Shown: piece by piece, positions 1 through 64,000 of the stretch
Position numbering within the stretch: position 1 is the stretch's first letter
Layout: the number at the start of each line of letters is the position of its first letter
NCBI RefSeq assembly: GCF_000717275.1
Contig: NZ_JNYV01000003.1
Coordinates: 124,001-188,000, forward strand
DNA from: Kitasatospora arboriphila
GTDB lineage: Bacteria > Actinomycetota > Actinomycetes > Mycobacteriales > Mycobacteriaceae
Direction: 5' to 3'
Length of the DNA stretch: 64,000 nucleotides
Made by a program: the position numbers and the translations under genes
The notes under the pieces: generated by a model
Databases searched by the model: none
The model's input: only the letters and a program-made list of their open reading frames with translations
Told to the model about the DNA's origin: nothing

Positions 1-1331
1 GTGGGCATTGCCGTGCCACGGGTTTCGGGAGCAAAGAGCAAACCGATGACCGCGATGAGTCCGACGGCGGCGATGGTCGCGGTTGCGAGTCCGAGGTTGC
101 CGCTGAACCAGGAGGTGGCGATGACTCCTGCGATGAGGGGTCCCGAGGCCGTGACGAGGCGGCCGACGCTGTTGCTCAGTGCCAGGGCAGTGGCGCGGAC
201 GCTGGGCGGGAACAGCTCGGGGCCGTAGATGAACGTTCCGGACAGGGCGCCGAAGAGGCCGAAGCCCAGGATCGGCATCGCGACAACGTATTCGGTGTAG
301 CTGTGACCGAAGGGGAACACGTAGACGATCGCTGCGGCCGAGACGATGAAACTCAACGCGAACGTCTTGCGGCGGCCCAGTGCGTCGGCGAGAAAACCCC
401 ACGACGCGTAGCCGATGATGCCGCCGGCGTTGAAGAGCATCGAGGCGATGGCGACTCGGTGGTCGGCAAGCGAATCGGGAAGCGCACTGTCCTCGGTCAT
501 GTTCCGGATGATCTGGGGGTACCACGTGGACACGCTCCAGAAGGCGATCAATGATCCGGTGGCCAGCGCGGTGCACACCAGCGTGGGTCGAAGAAGCGGA
601 GGTGCGAACAGTCGGCGGAGGACAAAGCTGTCTTCTTCGGTGGCTTGGCCGCGCGCCTTCCGGTCTTTGCGTGCCCGGATGCTGGCCTCGATCTCGGGGG
701 GTTCGGGAACGTAGCGGCGGATGAACCAGACCAACAGCGCGGGAATGACGGCCAGTCCCATCATGAACCGCCAGCCCAGGCTGCCCCAGAGCGCGTAGAC
801 CGCAGAGGCGATGAAGAAGCCGCCGGCGTAACCGGACATCATCACGCCGCCGGCGCGAGCCCGGTGTCGGTTGCGCCAGGTCTCGGCGATGAGTGCTGCG
901 CCGACCGGTGCCTCGACACCGGAGCCCAGGCCCGCGATGAACCGAAGTATGCCCAGTTGCCACCAGGTGTCGGCGAAGGCGGCCGCGGCGGTGAACACCG
1001 CGTAGGTGAGGATGCCGAGCGAGAGCACCCGCGTGCGGCCGAAGTAGTCGGCAAGTATGCCGAACAAGATGGCACCGAGCGCCCATCCGACCAGGAACAG
1101 CGCGACGGTCAAGCCGCCGTAGAAGCCGATGGCGCTCGAATCGGCGGTTATGTCGCTGTGCGGAAGCAGTTCTCGCATCGCCGGCCCCAGGACCAGGACG
1201 TACAGACTGCCGGCGAAGCCGTCGAGTCCCCATCCCAGTGTGGTTCCGACGAGCACGAGCCATTGCATTCGGCTGATCTCGGTGCGCCAGCTCGGGCGGA
1301 CCGGGCCAGGGGTGGTGTGTGGCGTCGACAT
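1..1331 (-). CDS. MFS transporter (sugar/aromatic-acid porter type), 3' end cut by window edge
   Basis: Reading the minus strand from an ATG at 1331 gives an uninterrupted frame to the window edge, beginning MSTPHTTPGPVRPSW and ending near PETRGTA. It shows the alternating hydrophobic segments of a 12-helix major facilitator. Family marks are GRTRVLSLG after helix 2-3, a loop reading PEPPEIEASIRARKD between the halves, GRRKTFALSF in the second half, and the terminal PETRG typical of the sugar/aromatic-acid porter branch. About 443 codons are present, close to full length, so only a short C-terminal tail is missing. It lies just downstream of the aldehyde dehydrogenase on the same strand (about 110 nt gap), which suggests it imports the substrate of that pathway. 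The substrate cannot be named. Confidence 0.88.
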   Translation of the reverse strand, partial: MSTPHTTPGPVRPSWRTEISRMQWLVLVGTTLGWGLDGFAGSLYVLVLGPAMRELLPHSDITADSSAIGFYGGLTVALFLVGWALGAILFGILADYFGRTRVLSLGILTYAVFTAAAAFADTWWQLGILRFIAGLGSGVEAPVGAALIAETWRNRHRARAGGVMMSGYAGGFFIASAVYALWGSLGWRFMMGLAVIPALLVWFIRRYVPEPPEIEASIRARKDRKARGQATEEDSFVLRRLFAPPLLRPTLVCTALATGSLIAFWSVSTWYPQIIRNMTEDSALPDSLADHRVAIASMLFNAGGIIGYASWGFLADALGRRKTFALSFIVSAAAIVYVFPFGHSYTEYVVAMPILGFGLFGALSGTFIYGPELFPPSVRATALALSNSVGRLVTASGPLIAGVIATSWFSGNLGLATATIAAVGLIAVIGLLFAPETRGTAMP

Positions 1332-1442
1332 CGACGCTCCTTTCGGGTTCGGGTGGACAGCGTTCAGCGCTGCGGCACCCACGTGCAACAGGAGAAGTGT
1401 TGGCGCCGAGACACTTCGATCCGTCCCGGGCCGGCCGTTCGA

Positions 1443-2942
1443 CTAGTTGAGGCGCTGTTGCTCGGTGTCGCCGTACCAGTCGACATGGTCGTCGGCGGTG
1501 CGCACGACAACCGTTTTGATCCAGGAGAAGTCGTCAAACGATTCGGTGCCCGCATCCTTGCCGGTGCCCGATTCCTTCACGCCACCCCAGGGGAGCGACG
1601 GTTCGAGTCGGTGGTGGTCGTTCACCCACACCATTCCGGCGACGATTCGGCTTGCCACTCGGTGTCCGCGAGCGATGTCTCGGGTCCAGACCCCGGCGCC
1701 GAGGCCGTAACGGTTGTTGTTGGCCATCGAGATTGCTTCGGCTTCGTCATCGAAGGGGATCACCACCGCGACAGGTCCGAAGATCTCTTGTTGTGCCACA
1801 GTCATCTCCATCGTGGCGTCGGCCAGGACGGTGGGCTGCAGGAAGTAGCCGTGTTGTAGGTCGGCGGTGAGGTCGGGGACCGATCCGCCGGCCGCCACGC
1901 GGGCGCCCTCGTCGATTCCGGTGGCGATCAGTGCGGTGACCTTGCCGCGTTGCACCTCACTGATGAGTGGACCCATCTGCGTTGACGGGTCGGCGGGGTC
2001 GCCGATGCGGATGGCCGAGGCGCGGGCGCTCAGCGCGGCGACGAAGGCGTCGTAGATACCGCGCTGGACGAGGAAGCGTGAGCCCGCGACACAAGATTGG
2101 CCTGCAGCGACGAACGCGGAGAATGCCGCCCCTTCCGCCGCGACCACCGGGTCGACGTCATCGAACACCAGAACAGGGGTCTTGCCGCCCAATTCTGCTG
2201 TGACACGGGCGAATCTGGAGGCAGTGGCCATCGCCGCGGCGCGGCCGGCCTCGGTCCCGCCGGTGAGGGTGATCTTGGCGACGTCGGGGTGGTTGGTGAG
2301 CCGGATGCCCGCCTCGCGGCCGCCGGTGACCACGGTGACCACCCCGTCCGGCACGCCGGCGTCGGCGAGGATCCGGACCAGGGCCAACGTGGTCAGCGGT
2401 GTGAGTTCAGAGGGCTTGACCACCACTGTGTTCCCGTTGGCCAGTGCCGCGGACAGGCTGCGCGCCAGGATCAGCATGGGATGGTTGAACGGGGTGATGA
2501 TGCCGCACACGCCGAGCGGGGTCCGTTCCTGGTAGGTGAGATAGGGGCCGTCGCTGGGCAACACGGCATTGCGCTGCGCGCTGAGCAAACCGGCGTTGTA
2601 GCGGAACCACTCCGGTACCCGCGACAGCTGGGCGCGGGTCTCGGTGACCGGACGGCCGTTGTTCACGGTCTCGAGCCGGAAGAGATCCTCGGAGGCCGCC
2701 TCGATCGCGTCGGCGCATCGCAGCAGCAACCGGGCACGTTCGCTGCGCACCATCGTGGCCCACGGACCCGCCTCGAACGCCGCCAGCGCCGAGCGGACCG
2801 CGGCATCGACCTCGGCGGCACCTTGCTCCGGCAGGATCTCGATCACCTGGCCGGTGGCCGGGTTGATGATCTCGCGTGTGGCCGTTTCCCCGGTGGGCGC
2901 CGACGCCGCACTGGCGGGTGAGGTGGTGGCTGTGTCCGTCAT
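1443..2942 (-). CDS. NAD(P)-dependent aldehyde dehydrogenase
   Basis: A 499-residue protein of normal length for the aldehyde dehydrogenase superfamily, which oxidises aldehydes to carboxylic acids in the cytoplasm. Catalytic features are visible: the TPFNHP motif with Asn153, the cofactor lysine in KPSEL (Lys176), the glycine-rich ITLTGGTEAGR stretch, the general base Glu250 in TAELGGK and the nucleophile Cys284 in AAGQSCVAGSR. The start is the ATG at 2942, after which an acidic, Ala/Thr-rich leader precedes the conserved fold. It is transcribed away from the GAF/PucR regulator at 3120, with a perfect palindrome in the shared promoter, and is followed by the MFS permease. Substrate range (betaine-aldehyde or semialdehyde type) is not decidable from sequence alone. 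Confidence 0.93.
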   Translation of the reverse strand: MTDTATTSPASAASAPTGETATREIINPATGQVIEILPEQGAAEVDAAVRSALAAFEAGPWATMVRSERARLLLRCADAIEAASEDLFRLETVNNGRPVTETRAQLSRVPEWFRYNAGLLSAQRNAVLPSDGPYLTYQERTPLGVCGIITPFNHPMLILARSLSAALANGNTVVVKPSELTPLTTLALVRILADAGVPDGVVTVVTGGREAGIRLTNHPDVAKITLTGGTEAGRAAAMATASRFARVTAELGGKTPVLVFDDVDPVVAAEGAAFSAFVAAGQSCVAGSRFLVQRGIYDAFVAALSARASAIRIGDPADPSTQMGPLISEVQRGKVTALIATGIDEGARVAAGGSVPDLTADLQHGYFLQPTVLADATMEMTVAQQEIFGPVAVVIPFDDEAEAISMANNNRYGLGAGVWTRDIARGHRVASRIVAGMVWVNDHHRLEPSLPWGGVKESGTGKDAGTESFDDFSWIKTVVVRTADDHVDWYGDTEQQRLN

Positions 2943-3051
2943 CCCTGATCCTTTGTCTCGACTGGTCGTCCGGTCACCGGTTGGTTGCGCCTTGTGGCGG
3001 GTTGATCGGTGATCTGAACTGAGTCTGTCCGTCGAGTGTGATCTGGATCAA

Positions 3052-3065
3052 TGTCGGTACCGACA
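3052..3065. promoter_or_regulatory. 14-bp perfect palindrome, probable operator
   Basis: TGTCGGTACCGACA reads identically on both strands. It sits 55 nt before the start of the GAF/PucR regulator and about 110 nt before the start of the divergent aldehyde dehydrogenase, which is where a regulator controlling both genes would bind. Binding by the neighbouring regulator is an inference. Confidence 0.45.
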
Positions 3066-3119
3066 CCATTAGTTTGCGAGTATGTCCCCGCGGGACATAG
3101 CAGGTAGTGGCAGTCTGGA

Positions 3120-4964
3120 GTGGTGACCCGCGCACCCGGCAAACCGTCCACCGAGTTGGTGATGTGGCTGCGCGGACTGCGGGAGCTGAGTTCGGCGGCG
3201 ACGTCGGCGGCTGACCTGCAGGAAGTGCTGGGGTTGGTGGCCTCGACCGCTCGCGCGTTGTTGGGCTTCGACTTTTGCGGGGTGCTCACTCCCAACGATG
3301 CGGTGACCGAACTCGCGATCACCGGGTGGTCGGGGTTGTCGGAGGAGTACGTCAACCGGGTCAACGCCGACCATCCCATCGGTCTCGACAGCACCTCGCC
3401 GTCGGCGCGGGCTTTTCACACCGGAGAGCCCGTGTACATCCGAGACATCATGGCCGAGCCCGGCTTCACTCCCTGGGGGTGGCCTGCGCGCGAGCAGGGG
3501 TACCGCGCGATAGTCGCTGTTCCGCTCATCGCTCAGGACGAGGTGATCGGCACCCTGAACGGCTACTACCAGCCCATCCACACGTTCACCACCGCGGAGG
3601 TGGAGCGGCTCGGGCTACTCGCCAACCACGCTGCCATCGCCGTTACCTCGGCCCGTCGTCTCGACGAACTGCGCAACCTCAACGAGTCGTTGCGCGCGCA
3701 ACGCGACCTGCTCACCCGCTCCGAGCAGATTCATGAGCAGTTGTTCGCGGTGACGCTGCGATCTGGTGGAATCGACGGTGTTGCACAGGTTCTCACGGGT
3801 TTGATCGCCAGGCCCGTGTTGGTGGAGGATGCGCAGGGCAATGTCTTGGCAACAGCCGGTGAGGTCTCTGGACTTCCCGATGCCCAACGCCGGGCAGCGA
3901 CCCCCGTTGACGACACCCAGTCCGCGAAGCCGATACAGGTCCGTTCCGACGATGGGTCGGGGCGACACTGCTGGGTGTCTACCGTCCTGCTCGCAGGTGA
4001 GGTGGTGGCGCGTATCTGGTTTCCCGGCATTCCGAGACCCCTGGACCCCACGGGGGAGCGGGCGATCGAGCACGCGTCGTTGGTCATCTCCCTCGAGATG
4101 TTCCGGTTCCAGACCGGCATCGAGGTGGAACACCGGCTGCGCGGCGAGTTGCTCGCCGATGTGCTGGCAGCCGGGACGAGTGTGCCGGAACAGGTGACCG
4201 CTCGGGCCGCCAGACTCGGCCATGACCTCACCCGGACACACATGGCCATCGTGGCGTCGATCGCCGTGGACGACGACGCGCAACGAACGCGGATCTACCG
4301 CCGAGCGTTGACGGCGGTGGCCGATGTGGCGCGCTCACATCAACCGCGCCCGCTGGCGGCGATGTACCGGGGAATGATCGTGGTGCTGTGGCCCATGCCG
4401 GACTCTGATGTTGTGAGCAGCGCGAATCACTCTGATGGGCAGGGTGATTCGCTCGCCGAGGCGGCTGCCGCCGTCCACCGGGCGGTGGCGCGTGTCGCGG
4501 GGAGCGCCGAGGCGACGGTAGCGGTGTCCGGTGCAGGGCATCGAACCCACCAGCAGGGCTACCGCGCGGCTCGCGGTGCGCTGGACATTGCGGTGCATGC
4601 CGGTCGCGTCGGTGGTGTGGTGACGTTGCCCGCACTGGGGATCAGCGGCCTGTTGCTGCAGCTGGACGACGCCGACCAATTGCTTGCCTTTGCCGACCGC
4701 ACTCTGGGTGCGTTGCTGCGCTATGACCAAGCCCACGGCACCGAGCTGGTCTCGACCCTACGAGTGTTGCTGCGTCGCAGAATGAATCGGGCTCAGGCCG
4801 CCGGCGAACTGCACGTCCACCCGAACACACTCAAGCAGCGTGTCCGCCGGATCGAACATCTGGCCGGGGCCGATCTCGGCGACCCGGCAGCGCTGGTGGA
4901 GTTCAGTACTGCACTTGTGGTTCGCGATGTTGCGACACAGCAGGTGTCCCGCCTGCACGAGTGA
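3120..4964 (+). CDS. GAF-domain transcriptional regulator with PucR-type C-terminal helix-turn-helix
   Basis: A 614-residue cytoplasmic regulator. Residues about 20-190 look like a GAF sensor (LLGFDFCGVLTPNDA, then VAVPLIAQDEVIGTLNGYY, a standard GAF strand). The centre is the GGDEF-like/CdaR-type region of this family. The last about 60 residues carry the PucR C-terminal helix-turn-helix (VLLRRRMNRAQAAGELHVHP followed by NTLKQRVRRIE). Start: adjacent GTG codons at 3120 and 3123 are both possible. It is divergent from the aldehyde dehydrogenase and upstream of the epimerase and enoyl-CoA hydratase, so it is a likely activator of this catabolic set. The ligand is unknown. The family is well recognised; the target assignment is inference. 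Confidence 0.88.
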   Translation: MVTRAPGKPSTELVMWLRGLRELSSAATSAADLQEVLGLVASTARALLGFDFCGVLTPNDAVTELAITGWSGLSEEYVNRVNADHPIGLDSTSPSARAFHTGEPVYIRDIMAEPGFTPWGWPAREQGYRAIVAVPLIAQDEVIGTLNGYYQPIHTFTTAEVERLGLLANHAAIAVTSARRLDELRNLNESLRAQRDLLTRSEQIHEQLFAVTLRSGGIDGVAQVLTGLIARPVLVEDAQGNVLATAGEVSGLPDAQRRAATPVDDTQSAKPIQVRSDDGSGRHCWVSTVLLAGEVVARIWFPGIPRPLDPTGERAIEHASLVISLEMFRFQTGIEVEHRLRGELLADVLAAGTSVPEQVTARAARLGHDLTRTHMAIVASIAVDDDAQRTRIYRRALTAVADVARSHQPRPLAAMYRGMIVVLWPMPDSDVVSSANHSDGQGDSLAEAAAAVHRAVARVAGSAEATVAVSGAGHRTHQQGYRAARGALDIAVHAGRVGGVVTLPALGISGLLLQLDDADQLLAFADRTLGALLRYDQAHGTELVSTLRVLLRRRMNRAQAAGELHVHPNTLKQRVRRIEHLAGADLGDPAALVEFSTALVVRDVATQQVSRLHE

Positions 4965-5023
4965 GTTCTGCATCTGTGGATACTCACGCATATTCCAGGT
5001 GGCGCCGGGGTACCTCCCCGGTC

Positions 5024-6007
5024 ATGGGACTCACAGTTGCGGTCACAGGGCCGACAGGGGAAATCGGGATTTCGGCAGTCACAGCGCTCGAGGCCGATCC
5101 AGGGGTTGATCGGATACTCGGGATGGCGCGGCGCGAGTTCGACCCGTCGTCGCACGGGTGGACCAAAACCGAGTACCGCCAGGGCGACATCCTCGATCGC
5201 GACGCGGTCGACTCCCTGGTCAGCGACGCCGACGTGGTTGTCCATCTCGCGTTCCTCGTGCTCGGATCGCGAACCGAGGGACAACGCATCAATCTTGCGG
5301 GCACCCGCAACGTGTTCGAGGCGACCATCGCGGCCGAACGCCCCAAGCGCATCGTGTACACCTCGTCGGTCGCGGCGTACGGCTATCACTCCGACAACCC
5401 CGTGCCGCTGACCGAGGACGTGCCCACTCGAGGTTCGAGTGAGCACTACTACTCCGAGCAGAAGGCCGAGGTCGAAAAGGTCATCGCCGAGATCACCAAG
5501 GACGCGACGATCGAGCTCTTCATGCTTCGCCCGTGCATCGTCGCCGGGCCCAAGGCGACAGCCCTGGCAGACGCGATGCCGTGGAACTACATTCCCGAGC
5601 CCGTACGTAAAGTGGCCGGCTCGATCCCTTTTGCAAAGGTGCCGTTCCCGGACACCGGGGTGCCCGTGCAACTGGTCCACCACGACGATGTCGCCCGGGC
5701 CATCGCCTTGTGCGCGACCACGGACGCGCCGGCGGGTGCCTACAACATCGCCGGTTCGGGAACCGTCTCGCTCTCCGACATCGGAAGGGTCCTCGGTGCC
5801 CAGCCTGTGAAGGTTCCGTCGTCGTCGATCAATGTGGTCGCCGAGGTGATCAACCGCCTTCCGGTGAAGCCCTCGGACGCCGAGTGGGTGAACATCCTGA
5901 AGACTTCGGTGGTGATGGACACCTCCAAGGCGCGTGACGTGCTCGGCTGGGAGCCCAGGTACTCCGCAGCCGAGACGCTCGCCGACCTGGCGACCGTTCT
6001 CGACTGA
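5024..6007 (+). CDS. NAD(P)-dependent epimerase/dehydratase family protein (extended SDR)
   Basis: The start is the ATG at 5024 rather than an upstream in-frame codon, because the protein then begins MGLTVAVTGPTGEIG, placing the Rossmann GxxGxxG motif at residues 9-15 as in extended short-chain dehydrogenases. The 327 residues include the VHLAFLVLG strand, the catalytic Ser in VYTSSVAAYG (about 114-115) and the Tyr143-x3-Lys147 pair (YSEQK). Family members interconvert or reduce nucleotide sugars, steroids or hydroxyacyl groups using NAD(P). It lies about 60 nt after the regulator and 87 nt before the enoyl-CoA hydratase on the same strand, so it may form part of a CoA-thioester or sterol-like catabolic route. 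The true substrate is not visible. Confidence 0.85.
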   Translation: MGLTVAVTGPTGEIGISAVTALEADPGVDRILGMARREFDPSSHGWTKTEYRQGDILDRDAVDSLVSDADVVVHLAFLVLGSRTEGQRINLAGTRNVFEATIAAERPKRIVYTSSVAAYGYHSDNPVPLTEDVPTRGSSEHYYSEQKAEVEKVIAEITKDATIELFMLRPCIVAGPKATALADAMPWNYIPEPVRKVAGSIPFAKVPFPDTGVPVQLVHHDDVARAIALCATTDAPAGAYNIAGSGTVSLSDIGRVLGAQPVKVPSSSINVVAEVINRLPVKPSDAEWVNILKTSVVMDTSKARDVLGWEPRYSAAETLADLATVLD

Positions 6008-6094
6008 CCGCTACGGCGGGTCGATCCGCCATCGCGTGCTGACTCTGCTTGTCTGATTCGCAAGTGGTGTGTTGAGGCGATCAGAGGAGTTGTT

Positions 6095-6934
6095 GTGGCG
6101 GACGCAAAGTCGGAATCTGTAGTCGAGCTGGAACGCAGGGGCAGCATCGGAATCATCTGGTTGAACCGGCCCGACCGGCTCAATGCCTTCACCAGCGAGA
6201 TGCAGCGTCGGATGATCGAGGTGTTCGACGAGTGCGACGCCGACGACTCGATCCGTGCCGTGGTGATCACCGGGCGGGGCCGAGCATTTTGTGCTGGCGC
6301 CGATCTCGGCGGTGGAGGCGACACCTTTGTTCTCGACGACGGCGGTACCGGCGAAGCCCCGCCGGATGAGGGTGGACGGGTGAGCCTGCGCATCTACCGG
6401 TCCACCAAGCCTGTGATCGCCGCGATCAACGGCCCGGCCGCCGGTGTCGGTGTGACGATGAGTTTGCCCGCCGACATCCGAATCGCCTCGGAGACAGCCA
6501 AATTCGGCTTTGTGTTCGTGCGCCGCGGCTTGGTGCCCGAAGCCTGCTCGAACTGGTTCCTGCCCCGCATCGTCGGTATCTCCACGGCTTTGGAGTGGGC
6601 GATGGGCGGCAAGATGGTGCCGGTGGCCGAGGCGCTCGAACGGGGGCTCGTGCGCGAGGTGGTCCCCGCCGATCAGGTCCTCGACCGCGCAATCGAGGTC
6701 GCGACCGAACTAATTGCGGGGACCGCACCCGTGTCGGTGGCGCTCACCCGGCAGTTGATGTGGAAAATGCTCGGTGCTGAGAGCCCCGAGGTTGCGCACC
6801 ACGCGGAGTCGAAGGCTATTTTCATTCGCGGGACGTCGGATGATGTGCGTGAAGGTGTGAACTCGTTCTTGGAAAAGCGGGCTCCCGAGTTTCCGCTGAA
6901 GGTGTCCGACGGATTGCCAGATCTTTTCGGATGA
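6095..6934 (+). CDS. Enoyl-CoA hydratase/isomerase family protein (crotonase fold)
   Basis: A 279-residue crotonase-superfamily protein starting at GTG 6095, which is preceded by an AGAGGAG ribosome-binding site about 6 nt upstream. Crotonase marks are LNRPDRLNAF near the N-terminus, the oxyanion-hole segment GRGRAFCAGADL and the second segment NGPAAGVGVTMSL. An unusual Gly-rich, acidic insertion (GGGGDTFVLDDGG) follows the first oxyanion segment. The enzyme acts on acyl-CoA thioesters, normally by hydration or isomerisation of a double bond. It converges with the PucR gene, whose stop lies 6 nt away. Exact substrate and subfamily are undetermined. Confidence 0.92.
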   Translation: MADAKSESVVELERRGSIGIIWLNRPDRLNAFTSEMQRRMIEVFDECDADDSIRAVVITGRGRAFCAGADLGGGGDTFVLDDGGTGEAPPDEGGRVSLRIYRSTKPVIAAINGPAAGVGVTMSLPADIRIASETAKFGFVFVRRGLVPEACSNWFLPRIVGISTALEWAMGGKMVPVAEALERGLVREVVPADQVLDRAIEVATELIAGTAPVSVALTRQLMWKMLGAESPEVAHHAESKAIFIRGTSDDVREGVNSFLEKRAPEFPLKVSDGLPDLFG

Positions 6935-6939
6935 ACCAC

Positions 6940-8547
6940 TCACGCTGGGTCGATGATCATCAACGCTGCATGCAGCGATGTGCGCGACTCGGCGTCGTTG
7001 AGGTCGGCGTCGAGTAGTCGCGACAGGGTGTCCAGTCGGGCATAAAGGGTGGGGCGCGAAAGCCTCAGCGATTTGGCGAGTTCGGCTTTGTTGCCGCCGA
7101 GATCGAGGTAACGACGTAGTAGCGCGAACAGTTCGTCACCGTGTTTGGCGCGGTGTTCGAGCAGTCCCCGCAGTTCCGTTTCAGCGAATGCTTGCACCCG
7201 CGGATCGTCGCGGATCAAGGCGACCAGTCCACGAAGGCGCGTGTCGGATGAGCGATGGAACGGGCGGTTGTCGGGAAGCGCGAGGGCAACGTCGGCAACG
7301 TGCCCGGATTCGTCGAGTCCCTGTGCCGCATCGATGATCTGAGTCGACTCCGGGCCGACTCCGATGACGCATCGGTTCACGCCCTCGACCCGCATGATGC
7401 TCTGCTGAATAGCTACGCACACGTCGGTCATCTCCTCGACGCGCTGGGCTTCGGAAGAGATGTGCCGCTGGGCGAGAAGCACGTCGATACGTCGCCCGCC
7501 CTCGGACGCCGTGGTGAGCGCCGTGTGCCGCCCGACCTTGATCGCGTGGGTGACCGAGTCGAGGATGCGGGCTCGTCGTTGCTGCACCAGCACTTGATCA
7601 GCGCCACCTGCATCACGAAGCCGGATGGTCATCGCGATGTAGGCGGGGCTGGGTCGAAGCCCCAGCGCGAACGCTCTGGCCGTTGCTTCTGCCTCGGTGC
7701 GAATGCGGTTGTGCCGCAGGTCGTCTATCAAGCCGCCCTGTGCACGGAGCTCGAGCGAACTGCGATCCTGCTCGGTCATCCGGTTGAGGGCGATTGCCTG
7801 AGCGGCGCGTTCGACGATGACAACCGACCGGTTGTCGGCATCGTGCGTCTGCGGCGCGATCAACCGGCCCCAGGTCTGGGGATGCGCGCCCACGGGCCGG
7901 GCCAGCCATGCGTCGGGGTTGGGGTGGCTTTGGCTGCCGATCTCAGGGGTCAGGCGGGATCGACGATCCCAGTCGGCCAGCAATGTCGCGGGCTCGGTGC
8001 CGGAGAAGGCGACAACCTGCCGGTTCAGATCTTCGAGCACCACCGGTGCCTCGAGCATCTGTGCTGCCGCAGTGACTATCTCGTCCACACTCGCTCGGCG
8101 CATGCTGAGATCGGTGAAGGTCTCGTGAGCGTTGCGGGCGAATTCCAGTTCGCCGTACTGATCCGCGACGATGGTGCGATGCACCTGTTCGGTGAGCTGT
8201 ACGAACCGGATCTGTCGGTGCAGTGCAATGACCGGGAAGGCGAGTGAGCGGCCGGCCTCGATGACCGATTTCGGCACCTCGTCGACGTGGACGCCCAGCT
8301 CGATGATCAGCCCGACCGCACCCGCCCTGACCAGGCCGTGGAGGTAAGTGTCCCGCGTGGGGGTATCGGCCAGCGCGCGGCCGGTGGTGAGTACCAGCTC
8401 GCCGCCCTCGAGCAGATCGGACAGGTCGGCGAGGTCGCTGACGTGCACCCAGCGGACCGGCGACTCAAGGGAGCCGTCGGACACCAGTTCGGGCCGCCCT
8501 GCCTGGACGACCGGGAGAGCAAGGATGTCCGCGACGGTCGGCTGCAT
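6940..8547 (-). CDS. PucR family transcriptional regulator
   Basis: A 535-residue regulator with classical PucR layout. The N-terminal PucR ligand domain (ADILALPVVQAGRPELV, then SPVRWVHVSDLADLSDLLEGG) spans about residues 4-125. The central CdaR-like region follows, and the C-terminal helix-turn-helix (YLDLGGNKAELAKSLRLSRP then TLYARLDTLSRLL) occupies the final 65 residues. PucR proteins control purine, amino-acid and amine catabolism. It is divergent from the semialdehyde dehydrogenase/aminotransferase pair, with a TTACA-N3-TGTAA palindrome touching its start codon, so it probably regulates that pair and itself. The start ATG at 8547 places the PucR domain at the extreme N-terminus, as expected. 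Confidence 0.92.
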   Translation of the reverse strand: MQPTVADILALPVVQAGRPELVSDGSLESPVRWVHVSDLADLSDLLEGGELVLTTGRALADTPTRDTYLHGLVRAGAVGLIIELGVHVDEVPKSVIEAGRSLAFPVIALHRQIRFVQLTEQVHRTIVADQYGELEFARNAHETFTDLSMRRASVDEIVTAAAQMLEAPVVLEDLNRQVVAFSGTEPATLLADWDRRSRLTPEIGSQSHPNPDAWLARPVGAHPQTWGRLIAPQTHDADNRSVVIVERAAQAIALNRMTEQDRSSLELRAQGGLIDDLRHNRIRTEAEATARAFALGLRPSPAYIAMTIRLRDAGGADQVLVQQRRARILDSVTHAIKVGRHTALTTASEGGRRIDVLLAQRHISSEAQRVEEMTDVCVAIQQSIMRVEGVNRCVIGVGPESTQIIDAAQGLDESGHVADVALALPDNRPFHRSSDTRLRGLVALIRDDPRVQAFAETELRGLLEHRAKHGDELFALLRRYLDLGGNKAELAKSLRLSRPTLYARLDTLSRLLDADLNDAESRTSLHAALMIIDPA

Positions 8548-8560
8548 TTACATAGTGTAA
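8548..8560. promoter_or_regulatory. TTACA-N3-TGTAA palindrome at the PucR start
   Basis: An inverted repeat of five bases with a three-base spacer lies directly against the start codon of the PucR gene, in the 109-nt region shared with the divergent dehydrogenase gene. It could be an operator for PucR autoregulation. It is also AT-rich enough to be part of a minus-strand -10 element, which would give a nearly leaderless transcript. Confidence 0.4.
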
Positions 8561-8656
8561 GGAAATCGGATCTGAAACATACATACTGTCGGCCCTCTCG
8601 GTGCTGGTCGGCGTGGATGCTGGAACCAGAGAAGTCCCCCCGACGATAGGACCCCC

Positions 8657-10183
8657 GTGACTCAGACCGTTGCCGACAAACCCGCTGCCACCGTGTCGAC
8701 CATCGGCCATTGGAGTGGGGGCCGAGCCTTCGCCGGCGCAGCCGACCGCACCGCTCCGGTCACCAACCCTGCGACCGGTCAGGTGACCGGGAACGTGGCG
8801 CTGGCGGACGTCGCCGACGCCCGTGCCGTGATCGATGCTGCCCGAGCGGCATTTCCGCAGTGGCGGGACACATCGCTGGCCAAGCGCACGTCCGTGCTGT
8901 TCGCCTTCCGCGAGTTGCTGAACTCGCGCAAGGGCGAGCTGGCCGAGATCATCACCGCCGAACATGGCAAAGTGGTCAGCGATGCGCTCGGTGAGATCAG
9001 CCGTGGCCAGGAAGTGGTTGAGTTCGCCTGTGGCATTGCCCATTTACTCAAAGGTGGGATGACCGAGAACGCCTCGACCAAGGTCGATGTCGCCTCGCTT
9101 CGCCAGCCGCTCGGGCCGGTCGGCATCATCTCCCCGTTCAATTTCCCTGCCATGGTCCCGATGTGGTTCTTCCCCATTGCCATTGCTGCGGGAAACACCG
9201 TGGTGCTCAAGCCGAGTGAGAAGGACCCGTCGGCGGCTTTGTGGCTCGCGGAACTGTGGGCCGAGGCAGGTTTGCCCGCAGGCGTGTTCAACGTGCTGCA
9301 GGGCGACAAGGTCGCGGTCGACGAACTTCTGACCAACCCCGCGATCAAAGCAATCTCGTTTGTCGGCTCCACACCCATTGCGCAGTACGTGTATTCGACG
9401 GCTACAGCGCACGGAAAGCGTGTGCAGGCACTCGGCGGGGCCAAGAACCACGCCATCGTTCTTCCCGACGCCGATCTCGATCTGGCGGCCGACGCCATGG
9501 TGAATGCCGGCTTCGGCTCGGCGGGGGAGCGGTGCATGGCCATCTCCGCGCTCGTCGCCGTCGGCGGTATTGCCGATGAACTCGTGACGAAGATCGCCGA
9601 GCGCACCGTGGGGCTGAAGATCGGCGACGGCACACGCGGCACCGACATGGGGCCGCTGGTCACCAAAGCCCACCGCGACAAGGTCGCTTCCTACGTCGAT
9701 GCAGGTGAAGCCGACGGCGCCACCATCGTGGTGGACGGACGCCAGGTGCAGGCAGACGGTGGCGAGGGCGGATTCTGGCTCGGCCCAACGCTCATCGACC
9801 ACGTCACCACCGACATGAGTGTGTACACCGACGAGATCTTCGGCCCCGTTCTGTCAGTTGTTCGTGTGAACACCTACGACGAGGCCATCGATCTGGTGAA
9901 CTCCGGGCCGTTCGGCAACGGCACCGCGATCTTCACCAATGACGGTGGCGCGGCACGTCGGTTCCAGAACGAGATCGAGGTCGGCATGGTGGGCATCAAC
10001 GTTCCGATCCCGGTGCCCACCGCGTACTACAGCTTCGGCGGCTGGAAGAACTCGCTGTTCGGCGACACTCACGCGCACGGCACCGAAGGCGTGCACTTCT
10101 ACACCCGGGCCAAGGTGGTCACCACACGCTGGCTCGACCCGAGCCACGGTGGCATCAATCTCGGCTTCCCGCAGAACAACTGA
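8657..10183 (+). CDS. mmsA: CoA-acylating methylmalonate/malonate-semialdehyde dehydrogenase
   Basis: A 508-residue aldehyde dehydrogenase of the CoA-acylating MmsA group, which converts malonate semialdehyde to acetyl-CoA, or methylmalonate semialdehyde to propionyl-CoA, with release of CO2 and reduction of NAD. Diagnostic segments are GIISPFNFPAMVPMWFFPIA, QALGGAKNHAIVLPDADLD (MmsA proteins have this in place of the usual Glu base region) and the nucleophilic Cys near residue 293 in GSAGERCMAIS. The start is GTG 8657. It ends 16 nt before the aminotransferase, so the two are co-transcribed. The pair fits beta-alanine or beta-aminoisobutyrate degradation, with the aminotransferase making the semialdehyde used here. 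Confidence 0.94.
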   Translation: MTQTVADKPAATVSTIGHWSGGRAFAGAADRTAPVTNPATGQVTGNVALADVADARAVIDAARAAFPQWRDTSLAKRTSVLFAFRELLNSRKGELAEIITAEHGKVVSDALGEISRGQEVVEFACGIAHLLKGGMTENASTKVDVASLRQPLGPVGIISPFNFPAMVPMWFFPIAIAAGNTVVLKPSEKDPSAALWLAELWAEAGLPAGVFNVLQGDKVAVDELLTNPAIKAISFVGSTPIAQYVYSTATAHGKRVQALGGAKNHAIVLPDADLDLAADAMVNAGFGSAGERCMAISALVAVGGIADELVTKIAERTVGLKIGDGTRGTDMGPLVTKAHRDKVASYVDAGEADGATIVVDGRQVQADGGEGGFWLGPTLIDHVTTDMSVYTDEIFGPVLSVVRVNTYDEAIDLVNSGPFGNGTAIFTNDGGAARRFQNEIEVGMVGINVPIPVPTAYYSFGGWKNSLFGDTHAHGTEGVHFYTRAKVVTTRWLDPSHGGINLGFPQNN

Positions 10184-10199
10184 TCACGGAGTTCTTCTA

Positions 10200-11582
10200 A
10201 TGACTGCAGTAGCTTCCACCCTGCCGACCGGCCAGGAGTTCGACGTCGCCATCGCCGAAGGCCGCCGCGCCTACGAACTCGACCGCCGGCACGTGTTCCA
10301 CTCGTGGTCGGCGCAGGCCAAGATCGATCCGATGACCATCGTGGCCGCGGAAGGCTCGTACATCTGGGACGGCGAAGGCAACCGGTTGCTCGACTTCTCG
10401 TCGCAACTGGTGAACACAAACATCGGCCATCAGCACCCGAAAGTGGTTGCCGCGATTGCCGAACAGGCCGCCAAGCTGTGTACCGTCGCTCCGCAGCACG
10501 TCAATGCGGCGCGGTCCGAGGCGGCGCGGTTGATCGCCGAGCGGACGCCCGGTGACCTCAACCGCGTGTTCTTCACCAACGGCGGCGCCGACGCGGTGGA
10601 GCATGCGGTTCGCATGGCGCGACTGCACACCGGCCGGTACAAGGTGCTCTCGCGTTACCGGTCGTATCACGGCGGCACCGACACGGCGATCAACCTGACC
10701 GGGGATCCCCGGCGCTGGCCGAATGACTACGGCACCAGCGGCACCGTGCATTTCGACGGACCGTTCTTGTACCGCTCGGCCTTTCACGCCGCCGACGAAC
10801 AGCAGGAGTGCCAGCGTGCCCTCGAGCATCTGGACCGGCTGATCTCGCTGGAAGGCCCCGCCTCGTTTGCGGCCATCATCCTCGAGTCGGTGCCGGGCAC
10901 CGCCGGAATCATGGTGCCGCCGCCGGGATATCTGGCCGGTGTGCGGGAGATCTGCGACCGCTACGGGATCATCTACATCGCCGATGAGGTGATGGCCGGG
11001 TTCGGACGGACCGGACAATGGTTCGCCATCAACAACTTTGATGTCACCCCGGATCTCATCACGTTCGCCAAAGGTGTGAACTCAGGGTATGTCCCACTCG
11101 GCGGTGTTGCCATCAGCGACGCCATCGCCGCGACCTTCGCCGATCGCCCGTACCCCGGCGGTCTGACGTACTCCGGTCATCCGCTCGCCACGGCGGCTGC
11201 CGTCGCCACCATCACTGCGATGGAAGACGAGAAGATCGTCCAGAATGCTGCGCGTATCGGTACCGATGTTCTCGGACCGGGACTGCGGGACTTGGCTGCC
11301 CGCCACCCGTCGGTCGGTGAAGTACGAGGGCTCGGAGTGTTCTGGGCCATCGAGTTGGTGACCAACCCGTCCACACGCGAACCGCTGGCGCCGTACGGCG
11401 GTACCAGCGCCGCGATGAACGAGGTCATCGCTGCCTGTAAGTCGAACGGCCTGTTGCCGTTTGCCAACTTCAACCGGATCCACGCTGTGCCACCGTGCAC
11501 GGTGAGCGACGACGAGGTCCGTGAAGGACTTGCGATTCTCGACGCCGCGCTCACCGTGGCCGACGGTCACGTAATGGCCTGA
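10200..11582 (+). CDS. Class III aminotransferase (omega-amino acid / beta-alanine:pyruvate type)
   Basis: The start is the ATG at 10200, 16 nt after the dehydrogenase stop; the longer in-frame extension upstream lies inside that gene. The 460 residues have the class III PLP fold: FTNGGADAVEHAVRMAR binds the cofactor phosphate, IYIADEVMAGFGRTG holds the Asp contacting the pyridine nitrogen, and FAKGVNSGYVPLGG holds the Schiff-base lysine near residue 291. It would transfer the terminal amino group of an omega-amino acid to a keto acid, giving the semialdehyde used by the upstream enzyme. A strong hairpin terminator follows. The specific donor (beta-alanine, beta-aminoisobutyrate or GABA) is inferred from context only. 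Confidence 0.92.
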   Translation: MTAVASTLPTGQEFDVAIAEGRRAYELDRRHVFHSWSAQAKIDPMTIVAAEGSYIWDGEGNRLLDFSSQLVNTNIGHQHPKVVAAIAEQAAKLCTVAPQHVNAARSEAARLIAERTPGDLNRVFFTNGGADAVEHAVRMARLHTGRYKVLSRYRSYHGGTDTAINLTGDPRRWPNDYGTSGTVHFDGPFLYRSAFHAADEQQECQRALEHLDRLISLEGPASFAAIILESVPGTAGIMVPPPGYLAGVREICDRYGIIYIADEVMAGFGRTGQWFAINNFDVTPDLITFAKGVNSGYVPLGGVAISDAIAATFADRPYPGGLTYSGHPLATAAAVATITAMEDEKIVQNAARIGTDVLGPGLRDLAARHPSVGEVRGLGVFWAIELVTNPSTREPLAPYGGTSAAMNEVIAACKSNGLLPFANFNRIHAVPPCTVSDDEVREGLAILDAALTVADGHVMA

Positions 11583-11623
11583 CCGTCCTTTGCACGACGC
11601 ATTTGCTCACTGTTCTCGGGGTT

Positions 11624-11657
11624 GCTCGGTCTACGGACCGAGCCGCCTCGGGTTTTC
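11624..11657 (+). terminator. Rho-independent terminator after the dehydrogenase/aminotransferase operon
   Basis: A perfect 8-bp stem (GCTCGGTC and GACCGAGC) with a TACG tetraloop at 11624-11643 is followed by GGTTTTCT at 11651-11658. It lies 41 nt after the aminotransferase stop. The T-run is short, but stem and placement fit well. The rest of the 281-nt gap up to 11864 shows no other clear element. Confidence 0.7.
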
Positions 11658-11863
11658 TAAGCGGGGTGTGACTGACGTTGCGAGTGGGGGCATCTAGGTG
11701 CTGCGGGGATCAGATGCGGCCCGTCGAGTGGCGTACTGCACCGCGAGCGACCGTCAGGCCGGCGATGTACCATTTCCGACCGGGGGAGTCGTTCGGTCAT
11801 CCGCATTTCGTGACGACCGAACGTAAGTAAACGCGCTCGGCGCGGATAAGTCTGGGGGTAGGG

Positions 11864-12172
11864 GTGGCTCCGAACGATGTCAGCGAGACGTTCAGTATCA
11901 GTCCGGCGGAGGTCATGGCGACCGCAAGCACGTGGCAGCAACAAGGCGTCGTTGTAAACGGCCTCGATTTCTCTGGCATGGCGTGTGCCAGTGGCGGGAG
12001 ATCACGAACCTTCGCTGCGGTTGTGGCGTGCAGTGTTGCCGCGACCAACGCAACCGAGTCGATCGGCGGCAGACTGACGACGCTTGGTGAGAGTCTGCGA
12101 ACCTTCACGGTGTCGTCCAGTGAGAACGATCGCACCGCTGCCGATTCCTTCACCAGGTTGATGCCGCGCTGA
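11864..12172 (+). CDS. Small ESX/WXG100-like helical partner protein
   Basis: A 102-residue protein starting at GTG 11864. It has the size and composition of ESX-associated small proteins: an N-terminal SPAEVMATASTWQQQG segment with Trp near the first helix, a Gly-containing turn, then a second Ala/Thr-rich helix ending in DRTAADSFTRLM. No strict WxG motif was found, so it is WXG100-like rather than a clear member. Its stop codon shares one base with the start of the next gene (TGATG), so the two are translationally coupled. By analogy with ESX partner pairs it may pair with the 628-residue protein for type VII secretion. Confidence 0.6.
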   Translation: MAPNDVSETFSISPAEVMATASTWQQQGVVVNGLDFSGMACASGGRSRTFAAVVACSVAATNATESIGGRLTTLGESLRTFTVSSSENDRTAADSFTRLMPR

Positions 12173-14058
12173 TGCGTCCGACAATCTCCCAGCTACGCGG
12201 CTGGAATCCTGGCGAGCTGACCGATGCCGGCACCACGGCCCAGGACAACGCAACGGTGCTCGATGGGGCCGTGGACGCGGTTGTTCGCGCCATGTACGCC
12301 AACACACAGTGGTCAGGCAAGACCAGGTTCGCCGCCCAAGACAAGGTCAAGGAAGAGCAAGACCACGCCAACGAAGTGCGTAATGTGCTGCAGCAGATCG
12401 CTGATGAGACGAAAGACGCCGCGCACGATCTGGCGCATTCCCGCACATTCGTTCTCGGACAAGCCGACGGCGCGTTGCACGACGGTTGTGCCGTCTCTGA
12501 CGCAGGTGAGGTCACACATCCCGACAAAGCCAAGAAGGAAATCGCGGACAACTATGAAAGCCACATCCAGCGCGGGCTGACTACGATCGACACTCTCGAC
12601 GAAGACTACGGAACCCGAATCGAGGCGCTACAGGGCGATCTCGCCGCGATGGTCAACGGCCAACCCGACGTGGTTCTGCCCGACGGCACCAGGATGGACG
12701 GCGACGCGGTGATCGCCAGACTTCGGGACATGTCTGAAGCGGAGCGGCGTGCGTTCCTTGCGGGCATGAGCGAACAGGATGTCCGGCGACTTGTACAGGC
12801 CGACCCAGTCTTCATGGGCAACACGAATGGTGTTCCGTTCGCGGTACGGGGAGTTGCAAACGAGATCAACATTCGCAACGCCATACTCAACGAGGTTCAG
12901 GCCGGCAACGATGTGGCTGGTAAGAACAAGCGCGTTGAGAAGCTGCGCGATTTGCTCCGGCAACAGAACGACCCTAGCTTGACCACAGGTAAGGACGAGA
13001 ACACGGAAAGTACCCCTGAAGATCGTAAGGTCGAGCGACAGTTCATCTCTTTCGAGAACACGGAGAATGGCCGATACGTAGAGATGATCGGTTGCCTCAC
13101 ATCGGGAACCAAAAATGCCACTGTGTACGTACCCGGAACGGGGTCAAATCTCAACGGCAGCAATACCAATACATCCGCTGCCTGGAATCTGGCCCAGGAA
13201 ACAAGCGGCCCGGTGATTGTCTACATGGACGGCGATCTGCCGCAGAGTATGGGCTACGAAGGACTGGTCGATGCAGGTAAGGGCGGTCTGACAGGCGCAA
13301 TCCCTTCACTGGTGGCCGGCGGCCCGCTTGGCCTTCCCGGCGCGGTGGGTGGCTTCATCGCCGGCGGCATCCCAGGTATTTCAGACTCGATCGAAGGTTC
13401 GGCCGCAGATCCTCAGTTTGCCCGAGACATGGCACCTCGCTTGGTGGGTTTCGGACGGGAGCTCGACGCTGAGATTGCTGTGCACGCACCGGACGCGAAA
13501 ACCACATTCATCGGGCACTCGTACGGCGGGTCAGTGGTCGGGAGCGCGGAACAGCTCGGCCTCAATGCAGACCGGGTCATCTACGCGTCATCGGCAGGAA
13601 CTGGAGTCTTCGACGGAGAATGGCAGAACGCCAACCCCAATGTCGAACGGTTCTCGTTGACTGCCCCAGGTGACCCGATTCAGTACATTCAGTCGATGCC
13701 GGGGAGTCCTCACGGGGGCGACCCGGACAGCATGCCGGGCGTTACTCGGCTCGACACTGGTAGCTATAGCGGATCTAATTTGGAGTACCCAGTAGGACCT
13801 GTAGAGGGTGGGCGGGGGCACGGCGGGTACTGGGATGACCGACAGTCCGGGGGCTTCCAAAACATGGTCGAAGTAGTTACAGGTGGGGAGCCGACCCTAT
13901 ATGTCGAGCGGGGACCCGACAGACCAACGGACCCGGCCTGGGAGGTAGCTGAGGAAGTGTTTGGCGTGACGCCAATCGGGCCGTTGCTAGATCCGCTCGA
14001 CGGGGATGTCGACCTCCCCGGACCCCTTCCCGACGTTCAGCTGAAGTTGCCGTGGTGA
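12172..14058 (+). CDS. DUF1023-type alpha/beta hydrolase with helical N-terminal domain
   Basis: A 628-residue protein. Residues 1 to about 210 are predicted mostly helical and charged (for example AAQDKVKEEQDHANEV), like the secretion-partner part of LXG/ESX substrates. The C-terminal half has a DUF1023-like alpha/beta hydrolase core: ATVYVPGTGSN then the nucleophile elbow TFIGHSYGGSVVGSAE near residue 449, preceded by a Gly/Pro-rich hydrophobic segment (AGGPLGLPGAVGGFIAGGIP). DUF1023 proteins are common in mycobacteria and relatives, often next to small ESX-like proteins; the reaction is unknown. Start-stop overlap with the small partner and overlap with the lipoprotein indicate a three-gene operon. 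An exported lipase/esterase or polymorphic toxin role is inference. Confidence 0.75.
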   Translation: MRPTISQLRGWNPGELTDAGTTAQDNATVLDGAVDAVVRAMYANTQWSGKTRFAAQDKVKEEQDHANEVRNVLQQIADETKDAAHDLAHSRTFVLGQADGALHDGCAVSDAGEVTHPDKAKKEIADNYESHIQRGLTTIDTLDEDYGTRIEALQGDLAAMVNGQPDVVLPDGTRMDGDAVIARLRDMSEAERRAFLAGMSEQDVRRLVQADPVFMGNTNGVPFAVRGVANEINIRNAILNEVQAGNDVAGKNKRVEKLRDLLRQQNDPSLTTGKDENTESTPEDRKVERQFISFENTENGRYVEMIGCLTSGTKNATVYVPGTGSNLNGSNTNTSAAWNLAQETSGPVIVYMDGDLPQSMGYEGLVDAGKGGLTGAIPSLVAGGPLGLPGAVGGFIAGGIPGISDSIEGSAADPQFARDMAPRLVGFGRELDAEIAVHAPDAKTTFIGHSYGGSVVGSAEQLGLNADRVIYASSAGTGVFDGEWQNANPNVERFSLTAPGDPIQYIQSMPGSPHGGDPDSMPGVTRLDTGSYSGSNLEYPVGPVEGGRGHGGYWDDRQSGGFQNMVEVVTGGEPTLYVERGPDRPTDPAWEVAEEVFGVTPIGPLLDPLDGDVDLPGPLPDVQLKLPW

Positions 14059-14582
14059 TCATGAAGCCTCTTGTAATCTCGGTGTCGACCTTGCTCTTCT
14101 CTAGTCTCCTTGCCGGTTGTTACGACTACAACGACGCTGATCCAACCGTTCGCGAAATTCCCCGTGATGAGGCCTGGCGAACCATCAACGTCAACATGCA
14201 GTACGTTCTGCCAAAATGGGATCCTGAAATCCCATTCCCCGAAGAACCACTGGACCCGCCCCCCAGCATGTCTGGGTGTGCGACAGGCAAGAACAGCCTG
14301 GCGACCGGGCCTCCGTGGAGTTTGCGTGTTGAGGGGCGGCTCATTGAGCCCGACCGTCTCGAGATCGATGCGATCGACGCCGGTTTCACCGCCCTCGAAA
14401 GCCGTGGCTACGCGCCTGTCGCGACTTCTCCGGACGGTAGTCCAGAGAACAGACGGGTTCAGAACGATGCTGGCTATGTTGTTTCGCTGTGGATCGATGA
14501 CGAAGCAGACGGCAGACGCTCCTATGAGCTGATATCGGTTTCGTCATGCATACGGTTCGATGGAGATGACCAGTACAACTGA
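14055..14582 (+). CDS. Putative lipoprotein
   Basis: About 175 residues. The start GTG 14055 overlaps the previous stop (GTGA); ATG 14061 is an equally good alternative. The N-terminus MKPLVISVSTLLFSSLLAGC is a textbook lipoprotein signal, with the lipobox LLAGC and the lipid-modified Cys followed by an acidic YDYNDAD segment. The rest is soluble, with two further cysteines, and resembles small actinobacterial lipoproteins of unknown function. It is the third gene of the module and may be an immunity or accessory protein anchored outside the membrane to act on the secreted hydrolase. It converges with the TetR gene, 9 nt away. Confidence 0.65.
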   Translation: MIMKPLVISVSTLLFSSLLAGCYDYNDADPTVREIPRDEAWRTINVNMQYVLPKWDPEIPFPEEPLDPPPSMSGCATGKNSLATGPPWSLRVEGRLIEPDRLEIDAIDAGFTALESRGYAPVATSPDGSPENRRVQNDAGYVVSLWIDDEADGRRSYELISVSSCIRFDGDDQYN

Positions 14583-14591
14583 ATGCTCTGA

Positions 14592-15329
14592 CTACTCCTC
14601 CACCCGCAACGACTGTTCGAGATAGTCCAGGTTCTGCCTCATCCGCGCGATGATGCGATCGGGCCCCGGCTCCGCGGAATCGGCGTCGGGTTCGAGGACC
14701 GAGCTGACGGCCATGTCGGCGAGTTGCTGCGCGACGTCGCGGTCGCTGTCGGCGTCCCCGGGGTGATGCCACCAGGCGATCCAGTTCAGCATTCCGATGA
14801 TGCCGAGCGCCGCAACACGGGGATCGGCCGCACGGAACACCCCGGCTGCGATTCCCTCGTTCATCGCGGTGGTCATCTCCCGCAACACCCGACGTCGGCT
14901 CTGGCGATAGGTCTCGGCCAACGCCGGCGGTAGCTCGGCTTCGGAGCGGATGAGCAGACGGAAGCGGTCCTGTGTCTGCATCTGGTGCAGGGCAATCGAC
15001 AGGGCCATTTCGCGAACCTTGGCGGCCGGGTCGAGGTCGGTGCGCTGGTTGATCTCGTGCAGCAACACCGCCGGTTCCTCGGCGATCTCGCTGACCAGCC
15101 GGGCGAACAGCTCGTCCTTGTTCTTGACGTAGTGGTACATCGCCGGGCGGGTCAGGCCGGTGGCGTCGGCGATGTCCTGCAGCGTGGTGCTGGCCAGCCC
15201 CTTTTCGGCGAACAGCCGCGTGGCCTGCTCCATGATCTCGCGCTCCACCAACTCGCGGCGCGAGTTGCTGCGTACGCCCGGCTTACCGGTGGCGGTCCAC
15301 GGTGTCCCGTCCGGCGTCGACTTGGTCAT
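14592..15329 (-). CDS. TetR family transcriptional regulator
   Basis: A 245-residue TetR-type repressor. The N-terminal DNA-binding domain reads RRELVEREIMEQATRLFAEK then TTLQDIADATGLTRPAMYHY (helix-turn-helix), beginning near residue 25. The remaining helical domain binds a ligand that cannot be deduced. It is the last gene of the leftward hyuA-hyuB-ligase-monooxygenase operon, starting 19 nt after the monooxygenase stop, so it is a plausible repressor of that operon, perhaps responding to an acyl- or aryl-CoA. The paired repeats at 23.1-23.3 kb are candidate sites. Confidence 0.9.
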   Translation of the reverse strand: MTKSTPDGTPWTATGKPGVRSNSRRELVEREIMEQATRLFAEKGLASTTLQDIADATGLTRPAMYHYVKNKDELFARLVSEIAEEPAVLLHEINQRTDLDPAAKVREMALSIALHQMQTQDRFRLLIRSEAELPPALAETYRQSRRRVLREMTTAMNEGIAAGVFRAADPRVAALGIIGMLNWIAWWHHPGDADSDRDVAQQLADMAVSSVLEPDADSAEPGPDRIIARMRQNLDYLEQSLRVEE

Positions 15330-15348
15330 GAGCGAACAATAGTGCGCC

Positions 15349-16926
15349 TCACACCGTCGCCGCGTGAACGTCGTCGAGTGCGCCGCCGATCACCGCGCCA
15401 TCAACGATGTGGACCAGGTCGGTCCGCAGGCTCACCAGTCCCGCACTCAAGTCGCTTTGACACGCGTCCGGCGCCTCCACCACAACAATGTGACCGGCCT
15501 GCCGCAGCCGCTCGCCCACATCAAGCCGGGTGAGCACAGCGTCTCGCTGAGGTGGCCCGGTCAGCCACACCATGGACGCGGTAGGGATACCGTCAATGAG
15601 TTCATCCGCTGCTGCTCCCCAGGCCGAATCGACGTGGACCTCGACGACCGCAGTGCCCGCATCCGACCGCAGCGATCCATCAGCCACCCTAGTCGGTGCT
15701 GTGAATCCGTTGCGACGCAACGGACGTCGCAACACCCACTCACCGACCTCGCTATCGGGAACCTCGTCCGGCCGCACGTCACCGTAATCGGCGAGCCCAC
15801 GCCTGGCAACATCGGGCGCCGACTGCGCAAAACGCTCCAGACTGACCTTTCCGGCACGAGTCATGTACGCCACCATCAACTGATCGACCGGCATGTCGAT
15901 GCGTCCGGGGAAAGACTCCCACCACAGTTCGCTGCGCGCTGCGATCGACTGCAGGTATTCGACGCCGGGCCGGCGTGCGGTTTCGTAGGCAGTCAACGCT
16001 TCCTCGAGCGACGACGCCTCCCGCACCCCGCGGTCCAGTGCGATGGCATCTTCCATCGCCAGCTTGGTGCCCGACCCGATTGAATAGTGCGCTGTGTGCG
16101 CGGCATCGCCGAGCAACACCACGTTGCCCGCATGCCAGCGCTCGCACGTCACAGTGCGGAACTTCAGCCACCGCGTGCGATTGCCGATCAGGGGATGGCC
16201 GCCAAGGGTCGCAGCGAAGGCGTCTTGCAGGTATTTCAGCGACTGGGTGTCGCTGTCGAGGGGGCCGACGTTCTCGGTTGTCACGTCGAAACCGGCATTG
16301 CGCCAAGTGGTCTCATCCGTCTCGATCAGAAACGTGCTCCGGTCGGGTGCATAGGGATAGGCGTGGGCAACAAAGGTGCCGTGCTCGGTGGTCACCGGAG
16401 TGAAAATGGCACTCGGCAGTGCGAAATCCGTTCCACACCAGAGGTAGAGACCCTTGCCGGTGGTGATCTGCGGGCGGAACTGATCTGCGAGCTCGGTGCG
16501 GGTGACGCTACCCACGCCGTCGGCGGCGATGATCAGATCCGCGTCCACATCACCGACCCCACGGCGCTGCCCGAACTCCAGACGCACCCCTGCCGCGACC
16601 GCGTGATGCTGCAGCACCTCCAACAGTTTCGTGCGGGCGATGGCCAGCAACTCACCGTGCGAGAGCCTCGAGACGGCGTCGCCAACCTGCATCGACATCT
16701 CGTGCGAGTAGGCGACGTCGACAATGGCTTCGAGTGAGGCTGGGTCAGCCTCGCGGAGATTGCGTTGGGTCCGCGACGCCAGCCCGACGCCGAAGCCGAA
16801 TGTGGTGTCAGGCGAGCCCTGTTCGTAGACGGTCACGTCGGCGTTGGGGTGGCTGCGTTTGAGAAGCCGGGCGGCGTAGAGACCACCGGGGCCTCCGCCG
16901 AGCACAGCGATGCGCTGTAGTTTCAT
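15349..16926 (-). CDS. FAD-dependent aromatic monooxygenase, salicylyl-CoA 5-hydroxylase-like
   Basis: A 525-residue group A flavoprotein hydroxylase. The N-terminus (AVLGGGPGGLYAARLLKRSH) has the FAD-binding GxGxxG, the middle has DADLIIAADGVGSVTR (the DG motif) and VVLLGDAAHTAHYSIGSGTK supplies the GD motif contacting FAD ribose. The MKLQRIAVLGGGPGGLYAA start resembles the subfamily acting on CoA-linked aromatic acids (salicylyl-CoA or anthraniloyl-CoA hydroxylases). The C-terminal 130 residues form the extra domain seen in these proteins. The gene follows the aryl-AMP ligase by 18 nt, which supports hydroxylation of a CoA-activated aromatic acid. The exact substrate is inference. Confidence 0.82.
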   Translation of the reverse strand: MKLQRIAVLGGGPGGLYAARLLKRSHPNADVTVYEQGSPDTTFGFGVGLASRTQRNLREADPASLEAIVDVAYSHEMSMQVGDAVSRLSHGELLAIARTKLLEVLQHHAVAAGVRLEFGQRRGVGDVDADLIIAADGVGSVTRTELADQFRPQITTGKGLYLWCGTDFALPSAIFTPVTTEHGTFVAHAYPYAPDRSTFLIETDETTWRNAGFDVTTENVGPLDSDTQSLKYLQDAFAATLGGHPLIGNRTRWLKFRTVTCERWHAGNVVLLGDAAHTAHYSIGSGTKLAMEDAIALDRGVREASSLEEALTAYETARRPGVEYLQSIAARSELWWESFPGRIDMPVDQLMVAYMTRAGKVSLERFAQSAPDVARRGLADYGDVRPDEVPDSEVGEWVLRRPLRRNGFTAPTRVADGSLRSDAGTAVVEVHVDSAWGAAADELIDGIPTASMVWLTGPPQRDAVLTRLDVGERLRQAGHIVVVEAPDACQSDLSAGLVSLRTDLVHIVDGAVIGGALDDVHAATV

Positions 16927-16944
16927 CGGATTGTCCTCACTGGT

Positions 16945-18636
16945 TCACGGGTTGTCGGCAGCAGCGAGCTTGGCGACCACATCGGCGCGGAGCTGCTTCT
17001 TGTCGATCTTCCCCACGTTGGTCTGCGGTAGGGCGGTGAGCCATTCGAGCCGCTCGGGCCATTTGAACTTGGCCACGCCCAGGGCGTCGAGATGACGTTG
17101 CACCTCTGCCATCGACACCGTGTCACCCTGAGCGGCAACGAGATAGGCGCATGTTCGCTCGCCCAGTCGCGGATCAGGCATGGCCACCACCGCTGCGTTC
17201 GCAATGGCGGGGTGCTTGACGAGCAGGAGCTCGATCTCCTCGGCGTTGATCTTCTCGCCGCCGCGGTTGATCAGGTCCTTGATCCTGCCCTCGATGGACA
17301 CGTAGCGGACGCCGTCGATCACCGTGAAGCTTGCCAGATCACCGGTGCGGTAGAAACCGTCGGACGTGAACGCGGCCCGATTATGTTCGGGCGCATCGAA
17401 ATAGCCGGGAATCGTGTAGGGGCCGCGACAACACAATTCGCCCACTTCGCCATCGGCGAGAACAGCCTCTGACCCGGGCTCGAGAATCAACACCTCGTCG
17501 TCAACTGCGACAGGGGTGCCCACCGTGGCCGACCGTGCCGCTTGCGGCGCGTCAAGAGGTGTCACCAGAAACAACCCCTCCGACATCCCGAACAGCTGAC
17601 CGGCCCGCTGTCCGTCGCCGCCATCAGCGCGAGCGAAGAGATCCGGACTTGGCTTGGCGCCGGAGAGGACAACGGTGCGCAGATGTGGCCGCGGCTCGTC
17701 GAACGCCGCGCTCGTCACCGCCTGGTAGTGGCCGTGTCCGATGAGGACGTCGGTGGCCTGCTCACGTGCCATCAACCGGAATGCGCTCGCAGCGTCCGGG
17801 GTTCCGAGAACGAGGCACGCTCCCACCGCATGTGCGGCGTGCAGTGCGCAGGTGACTCCAGCGTTGTGGATCAACGGGATCAGATGCGCGACGCGGGTCT
17901 TTTCGGTCCACCCGAGCCGCTCGGCATAGAGACGCGCGTTGTCCCAGTACTCCACGTGCCGACGCGGGATGACCTTCGGCACACCTGTTGTGCCGCCAGA
18001 TAATTGGAACGCGCACACATCAAGCGGGTCGATCGCGGCCTGGATGCGTTCGACTCGTTCGCGTGCGACGTCGTCGGCGATATCCGAACCCAAGGTCTCC
18101 ACCGCATGCGTTCCGTCTACGTCGTCGGCAGCCCCGACCGTCAGCACCGTCCGCATCGTCGGATGCCCGTCGGCTTGCTCTTGTGCGAACGACACGAGAT
18201 CAAACGAGAGTCCCGCCTCGACCACGTGTGCCACCGCGCCGACCGCTCGGCTGATGTGTCCGATCTCGTGACCGCGATGGGCGGCAAGTGTTGCCACCGG
18301 CACCAAACCGGCCTTGAGGCAGCCGTACCAGGCGAGGACGGTTTCGATGCGATTGGTCACCTGGAACAGCACGGGGTCACCCGGCTCGAGGCCCACATCA
18401 GCCAGCCCAGCGGCGATCTGATCGGTGCGGCGTCCCAGCTCGTCGTATGTCAGCGAGCCGGTGTCGGTGACCACGGCAACCCGGTCGGGATACCGCAGCA
18501 CCGTGCGGTGCAGCCGGTCGGCCACCGGCTGGTCGGTCCACGACCCTGACCGCCGGTACTGTTCGGCCCGGTCGGGTGGATAGTCGACCAGTCGGGCTCC
18601 CCAGCGGGAGCGACCGGTCGGCGTGGTGACGGTCAT
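16945..18636 (-). CDS. Aryl-acid adenylating enzyme (AMP-dependent synthetase/ligase; salicylate/DHB-AMP ligase-like)
   Basis: The start ATG at 18636 overlaps the HyuB stop (ATGA), so the in-frame codons further upstream are not used. The 563 residues have the ANL superfamily signatures: FQLSGGTTGVPKVIPRRHVE (P-loop), then the YRTGDLASF and GRIKDLINRGGEKINAEEIE motifs, with the C-terminal catalytic lysine in NVGKIDKKQLRAD. The P-loop and the RRHVEYW sequence after it are closest to EntE/DhbE-type aryl-AMP ligases that use salicylate or 2,3-dihydroxybenzoate. Together with the downstream hydroxylase it could start a CoA-dependent salicylate-like pathway, as described in Streptomyces (sdgA/sdgC). 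The acid substrate is inferred. Confidence 0.87.
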   Translation of the reverse strand: MTVTTPTGRSRWGARLVDYPPDRAEQYRRSGSWTDQPVADRLHRTVLRYPDRVAVVTDTGSLTYDELGRRTDQIAAGLADVGLEPGDPVLFQVTNRIETVLAWYGCLKAGLVPVATLAAHRGHEIGHISRAVGAVAHVVEAGLSFDLVSFAQEQADGHPTMRTVLTVGAADDVDGTHAVETLGSDIADDVARERVERIQAAIDPLDVCAFQLSGGTTGVPKVIPRRHVEYWDNARLYAERLGWTEKTRVAHLIPLIHNAGVTCALHAAHAVGACLVLGTPDAASAFRLMAREQATDVLIGHGHYQAVTSAAFDEPRPHLRTVVLSGAKPSPDLFARADGGDGQRAGQLFGMSEGLFLVTPLDAPQAARSATVGTPVAVDDEVLILEPGSEAVLADGEVGELCCRGPYTIPGYFDAPEHNRAAFTSDGFYRTGDLASFTVIDGVRYVSIEGRIKDLINRGGEKINAEEIELLLVKHPAIANAAVVAMPDPRLGERTCAYLVAAQGDTVSMAEVQRHLDALGVAKFKWPERLEWLTALPQTNVGKIDKKQLRADVVAKLAAADNP

Positions 18637-20954
18637 TTGCCGGCCACCGCCGGTAGCAGTTGGGTCAGTTCGGCCACGTGGTCGGGGTGGTCCGCCGGGA
18701 CGATCCCCGAGTACACCGCGGTCCAGCATCCCGGGCAGCACTGCTGCCGGAAAACCACTGGGGTGTCAACGTATTGGACAGGATCGGAGGTGACCTGCGG
18801 ACCCGCCGCACTGGACGGACCCTCGTACAGGGCCAGCGACAGCTTGCCGGTCTTGGTATCGCCGAGGAGGCGTCCGCAGTGCGCACATCCCACCACGCGG
18901 GCGTCACCGATGGTGACCTCCACGAGGTTGTCGTCGAGTCGCCGAGCCCGCGTCAGGTCCAGGGTGGCCTCCTGGTCGGTGGGGATCTCGGAGCGTTCTC
19001 GCCGCTCGTCCTTCAGAGCAGCGCGATGCTCATCGGTGGCCGCGGCGTCGACCTCGCCGTCGGTGACCACCACGCCGTAGTTGATGGCAGCACCGTCGGT
19101 GGTGACCTTGCCGTTGCGGACGTCGACCGCGACGGATTCCGGGTCGCGGCGTAGGGGGTCGCCGTAACCGCCGCCGCCCTGCCAGTGCATGTACAGCACC
19201 TCACCGGGCGCAAGGTAGCTCTCGGCGTAGCAGGCGCCGATCTCCTTGTTCTCGCCGAGATCATCGAGCGAGCCGGGAATGGTGCCCTGCGCCAACAGTT
19301 CATCGATCCCGGAGTTGCGTGCCAGGATCTCCAGCCCGGTGTTACCCGGTTGACCACCCGCGAGACCGGAGTTCTGCGCCACGGCCTTACCCGCGGACGC
19401 GAACACCAGCCCCATCGGCAGGCTCGTGCCGTACGGGGTGACGGCCAACGATGCGCTGACGCCGCCGCGATGGCGTCCGGGACCACCCGAGTCGGGTTCT
19501 TCCTTGCGCCACAACGTCAGTAGTGGGTAGAGGAACTCGGTCATCTCGGTGTCGGGGATGCGGCCCATGGGGATACAGAACAGTCCACCGGTGTCCATAC
19601 CATCGGCCACCGGGCGTCCGCCGTAGCCGCCGCTCATCGGCTCCATCAGGATGTTGAGGAAGGGGACCGGTTGCTCGCCGCGTTCGTCGAGCCCGGCGAC
19701 AACGGCGGTGTCCCAGGTTCCACAGCACGATGCCATGACGTTCTTGCCGAGTTCGATGTGGCGGTCAAGCATCTGCGCTAGACATTCGGCGACGAGGTTG
19801 CCGGTCAACCAGGCCGGGCCGATCGGACCGCGACTGACCGCGGCCGGGAACGTTGCGTTGTTGATCGTCCCTTCTTCGGCGATCAGGTCGAAGCATCGCA
19901 TCAAACCACCTGCAGACCAGGGGATATCGCCCGCGAGGATCGGCAGTAGCGCCAGCATCACGCCGCCGCGCATGCCGGCGTACGTGCAGTTGATGACGCC
20001 GGTTTGCGGATCGGTGCCGGTGAAGTCGAACGAGAGGTGGTTGTCCTTCTTGGTCATCGCGAGGGTGATCTTGTGGACCTCGCGGTCGCCGACGCTCGAC
20101 TGATCCTGGTAGCCGGTGGCGTGCCACGTGCCGTCGGGCAGGTCAGTTAGCTTGGCCCGCAGTCGGCTCTCGGCGTCGGCCATCATCCGCTTCATCACGG
20201 CTTTGACGGTGTCGGGGCCGTACTGTTCGATGACCGCCAGCAGACGGTCGCGGCCCACACTATTGGCGCCGACCTTGGCGCGCAGGTCGAGTCCCACGAG
20301 CATGGGGACGCGGGAGCGTCGGACCCAGACGTCGGCGACGTCGCGCTGCAGCTGGAAGTCGCGAACCACCTTGATCGGTGGTGTCGGAAGTGATTCGGAG
20401 AACACGTCTTTGGCGGCGGGGTCGAACGAACCGAGCCCGGAGCCGCCGAGGTCGGGTTCGTGGCAGATGGCGCTGGTCCACCCGAACAGCTTGCCGTCGT
20501 AGAAGACCGGTTGGTAGACCATCACGTCGCTCTGGTGCAGTCCGCCGCCGACCCAGGGGTCGTTGCAGAGGAACATGTCGCCCTCGGTGATGCCGGGGTT
20601 GGTCGACCGGTGCTGCAGCGTCCAGTAGATGGCCAGGTCCACGGCGCCCACCAGCATGGTGTTGTAGAGGCCCACCTGCACCTCTTGCCCGAGTTCGTCG
20701 CTGACGGCGAAGTCGAAGTCGTTGGCGTCGGTGACAATCGGCGAACCCGACATTCGCTTGAGGGCATCACCCATCTCGTCGGTGACCGACCACAATCGGT
20801 GCCGAATCACCTCGTAGGTGAGGGGGTCGAGCTCATCGATCTGCTGTTGGGTGACGGTGTGGATGGGCAGCGTCGGTGGCAACGACCTAGCAAGGGCGTC
20901 GACGTCGACGGGTCGGCTGGAGAAGACTTCCGAGCCGGGGATCGGTGCGGTCAT
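18633..20954 (-). CDS. hyuB: Hydantoinase B/oxoprolinase family protein (HyuB-like) with Cys-rich C-terminal extension
   Basis: A 773-residue HyuB-type subunit. The N-terminal two-thirds is the hydantoinase B/oxoprolinase fold (ELDPLTYEVIRHRLWSVTDE, SGSPIVTDANDFDFAV, LCNDPWVGGGLHQSDVMVYQ), and WQGGGGYGDPLRRDP lies in its C-terminal part. After about residue 640 a further segment carries CAHCGRLLG and QQCCPGCW, two cysteine clusters suggesting a metal-binding domain like that of acetone/acetophenone carboxylase accessory subunits. HyuA/HyuB pairs perform ATP-dependent ring opening of cyclic amides or, in carboxylases, ATP-dependent carboxylation of ketones. It sits 18 nt after hyuA and overlaps the ligase start, so it is translationally coupled. 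Which chemistry applies is unresolved. Confidence 0.85.
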   Translation of the reverse strand: MTAPIPGSEVFSSRPVDVDALARSLPPTLPIHTVTQQQIDELDPLTYEVIRHRLWSVTDEMGDALKRMSGSPIVTDANDFDFAVSDELGQEVQVGLYNTMLVGAVDLAIYWTLQHRSTNPGITEGDMFLCNDPWVGGGLHQSDVMVYQPVFYDGKLFGWTSAICHEPDLGGSGLGSFDPAAKDVFSESLPTPPIKVVRDFQLQRDVADVWVRRSRVPMLVGLDLRAKVGANSVGRDRLLAVIEQYGPDTVKAVMKRMMADAESRLRAKLTDLPDGTWHATGYQDQSSVGDREVHKITLAMTKKDNHLSFDFTGTDPQTGVINCTYAGMRGGVMLALLPILAGDIPWSAGGLMRCFDLIAEEGTINNATFPAAVSRGPIGPAWLTGNLVAECLAQMLDRHIELGKNVMASCCGTWDTAVVAGLDERGEQPVPFLNILMEPMSGGYGGRPVADGMDTGGLFCIPMGRIPDTEMTEFLYPLLTLWRKEEPDSGGPGRHRGGVSASLAVTPYGTSLPMGLVFASAGKAVAQNSGLAGGQPGNTGLEILARNSGIDELLAQGTIPGSLDDLGENKEIGACYAESYLAPGEVLYMHWQGGGGYGDPLRRDPESVAVDVRNGKVTTDGAAINYGVVVTDGEVDAAATDEHRAALKDERRERSEIPTDQEATLDLTRARRLDDNLVEVTIGDARVVGCAHCGRLLGDTKTGKLSLALYEGPSSAAGPQVTSDPVQYVDTPVVFRQQCCPGCWTAVYSGIVPADHPDHVAELTQLLPAVAGK

Positions 20955-20972
20955 GAGTGATACTCCTGGATC

Positions 20973-23081
20973 TCAGGTCGGGTCGACGGTGATGGTGAGG
21001 TTGCCGAGGCGATCGATCTCGCCCGTGGTGTTGTGCGGCACCACCACCGTGGTGGTGGGCACTTCGATGACGGCGGGTCCGCGCAGGACGTGCCCGGCCC
21101 GTAGGCCTGCGTAGTCGTAGATGTCGGTGTCGACGTATCCCTGGCGGCCGTCGAGACACACCTTGCGGACTCCGACGTGTGCGGCGCTCGCATCCGGCGA
21201 TTCGGCGACCTCGAGTTCGGGCAGTTCGGGGGTGAAGGGGAGAACGCCCGTGCCGCGGACGCGGTAGGTGATGGCCTGGATCCCTGCTTCGCGGAAGCCG
21301 CTGTCTTTGCCGTACAGCTCGGCGTACCGGTTCTCGAATGCCTCTGCAGCTCCGGTGATCTCGGTGGAGGTCAACGATCCGCCAGGGATCGGGGTGGCCA
21401 CCTCGGCCAGCTGCATCGCGTAACGCATGTCGATCTCGCGCTCGATCAGGACCGACTTGAACTGAAGGCCTTGCCGGTCGAGCTGTTCGCGAACTTGCTC
21501 CTCCAGGACCTTGAAGTTCTGTTCCACCCGCGCCGGGTCCAGCGGGAGTGCGGCGGGATCGGAGAGTTCTTTGGCCAGAACGATGTCGGAGGATGCCAGA
21601 CCGTAGGCCGAGAACGCCGAGGCCACCTGCCCGAGGGGCACCACCACCTGCGAGACCCCGATCTCCTGCGCGTAGAGGCCGCAGTGCGCTGGGCCCGAAC
21701 CGCCGAAGGCGTAGACGATGAAGTTGCGGGGGTCGTGTCCTGCCTCCACCACCGTCTTGCGCAGCAGGTCTCCCGTCTGGGCGTTCTGCACCGCGTAGAT
21801 CGCGGCAGCGGCTTCCTCCACCGACAGTCCGAGTGGTTCGGCGATCCGAGTGCGGATGGCCTCGCGGGCGAGCTGGAGGTTGAGTGCTTTGCGGCCACCG
21901 AGCAGGCCACGCTCTGGCAGGATGCCGAGAACCAGGTTGGCATCGGTGTTGGTGGGCTCGATGCCACCCTGCCCGTAGCAGGCCGGTCCCGGAACCGCTT
22001 GCGCGCTATGGGGACCGATCTGCAGGTTTCCGCCCGCGTCGATCCACGCGACGGCACCACCGCCGGCGCCGATGGCGTGCACCTCGAGCGTCGGAACGTT
22101 GATGGGGTGGTGGTTGATGATGGTGCTCGAGGAGCGGACAGGTTCGCCGTCGACGATCATGCCGACGAGGAACGTGGTGCCGCCGGCATCGGTGGCGATG
22201 ATGTTGCTGTGCCCGAGTTGACGCCCCAGAGACACCGACCCGACCACGCCGCCGGTGAGCACAGAGCCCACCGTGGAGATCGCGTTGCCGGGAGCCTCCG
22301 ATGCGGCGACCGCGCCGCCGTTGCTCTGCATCACCAGCAGGGGGCCGGCGAGCTTGTGCTCGCGCAACTTGCCTTCGAGTTCACCGAGGTAGTCGCGCAG
22401 GCCCGGGCCGATCTGGGTGCTCATGATTGTTGTTGCGTTGCGGGCGAACTCGCGGATGCGGGGACTTACCTCGCTGGAGAGCGAAACGAAGACGGTGGGG
22501 TCGATCTCGTACACGATGTCGCGGATGCGTTGTTCGTGGGCGGGATTGCGGAATGACCACAGCAGCGAGACGGCGATGGCGGTGATGCCATCGGCCAGCA
22601 GTGTGGTGACGGCGGCGCGTACCTCGTTCTCGTCGAGGGCGACCACCACACGGCCGTCACGATCGACACGTTCGGTGACCTCCAGCGCGTGGCGCTTGTG
22701 CACCAGACCGTGAGACTTGCTCTGCGCCATCACATTCTGCAGCTGCTCGGGTGAGCGCCCGAGATAGCGGCCCTCCACGTTCATGATGTAGATGGAGTCG
22801 CGATGGCCCTTGGTGGTCAAGAACCCCACGTCGGGCACGTTGCCCATCACCAGGGCATTGAGCGACGACGTGGTGCCGTGCGCGATGTGGTGGGTGTTCG
22901 CCAGCATCTCGTTGAGCGGCTGGCCCAGTTGTTCTGCCAACACCTCCAGAACGTCCATCACGCCCTGCGAGTAGTCGGGTGGTGTGGAGGGCGATTTGCC
23001 GCCGATCAGCAGGCCGGACCCATCATCGAGGACGGCATCGGTGAACGTCCCGCCGACGTCCACTCCGATCACGTATGCCAT
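20973..23081 (-). CDS. hyuA: Hydantoinase A/oxoprolinase family protein (HyuA-like ATPase subunit)
   Basis: A 702-residue subunit starting at ATG 23081 with MAYVIGVDVGGTFTDAVLDD, the phosphate-binding loop of the actin-like ATPase fold. Further family marks are NTHHIAHGTTSSLNALV, TDAGGTTFLVGMIVDGEP and YAFGGSGPAHCGLYAQEIGV. It hydrolyses ATP to activate a cyclic amide or ketone, in complex with the HyuB subunit encoded 18 nt downstream. It is the first gene of a leftward operon (hyuA-hyuB-ligase-monooxygenase-tetR) and divergent from the maleate-isomerase operon, with a 254-nt control region between. Caprolactamase, hydantoinase, oxoprolinase and ketone carboxylase all use this subunit, so the substrate cannot be fixed. 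Confidence 0.9.
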   Translation of the reverse strand: MAYVIGVDVGGTFTDAVLDDGSGLLIGGKSPSTPPDYSQGVMDVLEVLAEQLGQPLNEMLANTHHIAHGTTSSLNALVMGNVPDVGFLTTKGHRDSIYIMNVEGRYLGRSPEQLQNVMAQSKSHGLVHKRHALEVTERVDRDGRVVVALDENEVRAAVTTLLADGITAIAVSLLWSFRNPAHEQRIRDIVYEIDPTVFVSLSSEVSPRIREFARNATTIMSTQIGPGLRDYLGELEGKLREHKLAGPLLVMQSNGGAVAASEAPGNAISTVGSVLTGGVVGSVSLGRQLGHSNIIATDAGGTTFLVGMIVDGEPVRSSSTIINHHPINVPTLEVHAIGAGGGAVAWIDAGGNLQIGPHSAQAVPGPACYGQGGIEPTNTDANLVLGILPERGLLGGRKALNLQLAREAIRTRIAEPLGLSVEEAAAAIYAVQNAQTGDLLRKTVVEAGHDPRNFIVYAFGGSGPAHCGLYAQEIGVSQVVVPLGQVASAFSAYGLASSDIVLAKELSDPAALPLDPARVEQNFKVLEEQVREQLDRQGLQFKSVLIEREIDMRYAMQLAEVATPIPGGSLTSTEITGAAEAFENRYAELYGKDSGFREAGIQAITYRVRGTGVLPFTPELPELEVAESPDASAAHVGVRKVCLDGRQGYVDTDIYDYAGLRAGHVLRGPAVIEVPTTTVVVPHNTTGEIDRLGNLTITVDPT

Positions 23082-23115
23082 GGCCAGGTTCTCCTTCAGT
23101 TGCCGCGCAAGTGTT

Positions 23116-23284
23116 CATTTACGTCGACGTTGAGTATTCGACGCCGACGAACACATGTCAAGCAGATTTTGTGAGCCGCCTCACCCATCTTCCCGCTTCT
23201 GCGCTGATTTGCGCAGTTCAGCGCACTGGAGGCGGGGGCTTGACGAATTGTCGTACGCGTCGAATAATTGTCGTAGACGTCAAC
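23116..23284. promoter_or_regulatory. Divergent control region with paired inverted elements
   Basis: Between hyuA and the isomerase gene lie two related 35-nt elements in opposite orientation. The core GCGTCGAATA occurs at 23257-23266 and its reverse complement TATTCGACGC at 23134-23143, with partial similarity extending on both sides. The right-hand element also contains a 16-nt direct repeat with a 20-nt period: AATTGTCGTACGCGTC at 23246-23261 and AATTGTCGTAGACGTC at 23266-23281. Such placement suits one regulator binding both promoters; the operon's TetR protein is the natural candidate. Confidence 0.55.
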
Positions 23285-23335
23285 TTGGCGTTCGTCGGTG
23301 CCCTTCGGGACACCCGAACTGGAAAGGACGGCCAG

Positions 23336-24091
23336 ATGAGCGTTCACCGAATCGGTCTTGTGGTGCCGAGCTCCAACGTCACCGTCGAGACGGAGATGCC
23401 GGCGTTGCTGCGCCGGCATCCCACCTCGGAGTTCTCGTTCCACTCCACGCGGATGCGGATGCACCGGGTGTCGCCCGAGGAGCTCGCTGCGATGAATGCC
23501 CAGCGTGAGCGGTGCGTGATGGAGATTGCCGACGCGTCGCCGGAGGTGATTCTGTACGCGTGCCTGGTGGCCCTGATGGTTGGTGGGCCGGGGGAGCACC
23601 AGCGGGTGGAAGGTGCCGTCGCCGAGCAGTTGGCGACGGGCGGTTCCGAGGCCATCGTCCGGTCCAGCGCCGGGGCGCTGGTCGAAGGGCTGCGTGCCCT
23701 CGATGCCAAACGCATCGCCATCGTGACGCCGTACCTGCGGCCACTGGCAGAGAAGGTGGTCGAGTATCTCGAGGCCGAGGACTTCGAGGTTGTGGACTGG
23801 CGCGCCCTCGAAGTGGCCGACAACGCAGAGGTCGGCTGCATTCCCGGTGACCGGCTGATGGAGGCTGCGCGGTCGCTCGACCTCACTGGCGTCGATGCCG
23901 TGGTGCTCTCGTGCTGTGTGCAGATGCCGTCACTGGCACTGATCGATGACGCCGAGCGTGAGTTCGGCATTCCCGTGTTGTCAGCGGCAACCGCCGGTGC
24001 GTACAGCCTGCTGCGCGGCCTCGGTCTGCCCGTGGCCATCGACGGCGCCGGCAGTCTGCTGCGCGCAGACGTGGCATCCGTTCCGGCCTGA
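23336..24091 (+). CDS. Maleate cis-trans isomerase / Asp-Glu racemase superfamily protein
   Basis: A 251-residue protein starting at ATG 23336, preceded by a GGAAAGGA ribosome-binding site. It starts RIGLVVPSSNVTVETEMPAL, the family signature, and has two catalytic-type cysteines: Cys76 in VILYACLVALMVGG and the Cys193/Cys194 pair in DAVVLSCCVQMPS. These positions match, from memory, the catalytic Cys76/Cys194 pair of the Nocardia farcinica maleate isomerase, which interconverts maleate and fumarate. In other actinobacteria such enzymes finish nicotinate-type ring cleavage. It heads a four-gene rightward operon with tight spacing. Amide or arylmalonate decarboxylase activities also occur in this superfamily, so the exact reaction is uncertain. 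Confidence 0.82.
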   Translation: MSVHRIGLVVPSSNVTVETEMPALLRRHPTSEFSFHSTRMRMHRVSPEELAAMNAQRERCVMEIADASPEVILYACLVALMVGGPGEHQRVEGAVAEQLATGGSEAIVRSSAGALVEGLRALDAKRIAIVTPYLRPLAEKVVEYLEAEDFEVVDWRALEVADNAEVGCIPGDRLMEAARSLDLTGVDAVVLSCCVQMPSLALIDDAEREFGIPVLSAATAGAYSLLRGLGLPVAIDGAGSLLRADVASVPA

Positions 24092-24121
24092 CTACCCCCA
24101 GCTGAACCGAAGGAAGTACTC

Positions 24122-24781
24122 ATGAGCGAGCTCGACCACAAGGTGCGCGGCGTAGACCACGTCGCCTACCCGACGTTTGATCCCGCGGGCACCGTCCGCT
24201 TCTACCGAGATGTACTCGGTTTCCCTGTGGTGCATTCGATTTGTGCCGCAGGCTGGGGTCCGGACAAGCATCCGGACTTCATTCACTTCTTCTTCGACAT
24301 CGGCAACGACGACCGGCTGGCGTTCTTCTACTACTTCGGGCTCGAGCCGTTCGAGGGTGGACCGCAGGGCGACTCGTATTCGCGCTTCGCCGAGGATGTT
24401 CCGATCTTCTTCATCCGGTCGCGGCACCTCGCCATCCACGTCGACAACGAAGAGGATCTACTCGAGTACCGCAAGCGCCTCGACGGCAGCGATTGGCCGG
24501 TGGAGATGCAAATCCAGCACGAGACCATCGAGTCGATCTACACCCACGACCCGAACGGCTACATGATCGAAATCACCCGTGCGATGCGTCCGGTGACGCC
24601 GCAGGAGGATCTTGATGCGAACCTGACCATTGACGCGTTGATCGACGTTGTGTCCGAGCCGAATCCGAGCATGGCTGGGCTGCTGACCCGCAAGGCCGAG
24701 CTGATTGTTCAGCGCGCGGCGCAGTGGCAAGAGGAGCACGACGCCCAGTCGGCGCTCGACGTGGTGGAGGCCGGCCGATGA
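24122..24781 (+). CDS. VOC family protein (glyoxalase/extradiol-dioxygenase-like)
   Basis: A 219-residue vicinal-oxygen-chelate protein. VRGVDHVAYPTFDPAGTVRF starts the first beta-alpha-beta unit with metal ligand His13; RHLAIHVDNEE gives His106 (or His102), and HDPNGYMIEITRAM gives Glu150, a plausible metal triad. Such proteins act as glyoxalases, epimerases, dioxygenases or resistance proteins. It lies 30 nt after the isomerase and overlaps the next small gene by ATGA. In this operon a ring-cleaving dioxygenase or a CoA-ester epimerase would fit, but the sequence cannot decide between them. The C-terminal 60 residues (LTRKAELIVQRAAQWQEEHD) form a helical tail beyond the VOC fold. Confidence 0.82.
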   Translation: MSELDHKVRGVDHVAYPTFDPAGTVRFYRDVLGFPVVHSICAAGWGPDKHPDFIHFFFDIGNDDRLAFFYYFGLEPFEGGPQGDSYSRFAEDVPIFFIRSRHLAIHVDNEEDLLEYRKRLDGSDWPVEMQIQHETIESIYTHDPNGYMIEITRAMRPVTPQEDLDANLTIDALIDVVSEPNPSMAGLLTRKAELIVQRAAQWQEEHDAQSALDVVEAGR

Positions 24782-25023
24782 CCACGTTCTTCATCCTGGA
24801 TGTGCCCGAGAACAAAGCGGTCGCGGCGGTGGCTGGTGAGGACCCCGATGTCACCGTGGATCACGTGGGGCCGTACTACCGGGTGTCGGCTGACGCGGAG
24901 ATTCTGGTCGACCGGCGAGCAACTGGCTGTCGCCACGCGGTCTGGTACAGCTGCGTCTCCGGGCTTGCTGGATCGCAGATCACGCAGTGGGACAAAGACG
25001 CCTTGAAGGTGGAGCCGCTGTGA
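24778..25023 (+). CDS. Small conserved-context protein, 81 aa, function unknown
   Basis: The start ATG overlaps the VOC stop (ATGA) and the stop overlaps the hydrolase start (GTGA), so the gene is locked between two others in a coupled operon. The 81 residues (MTTFFILDVPENKAVAAVAG at the N-terminus) have two cysteines (GCRHAVWYSCVSG) and no membrane segment. No family was recognised. Its position and length suggest a small subunit or a chaperone of the neighbouring enzymes rather than a chance frame; codon use matches its neighbours. Confidence 0.7.
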   Translation: MTTFFILDVPENKAVAAVAGEDPDVTVDHVGPYYRVSADAEILVDRRATGCRHAVWYSCVSGLAGSQITQWDKDALKVEPL

Positions 25024-26264
25024 GTGTTGCAGACGCGGGGGAGCGGCTGGGCGCGGGCCGGTACATCGAGGCTGCGGAACAACCGTCGAACACGGTGACG
25101 TCGGTGCATGAGCTGACCACCTTTGATGGTGCCAAGGTGTCTGGGGTGTTGCGCACCGTGCCGTCGGCGCGGACTGTGGTTGCGCTGATGCACCCGCGCC
25201 AGGACCTGACCCATCATGTGCTGGTGCCTGAACTGCTGGCCCGGGGGTTTGCGGTGTGGACGCAGGGCACGCGGTCGGTGAACAACGACCTGAATCTGAT
25301 CCACGAGCAGGCGCTGCTGGATGTCGCGGCGGGTCAGGTGTTTCTGCGGGACAGGGGCTTTGACTCGGTGGTATCGCTGGGACATTCCGGGGGTGGAACG
25401 CTTTTTGCGTTCTATCACCAACAGGCGGGACAGGCTCCTGGTGAGCGGCTGACGCGGACCCCGGCTGGTCGGCCAGTTGATCTAGCGTCAGCGGAGATGC
25501 CGGTGCCGGACGGTGCGCTGTTCATGGCGCCGCATCCTGGGCAGGGGGAGTTGTTGCTGCGACTCATTGACCCGTCGGTGGTGGATGAGAATGATCCGTT
25601 GAGTGTGGATCCGGAGTTGAATGCGTTTGATCCGGCCAATGGTTTTGTGGATGCGCCTGGTGCGTCGTCCTATGCGCCTGAGTTCGTTGAGCGCTATCGG
25701 GCGGCTCAGCGTGACCGGGTAGAGCGTCTTGATGCTGTTGCGCAGGCTCATGTGGCACAGAGTGCCGATGCGCGAGCACGATTCAAGGTTTCGGGTGATC
25801 CGGTGGATCGACGGGCTGCGTTGGCGCCGCGGCTGATGACGGTGTATCGAACGGACGCCGATCTGCGGTTTGTGGACCCGTCACTGAGTTCGAACGACCG
25901 GCCATATGGTTCGTTGTTCGGTCGTCGGCCTGACCTGACGAACTACGGGCTGGTTGGGTTTGGCCGACTGTCTACTGCCGATGCGTGGTTGTCGACGTGG
26001 TCGGGGTTGTCGAGCAATGCAGCTTTTGTAGGCTGTGCTTCAGGGGTGAAGGTGCCAACGATGTTCGTCGAATTGACTGGGGATCAGGCATGTTTCCCCG
26101 AGGACGCCCTTGAAATGGTTGATGCGTTGGGGTCGGATGACGTGACGCATGTGCGGGTGGAAGGGACTCACTTTGGTGGGCCCATTCGCGACGGGGCACC
26201 GACCGGGGCAAGTCTGGCTGCTGCTGAATTTGGTGGGTGGTTGGGGAAGCGGTTCGAATCCTGA
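25020..26264 (+). CDS. Alpha/beta hydrolase
   Basis: A 414-residue cytoplasmic hydrolase starting at GTG 25020, which overlaps the previous stop; the ATG 33 nt upstream lies inside the preceding gene. The nucleophile elbow is VVSLGHSGGGTLFAF with Ser near residue 123; TMFVELTGDQACFPEDALEM carries a likely acid Asp, and the His is in VEGTHFGGPIRDG near the C-terminus. The long lid between (about residues 140-330, rich in Asp, Pro and Arg) resembles the C-C-bond or formamide-cleaving hydrolases of heteroaromatic catabolism more than simple esterases, but this is inference. It closes the isomerase-VOC operon. Confidence 0.85.
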   Translation: MSVADAGERLGAGRYIEAAEQPSNTVTSVHELTTFDGAKVSGVLRTVPSARTVVALMHPRQDLTHHVLVPELLARGFAVWTQGTRSVNNDLNLIHEQALLDVAAGQVFLRDRGFDSVVSLGHSGGGTLFAFYHQQAGQAPGERLTRTPAGRPVDLASAEMPVPDGALFMAPHPGQGELLLRLIDPSVVDENDPLSVDPELNAFDPANGFVDAPGASSYAPEFVERYRAAQRDRVERLDAVAQAHVAQSADARARFKVSGDPVDRRAALAPRLMTVYRTDADLRFVDPSLSSNDRPYGSLFGRRPDLTNYGLVGFGRLSTADAWLSTWSGLSSNAAFVGCASGVKVPTMFVELTGDQACFPEDALEMVDALGSDDVTHVRVEGTHFGGPIRDGAPTGASLAAAEFGGWLGKRFES

Positions 26265-26296
26265 CGTCTGCCCGCCGGGCGATATGCGCGTGGGTA

Positions 26297-26815
26297 CTAC
26301 TTCCCGCCGGCCACCTGTTGCTGGATCCCTCGGTAGTACTCCTGCTGGGCGGGGTAGTAGTCGTCGAAGTCGATGGCACTTGGGTCCGCGCCGGTGAGCG
26401 CGGCGACCAGCCGGTCGAGGTAGTACTCCCAGCCTGGCCCGGTGTTCTCGATTGTTGTTGGGTCGTCGATGATTTGACTCAGCGTCAGGGTCGTGACCCC
26501 GTCGGCCTCTGAGAGTTCGACGATGAGGTCCCACGTCCCGAAGTCGTCGGTGGTGACCACTTGAAGGACGCGTGGAGGCTCGCAGCGTTGGATGTTGTAC
26601 CGGGCGGGAGTGACGTCGTCGCCTTCGGCGTTCATGGTGAACTCGACGTAGCCCTGTTCAGGGTCGCCCGTGTAGAAGCCGATCCACCGTGCCAGCCGGT
26701 CGGATTCGGTGACGGCCGCCCATACATCGTCGATCGGGGCACGAAAGGTCCGAACGAACGCCACTGCGTCCCCCTCGGGGCGCGGGGTGAACGATCCGGT
26801 AGGTGTGGTGGTCAT
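26297..26815 (-). CDS. SRPBCC / AHSA1-family protein
   Basis: A 172-residue START-like (SRPBCC) protein with the AHSA1 pattern: FVRTFRAPIDDVWAAVTES, ARWIGFYTGDP and a C-terminal tail ending in PGWEYYLDRLVAALTG. Its ATG overlaps the stop of the ArsR gene (ATGA), so the two form a coupled operon. This ArsR-SRPBCC pair is a widespread actinobacterial arrangement in which the SRPBCC protein may bind a small ligand; the ligand is unknown. Confidence 0.9.
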   Translation of the reverse strand: MTTTPTGSFTPRPEGDAVAFVRTFRAPIDDVWAAVTESDRLARWIGFYTGDPEQGYVEFTMNAEGDDVTPARYNIQRCEPPRVLQVVTTDDFGTWDLIVELSEADGVTTLTLSQIIDDPTTIENTGPGWEYYLDRLVAALTGADPSAIDFDDYYPAQQEYYRGIQQQVAGGK

Positions 26816-27234
26816 GCGGTCTCCTCGTCGGGGGTGGTGGATCGGGTTTGACGCGGTGTGCTGCGACGTTGCTTGACGGTGCGGCGCACCTCGGTGTCGA
26901 GAGCGTCGAGGGCGGATTCGGGGACCGGCACACGACGCTCCGCGGAACTTGGTGCCGGCTGGATTCCCCCGGTAGGCGTCAATTCGTCGATGAACCGACG
27001 AACTTCGTCGATAGGCCGTGCGTCCAGTCGGTAGTGCCGTTCGCGCCCTCTGTCCTCGGCGACCACCAACCCGGCGTCGGTGAGCACCCGCAGGTGACGG
27101 CTCACCGCGGGACGCGAAATCGGGTGCGCCTCAGACAGATTCGAACAGAGATCGACCACTCGCGTGGGGCCGCCGACGAGTGTGAGCAGGATGCTGCGCC
27201 GCACGGGGTCGGCTAGGGCCTCGAACACGCTCAC
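26812..27234 (-). CDS. ArsR family winged-helix regulator
   Basis: A 140-residue ArsR-type repressor starting at GTG 27234 (MSVFEALADPVRRSILLTLV). The recognition helix region reads AHPISRPAVSRHLRVLTDAG, followed by the wing VVAEDRGRERHYRLDARPID. No ArsR metal-binding cysteines are present, which is usual for the SRPBCC-linked subgroup. A perfect inverted repeat sits just upstream and is its probable operator. Confidence 0.92.
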   Translation of the reverse strand: MSVFEALADPVRRSILLTLVGGPTRVVDLCSNLSEAHPISRPAVSRHLRVLTDAGLVVAEDRGRERHYRLDARPIDEVRRFIDELTPTGGIQPAPSSAERRVPVPESALDALDTEVRRTVKQRRSTPRQTRSTTPDEETA

Positions 27235-27241
27235 AACATAA

Positions 27242-27261
27242 TGGTAACCGATCAGTTACCA
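27242..27261. promoter_or_regulatory. ArsR operator: TGGTAAC-N6-GTTACCA
   Basis: A perfect 7-bp inverted repeat with a six-base spacer lies 8 nt before the ArsR GTG start. Position and form are typical for autoregulatory ArsR sites, where binding blocks the promoter. Confidence 0.65.
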
Positions 27262-27358
27262 ATATGCCAGTGGTTCACTGGCACGGACCACGCGGGGTCG
27301 AGTACGCACTTGGTCCCACCGTCGGGCAGTGGTCTCTGCACCCCGGGCGGACGTTCAA

Positions 27359-27619
27359 CTACTCTTGCTTCGGACTTCTTGTCCTGCGCTTTTGCAGGAA
27401 GCGGCCTCCGATCGACAGAAGTAACCACGTCCCGGGAATCCAGAGATAACAGCCCAGCCCGTACAAGATACTGAAGTAGAATATGCCGTCGGATAGATCA
27501 AAGAACGTGCGCTCCACGAGTGTGAGCAGGACGATCAAGCCAAAGACAAATGCAACGTAACTGATCGGGACCGAGAGAATGAACAGTCCAAAAGAGTAGG
27601 GACGTAACAGTCTCTTCAT
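27359..27619 (-). CDS. Small membrane protein (candidate immunity protein)
   Basis: 86 residues with two to three hydrophobic segments (LFILSVPISYVAFVFGLIVL and ILYGLGCYLWIPGTWLLLSI) and a basic tail (LQKRRTRSPKQE), so it is an integral membrane protein with a cytoplasmic C-terminus likely. It starts 3 nt after the stop of the 412-residue protein. Small membrane proteins after a large ESX/LXG-type effector are often immunity proteins; that role is inferred from position only. Confidence 0.6.
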   Translation of the reverse strand: MKRLLRPYSFGLFILSVPISYVAFVFGLIVLLTLVERTFFDLSDGIFYFSILYGLGCYLWIPGTWLLLSIGGRFLQKRRTRSPKQE

Positions 27620-27622
27620 GAG

Positions 27623-28861
27623 CTACGGCACCTCGTGGTGGCCAGGCAGGTGCCTCAATGGGCCCCATGGATCGGACCTATCCGGCATATAGTCGTACAT
27701 TGGGGTGGTTACCCCTGAAGGGCTGTCGTTGTAAATCTCCCATGCGGGATAATTCGAGAGTTGACCCTCGACTTCGGGAGCACCGTTAAGCGGCGAGGTG
27801 ATCAAGGTCCCACGGACGGTTACCCCCAATGTGCTGGCGCCGTAGTCGCCCACCTTCTGGTCATGAAACGGGGCAAACGGGTCCAAGGCTTCGAACGTAA
27901 CCTGAACGCGCTCATCGTCTTGGGCGACGCCGAAAGTCGGTGTGTCGACTTTCATTGCGCCGGAATGCGTTTCGATGGAGGGGTTCTGCCGCATCACGAC
28001 GACGCCGTTGTCATAGTCAACATAGATCGAGACCCTGCTGTCCTCGGCATCGGCTGTGGGATCGAACCCGCGGTTGTCACCACGGTTCAAATGAGGAATG
28101 TTGTGCACATTATTGCGCGGAATGAAGGCGTTGATTCGCTGCAGCCCGCCGCCCGGAACCTTGTCGATCGTCTTTACAACAACGGCAGAGTCGAGTCCTT
28201 TGTATTTTGGATCGTAAGTGTTCGTGTCAAGCATCTCAGCCATACGCCAATCGTTGGCAGACTCCGGGTTGCGGCCGAACTGATCTTGGAACGCCTGCGT
28301 CTGGTTGGCTTTCCGCGCGATGCTACTTGTGCCATCGAGTGGGTCTACATCCTCGACGGGTAAGTCGCCGTCGGCCCCGTCGATTGCAGCTGCGAGATTC
28401 TTGTCCACGTTCTCAGCGGAGAGCAATAGACCGTCGAGCTGTTCCTGCAGCTGAGCCTTGATGGCGTAGTACTTTGACTGGGCTGCGCTGTCCCATGAAT
28501 CGAAACCTGCCGGAAGTGGCCCGTCGACCCTGCCATCTGGTGAAACGGTCAACGACTGCGCTGCGGCATCCGCCCGGATGGCGGCGAGCTTCTGCTTGAC
28601 GGCGTCGATATCGTCGGCCGCTTCCTTCGCGGCGTTTGCAATTACCGCGGCCTCTTCCTTGTGGTCAGTGAAGTCCAGGACGGTTCCGCTGATTGATGTT
28701 TTGGCCGCTTCGACGGTGTGCCCGGACCACTGTCCGAAGACCGACAAGTTGGTGAACTGAGCAACCATTGTGTCGCACGCGGCTATCTGCTTCTGGGTTC
28801 GGTGAAAGACTTCTCTCACCTGCTCGGAGTTCCAGCGGTCTATGTCTGCAACGGTGACCAC
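27623..28861 (-). CDS. ESX/LXG-like large effector with helical N-terminus and unassigned C-terminal domain
   Basis: 412 residues, start GTG 28861, 8 nt after the small partner's stop. Residues 1-180 form helices of the type seen in type VII secretion substrates (VADIDRWNSEQVREVFHRTQ, VFGQWSGHTVEAAKTSIS with a WSG motif). A short acidic linker (GDLPVEDVDPLDGTSS) leads to a C-terminal domain of about 220 residues containing FQDQFGRNPESANDWRMAEM and IYVDYDNGVVVMRQNPSIE, which I do not recognise. The architecture matches actinobacterial polymorphic toxins in which the C-terminus is the toxic part. No catalytic motif can be assigned with confidence. Confidence 0.68.
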   Translation of the reverse strand: MVTVADIDRWNSEQVREVFHRTQKQIAACDTMVAQFTNLSVFGQWSGHTVEAAKTSISGTVLDFTDHKEEAAVIANAAKEAADDIDAVKQKLAAIRADAAAQSLTVSPDGRVDGPLPAGFDSWDSAAQSKYYAIKAQLQEQLDGLLLSAENVDKNLAAAIDGADGDLPVEDVDPLDGTSSIARKANQTQAFQDQFGRNPESANDWRMAEMLDTNTYDPKYKGLDSAVVVKTIDKVPGGGLQRINAFIPRNNVHNIPHLNRGDNRGFDPTADAEDSRVSIYVDYDNGVVVMRQNPSIETHSGAMKVDTPTFGVAQDDERVQVTFEALDPFAPFHDQKVGDYGASTLGVTVRGTLITSPLNGAPEVEGQLSNYPAWEIYNDSPSGVTTPMYDYMPDRSDPWGPLRHLPGHHEVP

Positions 28862-28869
28862 GTTACGTC

Positions 28870-29193
28870 TTAGAGATTCAGCGACGGTGTTTTAGCGGCC
28901 GCCTGTGCTATCGCCTGGCTGGAAGCGTCGTCTGTGGTCGTGTACTCCGCAGCCGCTGACGAGAACCCCTGGGAGTGCATGAGGACTTGGCTGAGCAGTG
29001 CGCGATGTTTGTTCTGCCAGCGAGTGGACAGGTTGGTCATCGACTCTTTGGAGCTCGCAGTCCAACCCTGTTCAGTAGCAATGCCGATTACTCGTAGCGA
29101 GTCCGCGAACACCGCCGCACAGTCGTCGTGCCAGGTGCGAGCTTGTTTCGCTGCGTGAAGTAAGTCAGCCGGATGTACTAGTAGTTCCCCCAT
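28870..29193 (-). CDS. Small ESX/WXG100-like partner protein
   Basis: 107 residues from ATG 29193 (MGELLVHPADLLHAAKQART); the longer frame upstream is not credible because its extra residues are Arg/Pro-rich noise. Two amphipathic helices flank a turn with GWTASSKESMTNLSTRWQNK, a degenerate WXG pattern with a Trp in each arm. The gene is the first of a three-gene set (partner, large effector, small membrane protein) with 8- and 3-nt gaps. Its arrangement copies the 11.8-14.6 kb module. Confidence 0.65.
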   Translation of the reverse strand: MGELLVHPADLLHAAKQARTWHDDCAAVFADSLRVIGIATEQGWTASSKESMTNLSTRWQNKHRALLSQVLMHSQGFSSAAAEYTTTDDASSQAIAQAAAKTPSLNL

Positions 29194-29201
29194 GGGGCGA
29201 A

Positions 29202-29354
29202 CTTTACAGGCCCCACCACAACCGCATTGCGCGTGGCGGCGGCACTGTGCCAGCATTCGACCTGGCCCGGTTCTTCGCGGCGGTTGGCGCGAAGCCCGAG
29301 GTAGAGACGTACGGCCTGGCCTTCCGCGTATGTCCGAGAGTGGTTGTCGATTAG
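29202..29354 (+). pseudogene. Coding-like remnant, C-terminal fragment of an unknown protein
   Basis: In one frame the DNA reads LYRPHHNRIARGGGTVPAFD then LARFFAAVGAKPEVETYGLA and FRVCPRVVVD before TAG. The residue mixture and G/C-rich third positions look like real protein, but the frame has no start or ribosome-binding site and runs out of the start region of a gene on the other strand. It may be the tail of a gene destroyed when the ESX-like module arrived. Chance coding cannot be excluded. Confidence 0.35.
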
Positions 29355-29471
29355 AGCCTTCGGTCAATTGTCTGGGCGCATGTGCCCTGTCTCGGAAGAT
29401 CGGAAATGTCCCCGAACTAACCTTCACGGATTGTGTGATGGGTATACCGCGGTCCGGTCGCCAGGGACGGC

Positions 29472-29493
29472 ATCGTCGGGGCCACCCGACGAT
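29472..29493. terminator. Strong 9-bp hairpin, possible terminator
   Basis: ATCGTCGGG and CCCGACGAT are perfect complements around a GCCA loop. The following bases (TCTCGGGTTGTT) hold only a weak T-run, so termination is plausible but not certain. The hairpin follows the remnant at 29202-29354. Confidence 0.45.
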
Positions 29494-29588
29494 TCTCGGG
29501 TTGTTCAATTGACGTTGGCCGCGTAGGCCAGTAAGTCGACTGCGACTAGGATCGGCTGTTGGGACAGTTGTTTCGTCTGCCGGGGGGC

Positions 29589-29845
29589 ATGGTGTGGGTA
29601 GATCCAGAGTTGGTGTTGCAGTTTGGTCAACGCGCGTCACATCATCGGATGTCGGACCGCACTGGGGCGCGAACACCGAATTCCACTACCAGAGCAGTGT
29701 CTGCGACTACTGCATCGGGGATACGACGGATAGCTCACCACCCGAGCAGTACCCGGGCCTCCACGATCCGCTCCGCGGGCGGTGGGCTCGGAACTTCTTC
29801 GTCGCGGGACCATCGGACACCTTTGCCGTCGGGTGCCCACGATGA
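29589..29845 (+). pseudogene. Probable frameshifted small ESX-like gene
   Basis: From ATG 29589 the frame reads MVWVDPELVLQFGQR, the typical beginning of small ESX-like proteins (VWVDPE then LVxxFG), but then turns into Arg/Thr/Ser-rich noise. In the next frame from about 29635 the sequence reads TSSDVGPHWGANTEFHYQSS and continues sensibly to a stop at 29845 that overlaps the next gene's start (ATGA). This pattern suggests a single-base indel near 29630 in a formerly intact gene of about 85 residues. A sequencing error would give the same picture. Confidence 0.45.
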
Positions 29846-30339
29846 GCGGTGAGATTGAGCGTGCGATCCGTGCGGTTTCGCGTTGGTACACAAGCAAGTT
29901 CGGGATTCTACTTACCTGCGTTCTGCTGGCATTCGTTGCAGCAATGTGGTGGCTCCTCCGTCCGGGTGATGATCAGGCAGCGGACATCACGAAGCAACTT
30001 GGCATCGACATCCCTTCGAACGCGTCCGACGTCATCACCGACGATCCAGCTGTTGCGCTGCAGGGTGCGTGTGCAGGTGTGGAGTTCTTGATGCCGACGG
30101 CCGACTGGCACGAGTATGTCGGCGAGTACTTCGATGTTGCAACGCTGGAACCGACGTTTAACGTCGCTACCTCGTGCGGGAACACTCTGATCGAATGTGA
30201 ACGAACATTCAACACGCAACCCGGCAGTGACTCCGGCTACCAAGCTTCCGATCGCATCGACGGAAAGTACCGCGGTGTGGTTGCCTTCCCGGACTGCGTC
30301 AACGACAAGACCAAGATTGCCTGGTCGATCGCCGACTAG
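29842..30339 (+). CDS. Membrane-anchored protein with large extracytoplasmic domain
   Basis: 165 residues from ATG 29842, overlapping the preceding frame's stop. A short basic cytoplasmic stretch (RAVSRWYTSKFG) precedes one membrane helix (ILLTCVLLAFVAAMWWLL) at about residues 20-40. The remaining 125 residues are soluble and probably outside, with four cysteines (ACAGVEF, TSCGNTLIECE, PDCVND) that could form two disulfides. It belongs to the accessory ESX-like neighbourhood. Function unknown. Confidence 0.68.
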   Translation: MSGEIERAIRAVSRWYTSKFGILLTCVLLAFVAAMWWLLRPGDDQAADITKQLGIDIPSNASDVITDDPAVALQGACAGVEFLMPTADWHEYVGEYFDVATLEPTFNVATSCGNTLIECERTFNTQPGSDSGYQASDRIDGKYRGVVAFPDCVNDKTKIAWSIAD

Positions 30340-30374
30340 CTGCTGACCTTTGCCGTCGGCCGCTGCGAAAGACT

Positions 30375-30698
30375 ATGAGGGGCGGAGTGGAGAAAACGTT
30401 GGGCGCGCATTGTTTCTGGCGCCTGTGGGGATCGTCGCTGCTGTGGGCAATTCCAGCCACATACCTGGTCTGTACTGGTGGGACCGTGGCTGCATTCGTG
30501 GTGGGTATGACGCGCGACGGCCACCCGGATGCGTTCGGCGACTATGTCTACCTGGCGGGAGTGGGGGTCCTCTGGGGCACAATCATCTTCATCGGAACGT
30601 GCTACATCACAGTCCCGATGTTCAGCGTCATAATTGCGATCATCCGGTATGCGTTGTGGAGACGTCAACGGAAACGTGACGTCTCGGCTGCCACGTGA
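30375..30698 (+). CDS. Small integral membrane protein
   Basis: 107 residues with two clear hydrophobic spans (SLLWAIPATYLVCTGGTVAA and VGVLWGTIIFIGTCYITVPM, the latter running on into FSVIIAIIRYALW) and a strongly basic C-terminus (RRQRKRDV). It follows the anchored protein by 35 nt on the same strand and probably forms an operon with it. No family recognised. A smaller start at GTG 30384 is possible. Confidence 0.58.
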   Translation: MRGGVEKTLGAHCFWRLWGSSLLWAIPATYLVCTGGTVAAFVVGMTRDGHPDAFGDYVYLAGVGVLWGTIIFIGTCYITVPMFSVIIAIIRYALWRRQRKRDVSAAT

Positions 30699-30793
30699 GT
30701 AAAACGCCGATAGTGTCGTCGCCTCCTTGGCTAAAACTGCTTGGACCGCGCCGTCGCCAAAACACACAGAAGCGCGTGCTCAGGTCCGAGCGG

Positions 30794-31498
30794 TTAATCA
30801 GGCATCAGCGCTTCGAATCGTGCCTCAACCGACGCCGAGATACTGATGCGCTCAGGACGTAGGGACGGGGAAGGTTGATCCTCGCTTCCCATGTCGGCCG
30901 GCAGTCCCATTGCTGCGGGTGGCGCTGCCATAATTCTCTCGTGGTGGGGCTCGGCCGCCACGATACCCAGCATCCCGGGATCCGCGATGGCGACCGCATG
31001 AAATGTGTTGTAGCCCAAGCTTGCTGTGTAACCCTTGGCCTTTGCCAGCGCATCGAGTACCGCCTGATCGCGGACTCGAGCAGTGCGTTTGAGCGTCGCT
31101 TTCCGCGTCAGCCACCAATCCAGGTATCCGACGGTGACCAACTCGACGTCCGCAACTTGCGCAATGAAGGGTGCAATTGCCTCGAATTCGGTGAAGGTTA
31201 CGGTGATCGTGGCGGACGAGAAGTAACGCCATGCCCGCTTCTTGCCGTCTCGATCATACGGTCGGTGCCTGCTGTGCTCGACCTGGTCGAATGTCCACCG
31301 AGACACAGGACTGGCCGGCCGATCGTGCAAGGTGGTGACGATGTCGGTCACTTCCCTGACCGCCGCATCCGCGCGGTCAGCGGCCGATGCGCGGCTCGAA
31401 CCGTCTGCACCCACACGCACGCGAACCGTGCAGCGATTCGGTGCGAACTGGCGACTGGCGTGTCCGCGAACGGTGATGGTGACTGGGGGAGTGCTCAT
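30794..31498 (-). CDS. SIMPL domain-containing protein (DUF541)
   Basis: 234 residues matching the SIMPL/DUF541 pattern: VTITVRGHASRQFAPNRCTV at the N-terminus, and KAKGYTASLGYNTFHAVAIA in the second half. SIMPL proteins are widespread; a few are linked to periplasmic oxidative-stress or signalling roles, but this one lacks a signal peptide and so appears cytoplasmic. Start ATG 31498. Confidence 0.82.
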   Translation of the reverse strand: MSTPPVTITVRGHASRQFAPNRCTVRVRVGADGSSRASAADRADAAVREVTDIVTTLHDRPASPVSRWTFDQVEHSRHRPYDRDGKKRAWRYFSSATITVTFTEFEAIAPFIAQVADVELVTVGYLDWWLTRKATLKRTARVRDQAVLDALAKAKGYTASLGYNTFHAVAIADPGMLGIVAAEPHHERIMAAPPAAMGLPADMGSEDQPSPSLRPERISISASVEARFEALMPD

Positions 31499-31669
31499 GG
31501 ATCGAGTGTGCCAACGGGGTCGGACATGTTTCCGCGACTCGGTTCAGGGTGCGGGCATCGGCTCGACATTTCACGTCGCGAGACTTCAGAGCAGCGGTGG
31601 GTTTGTCCCCGATCTTGTCGGTACCCAGCGCTATGTTGTCACCAGAGAGCGCATCGAGAGGAGGCCACC

Positions 31670-32119
31670 ATGGATGAACCGGACAAGACATCAGACGTCC
31701 ATGAGTGGTCTGACATGGCGACGTGGCTCGCCGAGTCGCTCGTCGACAAACCGGTCGGCTTCATCGTCGAGATGGGTCCGAGTGGGTACGTCGATGATGA
31801 CGATGCGGACGGCGAAGACGACGTCGTCTGCGTCCAGATACAGGTGCTTACCGACGGAGTGATGATGCTGCGGCGATCACGGTCGGTGCTCGGACACTTG
31901 CTCATTGCTGACTATTCCTCCGACAAGCTGCCGCTGAACACGTGGCTGTTCAATGACAACTTCGACGATTGCACCGACGGATACATCTTCAGTCGCGACG
32001 TGCAGCTGCTCGCCGACATCTGCGTCACCTGGTTCCGCGACAACGGCGGTGCCCGCACCACCGACGACCTCGGTATGGAATACCGCTACCCTGACGAGCT
32101 CCTCCCGCCGACCGACTGA
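31670..32119 (+). CDS. YbjN/TY-Chap-like protein (tentative)
   Basis: 149 residues from ATG 31670, preceded by GAGAGGAGG. It is acidic (VDDDDADGEDDVV) with alternating beta strands and helices (VGFIVEMGPSGYV, VVCVQIQVLTDGVMMLRRS) and a C-terminal helix near LLADICVTWFRDN. The layout resembles YbjN-like peptide-binding chaperones that sit beside type VII effectors in actinobacteria. This is a tentative structural impression. The region 31499-31669 between it and the divergent SIMPL gene is their shared promoter region. Confidence 0.6.
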   Translation: MDEPDKTSDVHEWSDMATWLAESLVDKPVGFIVEMGPSGYVDDDDADGEDDVVCVQIQVLTDGVMMLRRSRSVLGHLLIADYSSDKLPLNTWLFNDNFDDCTDGYIFSRDVQLLADICVTWFRDNGGARTTDDLGMEYRYPDELLPPTD

Positions 32120-32211
32120 CGGCGGGCCACCTGCAGGGTGCCGATCCGACAGTCGTCCGTCCACGGCGCTTGGGCTCCACGCCGTCCGATCCCTGTTCGT
32201 GAGGAGTACCT

Positions 32212-33279
32212 ATGGAAGAGTTGATGCACGCATTGTGCAGAGCGACAACCACACTGCCCAAACCAGTAGTCGAATGGATGGTCGGCACGGCCACACCATT
32301 GCTTCAGCCGTGGCGCGATCTGCTGCGGCGGCCTGAACTTACGGACCAGCATGCGTGGGACTGTCTGTGGCGCGACGACGCCTTGATCAAGTCGGCGATG
32401 AAGATTCCGGGCAAGTGGACGGCGAACGCGAGGTCGGAGGATCTGGCAGAGTCTGCGGCCCTCTACCTGTCGCGTCCGAATGTGCCGGCGGGTCGGATCA
32501 CGTTGCTGCGCACCCGACTCGATGCGGACCAGCTTCGTCGAATTGACCTGTTGCGCGCGGTGATTCAGCTAGGTGGTAGCGACCTGGTCTGTCGAGAGAT
32601 CGTCGCCGAGCCGCCACCGGGTTCGACGAGGCAAGAGCATGTGGGTCCGCGCGAACTCGCGTTGATCGAGCGATACCGGACGGAGGCGCAGCAAGCCGTG
32701 GCCGATCGTGAAGGCAAGACCCGGCAGGTGGTGGCGCGAATCGTCCGCGAGGACGGACTGATCGCCCGAGCGACAGCAGCCCGCATGATGGAGCCGGCCG
32801 ACCAACTCCAGACACTTCGTGTCTGTCTGTTCGGTCGTGGGTCGGTGGCAGGTCGCCCGGAGGACGCGGACTGGGTGACGGTGCAGTACCTGTTGGTGCT
32901 CGGACGAGGCGCGTCGACGTACCAACACAGCGATGAGGGGCTGGGGGAGACGTTGTCGGTGCTGCGTCCGATTCTTCGGGCTTACATCGACCAGGTGTAC
33001 ACGCGGCCACGTAGCTGGGTGACCGATCGTCTGCTGACCTTCGGCGAGGCAGGTGTTGTGCCACTGGGGTATTCGATCTATGCCGACGAGGGGAACTACC
33101 TCAATCGGCGGTTCGGGCCGAACGTGAGCAAGTATCAGGCGCTCAGCAAACTCTTCAAAGACAACCGCGACGTGCCACTGCGAGACCTGTGTGAGCGGTC
33201 AGAAGCAGCACAATTGGCGCGATCACGATGGATAGTCGAACAATCACAACGAGGAGGCAAGGGTGAGTACGAAGGATAA
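32212..33279 (+). CDS. Conserved-looking hypothetical protein, 355 aa
   Basis: Start ATG 32212 has a good GAGGAG site 7 nt upstream. The protein is soluble and Arg/Leu-rich (LLRTRLDADQLRRIDLLRAV, QQAVADREGKTRQVVARIVR) with a helical middle and a C-terminal part containing GEAGVVPLGYSIYADEGNYL. No known family, catalytic motif or membrane helix was recognised. It overlaps the HD-hydrolase gene by 17 nt, so the two are co-expressed and may act together. Confidence 0.65.
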   Translation: MEELMHALCRATTTLPKPVVEWMVGTATPLLQPWRDLLRRPELTDQHAWDCLWRDDALIKSAMKIPGKWTANARSEDLAESAALYLSRPNVPAGRITLLRTRLDADQLRRIDLLRAVIQLGGSDLVCREIVAEPPPGSTRQEHVGPRELALIERYRTEAQQAVADREGKTRQVVARIVREDGLIARATAARMMEPADQLQTLRVCLFGRGSVAGRPEDADWVTVQYLLVLGRGASTYQHSDEGLGETLSVLRPILRAYIDQVYTRPRSWVTDRLLTFGEAGVVPLGYSIYADEGNYLNRRFGPNVSKYQALSKLFKDNRDVPLRDLCERSEAAQLARSRWIVEQSQRGGKGEYEG

Positions 33280-33757
33280 CGGGGAGGGCGCCGACGTCAT
33301 CGCGATCGCAAATGTGATTGCAGCGCAGGCACATAAAGGACAGACCGACAAGCTTGGGAATGAGTACATCCATCATCCGCGGTCGGTCGCGCGGCGTGTG
33401 GACCAGTCCAACACGGCAGCCGTCGTTGCAGCGTTGCTACACGACGTGGTCGAGGATTCGGAGATGACGCCGGCGGACCTGGCTGATCGCGGCATACCGG
33501 CCGGAGTGATTGCAGCTGTAGAGCTGCTCACTCGGCGCGACGACGTATCGAGCGATGAGTATTACGCAGCGATCGTGGAAGATCCTGTTGCGCTGGAAGT
33601 GAAGCTGGCGGATCTGGCCGACAACACCGACCCAGCACGGATTGGCCTGTTGGATGAGACAACGCAGCGCAAGCTGATCGCGAAGTACACCAAGGCTTAC
33701 CGTGCGTTGGGGAGGGAGGACCTCGCCACCCGGTTGGCGCTGCGTCTGCCGGAGTAG
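33263..33757 (+). CDS. Small HD-domain hydrolase, SpoT/MESH1-like
   Basis: 164 residues from GTG 33263 with a GAGGAGG site just upstream. The HD metal signature is complete: QAHKGQTDKLGNEYIHHPRS holds the first His, AALLHDVVEDSEMTPADL supplies the HDxxED pair, and VKLADLADNTDPAR the last Asp. This matches the short (p)ppGpp hydrolase group (MESH1-like). Because the overlapping upstream gene is of unknown type, a role in degrading an alarmone or another nucleotide signal during stress or phage attack is possible. Confidence 0.82.
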   Translation: MSTKDNGEGADVIAIANVIAAQAHKGQTDKLGNEYIHHPRSVARRVDQSNTAAVVAALLHDVVEDSEMTPADLADRGIPAGVIAAVELLTRRDDVSSDEYYAAIVEDPVALEVKLADLADNTDPARIGLLDETTQRKLIAKYTKAYRALGREDLATRLALRLPE

Positions 33758-33968
33758 GGCTAGGCCCTCCGCGGGTCTTTGGTGGTCCTGGCATGGGCCA
33801 TGGAGCTCGTATCCGGCCCGAGTTCGTGTCGATACGGCCATCGGCGATTCGCGTGAGACCGGTCGACCAGTCCGGTGCGCGACTCCGCTACTGATGTCGA
33901 TCGGGCGCAAATAACCTCGCGCGCTTACGCTACTGACTAATCAACCGCAACTTGCCAACGGATGGGTA

Positions 33969-34535
33969 ATGAAACCGAAGATCACCAGGCGAGACGTAAT
34001 CGACAGGTTGAAAGCCGGCTTCGTCGACCGTGGGTTCGCTGACGTCAGCACACGCCGCGGAAAGATGGATCAAACTTTTCATATCGATGGCGAGCGGATC
34101 ATTGGGAGGGGAACTGTCTCGCCGAGCACTGTCAGCGTCAAGGATCTCCAGCAGATCTACGACGAGGTGTACACGCTGGGGAGAATGAAGGACAAGGTTC
34201 GGGTGCACGTCACGTACGGCACCTACTCGCTCGCCGCAGTTAGGTACGCGGTGACGCATCGCATCTATCTGTACACGTTCGACCAGAATGGTCAGTTGAC
34301 GTCCCGAACTGTCGCTCCGTCGATCCTGTTTGCCAGCAGACTGTTTGAAGTTTCGCTGGTATTGCTACTCGCTGCCGCTGTGGTCACTTGTTCGGTTTTA
34401 GGAATACTCTGGATTTTAGAGCGCGTCGACATAGGTGCAGGGGTCGAAATCGCGTTCGTCATCTTAACTGGCTTCATTGTCGTCACTGTCTCAGCCGCAT
34501 GGACAGCCCTTACTCGAAACGACAAGAAGAAATAG
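33969..34535 (+). CDS. Hypothetical two-helix membrane protein with soluble N-terminal domain
   Basis: 188 residues from ATG 33969. The first 115 residues form a soluble alpha/beta domain (VIDRLKAGFVDRGFADVSTR, VRVHVTYGTYSLAAVRYAVT) followed by two membrane spans (LFEVSLVLLLAAAVVTCSVL and VEIAFVILTGFIVVTVSAAW) and a Lys-rich tail. It lies at the left border of the defence island and converges with the EVE-like gene. Function unknown; a domain-plus-two-helix layout is common among membrane-acting defence effectors, but no effector motif is visible. Confidence 0.6.
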   Translation: MKPKITRRDVIDRLKAGFVDRGFADVSTRRGKMDQTFHIDGERIIGRGTVSPSTVSVKDLQQIYDEVYTLGRMKDKVRVHVTYGTYSLAAVRYAVTHRIYLYTFDQNGQLTSRTVAPSILFASRLFEVSLVLLLAAAVVTCSVLGILWILERVDIGAGVEIAFVILTGFIVVTVSAAWTALTRNDKKK

Positions 34536-34599
34536 CAATCGTCACGAGGACTCCGGCGGCCAATCTGCACAGCGTAGGAGGTCGGCGCCTAGCGCTGGA

Positions 34600-35088
34600 C
34601 TATTGGTTGTTGCGCCTCATAAAGGCGAGAAGGTCCTCAAGCTGGGTCTCGGAAACACTGACTATGCTTGGCCCACCGGTCGCTCCCACCCGGATCCCAT
34701 TCGACAACGCCTCCGGAATCGGGTCGTCGAAGGCGGTCGGGATCTGCGTAGCCTGCGATACCAGCGCGATATCGAATCGGTACGGGTAGATCACCTTGCC
34801 TGCAGCCACTTCGTCCGGCCAGAAAGGCTCGGCATACTCCTGCAGGGGCGTAGTGACTTTGAACAGGTACAGGTCGATCTTGCCGGTGACCCAAAGGTTG
34901 CGCGGCGCACGTGGGCCATGCGGAAGACCTTTCGCCTTGGTGCCGAGGACGTGCCACGAGAAGTTCGTGCCGGTATCGCAGTTGATGGGTAGACGCGGAA
35001 GGCCCCATCGTCCTTTCCTGATTCCCCACCGTAGGTTGGCCTGGGCATCGTTCGTGACAGCGTTGTAGGTGGTCAATACTGCAGGCAT
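34600..35088 (-). CDS. EVE/PUA-like protein linked to the DUF2075 nuclease-helicase
   Basis: 162 residues; the start is ATG 35088, because GGAGAG lies 6 nt upstream of it, whereas the TTG at 35094 leaves no spacing. The segment with NLRWGIRKGRWGLPRLPIN, then GTNFSWHVLGTKAKG, then EPFWPDEVAAGKVIYPYRFD has the beta-barrel motif order of EVE/PUA-like domains, whose known members read modified cytosines. It begins 21 nt after the nuclease-helicase stop, so the pair forms an operon. A reader of modified phage DNA feeding the nuclease-helicase is the simplest model; family membership is my reading and unconfirmed. Confidence 0.6.
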   Translation of the reverse strand: MPAVLTTYNAVTNDAQANLRWGIRKGRWGLPRLPINCDTGTNFSWHVLGTKAKGLPHGPRAPRNLWVTGKIDLYLFKVTTPLQEYAEPFWPDEVAAGKVIYPYRFDIALVSQATQIPTAFDDPIPEALSNGIRVGATGGPSIVSVSETQLEDLLAFMRRNNQ

Positions 35089-35109
35089 TGGCAACTCTCC
35101 GGCTTGGCC

Positions 35110-36960
35110 TTACGGAACGAGCGACTGAAGCAATGTTTGAGTCTCGGAATCTGTTGAATACACCGTCATTCCGCGCATTCCTCGAGTAAGAAGCACCTTG
35201 TAGGTGTTGCGGATAGCCCGGTCGAATCCCTCTGGGTTGCCACGCTTGACCTGGTTGTCGTGGTTGTACTCGGGACGCGCCTCCCAATGGTCGGTACGCC
35301 ACACCAGATCGGGCCCAAAGATGACACCGCCGTAGTCATACTCGAAACCCTGTGCGGTATAGACGCATCCGACCTGGTCGAAGCCCGCGGGGTCCGATGC
35401 CCAGTAGGGCGTTCCAGGTGCACCGTCGTGCGACGTTGGCTTCTTGTTGTTCCACGGGCGTTTCCAGTCGCCGATCACGACGTCGTCGACGAGACCGCCG
35501 CCCTTCACCGGATCGCTCCAAGTCCAGCAATAACCGGCTGCAATCCGAGCCGAGTAGCCTTCGTCGAGAAGAGATCTCAGCTGATGTTCGACGAGAGAAG
35601 GCGAATCCGAGACGCGCACCGCGAACGCCTCGTCGCCGGTCCACTTTATGGGGCCACCTGGTTCTAGGCCAAGCAGTCGCAGGACCCAGTTCTCGTACGC
35701 ACGGCTACCGCCGCAACGGAACTGTCCGTCGAGCGAAACCATCCGGACTTTGCAACCCATGCGCTCGGCGGCGCCGCTGATGTCCGAGACGGTGCCACGT
35801 TCGGACGGCCGCACCACCTGGAACTCGTCTAGGAGGAATACGGGAACGCGCGCCGCGTCGATAAGCTCTTCGACCTGTGGACGCCCCGTGCGGAGCGCCG
35901 CTTTCGTATAACGGTTGGTTGAGGTCTCTTTGACCCGGTGAGCCTCATCGTTGATGAGCACGTCGATCTCGTTGGGTTCGGCGTCGATGAACTGGTTGTA
36001 GTATTTGAACATTTGCTTGACCCGGGGCGCACGGGCACCGGCTACTCGACGCAGAGTCATAGTGAAAGCGGAGGATCCAGTGGCGTGCAGAGCAGTTCGG
36101 CCACGCCGCGACAGCTCGCCGAGCAAGCTCAGCGCGATGACAGACTTTCCTGAACCAGGACCGCCGGTGACGATGATGACTTCCTTCGTATTGGACCGGT
36201 ACGACTCGTCGACGGCTCGCAGTACCAACGAGTACGCGGTCTGCTGCTCGTCGAGCAGAACGAATTGCTCGCGGCGTTGGACTTCGTCAGCGGCCAGGGC
36301 CATGAGTTGCTTACTGGGCCGAACGGCCGACGAGAGCAACTGATCGGCGGCGTCGGCACCGGGCTCAGTCGAAAGCTTGCTCTTGAAGTACCTGAGCAGT
36401 TCTCCGCGTCGTTGCCCGGTGAACAAGCGTCCGGTGTCGGATTGGGGGAGCCTCCAGAGGTCTTGGATGTCGGCGTCAGTGGCATTGTGCAGGTATGCGA
36501 CACCCGCTAGCTGATCGGTGCTTCCGCCGAGCGTCGCAATGAAGTCACTCAGGTGGGTGCAGTAGCGGCGGACCTGCTCGACGGGGTGTAGACGCTCGCC
36601 GGCTCCATCGAGCAGCACGACGTCGTCTGTACCCGCGAGAACCGATGCGCTGCCCCATTGCTTGAGCTCGACCACGACGTACGACGGCAGGCCGGTGTTC
36701 GGATGGACTCCACACACGACGGCGTCTGCGCGCTTGCTGGTGAGCGGTAGTTGGTACTCGACGAGAATCTCTGCCTTTTCGAGACCGGCATCGACAAGGT
36801 CGCCGGCCAGCACTGCGAGGCTCCGATCCCAGGAGCGAACCTCAGCAGGTGAGGGGCTGTAGCCGATCTGGAAACGGAACTGTTCGGTCAAGACGGGTAC
36901 GAGACTCCCGGACTCGATCTGAGATCGAACACCAGCGACAGAGTTGCGGTACAACGGCAA
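35110..36960 (-). CDS. DUF2075 nucleoside triphosphatase/helicase fused to PD-(D/E)xK nuclease-like domain
   Basis: 616 residues, start TTG 36960. Residues 1-200 carry a nuclease-like core: RADAVVCGVHP (Asp79) then SYVVVELKQWGS (Glu98-x-Lys100), the D...ExK arrangement of PD-(D/E)xK enzymes. The DUF2075 ATPase follows: Walker A IIVTGGPGSGKSVIAL (266-273), Walker B-like VLINDEAHRVKE (DEAH, 338-341), then later helicase-type motifs (KVRMVSLDGQFRCGGSRAYE, VYTAQGFEYDYGGVIF). This is a helicase-nuclease of the type found in restriction-like defence loci. The start is preceded by a hairpin covering the ribosome-binding site. With the EVE-like gene it forms a two-gene leftward operon. Confidence 0.8.
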   Translation of the reverse strand: MPLYRNSVAGVRSQIESGSLVPVLTEQFRFQIGYSPSPAEVRSWDRSLAVLAGDLVDAGLEKAEILVEYQLPLTSKRADAVVCGVHPNTGLPSYVVVELKQWGSASVLAGTDDVVLLDGAGERLHPVEQVRRYCTHLSDFIATLGGSTDQLAGVAYLHNATDADIQDLWRLPQSDTGRLFTGQRRGELLRYFKSKLSTEPGADAADQLLSSAVRPSKQLMALAADEVQRREQFVLLDEQQTAYSLVLRAVDESYRSNTKEVIIVTGGPGSGKSVIALSLLGELSRRGRTALHATGSSAFTMTLRRVAGARAPRVKQMFKYYNQFIDAEPNEIDVLINDEAHRVKETSTNRYTKAALRTGRPQVEELIDAARVPVFLLDEFQVVRPSERGTVSDISGAAERMGCKVRMVSLDGQFRCGGSRAYENWVLRLLGLEPGGPIKWTGDEAFAVRVSDSPSLVEHQLRSLLDEGYSARIAAGYCWTWSDPVKGGGLVDDVVIGDWKRPWNNKKPTSHDGAPGTPYWASDPAGFDQVGCVYTAQGFEYDYGGVIFGPDLVWRTDHWEARPEYNHDNQVKRGNPEGFDRAIRNTYKVLLTRGMRGMTVYSTDSETQTLLQSLVP

Positions 36961-37384
36961 GACGGCTCCAGGAAGGCATGAAAGTCTTCCCGCACGGGTG
37001 GAGCCTTGTCGTATAGACGCATGCTGTCGGGCCGAAGCGGATTACTGGTCGATCGTATCCGGGAGGTTCTGGTCGCAGTGCTGACCACGGCCTGGCCGCG
37101 TGTCGGGCCGATCCGCTTGTGACCGTCGCTAGCGGCTCCAGCGTGTTCACGCCCCGTCTGGCATGTCATACGAACAGATGAATCGAATGGCAGCTCGCTT
37201 CTGCAATCGGAGCTAAACGCCCTGTCGAGACCAATCTCCGTCGAGAGCAACGGGTTTGCCGACCAGGAAGTCGACCCGGTGTGCGGCAACGACGCCTTCG
37301 TTGAATCGGTCATTTGTCGGTCCGTTCTCATAGACTTCTCACGGCTCGGTCACTTGGCAGAGTCGCGATGCAGGAGGTTTCAAG
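36961..37384. other. 424-nt divergent promoter region
   Basis: No gene is seen here. It separates the leftward nuclease-helicase and the rightward dynamin-like operon and must hold both promoters, but no unambiguous -35/-10 pair was identified. The left end holds a stem-loop (36964-37005). The right end holds the AGGAGG ribosome-binding site (37372-37377) 7 nt before GTG 37385, which fixes the start of the tandem GTPase. Confidence 0.55.
36964..37005 (-). promoter_or_regulatory. Stem-loop that would cover the ribosome-binding site of the nuclease-helicase
   Basis: Two nested stems are visible: GGCTCCA (36964-36970) with TGGAGCC (36999-37005), and GGAAG (36971-36975) with CTTCC (36986-36990), the second separated from the outer stem by an 8-nt bulge on one side only. 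In the minus-strand mRNA the GGAG ribosome-binding site of TTG 36960 lies inside the outer stem, so folding would block translation. This would limit expression of a possibly toxic nuclease. The folding energy has not been calculated. Confidence 0.45.
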
Positions 37385-40300
37385 GTGGATGAGAACGTCC
37401 GGGGGCTGCAGGATGCGGTCGCCCACGCTGTTCGGAGTGGAGAGCGAGAGCTCAGCCAACTCGAACGCTCCGTTGAGACGGTACTGGCAAAATTCCAGGC
37501 GGCGGTGTCAGCTGACAGTGACCAGGGCGACCAACTCATCGTGGATCTGTCGCAGTTCACGGCCGAGTTCGAAAGCGACCTTCGCGGCCACCTGGATGCG
37601 CAACGCGAGCGCCTGGCCACGTTCAACATTGCGTTCTTCGGCCGCACCGGTGCGGGGAAGAGCACCCTGCTTTCTGCTTTCGGTGAGCTCGACGGTGGAT
37701 ATGTCTCACCTGGCGACAGCGACTGGACGACGGATGTCACCGAGATCGAGTGGCAAGGGTGCTCCCTCTGGGATACCCCCGGGATCAACGGCTGGGGACG
37801 GACGCAGAAGCGCGCCGAGCTGGAGGAGACCGCCCGCCAGGCCGTGGAGATCGCGGACGTCGTCCTCCTGTGCTTCGACAACCAGAGCCAGCAGGCCTCC
37901 GAGTTCGGCAAGGTCGCGCAGTGGGTGCAGGCTTACGGCAAGCCGACGATCGCTGTCCTCAATGTCCGCAACCTGCGGTGGCGCCATCCAGCCAAGGTGA
38001 GCAGTCAATCGGCGCGACGGTCGCTCTCGCGTGCTGTCGGCGAACACGCCAACAACATTCGGACGGAGTTGGCAAAAATCGACCTGGGTGGCACGCCGGT
38101 GGTTGCTATTCAGAGCCGGCGGGCGCTCTTTGCTCGCGCGAAGGAACCATTCAATGGTCCAGCCGTCAGCAATTTTAATGCTGATCGCAAACAGTTCGGG
38201 GCTGAATATCTCGCGGAGTGGTCGAACTTTTCTGTGCTGGAAGATCTTATTGCAGCATCGATTGCAGAGGGTGGTGCAGAACTGCGGCAGACGTCGTTGA
38301 GGGAGGGGCTGCGCGGAATATTCGACTCGCGGGCAGCGCGACTCGACTCGATCCGACAGGAAATCGACCCTAGGATTCAATTCGCGGGGAACCGAATCGA
38401 TCAGTTCTTCGACACACTGGGGTACCCAGAGGGCGAATCGCGAGACCGTTATCTAAAGGCCGATGCAAGGTTAGTAACTCTCGTTGAACATGGACGAGGC
38501 GAGCCGTTCACCGCGGCCTCCGCGGGAACGCTCAGCCGCCACTTCGACCACTTGCTGCAGTCGCACTTGTCGAGTGTTCGAGAGGCCACGCTGCGCCGGG
38601 CCGACGAGCTCGTCGATAAGGCGATCGGCGAGAACACACAGTTCACTGACGAAGACTTTCAGTCCGTTTACTCGCCATCTGATCTGCAAACCGCCGTGGA
38701 CAAGATATGGGCAGCGAAGACGGCCTTCCTTCAGCGCGAGATCGAGCTCGCCGTCTCGGAGGTGATACCAGACGTCGCTGAGACGCAAACCGATGGCGTC
38801 ACATTCGACGCCATCTCCGGAACGAGCTCGCGCGCAGGCATGGCACTGCAAGGTGCAGGGTTGGCAGCTGGCGCAGCGGCTGGTGTGATTGCCGTCCCTT
38901 CGGTGGCGGCAATCTGGAATCCAGTCGGCTGGGTCGGAACGTCGACGGCCATCGGGTTGGGCGTGTTCGCCCAGGCGAGCAAGTTTGTAGGCGGGCGACT
39001 GTCCAAACGTGGAGAGGACGGAAGAGCGGTGGCGCGCGCCGAAATCCAACGTGATTCGAGGTCGGCCGTACAGAAGACCTTCGAGTCGATCGAACAGGAC
39101 CTGCGGCGCCAGAATGAAGTTGAAACCTGGAGCCTCGCAGCACCTGTTCTCGTTGAGCTGTTGAAACAGGATCTCGCGCTCCGGCGAAGCAGAACCGAGT
39201 TGGCGACCCTCGTTGATGCTCTGCAGAATCAATCGAACGCCATCACGCACTCGTTCGCGAGCCAAGACGTCCTGGACCGCGCAGCGAGACGCGTTCTTGG
39301 TTCGCGGGGCGTCAAGTCGGGTGCCGAAGCCGACGTCTGGCTTGGAGAGGACTGGTTCGAGCATAACGACGAACGTTCGTCGCAACAGTCTGAGGTGGAT
39401 GCGGCACATCGTGCGACCTTCGCGGCACAACGCGAAACCGAGCGAGACCAACTGCGAGAGTGGCTCGCCGGGGTGTGGCAGGTTAGCTCGCAAAGTGTAG
39501 TGGAGGACTGGCTAGATAGCGTTACGGAACAGCTGGCCTCTGATGATCTCGAATTGCGAAGGGCAATAAGGCAGGTCACGGACAAGGAGCACCCCAAACC
39601 TTCAGTAGTGATCCTGGGCGATTACAGCGCCGGGAAGTCGAGCCTGGTCAAGCGCCTGCTAGTTGAAATGAGCGGATCCATCCCCGACGACTTGCACGTC
39701 CGGGGCAGTGTCGCAACGAGCACCGTCAGCACCTACGAGCTTGACCACATCCGGCTCATCGATACTCCCGGGCTCCAGAGCGGTAAAGCGACCCACGATC
39801 AGCAAGCACTCGAGGCGGCCGCGGGCGCTGCACTGATCTTAGTGGTGGTCCATGTAAACCTACTGATCGGAGACATGGCTCTACTCGAGCGAATCGTGAA
39901 GGGCACCGACGAAACTGTCGCGAAGGATGGTCGGATCCTCTACCTGATCAATAGGTCTGACGAGCTTGGAGTGGATCCGACCTCGTCGCCCGAGGACTAC
40001 CTACTGCTGAGGCGCAGAAAGGCAGACGAACTCATAGCTGCGCTCGGTTCGCGAGGAATTTTGGTCGAGCAGTCTGAGGTCCACGCTCTGGCGGGGGACC
40101 CGTTCGGTGAGGCTGGCGGCCGATTGGACGTCTCGCGAAGCGACTTCGACAGCAACCGCGATTGGGACGGCGTCGACCCAGTCGTGCGAACCCTAGACAC
40201 CTTCTCGAGAAGGCAGTCGCAAGCAGGCAGGACGCGCGCAACTGTCGATGAGGTGTGCAACGCGTTGTTGCGGCGGAGGAAAGAGCTACTGCTCGACGTG

Positions 40301-41185
40301 ACTGGTTTCGAGGCCGAATCGGCGGCGGTTGGGGCAGCGATACAGGCGATCGCGAATGGCGAGCGCGACGCAGAACTACTGGAAACTTCGATGCGCAACC
40401 GGCTCAAGAGAATCCTGGAACCCAATGCGGACAAGGCGCGCATCAGTATTCGCGCTGCAGGGAAGGATGACATGGCGAAGCTCGGCGAGCTGACGGCCGG
40501 TTGGCTGGCCGACCCCCAGTTGACATCTGAGCTGGATCGGTTCAACCGAGGGGTCGCCCAGGACATCGATAGTTGGTTTGCCAAGCACTCTTCCTCGATT
40601 GGACGGCAACTCAATTCGGTTGCACTGGCAGAAGGCGCGGTGCTGGGTGTCGAAGGTGCATTTGTCGGAGTGACCGAAGGCGTCAATGCTGCGAAGGTTG
40701 TGGCGGGGTCCGCACATCACACGGCAAAAATCGCTAAGGCGATTGGCAAACGTGACACGATCTACGGCATCGGTAAGAGCCTGGGCGTCAAGTTCAAGCC
40801 ATGGGGCGCAGTCAAAGCGAGTGGGCGGGTGGCGAAGGCAGCCCCCATCCTTGCTGCGATCGGCACCGTCGCTGACGCGCACGCAATGTACCAAGGCCAC
40901 AAGGCAGGAAACGACCGAGAAGAATCCCGACGTGGTGCGATCAAGTTCGTAGATGACGCCGTCCAGACGGCAGAATCGAAACTATTGTTCGGCACCGACA
41001 ACGAGGGACCAGTTGCGGCCCTTCATGAACGCTCCGGAGTCCTCGCAGATCATCGACGCACACTCGAGAAAGAAAACGACGACATGCTGGCGCTCGTGCG
41101 GGCCGCGTCTACCCAGATCGACCAGATGACCAAACTGCTGGAAGCGGCTAGCGAATTATTTGCCAATGAACGGAGTGCACGGTGA
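37385..41185 (+). CDS. Tandem dynamin-like GTPase (two GTPase domains in one chain)
   Basis: 1266 residues from GTG 37385, with AGGAGG 7 nt upstream. Domain 1: G1 GRTGAGKST (86-94), G3 DTPGI (130-134), a weak G4 (VLNVRNLRW); then about 250 residues with helices and a hydrophobic stretch near residues 485-540 (GMALQGAGLAAGAAAGVIAV and onward) that could insert in a membrane. Domain 2: G1 GDYSAGKSS (about 744-752), G3 DTPGL (about 792), G4 NRSD (about 855), followed by a helical stalk with a second hydrophobic patch (LAEGAVLGVEGAFVGVTEG). This resembles fused bacterial dynamins such as B. subtilis DynA. It overlaps a second GTPase gene (GTGA). Membrane remodelling during phage infection is a plausible role, not proven. 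Confidence 0.75.
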   Translation: MDENVRGLQDAVAHAVRSGERELSQLERSVETVLAKFQAAVSADSDQGDQLIVDLSQFTAEFESDLRGHLDAQRERLATFNIAFFGRTGAGKSTLLSAFGELDGGYVSPGDSDWTTDVTEIEWQGCSLWDTPGINGWGRTQKRAELEETARQAVEIADVVLLCFDNQSQQASEFGKVAQWVQAYGKPTIAVLNVRNLRWRHPAKVSSQSARRSLSRAVGEHANNIRTELAKIDLGGTPVVAIQSRRALFARAKEPFNGPAVSNFNADRKQFGAEYLAEWSNFSVLEDLIAASIAEGGAELRQTSLREGLRGIFDSRAARLDSIRQEIDPRIQFAGNRIDQFFDTLGYPEGESRDRYLKADARLVTLVEHGRGEPFTAASAGTLSRHFDHLLQSHLSSVREATLRRADELVDKAIGENTQFTDEDFQSVYSPSDLQTAVDKIWAAKTAFLQREIELAVSEVIPDVAETQTDGVTFDAISGTSSRAGMALQGAGLAAGAAAGVIAVPSVAAIWNPVGWVGTSTAIGLGVFAQASKFVGGRLSKRGEDGRAVARAEIQRDSRSAVQKTFESIEQDLRRQNEVETWSLAAPVLVELLKQDLALRRSRTELATLVDALQNQSNAITHSFASQDVLDRAARRVLGSRGVKSGAEADVWLGEDWFEHNDERSSQQSEVDAAHRATFAAQRETERDQLREWLAGVWQVSSQSVVEDWLDSVTEQLASDDLELRRAIRQVTDKEHPKPSVVILGDYSAGKSSLVKRLLVEMSGSIPDDLHVRGSVATSTVSTYELDHIRLIDTPGLQSGKATHDQQALEAAAGAALILVVVHVNLLIGDMALLERIVKGTDETVAKDGRILYLINRSDELGVDPTSSPEDYLLLRRRKADELIAALGSRGILVEQSEVHALAGDPFGEAGGRLDVSRSDFDSNRDWDGVDPVVRTLDTFSRRQSQAGRTRATVDEVCNALLRRRKELLLDVTGFEAESAAVGAAIQAIANGERDAELLETSMRNRLKRILEPNADKARISIRAAGKDDMAKLGELTAGWLADPQLTSELDRFNRGVAQDIDSWFAKHSSSIGRQLNSVALAEGAVLGVEGAFVGVTEGVNAAKVVAGSAHHTAKIAKAIGKRDTIYGIGKSLGVKFKPWGAVKASGRVAKAAPILAAIGTVADAHAMYQGHKAGNDREESRRGAIKFVDDAVQTAESKLLFGTDNEGPVAALHERSGVLADHRRTLEKENDDMLALVRAASTQIDQMTKLLEAASELFANERSAR

Positions 41186-42783
41186 GCAGCTTAGTCGTCG
41201 AGGCAGCGAAAAAATGGCTTGATGAGGTCCCCGGTGGCCCTCTGGCGAAAGAGTTTGAAACGCAGTGGGCTGAGTTCAATGCCGAATCGAAGCCAGTGGT
41301 CACGGTCTTTGGCTCGTACGACACCGGTAAGAGCAGTCTGATCCGCCGGCTGCTCGTCGATGCAGGGGCCGACGTGCCGGAATGGCTGACCATCAGCGCG
41401 CGGCACGAGACCTTCGAGGTGCGTGGCGTCGAGCTAGCGGGCTGCGTCATTCGGGACACACCAGGTCTCGCAGTTGGGGCCCACGACGTTCGAGGCGAGA
41501 CCAATACCCGGCTCGCGCATGAAGCCATCGGACTGACAGATATTGCGATCGTGACGGTGACTCCACAGCTCGCCACGGGAGAACACGAGCAAATTCGTAA
41601 ACTCATCAGCAATGGATGGCCGACCGATGGACTATGGTTCGCAATTTCGCGTTTCGATGAAGCCGGTCGCGATCCAGACAGCGATCTCGACGGGTATCAC
41701 GAACTCGCGCAGCGTAAGACTGCTGAGCTGCGCGAATCGCTCGGCCTGCCTGACGACACGCCGGTATTCGTAGTTGCCCAGGATCCTTTCCAGTTTGCAG
41801 GAGCGGACCGGGACGTGGAGCGTGACATCTGGGATGACTCCCGCGAGTGGGACGGGATGAACGACCTGTTCGGAGCGATTGAGCGTGTCGGTCAGGACGG
41901 TGCGGGCCCTCTGCGAGCGGCCGCGGAGCAGCGTTTTTGGGCCCAGGCGGTGGCTTCGGTAGCTAACGAGCTTAGTGCTCAGCTGCCCGAGTTTGAAGTG
42001 GCCGCGGCTGCAGCGCGTGACGTCGAAAGCCGTAGGGATCAATGGATGACTGCGCTGGCTGATGCAGATTCCGCTGCTAGAGCTGGCCTGAAAGGTGCTA
42101 TCCAGGAGGCGATTCGGTTCGCATCAGTGAACCCAGAAAGTACGCAGGAGCAAATCGTGTCGGCGATTGAGTCTTCTCTCGACGAATGGTATCGGCGGGT
42201 TGGCCAGGCAGTTGATCTCCTTCTACAGGATGTCGAGAAGTCAGCTGACCGGCGACGCACGGAGCCGTCGTGGCAGCGGCTCGACGCGTTGGTCGCGTCC
42301 GCCGTCGGAAGGCAGGCTGCTAAAGAGGCCCCGGACGTCACTCGTTTAGGGCCGATTCTCTCCAAAATGGGACCGAAACTCATATCGAACTTGATCGAGG
42401 TCGACCGTCTGATTCAGAAGCGCTCAGGGCCAAAAACCACCCCGGGACCCTCTTCCCAGAAGGCCCGTAGCTGGTCGCAGAGTGACACCGAGAAGGCCGC
42501 CAAGATGATTCTTACGGTCGCGATAGAAATAGCTAAGTTGATCGACGACCTGCGTTCCAAGCGTGCAACGGCCAATCATGCACGCGAGCAGGCGCGAGCG
42601 TTGAATGATCAACTCGAGTCCGACGCCACTAGCGTCGCGCTGGGCGAGTGGCAGCAAATCGTCGACCAAGCACGCGAAGCTATTGAAAACGCGACAGCAG
42701 AAGCAGAACTGGCCCCGAGCCTCAGCGAGGAGGTCGAGGTAATCCGCAGGGCGATCACCAACGCTGATGAGCTAACCGCTTAA
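41182..42783 (+). CDS. Second dynamin-like GTPase
   Basis: 533 residues starting at GTG 41182, overlapping the stop of the tandem GTPase by four bases. G1 is VFGSYDTGKSSLIRRL (44-51) and G3 is RDTPGL (92-96); the G4 position reads ISRFDEAG, giving an FD where TKxD/NKxD is usual. The remainder is a long helical region (for example SLDEWYRRVGQAVDLLLQD and AREQARALNDQLESDA). It resembles the second domain of the tandem protein more than other GTPases. Translational coupling predicts a two-protein complex, the arrangement of paired bacterial dynamins such as LeoA/LeoBC. Confidence 0.78.
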   Translation: MSSLVVEAAKKWLDEVPGGPLAKEFETQWAEFNAESKPVVTVFGSYDTGKSSLIRRLLVDAGADVPEWLTISARHETFEVRGVELAGCVIRDTPGLAVGAHDVRGETNTRLAHEAIGLTDIAIVTVTPQLATGEHEQIRKLISNGWPTDGLWFAISRFDEAGRDPDSDLDGYHELAQRKTAELRESLGLPDDTPVFVVAQDPFQFAGADRDVERDIWDDSREWDGMNDLFGAIERVGQDGAGPLRAAAEQRFWAQAVASVANELSAQLPEFEVAAAAARDVESRRDQWMTALADADSAARAGLKGAIQEAIRFASVNPESTQEQIVSAIESSLDEWYRRVGQAVDLLLQDVEKSADRRRTEPSWQRLDALVASAVGRQAAKEAPDVTRLGPILSKMGPKLISNLIEVDRLIQKRSGPKTTPGPSSQKARSWSQSDTEKAAKMILTVAIEIAKLIDDLRSKRATANHAREQARALNDQLESDATSVALGEWQQIVDQAREAIENATAEAELAPSLSEEVEVIRRAITNADELTA

Positions 42784-42831
42784 CGCGCTGGAAGCTCACA
42801 CCTTACGAGACTGGACTGACTGGAGACGTGA

Positions 42832-43524
42832 GTGGAATCGGACGGCGGCGACGACCCTCTTGAGGACGTCGTTCCGAAAGTAGTCTATTGGAACGCGGTT
42901 TGTGATCCTGCTGAAGGCATTACGTCGAAGGAGCGTGATCGAATCGCGGACCTTGCATACCGCGGTCAGTGGAAGGAACTCATCGCGGCGATCGATTCGA
43001 TCGAACCTTACAACGTTCTCGCAGGAGTGAACTCGACCAGGATCGGTAGTAAGTCGCACTTCACGCCCTTGCATCAGGCAGCGTGGGCAGGCAACGCAGA
43101 GGCGTGCAGTGAGCTAATTGAGCGCGGAGCCTGGCGGACTGTCCAGACAAGTGATGGAAAGCGACCGATAGACGTTGCCGTCGAGCGGGGGCATGCTCCG
43201 CTGGAGCGAATCTTGACGCCGGAACCGATTTACACTCCTGGCGATGAAGCGCTGAGCCTACTTCAACGCGGTCTCGACTTCGTGTTGAATGCGGAGTTGT
43301 TGAGATGGCGGAAGTTTCCGCTCCGGTATCCTCAGGTGAGCGTCCTCACTGAGATCTCAGCTCTGTCACTGTGGTTTTCGGTGCCCGGAATGTTTGGCGG
43401 GTTTCAGTTGACGCTTGAACGCGGTCCCAGCGTTCATGTTGACGCATCGAGCCGTATGGGCGGATCTGAGCTGTACCGCGTAAACCTGAATAGCATCGAC
43501 TTTCTCGGCCATGAGGGCTACTAG
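42832..43524 (+). CDS. Ankyrin-repeat protein
   Basis: 230 residues from GTG 42832, preceded by TGGAGA. Residues 78-100 form a textbook ankyrin unit (TPLHQAAWAGNAEACSELIE), with a weaker unit at 110-128 (KRPIDVAVERGHAPLERIL) and a possible degenerate one at 37-56. The C-terminal 100 residues form a separate beta-rich domain (FSVPGMFGGFQLTLERGPSV) not recognised. It begins 48 nt after the second GTPase in the same direction, so it is probably the third member of that operon, acting as an adaptor or inhibitor. It ends convergent with mcrC, the two stop codons sharing a CTAG tetranucleotide. Confidence 0.75.
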   Translation: MESDGGDDPLEDVVPKVVYWNAVCDPAEGITSKERDRIADLAYRGQWKELIAAIDSIEPYNVLAGVNSTRIGSKSHFTPLHQAAWAGNAEACSELIERGAWRTVQTSDGKRPIDVAVERGHAPLERILTPEPIYTPGDEALSLLQRGLDFVLNAELLRWRKFPLRYPQVSVLTEISALSLWFSVPGMFGGFQLTLERGPSVHVDASSRMGGSELYRVNLNSIDFLGHEGY

Positions 43525-44804
43525 GCGCTCTCAGCCCCGTCGTCAGGAGTCATCGCGAGCCAAGTCCGGAGGGATTTCCTGAAGCTTTCCAAGGGAATCT
43601 GGTCGCCGCCCGAGAGCGCAGCGATGATTGCTCGGATAGGTAGCGGGTGCACGTGAACCTCTGCAAGCACGCGACCGTCGGGTTGAAAACGGATGGTTCG
43701 TGGTGCTTCAGATCCCATGCTCGGATAGATCAGCATTGATCGCGGAACCGGACCCCAGCCGGGGTACGCCTGAGCATAGGTGGTGAGCTGGTACAGGTCG
43801 TTCGGCGAGAGTGAATTGCCATCGTAGCGTTTGTACTTGGCGTCAATAGCGCACGAGCGGAGGCCATCGGAGATCCGTATGTCTGGTCGAATCGCGAAAC
43901 TGTCAGTATCGGATCGGAAAACAGTTGAGTCGTCGGCCTGGGGATGCGCCACTAAGCCAGCAGGCAATGACAAGCGGACTAACGTGGTCACAAACCGTTC
44001 GAACAGACGATTCATGTCGACCAGAAACGCCTGTGCCCGCGCGTGTCCAACGTCGAACATGTTGTTTAGGAAGCTATTCTCCAACACGGCCATTGACCAG
44101 GTCAGCGCAGTTCGGTAGCGTTCGTTACGCCGATCGTATTGCAGCGTGCGTCGTACCACTTCTGGACTCGGTGGTTGCGTGGGGGCAGACCCGAAGAAGT
44201 CTTCGTACACCCGGCCGGTCGCGGTTCGTCGCTCGGCGTTGGACGTGAGGCGTCGGGCCACACCGAGAGCGGCCGCCGTGACCCTATTTTCGAGGATGTC
44301 CGTGTCGAACTCTTCGTAGTTGCACGCGAGCGTGTTGAGCACGCCGAACTTTCGCAACGCTTGTTCCCTGAGATCAAGGCGGCCGCGCATATAGGGGAGA
44401 TCGTCCTGGGCCGATCTGTAGCCGGCGAGTAGGCCCTGCCGATGCACATCGTTTGCAGCATCCGTCAGGAAGCGGGCCAACAGCTCAGGGAGGGAATCGA
44501 CTTTGCCCGGCGAGTGATGATTCTCGAGCGAGTCGAGGACATCATACGAGTTCCCCTCTGCGACTGCGATCATCGCTAGCACGTCGAGTTCGCTACCGGC
44601 AAGCTTTGGGACGACCCTCAAGGGTCCAACCCCGGGTACATCAACGGAGCCAACCCACTGCGTCGCAGTAACTTCGACGCGGTCCTGTGCGAGCCAGCGC
44701 AGTTTGATTTTGTTTTCGAGTCGAGCGGTAGCCGCCGACATCTCGTGCTGGCGCGAGGGCAGGACCTCGAATGTGTCGCTCTTGTACTCAATGAGCGTCC
44801 TCAT
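43521..44804 (-). CDS. mcrC: McrC: nuclease subunit of a McrBC-type modification-dependent restriction enzyme
   Basis: 427 residues; ATG 44804 overlaps the mcrB stop (ATGA). The N-terminal domain (TQWVGSVDVPGVGPLRVVPK) matches the McrC interaction domain. The C-terminal nuclease core is FAIRPDIRISDGLRSCAIDA then KYKRYDGNS, with Asp, Asp and Lys in the PD-(D/E)xK arrangement. McrC joins the McrB ring, stimulates its GTP hydrolysis and cuts DNA carrying modified cytosines. Being at the 3' end of the BREX operon implies co-expression. Confidence 0.9.
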   Translation of the reverse strand: MRTLIEYKSDTFEVLPSRQHEMSAATARLENKIKLRWLAQDRVEVTATQWVGSVDVPGVGPLRVVPKLAGSELDVLAMIAVAEGNSYDVLDSLENHHSPGKVDSLPELLARFLTDAANDVHRQGLLAGYRSAQDDLPYMRGRLDLREQALRKFGVLNTLACNYEEFDTDILENRVTAAALGVARRLTSNAERRTATGRVYEDFFGSAPTQPPSPEVVRRTLQYDRRNERYRTALTWSMAVLENSFLNNMFDVGHARAQAFLVDMNRLFERFVTTLVRLSLPAGLVAHPQADDSTVFRSDTDSFAIRPDIRISDGLRSCAIDAKYKRYDGNSLSPNDLYQLTTYAQAYPGWGPVPRSMLIYPSMGSEAPRTIRFQPDGRVLAEVHVHPLPIRAIIAALSGGDQIPLESFRKSLRTWLAMTPDDGAESA

Positions 44805-46870
44805 AGGGGGTTATCGACCCCGTACTCGGCCGCTAACAGATCCACCAACTGTTCGTCGTCAACCGGTACCAGCCGCTGGCCGGGAGCGTCAACGAGCGAT
44901 TGCCCCAAAAACTGTGCGAGCTGGGCGTAGTCGTCGTGGGCCAGCTCCTGCAGGAGGGGGATTACCTCCAGGCGCACGACCTGTGCGAAATCAACGGGGT
45001 CGCTGATCGGCTCGCCTTTATGCATGAAGTAAGCATGACCAATCTGGCGATCGCGCCCAGCGTAATCGGTGATCCTCTTGTTGAGGTCATCGAGAAAGAG
45101 ATCCAGCGCCAGAATGGTCGAGCCATACGACGCTTGACCTTCGAGCACGGACGAGTCAGGGAGAATCTCTTCGAACGCAAACCTGCGACGCAGCGCAGCA
45201 TCGAGGGTGCGAATGGAACGATCTGCTGTGTTCATTGTACCGATGATGAAAAGATTTTCGGGGACTGAGAACGGCTTCTGACTCGTTGGCAGCAAGACCT
45301 CAGTTCCACGTTTGTCAGCTTCGATCACTGTCATTAGTTCGCCGAAAACCCTTGGCAGGTTTGCGCGGTTGATCTCGTCGATGATCAAGAAGAACGTTTT
45401 CTCTGGTGACTTCGCAGCATCCGCGCAGACAAGCTTGAAGATGCCGTCGGTACGAGCAAGTCTCAACCCGCCGGCGTTACTTGCGTCCTCGATCGGCCGG
45501 TATCCTTCGACGAACTCCTCGTAGGTATAGGAGGCGTGGAAGGTGACGGGTGTGACTGTCCCAGGCGTCGGGCCGTCGCTATTCTGTTCGCCATACCACC
45601 GGGCGAATCGCACAGCGCTGTAGGTCTTCCCTGTTCCGGGCGGACCGTACAGGATCAGTTGCTTCTTGCGTTCGAGTGCCTTGGCCCACTGCGAGTACCG
45701 GACTTCCTCAGCGTCGGTGTAGTCAGGCAGTTCGACGGATTCCTTCTCCGCTGCCGGATCTGCTCCATCGGTCTCTAGAATGCGGGCGACATCCTTGGCC
45801 TTCAGAGTTTGAAACGTGCTACGCCAGCCGCCGAAGCCCGGATCGAGCTTCCGTGCATGGGTGGTATCCCAGTCGACTGCGACTGTGTGCTGATATTGAT
45901 CGCGTTCGGGCAGATACTGGTAGCCGTCTGCAAGGACGGTGCCCACGCCGAGAATCTCAGCCGTTCCTCGATTGGCGACGACGTGATTGCCCGGTTTCAA
46001 GTTCCGAAACTTCCAGATGTTCTTGGCAGCTAGAAGATTCTGGCGGTCCGTGTTCTGTGGATAGGTGCGGGCGAATGCTTTTGAGAACTCGTCGAACGTG
46101 TCATACAGGGACAGGTCACCAAGTTCATCCCAGCCGATGCAGATGTACTCGCCCTCCAAGCAGTCTTGCCAGGCGGATGCCTGCTCACCGGGGGCGACCT
46201 TGAGGTAGACGCTTGACTCTGTTTGGTTGCCGCGGCCTCTCTCTGAAGGTGGCCTCCAACCCTCAAGGAGAATCATTCGCTGGAATCCGTCGACACTCGA
46301 AAGTTCTGGGTAGGTCTGCAGCGCAGCGTTGAGAGCCCTGTTGAGGGCGATCGGAGATTGATCGGGCTCGATGCCGAGCGCACGCGCATAGTGCCTCAAC
46401 CGTGAGCCCGCAAAGACCGGAAAGATCTCGTCGGGGAAGTAGATGTGCAGCGCCTTTAACACAACCAGTGACCACACGCCGGTGACGCTATGCGTTGCAG
46501 CTTCACCCCATTCGCCGGCAGCAGCGAGGTCGAAGAGCGCCGCGAAGTCCGACCTGATGCTGGACCACGCCTTATCGAGCGTGGCGAAGTTCTTCGGGAA
46601 CTTCCAGTCGCCGTCGTTGTGGTAGAAGATCCCGAACTTGTACGCACTCCCTCCCGAGATGCTTCCGATCTGCTTGGTCGCGGTCTCGAGGGCGTAGCTG
46701 AAACTCTGCTTCGAAGTCCCCGTCCCCAGTGCGTACCGGTTGAGGTCGAGAGTTGGCCAATCAGCGAGCGGGAAGCGCGTCGCGACCGACTCGCGCATCG
46801 CTTTATTTGTTGCCAGTTCGGTGTCCGAGCACTGGTGCAGCCCTTCATTAATCGCTTCCTGCAACTCCAA
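44801..46870 (-). CDS. mcrB: McrB: AAA+ GTPase with N-terminal EVE/PUA-like domain
   Basis: 689 residues; start TTG 46870 with GAAGGAGGAG 8 nt upstream. Residues 1-200 are a helical domain of unknown type. Around 225-345 there is an EVE/PUA-like segment (EYICIGWDELGDLSLYDTFD, KFRNLKPGNHVVANRGTAEI, ILGVGTVLADGYQYLP) that would read modified bases. The AAA+ motor has Walker A LILYGPPGTGKTYSAV (about 408), Walker B FFLIIDEINRANLPRVFGEL, and the McrB-specific MNTADRSIRTLDAALRRRF. Overlap with mcrC and a 35-nt gap from brxHI put it in the BREX transcript. Confidence 0.9.
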   Translation of the reverse strand: MELQEAINEGLHQCSDTELATNKAMRESVATRFPLADWPTLDLNRYALGTGTSKQSFSYALETATKQIGSISGGSAYKFGIFYHNDGDWKFPKNFATLDKAWSSIRSDFAALFDLAAAGEWGEAATHSVTGVWSLVVLKALHIYFPDEIFPVFAGSRLRHYARALGIEPDQSPIALNRALNAALQTYPELSSVDGFQRMILLEGWRPPSERGRGNQTESSVYLKVAPGEQASAWQDCLEGEYICIGWDELGDLSLYDTFDEFSKAFARTYPQNTDRQNLLAAKNIWKFRNLKPGNHVVANRGTAEILGVGTVLADGYQYLPERDQYQHTVAVDWDTTHARKLDPGFGGWRSTFQTLKAKDVARILETDGADPAAEKESVELPDYTDAEEVRYSQWAKALERKKQLILYGPPGTGKTYSAVRFARWYGEQNSDGPTPGTVTPVTFHASYTYEEFVEGYRPIEDASNAGGLRLARTDGIFKLVCADAAKSPEKTFFLIIDEINRANLPRVFGELMTVIEADKRGTEVLLPTSQKPFSVPENLFIIGTMNTADRSIRTLDAALRRRFAFEEILPDSSVLEGQASYGSTILALDLFLDDLNKRITDYAGRDRQIGHAYFMHKGEPISDPVDFAQVVRLEVIPLLQELAHDDYAQLAQFLGQSLVDAPGQRLVPVDDEQLVDLLAAEYGVDNPL

Positions 46871-46905
46871 TGCCAGCTCCTCCTTCGTGTTCCGACCTCT
46901 ACCAG

Positions 46906-49002
46906 TCAGTCGGACGTCGTCCTAACGATCCTTCGACTATCGCTCATGACCCTCTGCGCGTGTGGGATATCGCCAAGTCTGGCGGCGAGTGTTTGTTTCG
47001 CGAGCTCGGGCGGAAGCGCGGCCGCGAACTTCAGACCGCGCACGGCGTTGGTGTCGACAAACGGCTCGCTCCAAGTGACGTCCCGCAGCGCGCCTGAGAT
47101 GTCGTCGATGGACAAACCTGGTAGCAACCGTATCGATTTCTCATCGATTCGCTGGCGCGGATCAACGATCGTGGGCAGTGATGCTTGCAAGGTACGGTTC
47201 GTCGCGGTGCCGGCCCACGTCCACCATCGCCCCGATGAACCATCGGGGAGGAGCAAAACGAAGTATTCGAGGTTGACTGCGTCTGCGAAACCGTCTCGCA
47301 CTTCAGACACCATCTTGATGGCCCGACTCGTTAGCGTGACGCCGGCAGGTAGTTGGCCGAGCAGCACCTCGCGCATACCGCGGGCGATATCGAATGACAG
47401 GCTTTGGCCGGCACCTGACCACTTAGCCCGGCCACCAGACTTTTCCGGTTCGACGAAACATCGCCGGCGCTGCCAATCCACGTGTGTGACAGACCATGAG
47501 CGGCCGCCCAGTAGCAAAAGCCTTGGTCCTGAGACCTCTTCGGTAAGTACGTCGGTTCCGATCGTTCCGACCTCGTTGCGGCCGGCGAGCACTACGAACT
47601 CTGGTGGTGCGCTAAAGACGGCGGTCAAGTCAGAGAAGTATCGCCGACCAAAACGTCGTTCAGCTTCCGGTCCGATCTGCCAGAAGTCTCCATCGCGCTC
47701 GAAGAACCCTGCTTCTTCGAGAAATTGTGCGATCTCGTCATGCGAATCGTCGAAAGCAGGGAGGTTTCCCCACCACTCGCGCCATGTCCGCGTGCCGATT
47801 TTATGCTCTTGTAGACACAGGGCCATCAGCTGCTGAGCAGCAATGTGCCGAGGGTGGGGCGGCGATACAATCGGCTCGATCCAGCCCTGTGACCACCGGT
47901 TCAACATTCCCAAGCACAGGAGGGTCGACTCGTCGCTGAGACACAGAAACAGGCAGTTGCGTACACCGCCCGACCGTCGGCCGGTTCTGCCTAAGCGCTG
48001 CAAGAACGAAGCGACAGACGTAGGAGAGTCGATCTGGATGACTCGATCGAGGTCGCCGATGTCAATGCCCAGCTCGAGAGTCGATGTCGCCACGATTACC
48101 GTGTCGCGTGCATCAGCGAACGCGGCTTCTGCGGTACGTCTTTCAGCGGCAGACAACGACGAGTGTGAGATGAAGGTCGTCACGCCCTTCGCTAGGAGCG
48201 CTGATCCAAGTTCCTCTGCTTTCCGCCGGCTGTCGACGAACACCAGACGCTTCTCGCCGCTGTGGAGCCTAGCGATAATCGTGGCGGCGTTGGCCAGCGA
48301 ACCCACGTAGTCCACTGTGATGTCAGGCGTGGCCGCAACGACATCGGAGGCGGGCTGAACCAGTCGTCGGGGTCGGGCGATGTAGCTACCTTGCAGCCAG
48401 CCCAAGAGATGGTCCGGATTTCCGACTGTCGCAGACAACCCGATCCTCTGGATCTCTCTCCCGGCCAGCCGCGAAAGCCTCTCGAGGACCGCTAACAGGT
48501 GCCAACCGCGATCGTCGCCGGCGAAGGCGTGAATCTCATCTATAACGACGGCACGGAGCCCGGAGAACATCACTCGCGCATCTACTTTGGTGGACACGAG
48601 CATGGACTCGAGCGACTCTGGCGTGGTCAGGAGAATATCCGGACGTTTAGCGAGTATTTGCTGCCGCTGAGCCTGGGTTGTGTCGCCGTGCCACACCGCC
48701 GCAGAACGCCCGAGCCAGCTTGCATACTGCTGCAATCGTGGGGTGAGGTTGTTCAGTAGTGCGCGTAGCGGGCACACGTAGAGAACCGAGATGCCGTCCC
48801 ATTCGTTCGCTGCCATCGCGGACAACAGCGGGAAGGCCGCAGCCTCGGTCTTGCCGCCTGCCGTGGGCGCGAGCACCAGAACGTCGGATCCGCTCAGTAT
48901 CGGATCGACGGCGTCTGCCTGAGTGGGCCGTAGTCCATTCCACCGCAGGGTGTTTGCCAAGTGGTACTGAACACCGGGATGAAGGCGGTCAAACGGGTCC
49001 AT
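46906..49002 (-). CDS. brxHI: BREX type 2 helicase BrxHI (Lhr-like DExH helicase)
   Basis: 698 residues, ATG 49002 sharing one base with the brxD stop (TAATG). Superfamily 2 motifs are complete: the Q-like GLRPTQADAVD, Walker A APTAGGKTEAA (45-52), DEIH (155-158), and the second RecA motifs TSTLELGIDIGDLDRVIQID and LGRTGRRSGG. The C-terminal about 250 residues are an Lhr-like extension. It is the sixth gene of the type 2 BREX order, where BrxHI is the predicted helicase. Confidence 0.88.
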   Translation of the reverse strand: MDPFDRLHPGVQYHLANTLRWNGLRPTQADAVDPILSGSDVLVLAPTAGGKTEAAAFPLLSAMAANEWDGISVLYVCPLRALLNNLTPRLQQYASWLGRSAAVWHGDTTQAQRQQILAKRPDILLTTPESLESMLVSTKVDARVMFSGLRAVVIDEIHAFAGDDRGWHLLAVLERLSRLAGREIQRIGLSATVGNPDHLLGWLQGSYIARPRRLVQPASDVVAATPDITVDYVGSLANAATIIARLHSGEKRLVFVDSRRKAEELGSALLAKGVTTFISHSSLSAAERRTAEAAFADARDTVIVATSTLELGIDIGDLDRVIQIDSPTSVASFLQRLGRTGRRSGGVRNCLFLCLSDESTLLCLGMLNRWSQGWIEPIVSPPHPRHIAAQQLMALCLQEHKIGTRTWREWWGNLPAFDDSHDEIAQFLEEAGFFERDGDFWQIGPEAERRFGRRYFSDLTAVFSAPPEFVVLAGRNEVGTIGTDVLTEEVSGPRLLLLGGRSWSVTHVDWQRRRCFVEPEKSGGRAKWSGAGQSLSFDIARGMREVLLGQLPAGVTLTSRAIKMVSEVRDGFADAVNLEYFVLLLPDGSSGRWWTWAGTATNRTLQASLPTIVDPRQRIDEKSIRLLPGLSIDDISGALRDVTWSEPFVDTNAVRGLKFAAALPPELAKQTLAARLGDIPHAQRVMSDSRRIVRTTSD

Positions 49003-50282
49003 TACAGATCCACGTCGATGTCGCCAGCGGTCAGTGCTTCGCGCTCCGCGTCGGACAATTCGCCGTCTGCAATGGAGATCTCGTAATGCTGGTATGGGTC
49101 GAAGTCGTCGAACTGCTCGATTTTGTCGAGTACGTCCACAAGCTTTCGCAGGAACAGGCGCGGCGCGATACCCACCCTGCCGCCCAGATGGCCGGCAACG
49201 GATGTCGCAAACCGCTCGATGAACTCATCGTCTGCAACTGTCTGCACCCGTTCCGGATTATTCAGCCCGGTGACGAACAAATCCCGAACGCGACGGCCCA
49301 GTTCCACTAGCCGTTCGGTCGTGAAGCCGGTGAGACGGATCTGTGGTGCACGTGGATTGTCGAACCGCGGATCGCTGGAGAACTCGGTGTGCAGCCGATC
49401 GGCCAACGGAGGCAGTAGGGAAATCCCCTGCCTGCCTTCGAAAAATGCAGGGGTACCGGTGATCATCAGGTAAAGACCAGGGAAGCTGCCATCATGAACC
49501 TCGTCGACAAGCTGTCGGAGCGCGTTGAGGGCCTTCGCTCGAGCGTCGCTCCGTATGCGTTGGAGGGTCTCGACTTCGTCGAGAACTAGGAGGAGTCCGG
49601 CATACCCCGAGTCAGCCAGGACCGCGAGCAGCCCACGCAAAAAACCTAGGGCGAGAAAGTGGTCGAGGTCCCCGCGGATACCGGCACGTCGTTTGATCGA
49701 TGCTGCGACATGCGGCTGGCCACCGAGCCATGCGACCAATCCTTCCGCGCCGCTTTCGTCACCCTCGTCGACGAATTTGCGGTACGCACGGATTGCAATG
49801 GGAAATATGGGGGCGTGGGTCGCCACGGAAGCGAGACGACGCTCCAGCAGGACATCTGGATCTGTATTTTGTTGCTCGGCATCGGATTCGATGGTGAACA
49901 ACCAGGAGTCAAGGATCGGCCGCAGCGCGCTAGGAGGAACGGAGGCTGTGCGGAGCGACTCAATGCTGCGCCGGTACACCGTCTCCAGCTTGTGGAGCGG
50001 AGTGTCAATCTCATTGATTTGCACTTCCGCGACCGCGAACCGGTTTTTCATTGCCCGGTCGGCCATCCATCGGGCGAAAAACGTCTTGCCAGAACCGTAT
50101 TCGCCTCGAACGGCCTTGAAGACGCCACCTCCGCCGGCAACGACCTGCAGTTCGTTGTCCATCTCTTGCTCGAACCGTCCGAGACCCACCGCCAGTTGGT
50201 CGAGACCGTTTGACGGCACGGTCCCTCGACGCAATGCATCGAGGATCTCCCGCCGCCGTCGTGCCGAGACGGGGGGAGTCAT
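49002..50282 (-). CDS. brxD: BREX ATP-binding protein BrxD
   Basis: 426 residues starting ATG 50282 in ATGA overlap with pglZ. Walker A is RGEYGSGKTFFARWM (60-67) and Walker B is LLLVLDEVETLQRIRSDARA. The rest follows the BrxD pattern (TEFSSDPRFDNPRAPQIRLT, GGRVGIAPRLFLRKLVDVLD). It is a cytoplasmic P-loop ATPase of type 2 BREX, placed as expected between pglZ and brxHI. Confidence 0.88.
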   Translation of the reverse strand: MTPPVSARRRREILDALRRGTVPSNGLDQLAVGLGRFEQEMDNELQVVAGGGGVFKAVRGEYGSGKTFFARWMADRAMKNRFAVAEVQINEIDTPLHKLETVYRRSIESLRTASVPPSALRPILDSWLFTIESDAEQQNTDPDVLLERRLASVATHAPIFPIAIRAYRKFVDEGDESGAEGLVAWLGGQPHVAASIKRRAGIRGDLDHFLALGFLRGLLAVLADSGYAGLLLVLDEVETLQRIRSDARAKALNALRQLVDEVHDGSFPGLYLMITGTPAFFEGRQGISLLPPLADRLHTEFSSDPRFDNPRAPQIRLTGFTTERLVELGRRVRDLFVTGLNNPERVQTVADDEFIERFATSVAGHLGGRVGIAPRLFLRKLVDVLDKIEQFDDFDPYQHYEISIADGELSDAEREALTAGDIDVDL

Positions 50283-52981
50283 CCCGCCACTCCGAATTGT
50301 TCGCGAAGTGTGGCTTCGTGGAGAATCACAATTCCAGACGCGACCTCGAGAACCTCGTATCCTTCGACGTCCAGAACCCGCTTGACCTGCATCAGTGCAC
50401 CGTTGATCCGGGAGGTAGACACCGAAAGTGCAGCTGCAGCTTGTTGTGTGGTCAGCTCGTGTGCCGGTGCAATGATGAGCGCGTCAAGGACACCTCGAAT
50501 CTGGTTTGGCGTGACAACGATGCGGCCGGCAAGCTTGATCTGAGAAGTAAAGACCTTGCTCGCCACTACGCGGGCCGCGAGATCCGACTTCGTAGGCTGC
50601 GGCTGCTGGGGAGCATCGAACAGGCCCGGCTCATCGACTCGTGTCTTCTTCTGCGGCTTTTGAATTTGGGGTGTCTGAACTGGCTCAGCACCTCGGTTTG
50701 TCGGATGAGCAGTCCACCAGGCGGGTTCGACAACACCTACCGGCAAGTAGCCCTCTGGGACCACCCCCGCGACCATCGCGTAAACAGGTACCAGCACCTC
50801 GGCCGGTGCTGCGCCACCGTGGTAACCAGCGCACCGGTTGCCGTAGCGAACCCGTTCGTCGACCGCCAGCACCACGGATTTGCTGTCAGTCATCACCCGA
50901 GGACCGCGGACTACCACCTCGAACTCGCTGTCTGCGGCAGCGATGTCGCCGTGTGCGCGAAGACCGTAAGGGCTGGACCGGCTGAGCTTGACTCCGTTGC
51001 CGTGGTCGATGACATGGCCGTGATCCGAGGTAATGACAACTGCTCGGCCAGCCGCCTGTGCGGCGTGAAGTAGTGCTCGAAGGTGCGTGATTGTGTCGAT
51101 GGTCCAGTCTGTTCCGCCCGGATCGGTATGGTGCAGCGTGTCATCAACGTAGTTGAGCACTGCCGCCACCAGTGGTTGCCTCTCGGTGTCCGCGATAGCG
51201 TTGGACACTGACGTAGCTAGCGACGCGCCGGCGATGACGCTGTCGAGACTCTGTTTATGAAAAATGGGGTCAGGCACGCCTGTGGCGGCGGAGAGATTGT
51301 GCGACCGCAGTAGCTCAACAAAGCGCGACCGCTCCTTGGTGGCGTTGCCCTCAACCAACTCGCCTGCGAGGAGGGAGCAACGACTCCGTTGCGTCAGTGT
51401 GGGGAGCACCGCGAGAGCGGTGTGCCGCGAGGCATCGCCGCTTCTTACTCCAATCTCAGTCCACCCGTGCAGTGTCGCGGCGGACACGACGTCATTCGCA
51501 GCGGCTACCGACAGAGCATCAACAATGATCAGAAGCGTCGGAACTTTATGAGCCAACGGTGCCACAAGCTCCGGCACTACGCGTTCTACCGTCAGGTGTA
51601 ACGGTTGTGGTGCATCAGCCAACGCAGCAGCGAATTGTTTGTCTTGGATCAGACGCTTTGCGGAGACCATCTCGATCACACGTCGAAGCGTCGCGGTCAC
51701 AGTCGGAGAATCGGCTCCGCGCCTCGCTACGATGAGGGCTGAATCTACCCAAGAGCTATCGGAGAGATGCTGCTGGGCAGCAGCTTCGAGTCCCGGAGTG
51801 GGAGTGGGCTGGTTGGCAAGCCACCTGAGTAGTCGTACCGCCGAACTCAACGCAAGACACGACGGATGGCTTCGCGCAAGGAAATGCTCCAACATCTCGC
51901 GTGACCGCGCCTCAACTGGCTCGATGTCGGCCGTGGCGACAAGGGGCCGCGTGATGGCGGACTTGCCGGTACTTAGCGCTGAGTCGATAGCGGCGCAAAC
52001 CCCGTTGATTCGGGTGTCGAGGCCGTGTTTCAACAAAGTCGATGACTCTGCCAGACCGCCAATCCCGAGCTCATTCACAACGGCGGCAGCGGAGTCCAGT
52101 AGTTGTACTTGCTGGCGGGATTCGAGCATGGTGCTCGTCAAAAGTGCTGACGCCTGCCGCGACCATTCCACAAGCTCGGAACGAGCAACTGCCTGCAAAG
52201 AGAACTTCCCGAGGAATAGGCCCAAACCTATTTCTGATCCGTTTGTGTGCTCCGCGAACAGGCCTGCTACCAGACCGAGTGGAATGAGTCGATCGATTTG
52301 TTCGCCGTCGAGTAGTGCTCGGACTGGACCACCGATCCGACCGGCGCGTTCGGCCAGCCAATCGGCGAACGGAACACAGAGTTCAGCACCCGTCGTCTCG
52401 TAAAGAATGGTCCACTTTCGCTGGGCGCCTGACCGGTAGCTCCACTCGAGTATGGCCAGCGCATCAATCTCGGTGTGCAGCGAGTCCGTGATCGAGAGGG
52501 TACTGAGCGTGAGGGCGGTCATCGCGTGATCGCGCGTGAGGACGCCACCGGGCGCAGGTGTATACGAGCTGTCGTTCAGAGCGCCCAACAGTCTTTCGGC
52601 GAATTGGCGGTCATGCGGGACCCGGTAAAGTGCCGGCTCTATCGTGTTGGCAGAGAAATTGCTCTTCAAGGCATCCCACGGATCGGGTGTCATAAGTCGA
52701 CCGTCGATCAAGTGAGCGAGTATGCCTGCGCCGAGCTCCTCTTCGTCAACCGGCGTGAGCACCACGGTCCACTCCGTGGCCGAGCGCGATTGAATCGCTT
52801 CCCACACAGCAAGGACCGACGGGCACGGAATGACTGACACCGACTTGCCCTCATAAGACATCGGCCCGTCGGACCACCGAGCGTCGGCGTACATGCCCAA
52901 GACGCCTGTCTCGTAGCGCTTTCCACTCACTTTCGAAAGTTTTGCGCGGATGATTGGCTCAGTGGCCTTCAACGCGGTCAC
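50279..52981 (-). CDS. pglZ: PglZ: BREX alkaline-phosphatase-domain protein
   Basis: 900 residues if started at GTG 52981, which overlaps the pglY stop (GTGA) like most junctions in this operon; a TTG 12 nt upstream (52993) is an alternative. The PglZ phosphatase-like core starts with TLLIIVDALSVAAANDVVSA (near 484, metal Asp) and later VVITSDHGHVIDHGNGVKLS (near 651). PglZ proteins are hallmark BREX components; its enzymatic role is unproven. The C-terminal segment resembles a winged-helix reader (TTQQAAAALSVSTSRINGAL). Confidence 0.9.
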   Translation of the reverse strand: MTALKATEPIIRAKLSKVSGKRYETGVLGMYADARWSDGPMSYEGKSVSVIPCPSVLAVWEAIQSRSATEWTVVLTPVDEEELGAGILAHLIDGRLMTPDPWDALKSNFSANTIEPALYRVPHDRQFAERLLGALNDSSYTPAPGGVLTRDHAMTALTLSTLSITDSLHTEIDALAILEWSYRSGAQRKWTILYETTGAELCVPFADWLAERAGRIGGPVRALLDGEQIDRLIPLGLVAGLFAEHTNGSEIGLGLFLGKFSLQAVARSELVEWSRQASALLTSTMLESRQQVQLLDSAAAVVNELGIGGLAESSTLLKHGLDTRINGVCAAIDSALSTGKSAITRPLVATADIEPVEARSREMLEHFLARSHPSCLALSSAVRLLRWLANQPTPTPGLEAAAQQHLSDSSWVDSALIVARRGADSPTVTATLRRVIEMVSAKRLIQDKQFAAALADAPQPLHLTVERVVPELVAPLAHKVPTLLIIVDALSVAAANDVVSAATLHGWTEIGVRSGDASRHTALAVLPTLTQRSRCSLLAGELVEGNATKERSRFVELLRSHNLSAATGVPDPIFHKQSLDSVIAGASLATSVSNAIADTERQPLVAAVLNYVDDTLHHTDPGGTDWTIDTITHLRALLHAAQAAGRAVVITSDHGHVIDHGNGVKLSRSSPYGLRAHGDIAAADSEFEVVVRGPRVMTDSKSVVLAVDERVRYGNRCAGYHGGAAPAEVLVPVYAMVAGVVPEGYLPVGVVEPAWWTAHPTNRGAEPVQTPQIQKPQKKTRVDEPGLFDAPQQPQPTKSDLAARVVASKVFTSQIKLAGRIVVTPNQIRGVLDALIIAPAHELTTQQAAAALSVSTSRINGALMQVKRVLDVEGYEVLEVASGIVILHEATLREQFGVAG

Positions 52982-55900
52982 TCGTACTTCCAAGTCACGT
53001 TAATGTTCTTGGTTTTGTTCTGCAGGAGCTCTCGTAGAACTTCCGCTACCTTTTCGACGTCCGCGTCACTCCGAACTTTCTCGCTTCCAGACTTGGTGTC
53101 CCGGGGCCCGACAAGCCAACGGACGAGCCGCTTCTCGACCCGCTTCAATTCGTCAGCTAATGATCGCCCGGTAATGGATACGGCATTAACTAGTGCAGAC
53201 GCGATGGAATGTGCTTCATCGTCGCGCGGTTCGGATTCGCGTAGGGCAGTTCGCAGCGGAATTAGCAAGTCATATTGGAACGAGCTGAGCGCTGCTGAAT
53301 CTCGACTCGCCTCCGATAGGATGCGGCCCGCAGTTTCGATCGGGATACCGATCTGAAAAGCAGCGAGCTGGTTGATCAGTTCAACTGCGCCGGCCTGGGC
53401 GTTAAGCTGGTCCGCGAAACCCCGCAGACCACGTACAGCTATCAGACGGTCGCCGTCGCTGGCGTCGCAACCGCTTTCGGCGTATCCACGGGCGAGTTGC
53501 TGTTCGAGCTGACCGATACCTTCGAACTTCGTGGCCGCTTGCTTACGTACTTGTGCGGCGAAGTCAGCGGTGTTGGCGCCGGTGAGGAATGTTCGAGCGC
53601 TGGTGTAGCCAAGCAACCTCGTCGCGACGGCTCGGGCGGCGTCCCACTTGTCCTGCTCGGGCAGGTCCTCGGCGCGCAGTTCGATATGGGGCCGCAGTTG
53701 CCCCAGCTTGGGAGCGGGGACGGCGGTACCAGCTTCGAACCAGGATCGTTTTCGGAGTAGTACCCAGGCGCTGATAACGAGGTCCCGAGTCTCGGGCCGC
53801 AGACCCCATGCGGGACTCATCGAATCGACATGCGCTTGAAGCGTGCCAACTGTCAGCGGGTCGCCAGCGGCATTTGCTGCCCTATCAAGTTCCTGCGCCC
53901 AGTAGGCGAAAGTCTGCTCACCGAACAGGTAGTGGTCCTCGGTGGCTTGCCCGACTCGCAGCGGACCGGCAATGCGGCGTACCGCTTTCCGGTCGGTTCC
54001 GGGGAGAGTCGGGACTCGGCCCTCGCGGTGCGAGCTTGCCTGCTCGACGTAGTCGCGCACCGTTTCGAGCTGCCGTGCAGTGACTTCGTCACCAGTGGGA
54101 TCAAAAGCTGGATGGCTCGGATACACAGCTGAGTATGCTTGGTCAGCGATCTTGACCAAGGCATCTTCGAGATCAGCCGCCGGTGGCATTGCCGGCGTGA
54201 AGTCTGGACTCAACGACGTCAGAATGTCGGACGGTGATGCGTCGTCGATAAACATCGTGTCATCGTGGGGATCGATGCCGTACGCCTGGCGTAGCAGGCT
54301 GGTGAAGGCCGTCAACGTGCCGCTGTAGAGGTTATTGAGGATCCCTTGTGCCTGAGCACGGTCGCCGGCGGATAGGTGATCGGAGTTTTCTGTCCACCTG
54401 GTGTCGGCGCCCGTGAACAACCAGTCCAGTTTCACGAGCAGTGCGAAGTCGTCCAGCGCGCGTTCGGAGAAGAACCGGGGAAGCCACACAATCGTCTGTC
54501 GCTTGATGCCTCGCGACACCAGCCCGTCGATACGCTTGACGTCGTCGTTGCTGGAATAGCCCGTCTCGTCGAAGGGGTAGTCGATGATGACCCGCCACGT
54601 ACCGGTTCGATTGTCGAACGACGAGTCAGGCAACGACGCAGAGTCGCGGACATTGCCGAAGACGATGTCTACCTCACGTCGAGAGCCACGCCAGACAATA
54701 GTGCGGGTTGCCGCTCCGAGGAGGTTGTCCTGGTCGCCCCGAACGCCCAACGCCTCATGGATCAGCTTGCGAAGCAATTGGCGTCGTTGTCCCGGTCGAT
54801 CTTCCCCCCGGATACGGTCCAGCACTGATTGATAGTCGACGTCGGTGAGTTGCACTCTGATGACTGGGTTTTCTGTCCCAGTCAGGGAGATCTCGGGTAC
54901 GTCCTTCTGTGACCACTCCCGCACGACGCCCAGCACCACGCGCGACTCACCGCCTGCGAGCCTGGCTTTAATAGATCCATGGTTGAGAGCCGCGAGCCGC
55001 GCCGAGTCAACGTCTTGTAGTGCAGGGACTTTGGGAGCGATTGCGGCCAAGAGAAGTGTCTTGGCGATCCGGTCTTGCCCACGGAAGCCGGTTGGCACAC
55101 TCGAAGGATCAGTATCCAGCTGTTCTGCTGTCACCGAGTGCTTGGCCATCAAGGCGGGAAGCAGTTTGGTGCGGTAGAGATCCGCAGCGGCTCGGAACAT
55201 ATTGGCGGCGTGCAGATCAATAGGATCACCACCCTCGACGATGTACTCGAATGAATCGCCGACGGGGATGAGGTCGTCCACCGTTATAGTGTCGCGCCGG
55301 TCCACCAGCATTTTTTGCATCACTTTGAGAGCTGTGCGTTCGCGCTGCATGACTGACGATAGATTCCGAAGTGTTGACACCAAGACGGGTGAAAAGGGGT
55401 ACGTCATCCGGAAATCTTTCTCGGATGCTCCCTTGTGGCGATCTGTTGCGTTCACGCTATCCCGGAGCACATCCCACACGTCCGACGATCTCGTCAGGTT
55501 CGCGAAGGCTTCGTCAAGAACGGCAGCGCTAGCCTCGTCGCGGGGGCGAAGTAGTCGCTTCTGAGCAACCTCCGCGAGGTTGTCGTCGCCGAGTTCGATC
55601 TCGCGGAACCGGCCCTGTTGATACTCGACGTTGCGATCGAATGCTTCCTGTTCCGCGCCGGAGGCGCCAGAGTCAGCGAACCACTTACGCAGATCCATTT
55701 GTCGGGAGATGAACGATACCAATGGGATTGCGCGGCTTCGTCCTGATGATTCGACCAGTTTGGTCAGCTTCGAGGACTCGCGGGAGAAGAACGCGGCATC
55801 GCGAACTGCGAAACCTAGCCACAACATCAGCTCATCGAGAAAGAGGACGACCGCGTCATACCCAAGGTCGCGGGCATGTTCAGACAGCACGACCAACCCT

Positions 55901-56625
55901 CGGTCGAGATCGATGTACGTTGCCGTCTCGACGAACGAGCCGAAGTAGCTGGAGACCAGTACCGAGATGAGTTCTCGCCGGAGCGGATCCTCTGCGGGAG
56001 CGTTCAAAGCCTCCTGATAGCGCCCCAGATCCCAGGCGCTGTCGACGAGCCCACCCCAGTCGTCATCGTCCGCACCACCTCCCAGTCCCGCGACGAACTG
56101 ATCGTCACCCATCGTGGCGCGCAACTTTTCCGCGTCTGCCAGCAGTGAGTCAGAAATGTGGAGCGCAGGAAGCGGCGCGGTGGGGTGTAAGCGCCGGATC
56201 TGCTCGATGTATCCCTGGAACACTGCCTGTTCGAGGCTCTTCGCGCCCAGCAAGTGGTACGTCAGTCGAAGAACTTTCTTGCCGGCGATCGTTCCGTCGT
56301 ACCTGCCCGTGAGCGGCTGGAAGGCGGGCGTCCGAATCGCTGGGTGATTGCCGAGCAGAGCGTAAAGAACTGCCATGAAGTGGCTTTTGCCTGAGCCAAA
56401 CGAGCCAACTAGGTAGGCAGCACGCGATGTGGATTTGCTAAGGGCGTTGCCCACGAGCTCGATCGCAGACTCGAAATTGCTGATGAGCGAATCAGTCAGT
56501 ACGTAGTCATCGAGTGTGGCCCGGATGTGTGCGTCGTCGTCGGTGCTGTCCGTGAGCCGCAGCACGTAGTCGTTGCTGTCGGCGCGCTCGGGGATGTCGA
56601 TGACGTCACGTAGCAGGACACTCAT
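52978..56625 (-). CDS. pglY: PglY: large P-loop ATPase of type 2 BREX
   Basis: 1215 residues starting at ATG 56625, overlapping the pglX stop by ATGA; in-frame codons further upstream give an implausible His/Pro/Thr-rich leader and lie within pglX. Walker A is YLVGSFGSGKSHFMAVLYAL (74-82) and Walker B VVLFLDELMLWLGFAV. The very large size and position between pglX and pglZ are those of PglY, the type 2 counterpart of BrxC. It is a cytoplasmic ATPase with undefined substrate. Confidence 0.9.
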   Translation of the reverse strand: MSVLLRDVIDIPERADSNDYVLRLTDSTDDDAHIRATLDDYVLTDSLISNFESAIELVGNALSKSTSRAAYLVGSFGSGKSHFMAVLYALLGNHPAIRTPAFQPLTGRYDGTIAGKKVLRLTYHLLGAKSLEQAVFQGYIEQIRRLHPTAPLPALHISDSLLADAEKLRATMGDDQFVAGLGGGADDDDWGGLVDSAWDLGRYQEALNAPAEDPLRRELISVLVSSYFGSFVETATYIDLDRGLVVLSEHARDLGYDAVVLFLDELMLWLGFAVRDAAFFSRESSKLTKLVESSGRSRAIPLVSFISRQMDLRKWFADSGASGAEQEAFDRNVEYQQGRFREIELGDDNLAEVAQKRLLRPRDEASAAVLDEAFANLTRSSDVWDVLRDSVNATDRHKGASEKDFRMTYPFSPVLVSTLRNLSSVMQRERTALKVMQKMLVDRRDTITVDDLIPVGDSFEYIVEGGDPIDLHAANMFRAAADLYRTKLLPALMAKHSVTAEQLDTDPSSVPTGFRGQDRIAKTLLLAAIAPKVPALQDVDSARLAALNHGSIKARLAGGESRVVLGVVREWSQKDVPEISLTGTENPVIRVQLTDVDYQSVLDRIRGEDRPGQRRQLLRKLIHEALGVRGDQDNLLGAATRTIVWRGSRREVDIVFGNVRDSASLPDSSFDNRTGTWRVIIDYPFDETGYSSNDDVKRIDGLVSRGIKRQTIVWLPRFFSERALDDFALLVKLDWLFTGADTRWTENSDHLSAGDRAQAQGILNNLYSGTLTAFTSLLRQAYGIDPHDDTMFIDDASPSDILTSLSPDFTPAMPPAADLEDALVKIADQAYSAVYPSHPAFDPTGDEVTARQLETVRDYVEQASSHREGRVPTLPGTDRKAVRRIAGPLRVGQATEDHYLFGEQTFAYWAQELDRAANAAGDPLTVGTLQAHVDSMSPAWGLRPETRDLVISAWVLLRKRSWFEAGTAVPAPKLGQLRPHIELRAEDLPEQDKWDAARAVATRLLGYTSARTFLTGANTADFAAQVRKQAATKFEGIGQLEQQLARGYAESGCDASDGDRLIAVRGLRGFADQLNAQAGAVELINQLAAFQIGIPIETAGRILSEASRDSAALSSFQYDLLIPLRTALRESEPRDDEAHSIASALVNAVSITGRSLADELKRVEKRLVRWLVGPRDTKSGSEKVRSDADVEKVAEVLRELLQNKTKNINVTWKYE

Positions 56626-59600
56626 GATTTGGTCTTTCGTGTGGTTTTGGGGGTGGGTTTCCAGGTGTGGAGTTGGTCGGTGGTGAGGTGGTGGGTGGTG
56701 AGGTGGGTGTGGAGTTCGTCGTTGATGGTGTCGGCGAGTGATTCGCCGTAGTCGGGGTCGATCTGGTTGTGCCATTGGCGGAGCCAGGGTGTGAGTTCGT
56801 GGAGGCCGGCCAGGAGTGGGGTGAGTTGTTGGGTGGTCCAGCCGTCGTTGGTGCGGTCGGTGATGAGGGTGGCGAGGGCGAGTGCTTTGTCGCCGTGGTC
56901 CCATCCTGCCCAGCCGAGGAGGAGGGTGGGGTCGGTGTCGCGGCTGGCGCCGGGGTAGGAGGTGAAGCGTTCTTTGGGGACGTCGAGTTTGCCTCGGTGT
57001 GTCCAGTAGCTGGTGGTGGTGAAGTCGGTGGGTTTGTATTTGGGGGGTACGGGGATGGGGGTGTCGAGTGTTTCGCCGTTGTCTTCGCGGCGTTGGAGGT
57101 TCCAGGTGTGTTCCCAGGCGGCTCGTTTGTCGAGCCCAGCGGGTTTGTAGCGGTATGCCGATAGGAATGGGACGTGTTGGTCGGCAAGAAGTTTGGTGAG
57201 GGCGGTGGCGGTCGCGATGCTGTTGTCGCCGGCCCAGAGGTGTAGGACGGATTGGAAGTCTGGGTCGCGGTCGATGCGGTCGGCGAGTTGGCCGATCGAC
57301 GCGACGGTGGGGCGTTCGTCGCGGTCGTACCAGAGTTCGCGGTTTTCGAGGCGGTCGAGGAGCCAGTTGCGTAGTGCGGTGGTGACTTGTTTGTCCCAGG
57401 GTTCAACGGCCCAGCGGCGTTTGTATTCGGGGCGCTCCAGGAGACGGATGTGTGGGTTTGTTTCGATCGCGTCGAGGCGGCGTTGGAGTAATTCACGGTA
57501 GGCCTCGGGTAGGTGCGACGGAATCTCAGTCACTGGTGTGGAGTTGTGTCGATTGAACCACTCTGGTTCTTCCGATCCCTGTGCGATCCGGCGGGCCAGA
57601 ACGATCTCAAACGCACGCTCACCTGATGCAATTCCAGGCATGTCGCCGGTGAAGGTGAAGTCTTCAGTGGTCAGTCCGTAGATGCGGTAGTAGTCCCAGT
57701 CCAACTCGTCCTGAATCGCGATCATTTTTGAGCGAATCGCCAACCATTCGGTGTGGGCGGTAGCTAGGGCTTGCGCGGTTGGTATCTCGCGCGTAACGAC
57801 GGAGGCAGGTGAATGGCCAGCGAGTTGCGTCGCAAGGGTATCGAGCAGCTGGGCGTATTTAAGCGGCATCGAGGTCGGTAGTGGGAAGTCCTTGAGGGTG
57901 GTCCCGGTGTATTCATAGAAGTTCTCCCACGCATCGAGTGTTGTTCTCGCGCCGGAGTTATCGACAGTACTTCCCTTATTATGGCTGTTTTGTTTGAGCC
58001 AAAAGCAGGCTACGGAGGAGTTCAACACTCCGAGCAAGCGGAGATGGTCGTCTTCGGATGCACCCTCCGGCAACTTGATCACCGGAGCAGATTGCTTAAA
58101 TACTTTACCGCCACGATCTAAAACAAAATGATTATGCGTAGTCACAAACGCGAAAGATATCGACCGCCGCACCCGGTATCGTTTTGCGAAGAACATTGAG
58201 TACTCGAACCAGGTAAGTCCGCGTTCAATCTGAGTGCTGCCGTATGCAACGCGAGACTTCAGGATTGGTTTGTAGGGCCACAAGAAGCGGTCAGTCTCTG
58301 AAGTAGGGACTGCCTCCAATGTTGTGCCATTATACGGCCACACGGACGTTGTCGCGCCGGAGATAGACCACTCCCGTATGTTATCCCCCTCAACCATCGG
58401 CCGTGAAAGACTTGCAGGAATGTTCGCACGACGGATGGCTCCATTACCTACCATGTACGCAGAATCTTCCCGTGTCACCGCACCAAACCCAATCTCGGTA
58501 ACAAGTGACGCGAGGCTGAGTTTCGCCGAGTGTCCAATTGCTTTGGAAAGCGCGGTTGCTCCGCCGCCGGTGAGGCTCCATGGGTGGGTGGTGAGGGTGG
58601 TGCGGGGGAGATCGGTAATGCTGATGTAGGTGTCTTCGTGTCTGGGTTGGTTGATGTGTTGAGTGATGGTGGTCCAGACGAGGCCGTGGGCGGGGTTGTT
58701 GGGTCGGCCGGGTTCGCCTCGGATGCCGAGGACGGCACGAATCGTGTCTGCGAGGGGTGTTGTGTTGCGGCCGATGATGATGACTGTGGGGGTGCCGTGG
58801 CCGGGGATGTAGGCGCCGGAGGTGTCGATCACCTGTCGGAGGTCTTTGGTGGGGAGGAATTGTTCGATGAGTTTGCTGCCGAACTCGCGTTTCATGAAAG
58901 AGTTGGAGGTGATTTGGCCGACCCATCCGGCGGGGCGTTCTCGGGTCGCGGTGCGGGCCAAATGGAAGAACAGTTCCATGAATGGGACGGTGAGCGCGTA
59001 TTGGCGATGGCAGGTTTTGTACAGCGACCGGTAGGTGGTGTTGAGGGCGGGGTCTTTGACGGTGATGTAGGGCGGGTTCCCGACGACGACGTCGTGGGTG
59101 GGTTGCAGGATGTCGTGGAGTGCGTCGGCGTTGTCGATGCTGGAGGCGGCAAGTCCTTCGTTGGTGCCGAACAGTTCGTTGCCTAATGCTTGTTGGGGTG
59201 CGCCCCAGAGGAGTGAGTCGCCGGCGGCGAGGTGGGGTTGGTAGTGGATTCGTTGTTCGATGCTGGTGTCGCCGGCAGCGTGGAGGGCGGCGACGAGGAG
59301 TCGGAAGCGGGCGATCGCGACGGCGAAGGGGTTGATGTCGACGCCGTAGACCGAGTCCAAAGCTTTTTCGACGAGTTCGCGTGCGCTCAGGCCGGGGGCG
59401 TGGCGTTGCCACCGCTCGTGGAGTCGATGGAATGCGCCGAGGAGGAAGTGCCCAGATCCACAGGTCGGATCAATGATCGTGAATCCGTCGAGGGGGCGGT
59501 CAGCGAGGGCGGGTTCGAGAGTCTGGTCGAGAATGAACTCTTCAACGAATTCCGGGGTTTGCAGTAGCGCGTACGTTTTTTTCGCGAACTCGGACAAGTC

Positions 59601-60179
59601 TTGATACACATCACCAAGGAAACGGGTATCGACCCCGTCGAATGAGTACAGCAGTGCCCCGTCAGCATCTTGTTGCCACCAAAACTCGAGCACTGTGCGG
59701 GCAGCATCACCGGAGGGGGCCACTAAATGCATCGGCGAGTATCGGTCGACTAAACCTTCAGTCGCCGGGAACTGTCTGAAGTGTTCGCTGATCGTGGCGA
59801 TCCACTCACGATCAGTGTGATCGGGATGTTGATGGAAGTAGGAGCGGCGCGCATCGACTGCGTGCGCGCGAGCATCGGTATCTGCCCCGGCGATCCACCG
59901 CGGCGCTACCAGCGAGTTGTCTTCGCAATAGCGGGCGAAGACCGTCAACAACACCCACGCCACAGCTGCTTGGGTGATGCGTTCATCACGCCAGGCCTGC
60001 CACGACAACGCTGTCCGTTCTGATCGCAATACCGCCTGATACTCACTGCTCCACGCCTCGAACACCCCATCTTGACGGGCATCACCATCTACGCCATCAA
60101 CCCGAGCACGTAAATCACCCTCGACCTCAAGAACCAACTTACGCAACGCCGCAACCAACACCGACGACTCAAACACCAT
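56622..60179 (-). CDS. pglX: PglX: adenine-specific DNA methyltransferase of BREX
   Basis: 1185 residues from ATG 60179, which lies in an 11-nt overlap with the pglW stop; the longer frame upstream starts inside pglW. Motif I is IIDPTCGSGHFLLGAFHRL (about 234-246) and motif IV is VVGNPPYITVKD (NPPY near 368). N6-adenine methylation at the BREX site marks the host DNA. Composition is mosaic: about 56640-57500 and 58560-59400 are extremely C-rich at third positions with long antisense open frames, whereas 57540-58550, which probably includes the target-recognition region, is more AT-rich. This suggests exchange of the specificity part. Confidence 0.92.
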   Translation of the reverse strand: MVFESSVLVAALRKLVLEVEGDLRARVDGVDGDARQDGVFEAWSSEYQAVLRSERTALSWQAWRDERITQAAVAWVLLTVFARYCEDNSLVAPRWIAGADTDARAHAVDARRSYFHQHPDHTDREWIATISEHFRQFPATEGLVDRYSPMHLVAPSGDAARTVLEFWWQQDADGALLYSFDGVDTRFLGDVYQDLSEFAKKTYALLQTPEFVEEFILDQTLEPALADRPLDGFTIIDPTCGSGHFLLGAFHRLHERWQRHAPGLSARELVEKALDSVYGVDINPFAVAIARFRLLVAALHAAGDTSIEQRIHYQPHLAAGDSLLWGAPQQALGNELFGTNEGLAASSIDNADALHDILQPTHDVVVGNPPYITVKDPALNTTYRSLYKTCHRQYALTVPFMELFFHLARTATRERPAGWVGQITSNSFMKREFGSKLIEQFLPTKDLRQVIDTSGAYIPGHGTPTVIIIGRNTTPLADTIRAVLGIRGEPGRPNNPAHGLVWTTITQHINQPRHEDTYISITDLPRTTLTTHPWSLTGGGATALSKAIGHSAKLSLASLVTEIGFGAVTREDSAYMVGNGAIRRANIPASLSRPMVEGDNIREWSISGATTSVWPYNGTTLEAVPTSETDRFLWPYKPILKSRVAYGSTQIERGLTWFEYSMFFAKRYRVRRSISFAFVTTHNHFVLDRGGKVFKQSAPVIKLPEGASEDDHLRLLGVLNSSVACFWLKQNSHNKGSTVDNSGARTTLDAWENFYEYTGTTLKDFPLPTSMPLKYAQLLDTLATQLAGHSPASVVTREIPTAQALATAHTEWLAIRSKMIAIQDELDWDYYRIYGLTTEDFTFTGDMPGIASGERAFEIVLARRIAQGSEEPEWFNRHNSTPVTEIPSHLPEAYRELLQRRLDAIETNPHIRLLERPEYKRRWAVEPWDKQVTTALRNWLLDRLENRELWYDRDERPTVASIGQLADRIDRDPDFQSVLHLWAGDNSIATATALTKLLADQHVPFLSAYRYKPAGLDKRAAWEHTWNLQRREDNGETLDTPIPVPPKYKPTDFTTTSYWTHRGKLDVPKERFTSYPGASRDTDPTLLLGWAGWDHGDKALALATLITDRTNDGWTTQQLTPLLAGLHELTPWLRQWHNQIDPDYGESLADTINDELHTHLTTHHLTTDQLHTWKPTPKTTRKTKS

Positions 60180-63100
60180 CAACCAACTCTTTCTCAACAG
60201 CAGTGCGGGGCAAGGGAACAATGTGGTCCCAGACGAAAACTTGACCACCAGGTGATCCGAGCTGCATCGGCCGTCCATCCACGCTCGCGTCTTTTTGCCC
60301 GCGGACCTGCGGGAGAACTAACCACACAGGTCGGACACGGGCGACCCCGAGGTCACTCAGCCGTGCCAGCAGCTCCATGTGGTCGTACCGGGCTAAGGGC
60401 GAGAGCTCGGTAAGGATCAGCGGGTTATCGGTGGGGTCGCCCTCGAATGCCAGAGCGCTGATGGTGGCATCGACCTTCGGCATCACCTGTGCGACAACCG
60501 CGGAGAGGCCTTTCGCGTCTTTCGGTCGTGGATTGGGTGCATCGGCAGTTTGGATCTTCGCCCAGCCGATACCGCGCTCAGCAGCGAAGCTCCGCATCGC
60601 ATCGATAAGGATGCTGGTGACATCGACAATATCGCCCTGGTATTGGTCCGCAAGATAGTCGGCGACCCGGCTGTGCAGCCCTGGCTGAATCCGAGGCACT
60701 GGTACCGCGACCGCAAGAAAGCCGCGCTCGTTGATTGAGCGTTGGAGCATATCGGTGCGCACTGGAGTGGCAACTGCGGCGGCTTCTGGCATCGTCGTCG
60801 GTGGCAGAGCAGTCGTACCTTTGCTGTGCACAGTTGTGCTGCTCGGTGGACCCGCATCGGGAAAGCGATATCTGCCGTCTACGAAGCGCAAACCAAGGTT
60901 AGTGCTCTCAATGATGCTGTCGAGTTGAGGCCTACCTGGCAACCGGTCGATTGCGGGGAATCGCGCCGCGACTCGGTCGCGAATCTGGCTAGGCTCCAAT
61001 GCTTCCGACTGGGCCAACCCTGCCAGGGCCAACGTTAGGGCCTGAGAGGGCGATAGACCCACGCTGTGCAGCTCGCCGCGTCCGGATACACGCGCACGTT
61101 TAGAAAGAGCGGCAGCTAGCCGAACTAGCCGACTGTCTGTAGGCGGTGTCGGTAACTCTTGCGAATCGCTGACTGCCTGGAAGCCGCGTTGGAACGCCGC
61201 GCGCAGCTCACGTGCAGCGGTTGCGGACGAAATGACGGCTGCGTCGATGGTGCCGGCGGTCGAACCAGGGGCGACGAGTTCATCTGCCCGTTTGGCTGCA
61301 GCCTCAGCGGCAGCAACTAGCCGCTCGTCGGTCGCAACCAGTGCGAGTCGTCCGCCGTGCCGGCGGCGCACAAGGTCTTTGTGACCCGAGACCGATTCGT
61401 GTTCGCTCAGTCGGTCGAACGCGACCCGTAGGAGGCCAGCCGCATAACGCTCGCGAGTGCTACGTACCATTGGGTCGGTCCGAATGTCGTTGTCAGGCAG
61501 GCGTGATCGGATTTCAGCAGTCAACGTGGATATTGCGACCACATCACCTGAGTCGGCGAGCACCTGTTTCGCAACGTCCATGATGTCATCGAGGAGATTG
61601 CGAGTCTCGTCGTTCTGCGCCCAATCGGCTTGTAGCTCTTTGATTAGTTGCTGGCCGCGCTGAGGGGCTTTACTCAACTTGGATGCAAGTTCCATGGTGT
61701 TGGCGAACTCGTCGAGTCCTGGATCGACTCCAAGTAAGAGCCGTGCGGCGGTGCTTCGCGTCGTTGCTCGGCCACCACTAACGGCTGCGAGCAGACTGTG
61801 CACTGCGTCCTCGAGTCCGAGAAGACCCCGGACTCCGGGCGCACGCGTCTGTTTACCTAGTCGGCTTGTCCACTCACGAAAGCGATTCTTGACCTCCGCG
61901 CGTGTGTCTTTTGCTTCCTTTGCGAGCATTCGGTTTAGCAGCGTCGAGTCCGTGGCTAGAAGTTCACCCACGGTGGTTACCTGCATCGCGGCGAGAGCAG
62001 ACACAGCACGCACGCTCAGCCCGGCCGACTGCAGCGGTGTACTCGCTTCAGCCTTTTCCGCCCTGTAGTCCTGACTGGCGACAGGGCGATCATCGAGCTG
62101 TGTATAAATGTGCCTCCAGGTCGCCAGCATGTCCTCGGCGGTGTCGGGGCGTGCGGCGACGTCGCGACTCAGTGCCGAAGCAAAGAACGTGACGAGCGAA
62201 GGGGCGACGGCGTCCTCGAACATTGACGCGTCAACCGTTAAGTCGTCGTTGATTGCTGCCGGGTTTGCGGCGGGGTCTGGACCGTACGTCGGCGTCTGTC
62301 CAGTCGCCATCTCAAATAGCACGGCAGCGGCGCCATATCGCTCGGCAGCAGTGTCGTATTGATGACGACCACCAGTCCCTAGGAACGGGTCGAGATACGG
62401 AGGCGTTCCGGCATCGACATTCTTGGTATCAACACCGGCCATGGAGAAATCAAACATCAGCAGGTGGGTGTCGGCACGCTTACTCGATTGGAAGACACCG
62501 AGATTGGATGGCTTGATGTCCCGGTGAGTGACGCCGACGCGCTCCAGTGCGATCACAGCGTGGAGGAGATCGCTACCCCAGCGTTCGAGTACATCTAGGG
62601 AGAGTCGCCCACCGCGTGCAGACAGTTCCTCGGCAAGCGTGGTTCGCCCCGCGTAGCGCAAGATGAGCGAGAGGCGTCCGCCCACTTGCTCTACGCCGTG
62701 GAGCGTGACAATGCGGTCTTCGTTGTCGAGCTTGCCGAGGATACCGGCTTCGGCACGAAGACGGTCTTCTGCGTCTGAGTCTTTGGCAACCTTGAGGACG
62801 CGTTCGGCGCCGCCGACCATTCCGTCACGAACCAGGATGCCAACTGCGGTCGACCCGGCGCCCAGGCGACGCACATAGGTGAAACGCCCGTCTGCAAGTG
62901 CTGCGCCTGGTCCGGCTTCGAGGGGATCCGTTCCTTCGTCTGCGCCGAGTAGGTCCCGGCGGGCATCTGTCAGCCTGTCCACAAACTCGGCGGCGTTGCC
63001 AATGCGTTTGGCCGGGCTCGGGTTGGTTGCGTCAAGAACTAGCTGCCGCAGCGGCGATGGAATCTGTGGCATGTCTGCCGCGAGGTCGAGCCCTTGCTCG

Positions 63101-64000
63101 CGTCGGAGACGATCCATCAGTTCGCCGCGCTCAGTGGCTGGCAACTGGCCGTCGGTCAAGATGTAGAACGCAAGTGAGCCCAACCCGAAGACGTCGAGCT
63201 GCGCAGGATCGGCAGGCCGCTGCCCCTCGGGCGCTGCGAACAATCGTGCTGAGTCATTGGGCGCTGCCGACATCAGTCCGAGGGGACCCGCAGACAAGGT
63301 AGTGGACCCAGTGCTGCTGTTAGCCGGAAGGACGCCAGCGCTGTCCCAATCTACGATCTGCGGCACAGGACTGCCGTTACGTTCGCGGATGGCACAGGCT
63401 CGGGGGTTGAGCGTGCGGTGCACAACCCGGTTGCGGTGAGCGTACTGAACGATATCGGCCAACGCGCCGATCATGTCGAGCTGGACTTCGAGCGGTTGCG
63501 TTCCGCGGTGGTCGGCAAGCCACAGGTCGAGTGGAACATCCGTTTTCCGCTGCGGGAACACCAAGCCGATGCCAAGCTCAGGATCCTTGACTAGATCTTC
63601 AGGTACCTGCAAACCGCCGTACTTCAGGCGCGAGAGCAACTGGTACTCCTGGGTGACCGCTCGAGCGCGCTCGTGCTCCTCCGCCGTGGTTGCGCCCCGC
63701 GTGGGCAGGTAGAAGCGGATCCGTGCGCTTCGAGTCTGGTCCGCATGGTGGTAGGCGGGCCAGTCTTGCCACCCGTCGCCATCGCCAAGCGGCTCTTCGT
63801 CGATAATCCACGAGCCGATCTCGCGTTGCCGGCGCGGAGCGAGTCCGATGGCCTTCATGAGCTCGGCAATCAGGAGACTCTGCTCTTCAGTGACGGGGCT
63901 TCGGGTCGCCGGGGCGAGGAGTCGTTCAGAGATGCCTGGTAGGCGACTGGTGTTGGTCCGGCCGTCGAGGCCGTAGATGTTGATCGCTGAGCTGGGCGGC
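60169..64000 (-). CDS. pglW: PglW: BREX serine/threonine protein kinase (5' end beyond the window)
   Basis: The frame is open to the right window edge. Residues upstream of the first in-window ATG (63858) read NIYGLDGRTNTSRLPGISER, clearly coding, so the real start lies outside. The visible about 1276 codons contain a first kinase-like domain with HRTLNPRACAI where HRDLKPxN is expected (near 63.4 kb), so it is probably a pseudokinase. A second domain has canonical VTHRDIKPSNLGVF (near 62.5 kb) and MFDFSMAG. Then come a helix-hairpin-like segment (TTVGELLATDSTLLNRMLAK) and a winged-helix-like region (ALTLALAGLAQSEALEPSQI). It is the first gene of the type 2 BREX order. Confidence 0.88.
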   Translation of the reverse strand, partial: PPSSAINIYGLDGRTNTSRLPGISERLLAPATRSPVTEEQSLLIAELMKAIGLAPRRQREIGSWIIDEEPLGDGDGWQDWPAYHHADQTRSARIRFYLPTRGATTAEEHERARAVTQEYQLLSRLKYGGLQVPEDLVKDPELGIGLVFPQRKTDVPLDLWLADHRGTQPLEVQLDMIGALADIVQYAHRNRVVHRTLNPRACAIRERNGSPVPQIVDWDSAGVLPANSSTGSTTLSAGPLGLMSAAPNDSARLFAAPEGQRPADPAQLDVFGLGSLAFYILTDGQLPATERGELMDRLRREQGLDLAADMPQIPSPLRQLVLDATNPSPAKRIGNAAEFVDRLTDARRDLLGADEGTDPLEAGPGAALADGRFTYVRRLGAGSTAVGILVRDGMVGGAERVLKVAKDSDAEDRLRAEAGILGKLDNEDRIVTLHGVEQVGGRLSLILRYAGRTTLAEELSARGGRLSLDVLERWGSDLLHAVIALERVGVTHRDIKPSNLGVFQSSKRADTHLLMFDFSMAGVDTKNVDAGTPPYLDPFLGTGGRHQYDTAAERYGAAAVLFEMATGQTPTYGPDPAANPAAINDDLTVDASMFEDAVAPSLVTFFASALSRDVAARPDTAEDMLATWRHIYTQLDDRPVASQDYRAEKAEASTPLQSAGLSVRAVSALAAMQVTTVGELLATDSTLLNRMLAKEAKDTRAEVKNRFREWTSRLGKQTRAPGVRGLLGLEDAVHSLLAAVSGGRATTRSTAARLLLGVDPGLDEFANTMELASKLSKAPQRGQQLIKELQADWAQNDETRNLLDDIMDVAKQVLADSGDVVAISTLTAEIRSRLPDNDIRTDPMVRSTRERYAAGLLRVAFDRLSEHESVSGHKDLVRRRHGGRLALVATDERLVAAAEAAAKRADELVAPGSTAGTIDAAVISSATAARELRAAFQRGFQAVSDSQELPTPPTDSRLVRLAAALSKRARVSGRGELHSVGLSPSQALTLALAGLAQSEALEPSQIRDRVAARFPAIDRLPGRPQLDSIIESTNLGLRFVDGRYRFPDAGPPSSTTVHSKGTTALPPTTMPEAAAVATPVRTDMLQRSINERGFLAVAVPVPRIQPGLHSRVADYLADQYQGDIVDVTSILIDAMRSFAAERGIGWAKIQTADAPNPRPKDAKGLSAVVAQVMPKVDATISALAFEGDPTDNPLILTELSPLARYDHMELLARLSDLGVARVRPVWLVLPQVRGQKDASVDGRPMQLGSPGGQVFVWDHIVPLPRTAVEKELVDGV

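What the first reader, a model, noticed from the sequence alone, without database searches (positions are those of the whole stretch)
37385..43524. Three-gene dynamin-like operon with an ankyrin protein inside a defence island
A 1266-residue protein with two GTPase domains, a second 533-residue GTPase overlapping it by four bases, and an ankyrin protein 48 nt further on form one operon. The pair recalls bacterial dynamins (B. subtilis DynA, LeoA/LeoBC, the latter reported as antiphage under the name Eleos). The ankyrin partner and the fused-plus-separate GTPase arrangement are not part of what I know of those systems. Its position between a nuclease-helicase operon and BREX/McrBC argues for defence.
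Basis: partly seen in the sequence, partly recalled or inferred. Interest (0 to 1): 0.78.

Follow-up and report, generated by a model that had tools for sequence, protein, structure and literature searches.

The report
Eleos-type dynamin defence operon, three-GTPase form
The two big GTPase genes are a known kind of bacterial anti-phage dynamin system in a rearranged, widely conserved three-module form, while the ankyrin gene beside them is a local neighbour that is not a regular part of it.

Summary
The genes are real and where stated. Protein 1 is LeoBC fused to LeoA; protein 2 is another LeoA (PADLOC E 5e-162, 4e-84, 8e-101). This is the Eleos dynamin kind with three GTPase modules instead of two. 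The form is not a local oddity: in 36 of 38 fused loci from public genomes the second GTPase gene follows directly, and a Nostoc plasmid has it too. The second GTPase, LeoA2, is one clade (100/99), lacks the LeoA paddle motif (0 of 41; fused LeoA 35 of 40), has a shifted G4 motif and folds most like LeoA. The ankyrin gene sits there in 1 of those 36, Williamsia muralis; a Gordonia Leo-McrBC junction lacks it, and 0 of 18 relatives elsewhere lie near Leo genes. It is under purifying selection: a working gene, most likely a defence-island passenger. Best reading: an Eleos subtype that remodels membrane on infection, with paddle-less LeoA2 as regulatory partner. Function is inferred; I found no phage test of this form.

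The parts
37372..37377 (+). AGGAGG, Shine-Dalgarno-like, 7 nt before the GTG start of the fused gene
   Evidence: sequence
37385..41185 (+). LeoBC-LeoA1 fusion, 1266 aa
   Evidence: PADLOC LeoBC 7-627 E 5.4e-162 and LeoA 710-1199 E 3.9e-84
37640..37663 (+). P-loop of the LeoBC module (GRTGAGKS, residues 86-93)
38858..38914 (+). most hydrophobic 19-residue stretch of the helical part of the LeoBC module (residues 492-510), possible membrane tip
   Evidence: hydropathy; tip role inferred from LeoB/BDLP1
39617..39640 (+). P-loop of the fused LeoA1 module (GDYSAGKS, residues 745-752)
40679..40882 (+). DLP_helical (PF18709) match, residues 1099-1166, the LeoA paddle region
   Evidence: residues 1069-1193 align with LeoA 4AUR 393-511
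40790..40804 (+). KFKPW motif of the LeoA paddle (residues 1136-1140)
41182..42783 (+). LeoA2, 533 aa, LeoA paralogue without the paddle motif; 4-nt overlap with the fused gene
   Evidence: PADLOC LeoA E 7.5e-101; tree; fold, best Foldseek PDB match LeoA 4AUR
41311..41334 (+). P-loop of LeoA2 (GSYDTGKS, residues 44-51)
42832..43524 (+). ankyrin-fold protein, 230 aa (ankyrin-like 32-130, C-terminal strands 179-228); neighbour seen beside Leo genes only here and in W. muralis
35110..36960 (-). Schlafen-group-3 helicase gene, divergent upstream neighbour (context, not part of the system)
   Evidence: PF09848 E 6.9e-82
43521..46870 (-). McrC and McrB-like genes, convergent neighbours (context)
   Evidence: McrBC PF10117, AAA_5
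46906..63858 (-). BREX genes brxHI, brxD, pglZ, brxC, pglX, pglW (context)
   Evidence: PADLOC

Best explanation
The first two genes are an Eleos-kind bacterial dynamin system in a three-module form. LeoBC (with a hydrophobic stretch like a membrane tip) and LeoA1 (with the LeoA paddle) are fused into one two-headed protein, and a second LeoA without the paddle motif (LeoA2) is made from the overlapping next gene. Shown: family identity by profile, predicted dynamin fold of LeoA2, conserved pairing, absence of the paddle motif in LeoA2. Inferred: the fused protein works at the inner membrane with two membrane-touching tips on one chain. LeoA2 joins it through GTPase heads or trunks and controls when it assembles or hydrolyses GTP. 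On phage-caused membrane disturbance the complex polymerises and remodels the membrane, limiting phage release or ending the infection. The ankyrin gene is a defence-island passenger that happens to follow this operon in two Williamsia genomes; it may modulate the system there but is not needed for it.
For: PADLOC LeoBC/LeoA matches for both proteins, and for one two-gene Bacillota pair (L051), the Nostoc pair and the two-gene pair L117. LeoA paddle region with KFKPW aligned to solved LeoA 4AUR. LeoA2 model: GTPase plus long helical trunk, mean pLDDT 80.3, best Foldseek match LeoA, then BDLP, DRP1, a bacterial dynamin pair (5owv), SynDLP, IniA and mitofusin. Pair kept in 36 of 38 loci, plus L113, L114, L115 and Nostoc plasmid locus L104. 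LeoA2 is one clade, 100/99, LeoA1 beside it, two-gene LeoA outside. Paddle motif in 35 of 40 LeoA1, 5 of 5 two-gene LeoA, 0 of 41 LeoA2. Relatives of the window's own defence genes in 10 of 38 loci; the most recurrent flanking genes are a BrxHI-related helicase cluster (5 of 38 loci) and McrC and McrB (4 of 38 each). A two-headed dynamin, B. subtilis DynA, delays phage lysis (PMC8844932, passages). Ankyrin gene in 1 of 36.
Against: I found no phage-challenge result for this three-module form. LeoA of E. coli was tied to vesicle release, and LeoA alone was not seen to bind lipid (PMC4159319, passages), so a non-defence envelope role is open. The defence-neighbour excess over ankyrin loci is not significant (10 of 38 against 1 of 18, Fisher p 0.08, or p 0.14 without L013). 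LeoA1 as one clade has weak support (61/44), so the order of duplication and fusion is unsettled. Five of 40 LeoA1 (L032, L104, L113, L114, L115) lack the motif, and one, L113, has no recognised P-loop. VIA-align places lone GTPase domains above LeoA.
Confidence: 0.62

Rival explanations
1. A genuine three-gene system in Williamsia: the ankyrin protein is a sensor, adaptor or brake for the dynamins, gained once in this genus.
For: Same strand, 48-nt gap, GGAG before its GTG; no terminator-like site listed in the gap, and the one promoter-like match on + lies inside leoA2 and is within chance (1 found, 1.6 expected). Kept in both genomes known to have it there, with dN/dS 0.12. Ankyrin fold suits protein binding. 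Some relatives sit in other defence settings: near BREX genes in L086 and after hsdS in a Deinococcus plasmid.
Against: Absent from 35 of 36 pairs examined, among them Williamsia sp. CHRR-6 (L015). Absent at the Gordonia amicalis junction with the same McrBC (L045). No match in whole genomes of 7 of 7 other Leo carriers tested. No LeoA2 in 18 of 18 genomes with ankyrin relatives (the same query finds 6 of 6 carriers). Its dS (0.75) resembles McrB (0.67), not the Leo genes (0.21, 0.24).
Confidence: 0.18
2. The dynamins serve the host envelope (membrane repair, vesicle release, stress) and lie in the island by chance or as cargo.
For: LeoABC in E. coli affected vesicle contents (PMC4159319, passages). 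DynA gathers at membrane damage and IniA colocalises with membrane lesions (PMC8844932, passages).
Against: Patchy presence (5 of 101 relatives, own genome included; only the own genome among 396 across the phylum by the whole protein; 8 of 296 by the LeoBC profile), plasmid carriage in one case, changing flanks and defence neighbours fit a mobile defence cargo better than a core envelope gene.
Confidence: 0.15
3. Within the Eleos reading, abortive rather than protective action: the fused two-tip dynamin permeabilises the membrane on infection and LeoA2 holds it inactive until then.
For: LeoA2 has no paddle motif and a changed G4 motif, as expected of a regulatory subunit, and is encoded directly downstream in 36 of 38 loci.
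Against: No toxicity data; DynA, a tested two-headed protein, delays lysis instead (PMC8844932, passages).
Confidence: 0.25

Closest known systems
Eleos (LeoA + LeoBC) anti-phage system
   Same: Both LeoBC and LeoA profiles match strongly, neighbouring genes with a 4-nt overlap, defence-island setting. Eleos is reported as enriched in Rhodococcus (PMC10482375, passages).
   Different: LeoBC is fused to a LeoA, and a second LeoA without the paddle motif follows; the Bacillota pairs L051-L053 and actinobacterial L117 have two separate proteins. That Eleos was tested as a two-gene system is recalled; the original paper is not held.
Bacillus subtilis DynA
   Same: Two dynamin modules on one chain; reported to delay phage lysis (PMC8844932, passages).
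   Different: The modules here are LeoBC and LeoA by profile, a third GTPase gene follows, and presence is patchy. DynA was not compared by sequence here.
LeoA/LeoB/LeoC of enterotoxigenic E. coli
   Same: LeoA paddle region with KFKPW motif; LeoA is the best Foldseek match of LeoA2.
   Different: There LeoB and LeoC are two genes and LeoA is single (PMC4159319, passages); here LeoBC is whole and fused to one LeoA, with a second LeoA.
bacterial dynamin pair of PDB 5owv/5oxf (Campylobacter DLP1/DLP2; the organism is recalled)
   Same: Two different dynamins working as a pair (entry title); fold match to LeoA2.
   Different: Separate proteins as recalled, no fusion; no defence role seen in what I read.

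Membership tests
Eleos | a LeoBC homologue | tested here: met
   PDLC03841 E 5.4e-162, residues 7-627
Eleos | a LeoA homologue encoded next to it | tested here: met
   PDLC03839 E 7.5e-101 for the 533-aa protein, 4-nt overlap
Eleos | dynamin fold (GTPase plus helical trunk) | tested here: met
   LeoA2 model and Foldseek search; LeoA1 paddle region to 4AUR. The fused protein itself was not folded (over the length limit).
Eleos | protects against phages | not testable with these tools
Eleos, two-gene architecture | one LeoBC protein and one LeoA protein, unfused | tested here: not met
   LeoBC-LeoA fusion plus extra LeoA; so filed as a variant, not as the two-gene form
DynA-type two-headed dynamin | two dynamin modules on one chain | tested here: met
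DynA-type two-headed dynamin | sequence relationship to DynA | not tested
   no DynA sequence was fetched; not filed there
   1 of 36 pairs, W. muralis; 0 of 18 the other way

The most novel reading that the evidence does not exclude
An ancient LeoA duplication created a separate class of dynamin defence machine: LeoBC and LeoA1 on one chain, with the membrane paddles, and LeoA2 as a paddle-less, G4-shifted regulatory GTPase that triggers or restrains it. In Williamsia an ankyrin protein has been added as a further sensor or brake.
Probability: 0.2. Interest if true: 0.62.

Novelty: new variant of a known kind. Interest (0 to 1): 0.42.

Why it matters
Bacterial dynamins are often encoded in pairs, and why is not settled. 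A natural form with three GTPase modules, one on its own and without the membrane paddle motif, separates membrane contact from GTPase control and makes the division of labour testable by deletions. It also suggests that profile searches label as plain Eleos a set of operons with a different build, and it takes the ankyrin gene off the list of likely core parts.

Tried and rejected
Ankyrin as a core partner: rejected on co-occurrence.

Ankyrin as a polymorphic-toxin immunity protein: considered from memory. The nearest genes at 18 loci, listed by a rough gene picker, and at three annotated plasmid loci (two Kitasatospora, one Deinococcus) showed no recurring toxin gene to my eye; the Burkholderia record carries no gene annotation there. 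Only the eight picked proteins and seven were scanned with Pfam. Recurring neighbours seen: an ADP-ribosylglycohydrolase (2 of 18: L087, L097) and an SMC-like ATPase or a weak match to its N-terminus (2 of 18: L086, L087).

A conserved third gene of another kind: clustering 237 flanking ORFs within 4 kb at the 38 loci gave eight clusters present in three or more loci, the largest in 5 of 38; none is a candidate core partner (one search was read by eye and its output was cut at about L027-L036).

Full report
What is there. PADLOC profiles read the first protein as LeoBC (residues 7-627, E 5.4e-162) followed by LeoA (710-1199, E 3.9e-84), and the second as LeoA (residues 9-526, E 7.5e-101). Pfam finds the two GTPase domains of the first, its DLP_helical segment and the single GTPase of the second. 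The island around it holds a Schlafen-group-3 helicase gene, McrBC and a BREX set.

How widespread is the pair? A scan of a collection of 84,980 species genomes with an alignment of five fused proteins gave 45 loci. Of these, 38 (L013-L050) are of the fused kind, three (L051-L053, Bacillota) are the two-gene kind, and four (L054-L057) are GTPase matches without the rest. In 36 of the 38 the LeoA2 gene follows directly; L042 ends 19 nt after the LeoBC-side ORF and L047 is a 521-aa piece. In 20 of the 36 the overlap is exactly 4 nt when the first start is taken. In one of the 36 (L045) the fused gene is frame-broken. By whole-genome search the fused protein is in 5 of 101 genomes of the relatives set, the own one included, and in 1 of 396 across the phylum, that one being the own genome. 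The LeoBC profile finds 8 of 296 in the class: five of the eight are fused with LeoA2 next door, one (G1023) is the two-gene form, one (G978) showed only a LeoA-like ORF to my profiles, and one (G973) nothing in a stretch cut by the contig end. A mobilizable Nostoc plasmid carries the same fused-plus-separate pair. L119 is a second copy of the L021 genome, and L013, L015, L019 and L026 are the same genomes as G007, G025, G028 and G037 (matching contig lengths), so those are not independent.

What flanks it? Relatives of the window's own BREX, McrBC or Schlafen genes lie in 10 of the 38 loci, against 1 of 18 ankyrin loci; the difference is not significant (p 0.08). Of 237 flanking ORFs within 4 kb, the clusters found in most loci are a helicase cluster that includes BrxHI relatives (5 of 38), McrC and McrB (4 of 38 each) and PglW relatives among those in 3 of 38. 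No third gene recurs in more than 5 of 38.

What distinguishes LeoA2? In a GTPase-domain tree of 96 rows LeoA2 is one clade (42 rows, 100/99), LeoA1 is beside it (40 rows, one side of a branch but weak, 61/44), and the five two-gene LeoA lie outside both. L113_A1 had no recognised P-loop and was left out of the tree; the L119 duplicate was left in. The F-[KRQ]-P-W paddle motif is in 35 of 40 LeoA1 and 5 of 5 two-gene LeoA, and in 0 of 41 LeoA2, 0 of 40 LeoBC and 0 of 4 two-gene LeoBC, L119 left out (a stricter pattern gave 27 of 40 and 4 of 5). The position of the G4 motif reads N in 29, G in 9 and T in 2 of 40 LeoA1, followed by RxD; S in 38 of 41 LeoA2; and NxRN in 39 of 40 LeoBC. The P-loop Lys and the DxPG motif are kept in every row of the three sets; one LeoA1 has lost a P-loop Gly. 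So LeoA2 looks like a nucleotide-binding partner that does not touch the membrane by a LeoA paddle.

The ankyrin gene. It is a working gene: against Williamsia muralis NBRC 105860 its dN/dS is 0.12, like the Leo genes. Its dS is 0.75, closer to McrB (0.67) than to the Leo genes (0.21 and 0.24), which hints at separate recent histories (one pair of genomes only). It lies beside the GTPases in 1 of 36 pairs, or 1 of 34 with at least 1.5 kb of downstream sequence, and that one is W. muralis; a permissive tblastn over 49 Leo loci finds it only there. Williamsia sp. CHRR-6 (L015) has the pair without it. In Gordonia amicalis the Leo genes run straight into a 77-89% identical McrBC with no ankyrin gene between. 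Profile searches at E up to 1e-20 found relatives in 22 of 401 genomes of the family and 6 of 296 of the class, the own genome included; I pulled 18 of the 24 carriers other than the two Williamsia. None of the 18 has Leo genes in the stretch fetched (11-20 kb each) or LeoA2 anywhere in the genome (the same query finds 6 of 6 known carriers). None of 7 other Leo-carrying genomes has an ankyrin relative (the same profile does find both Williamsia). Some relatives are in defence settings: near BREX genes in L086 and after hsdS in a modification operon of a Deinococcus grandis plasmid. Others overlap the end of an ADP-ribosylglycohydrolase gene (L087, L097) or lie among other, mostly unscanned genes. 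The model shows an ankyrin fold of about three repeats plus C-terminal strands.

How it probably works. The Eleos mechanism is not known to me beyond the name and its parts (recalled; the original paper is not held). DynA, a two-headed dynamin, delays phage-induced lysis (PMC8844932, passages). LeoA and LeoBC were proposed to work in concert, and LeoA alone was not seen to bind lipid (PMC4159319, passages). From the anatomy I infer a membrane-bound LeoBC-LeoA1 chain with two tips, gated by LeoA2, acting on the membrane late in infection or as an abortive response. Which of the two cannot be told here.

Verdict. A conserved three-module variant of the Eleos kind: likely labelled Eleos already by profile tools, since both profiles match, and not described in this form in the papers I could find. 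The ankyrin gene is most likely a neighbour.

Noticed in passing
35110-36960 (-): Schlafen-group-3 DNA/RNA helicase gene, 98% identical in W. muralis with dS 0.43 and dN/dS 0.02, the lowest dN/dS of the eight genes compared.
   Followed up: partly
L045 2002-7455 and 7575-10736: Gordonia amicalis carries the same Leo-McrBC junction without the ankyrin gene; its fused Leo gene is frame-broken, and its McrB matches in three frames.
   Followed up: partly
L126 1962-6528: Ankyrin relative of Deinococcus grandis overlaps the end of an hsdS gene by 4 nt in an hsdM, DUF1016/PDDEXK nuclease, hsdS operon on a plasmid.
   Followed up: partly
L087 8417-10171 and L097 8451-10021: Ankyrin relatives overlap the end of an ADP-ribosylglycohydrolase gene; in L087 the ankyrin match is split over two ORFs.
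   Followed up: partly
L104 6004-13167: Nostoc plasmid pn6 carries the fused-plus-separate Leo pair beside a protelomerase-family gene.
   Followed up: no
46906-63858 (-): BREX set with PglW, PglX, BrxC, PglZ, BrxD and BrxHI; in W. muralis the BrxHI beside the same McrBC is only 61% identical, suggesting that the BREX part has been exchanged.
   Followed up: no
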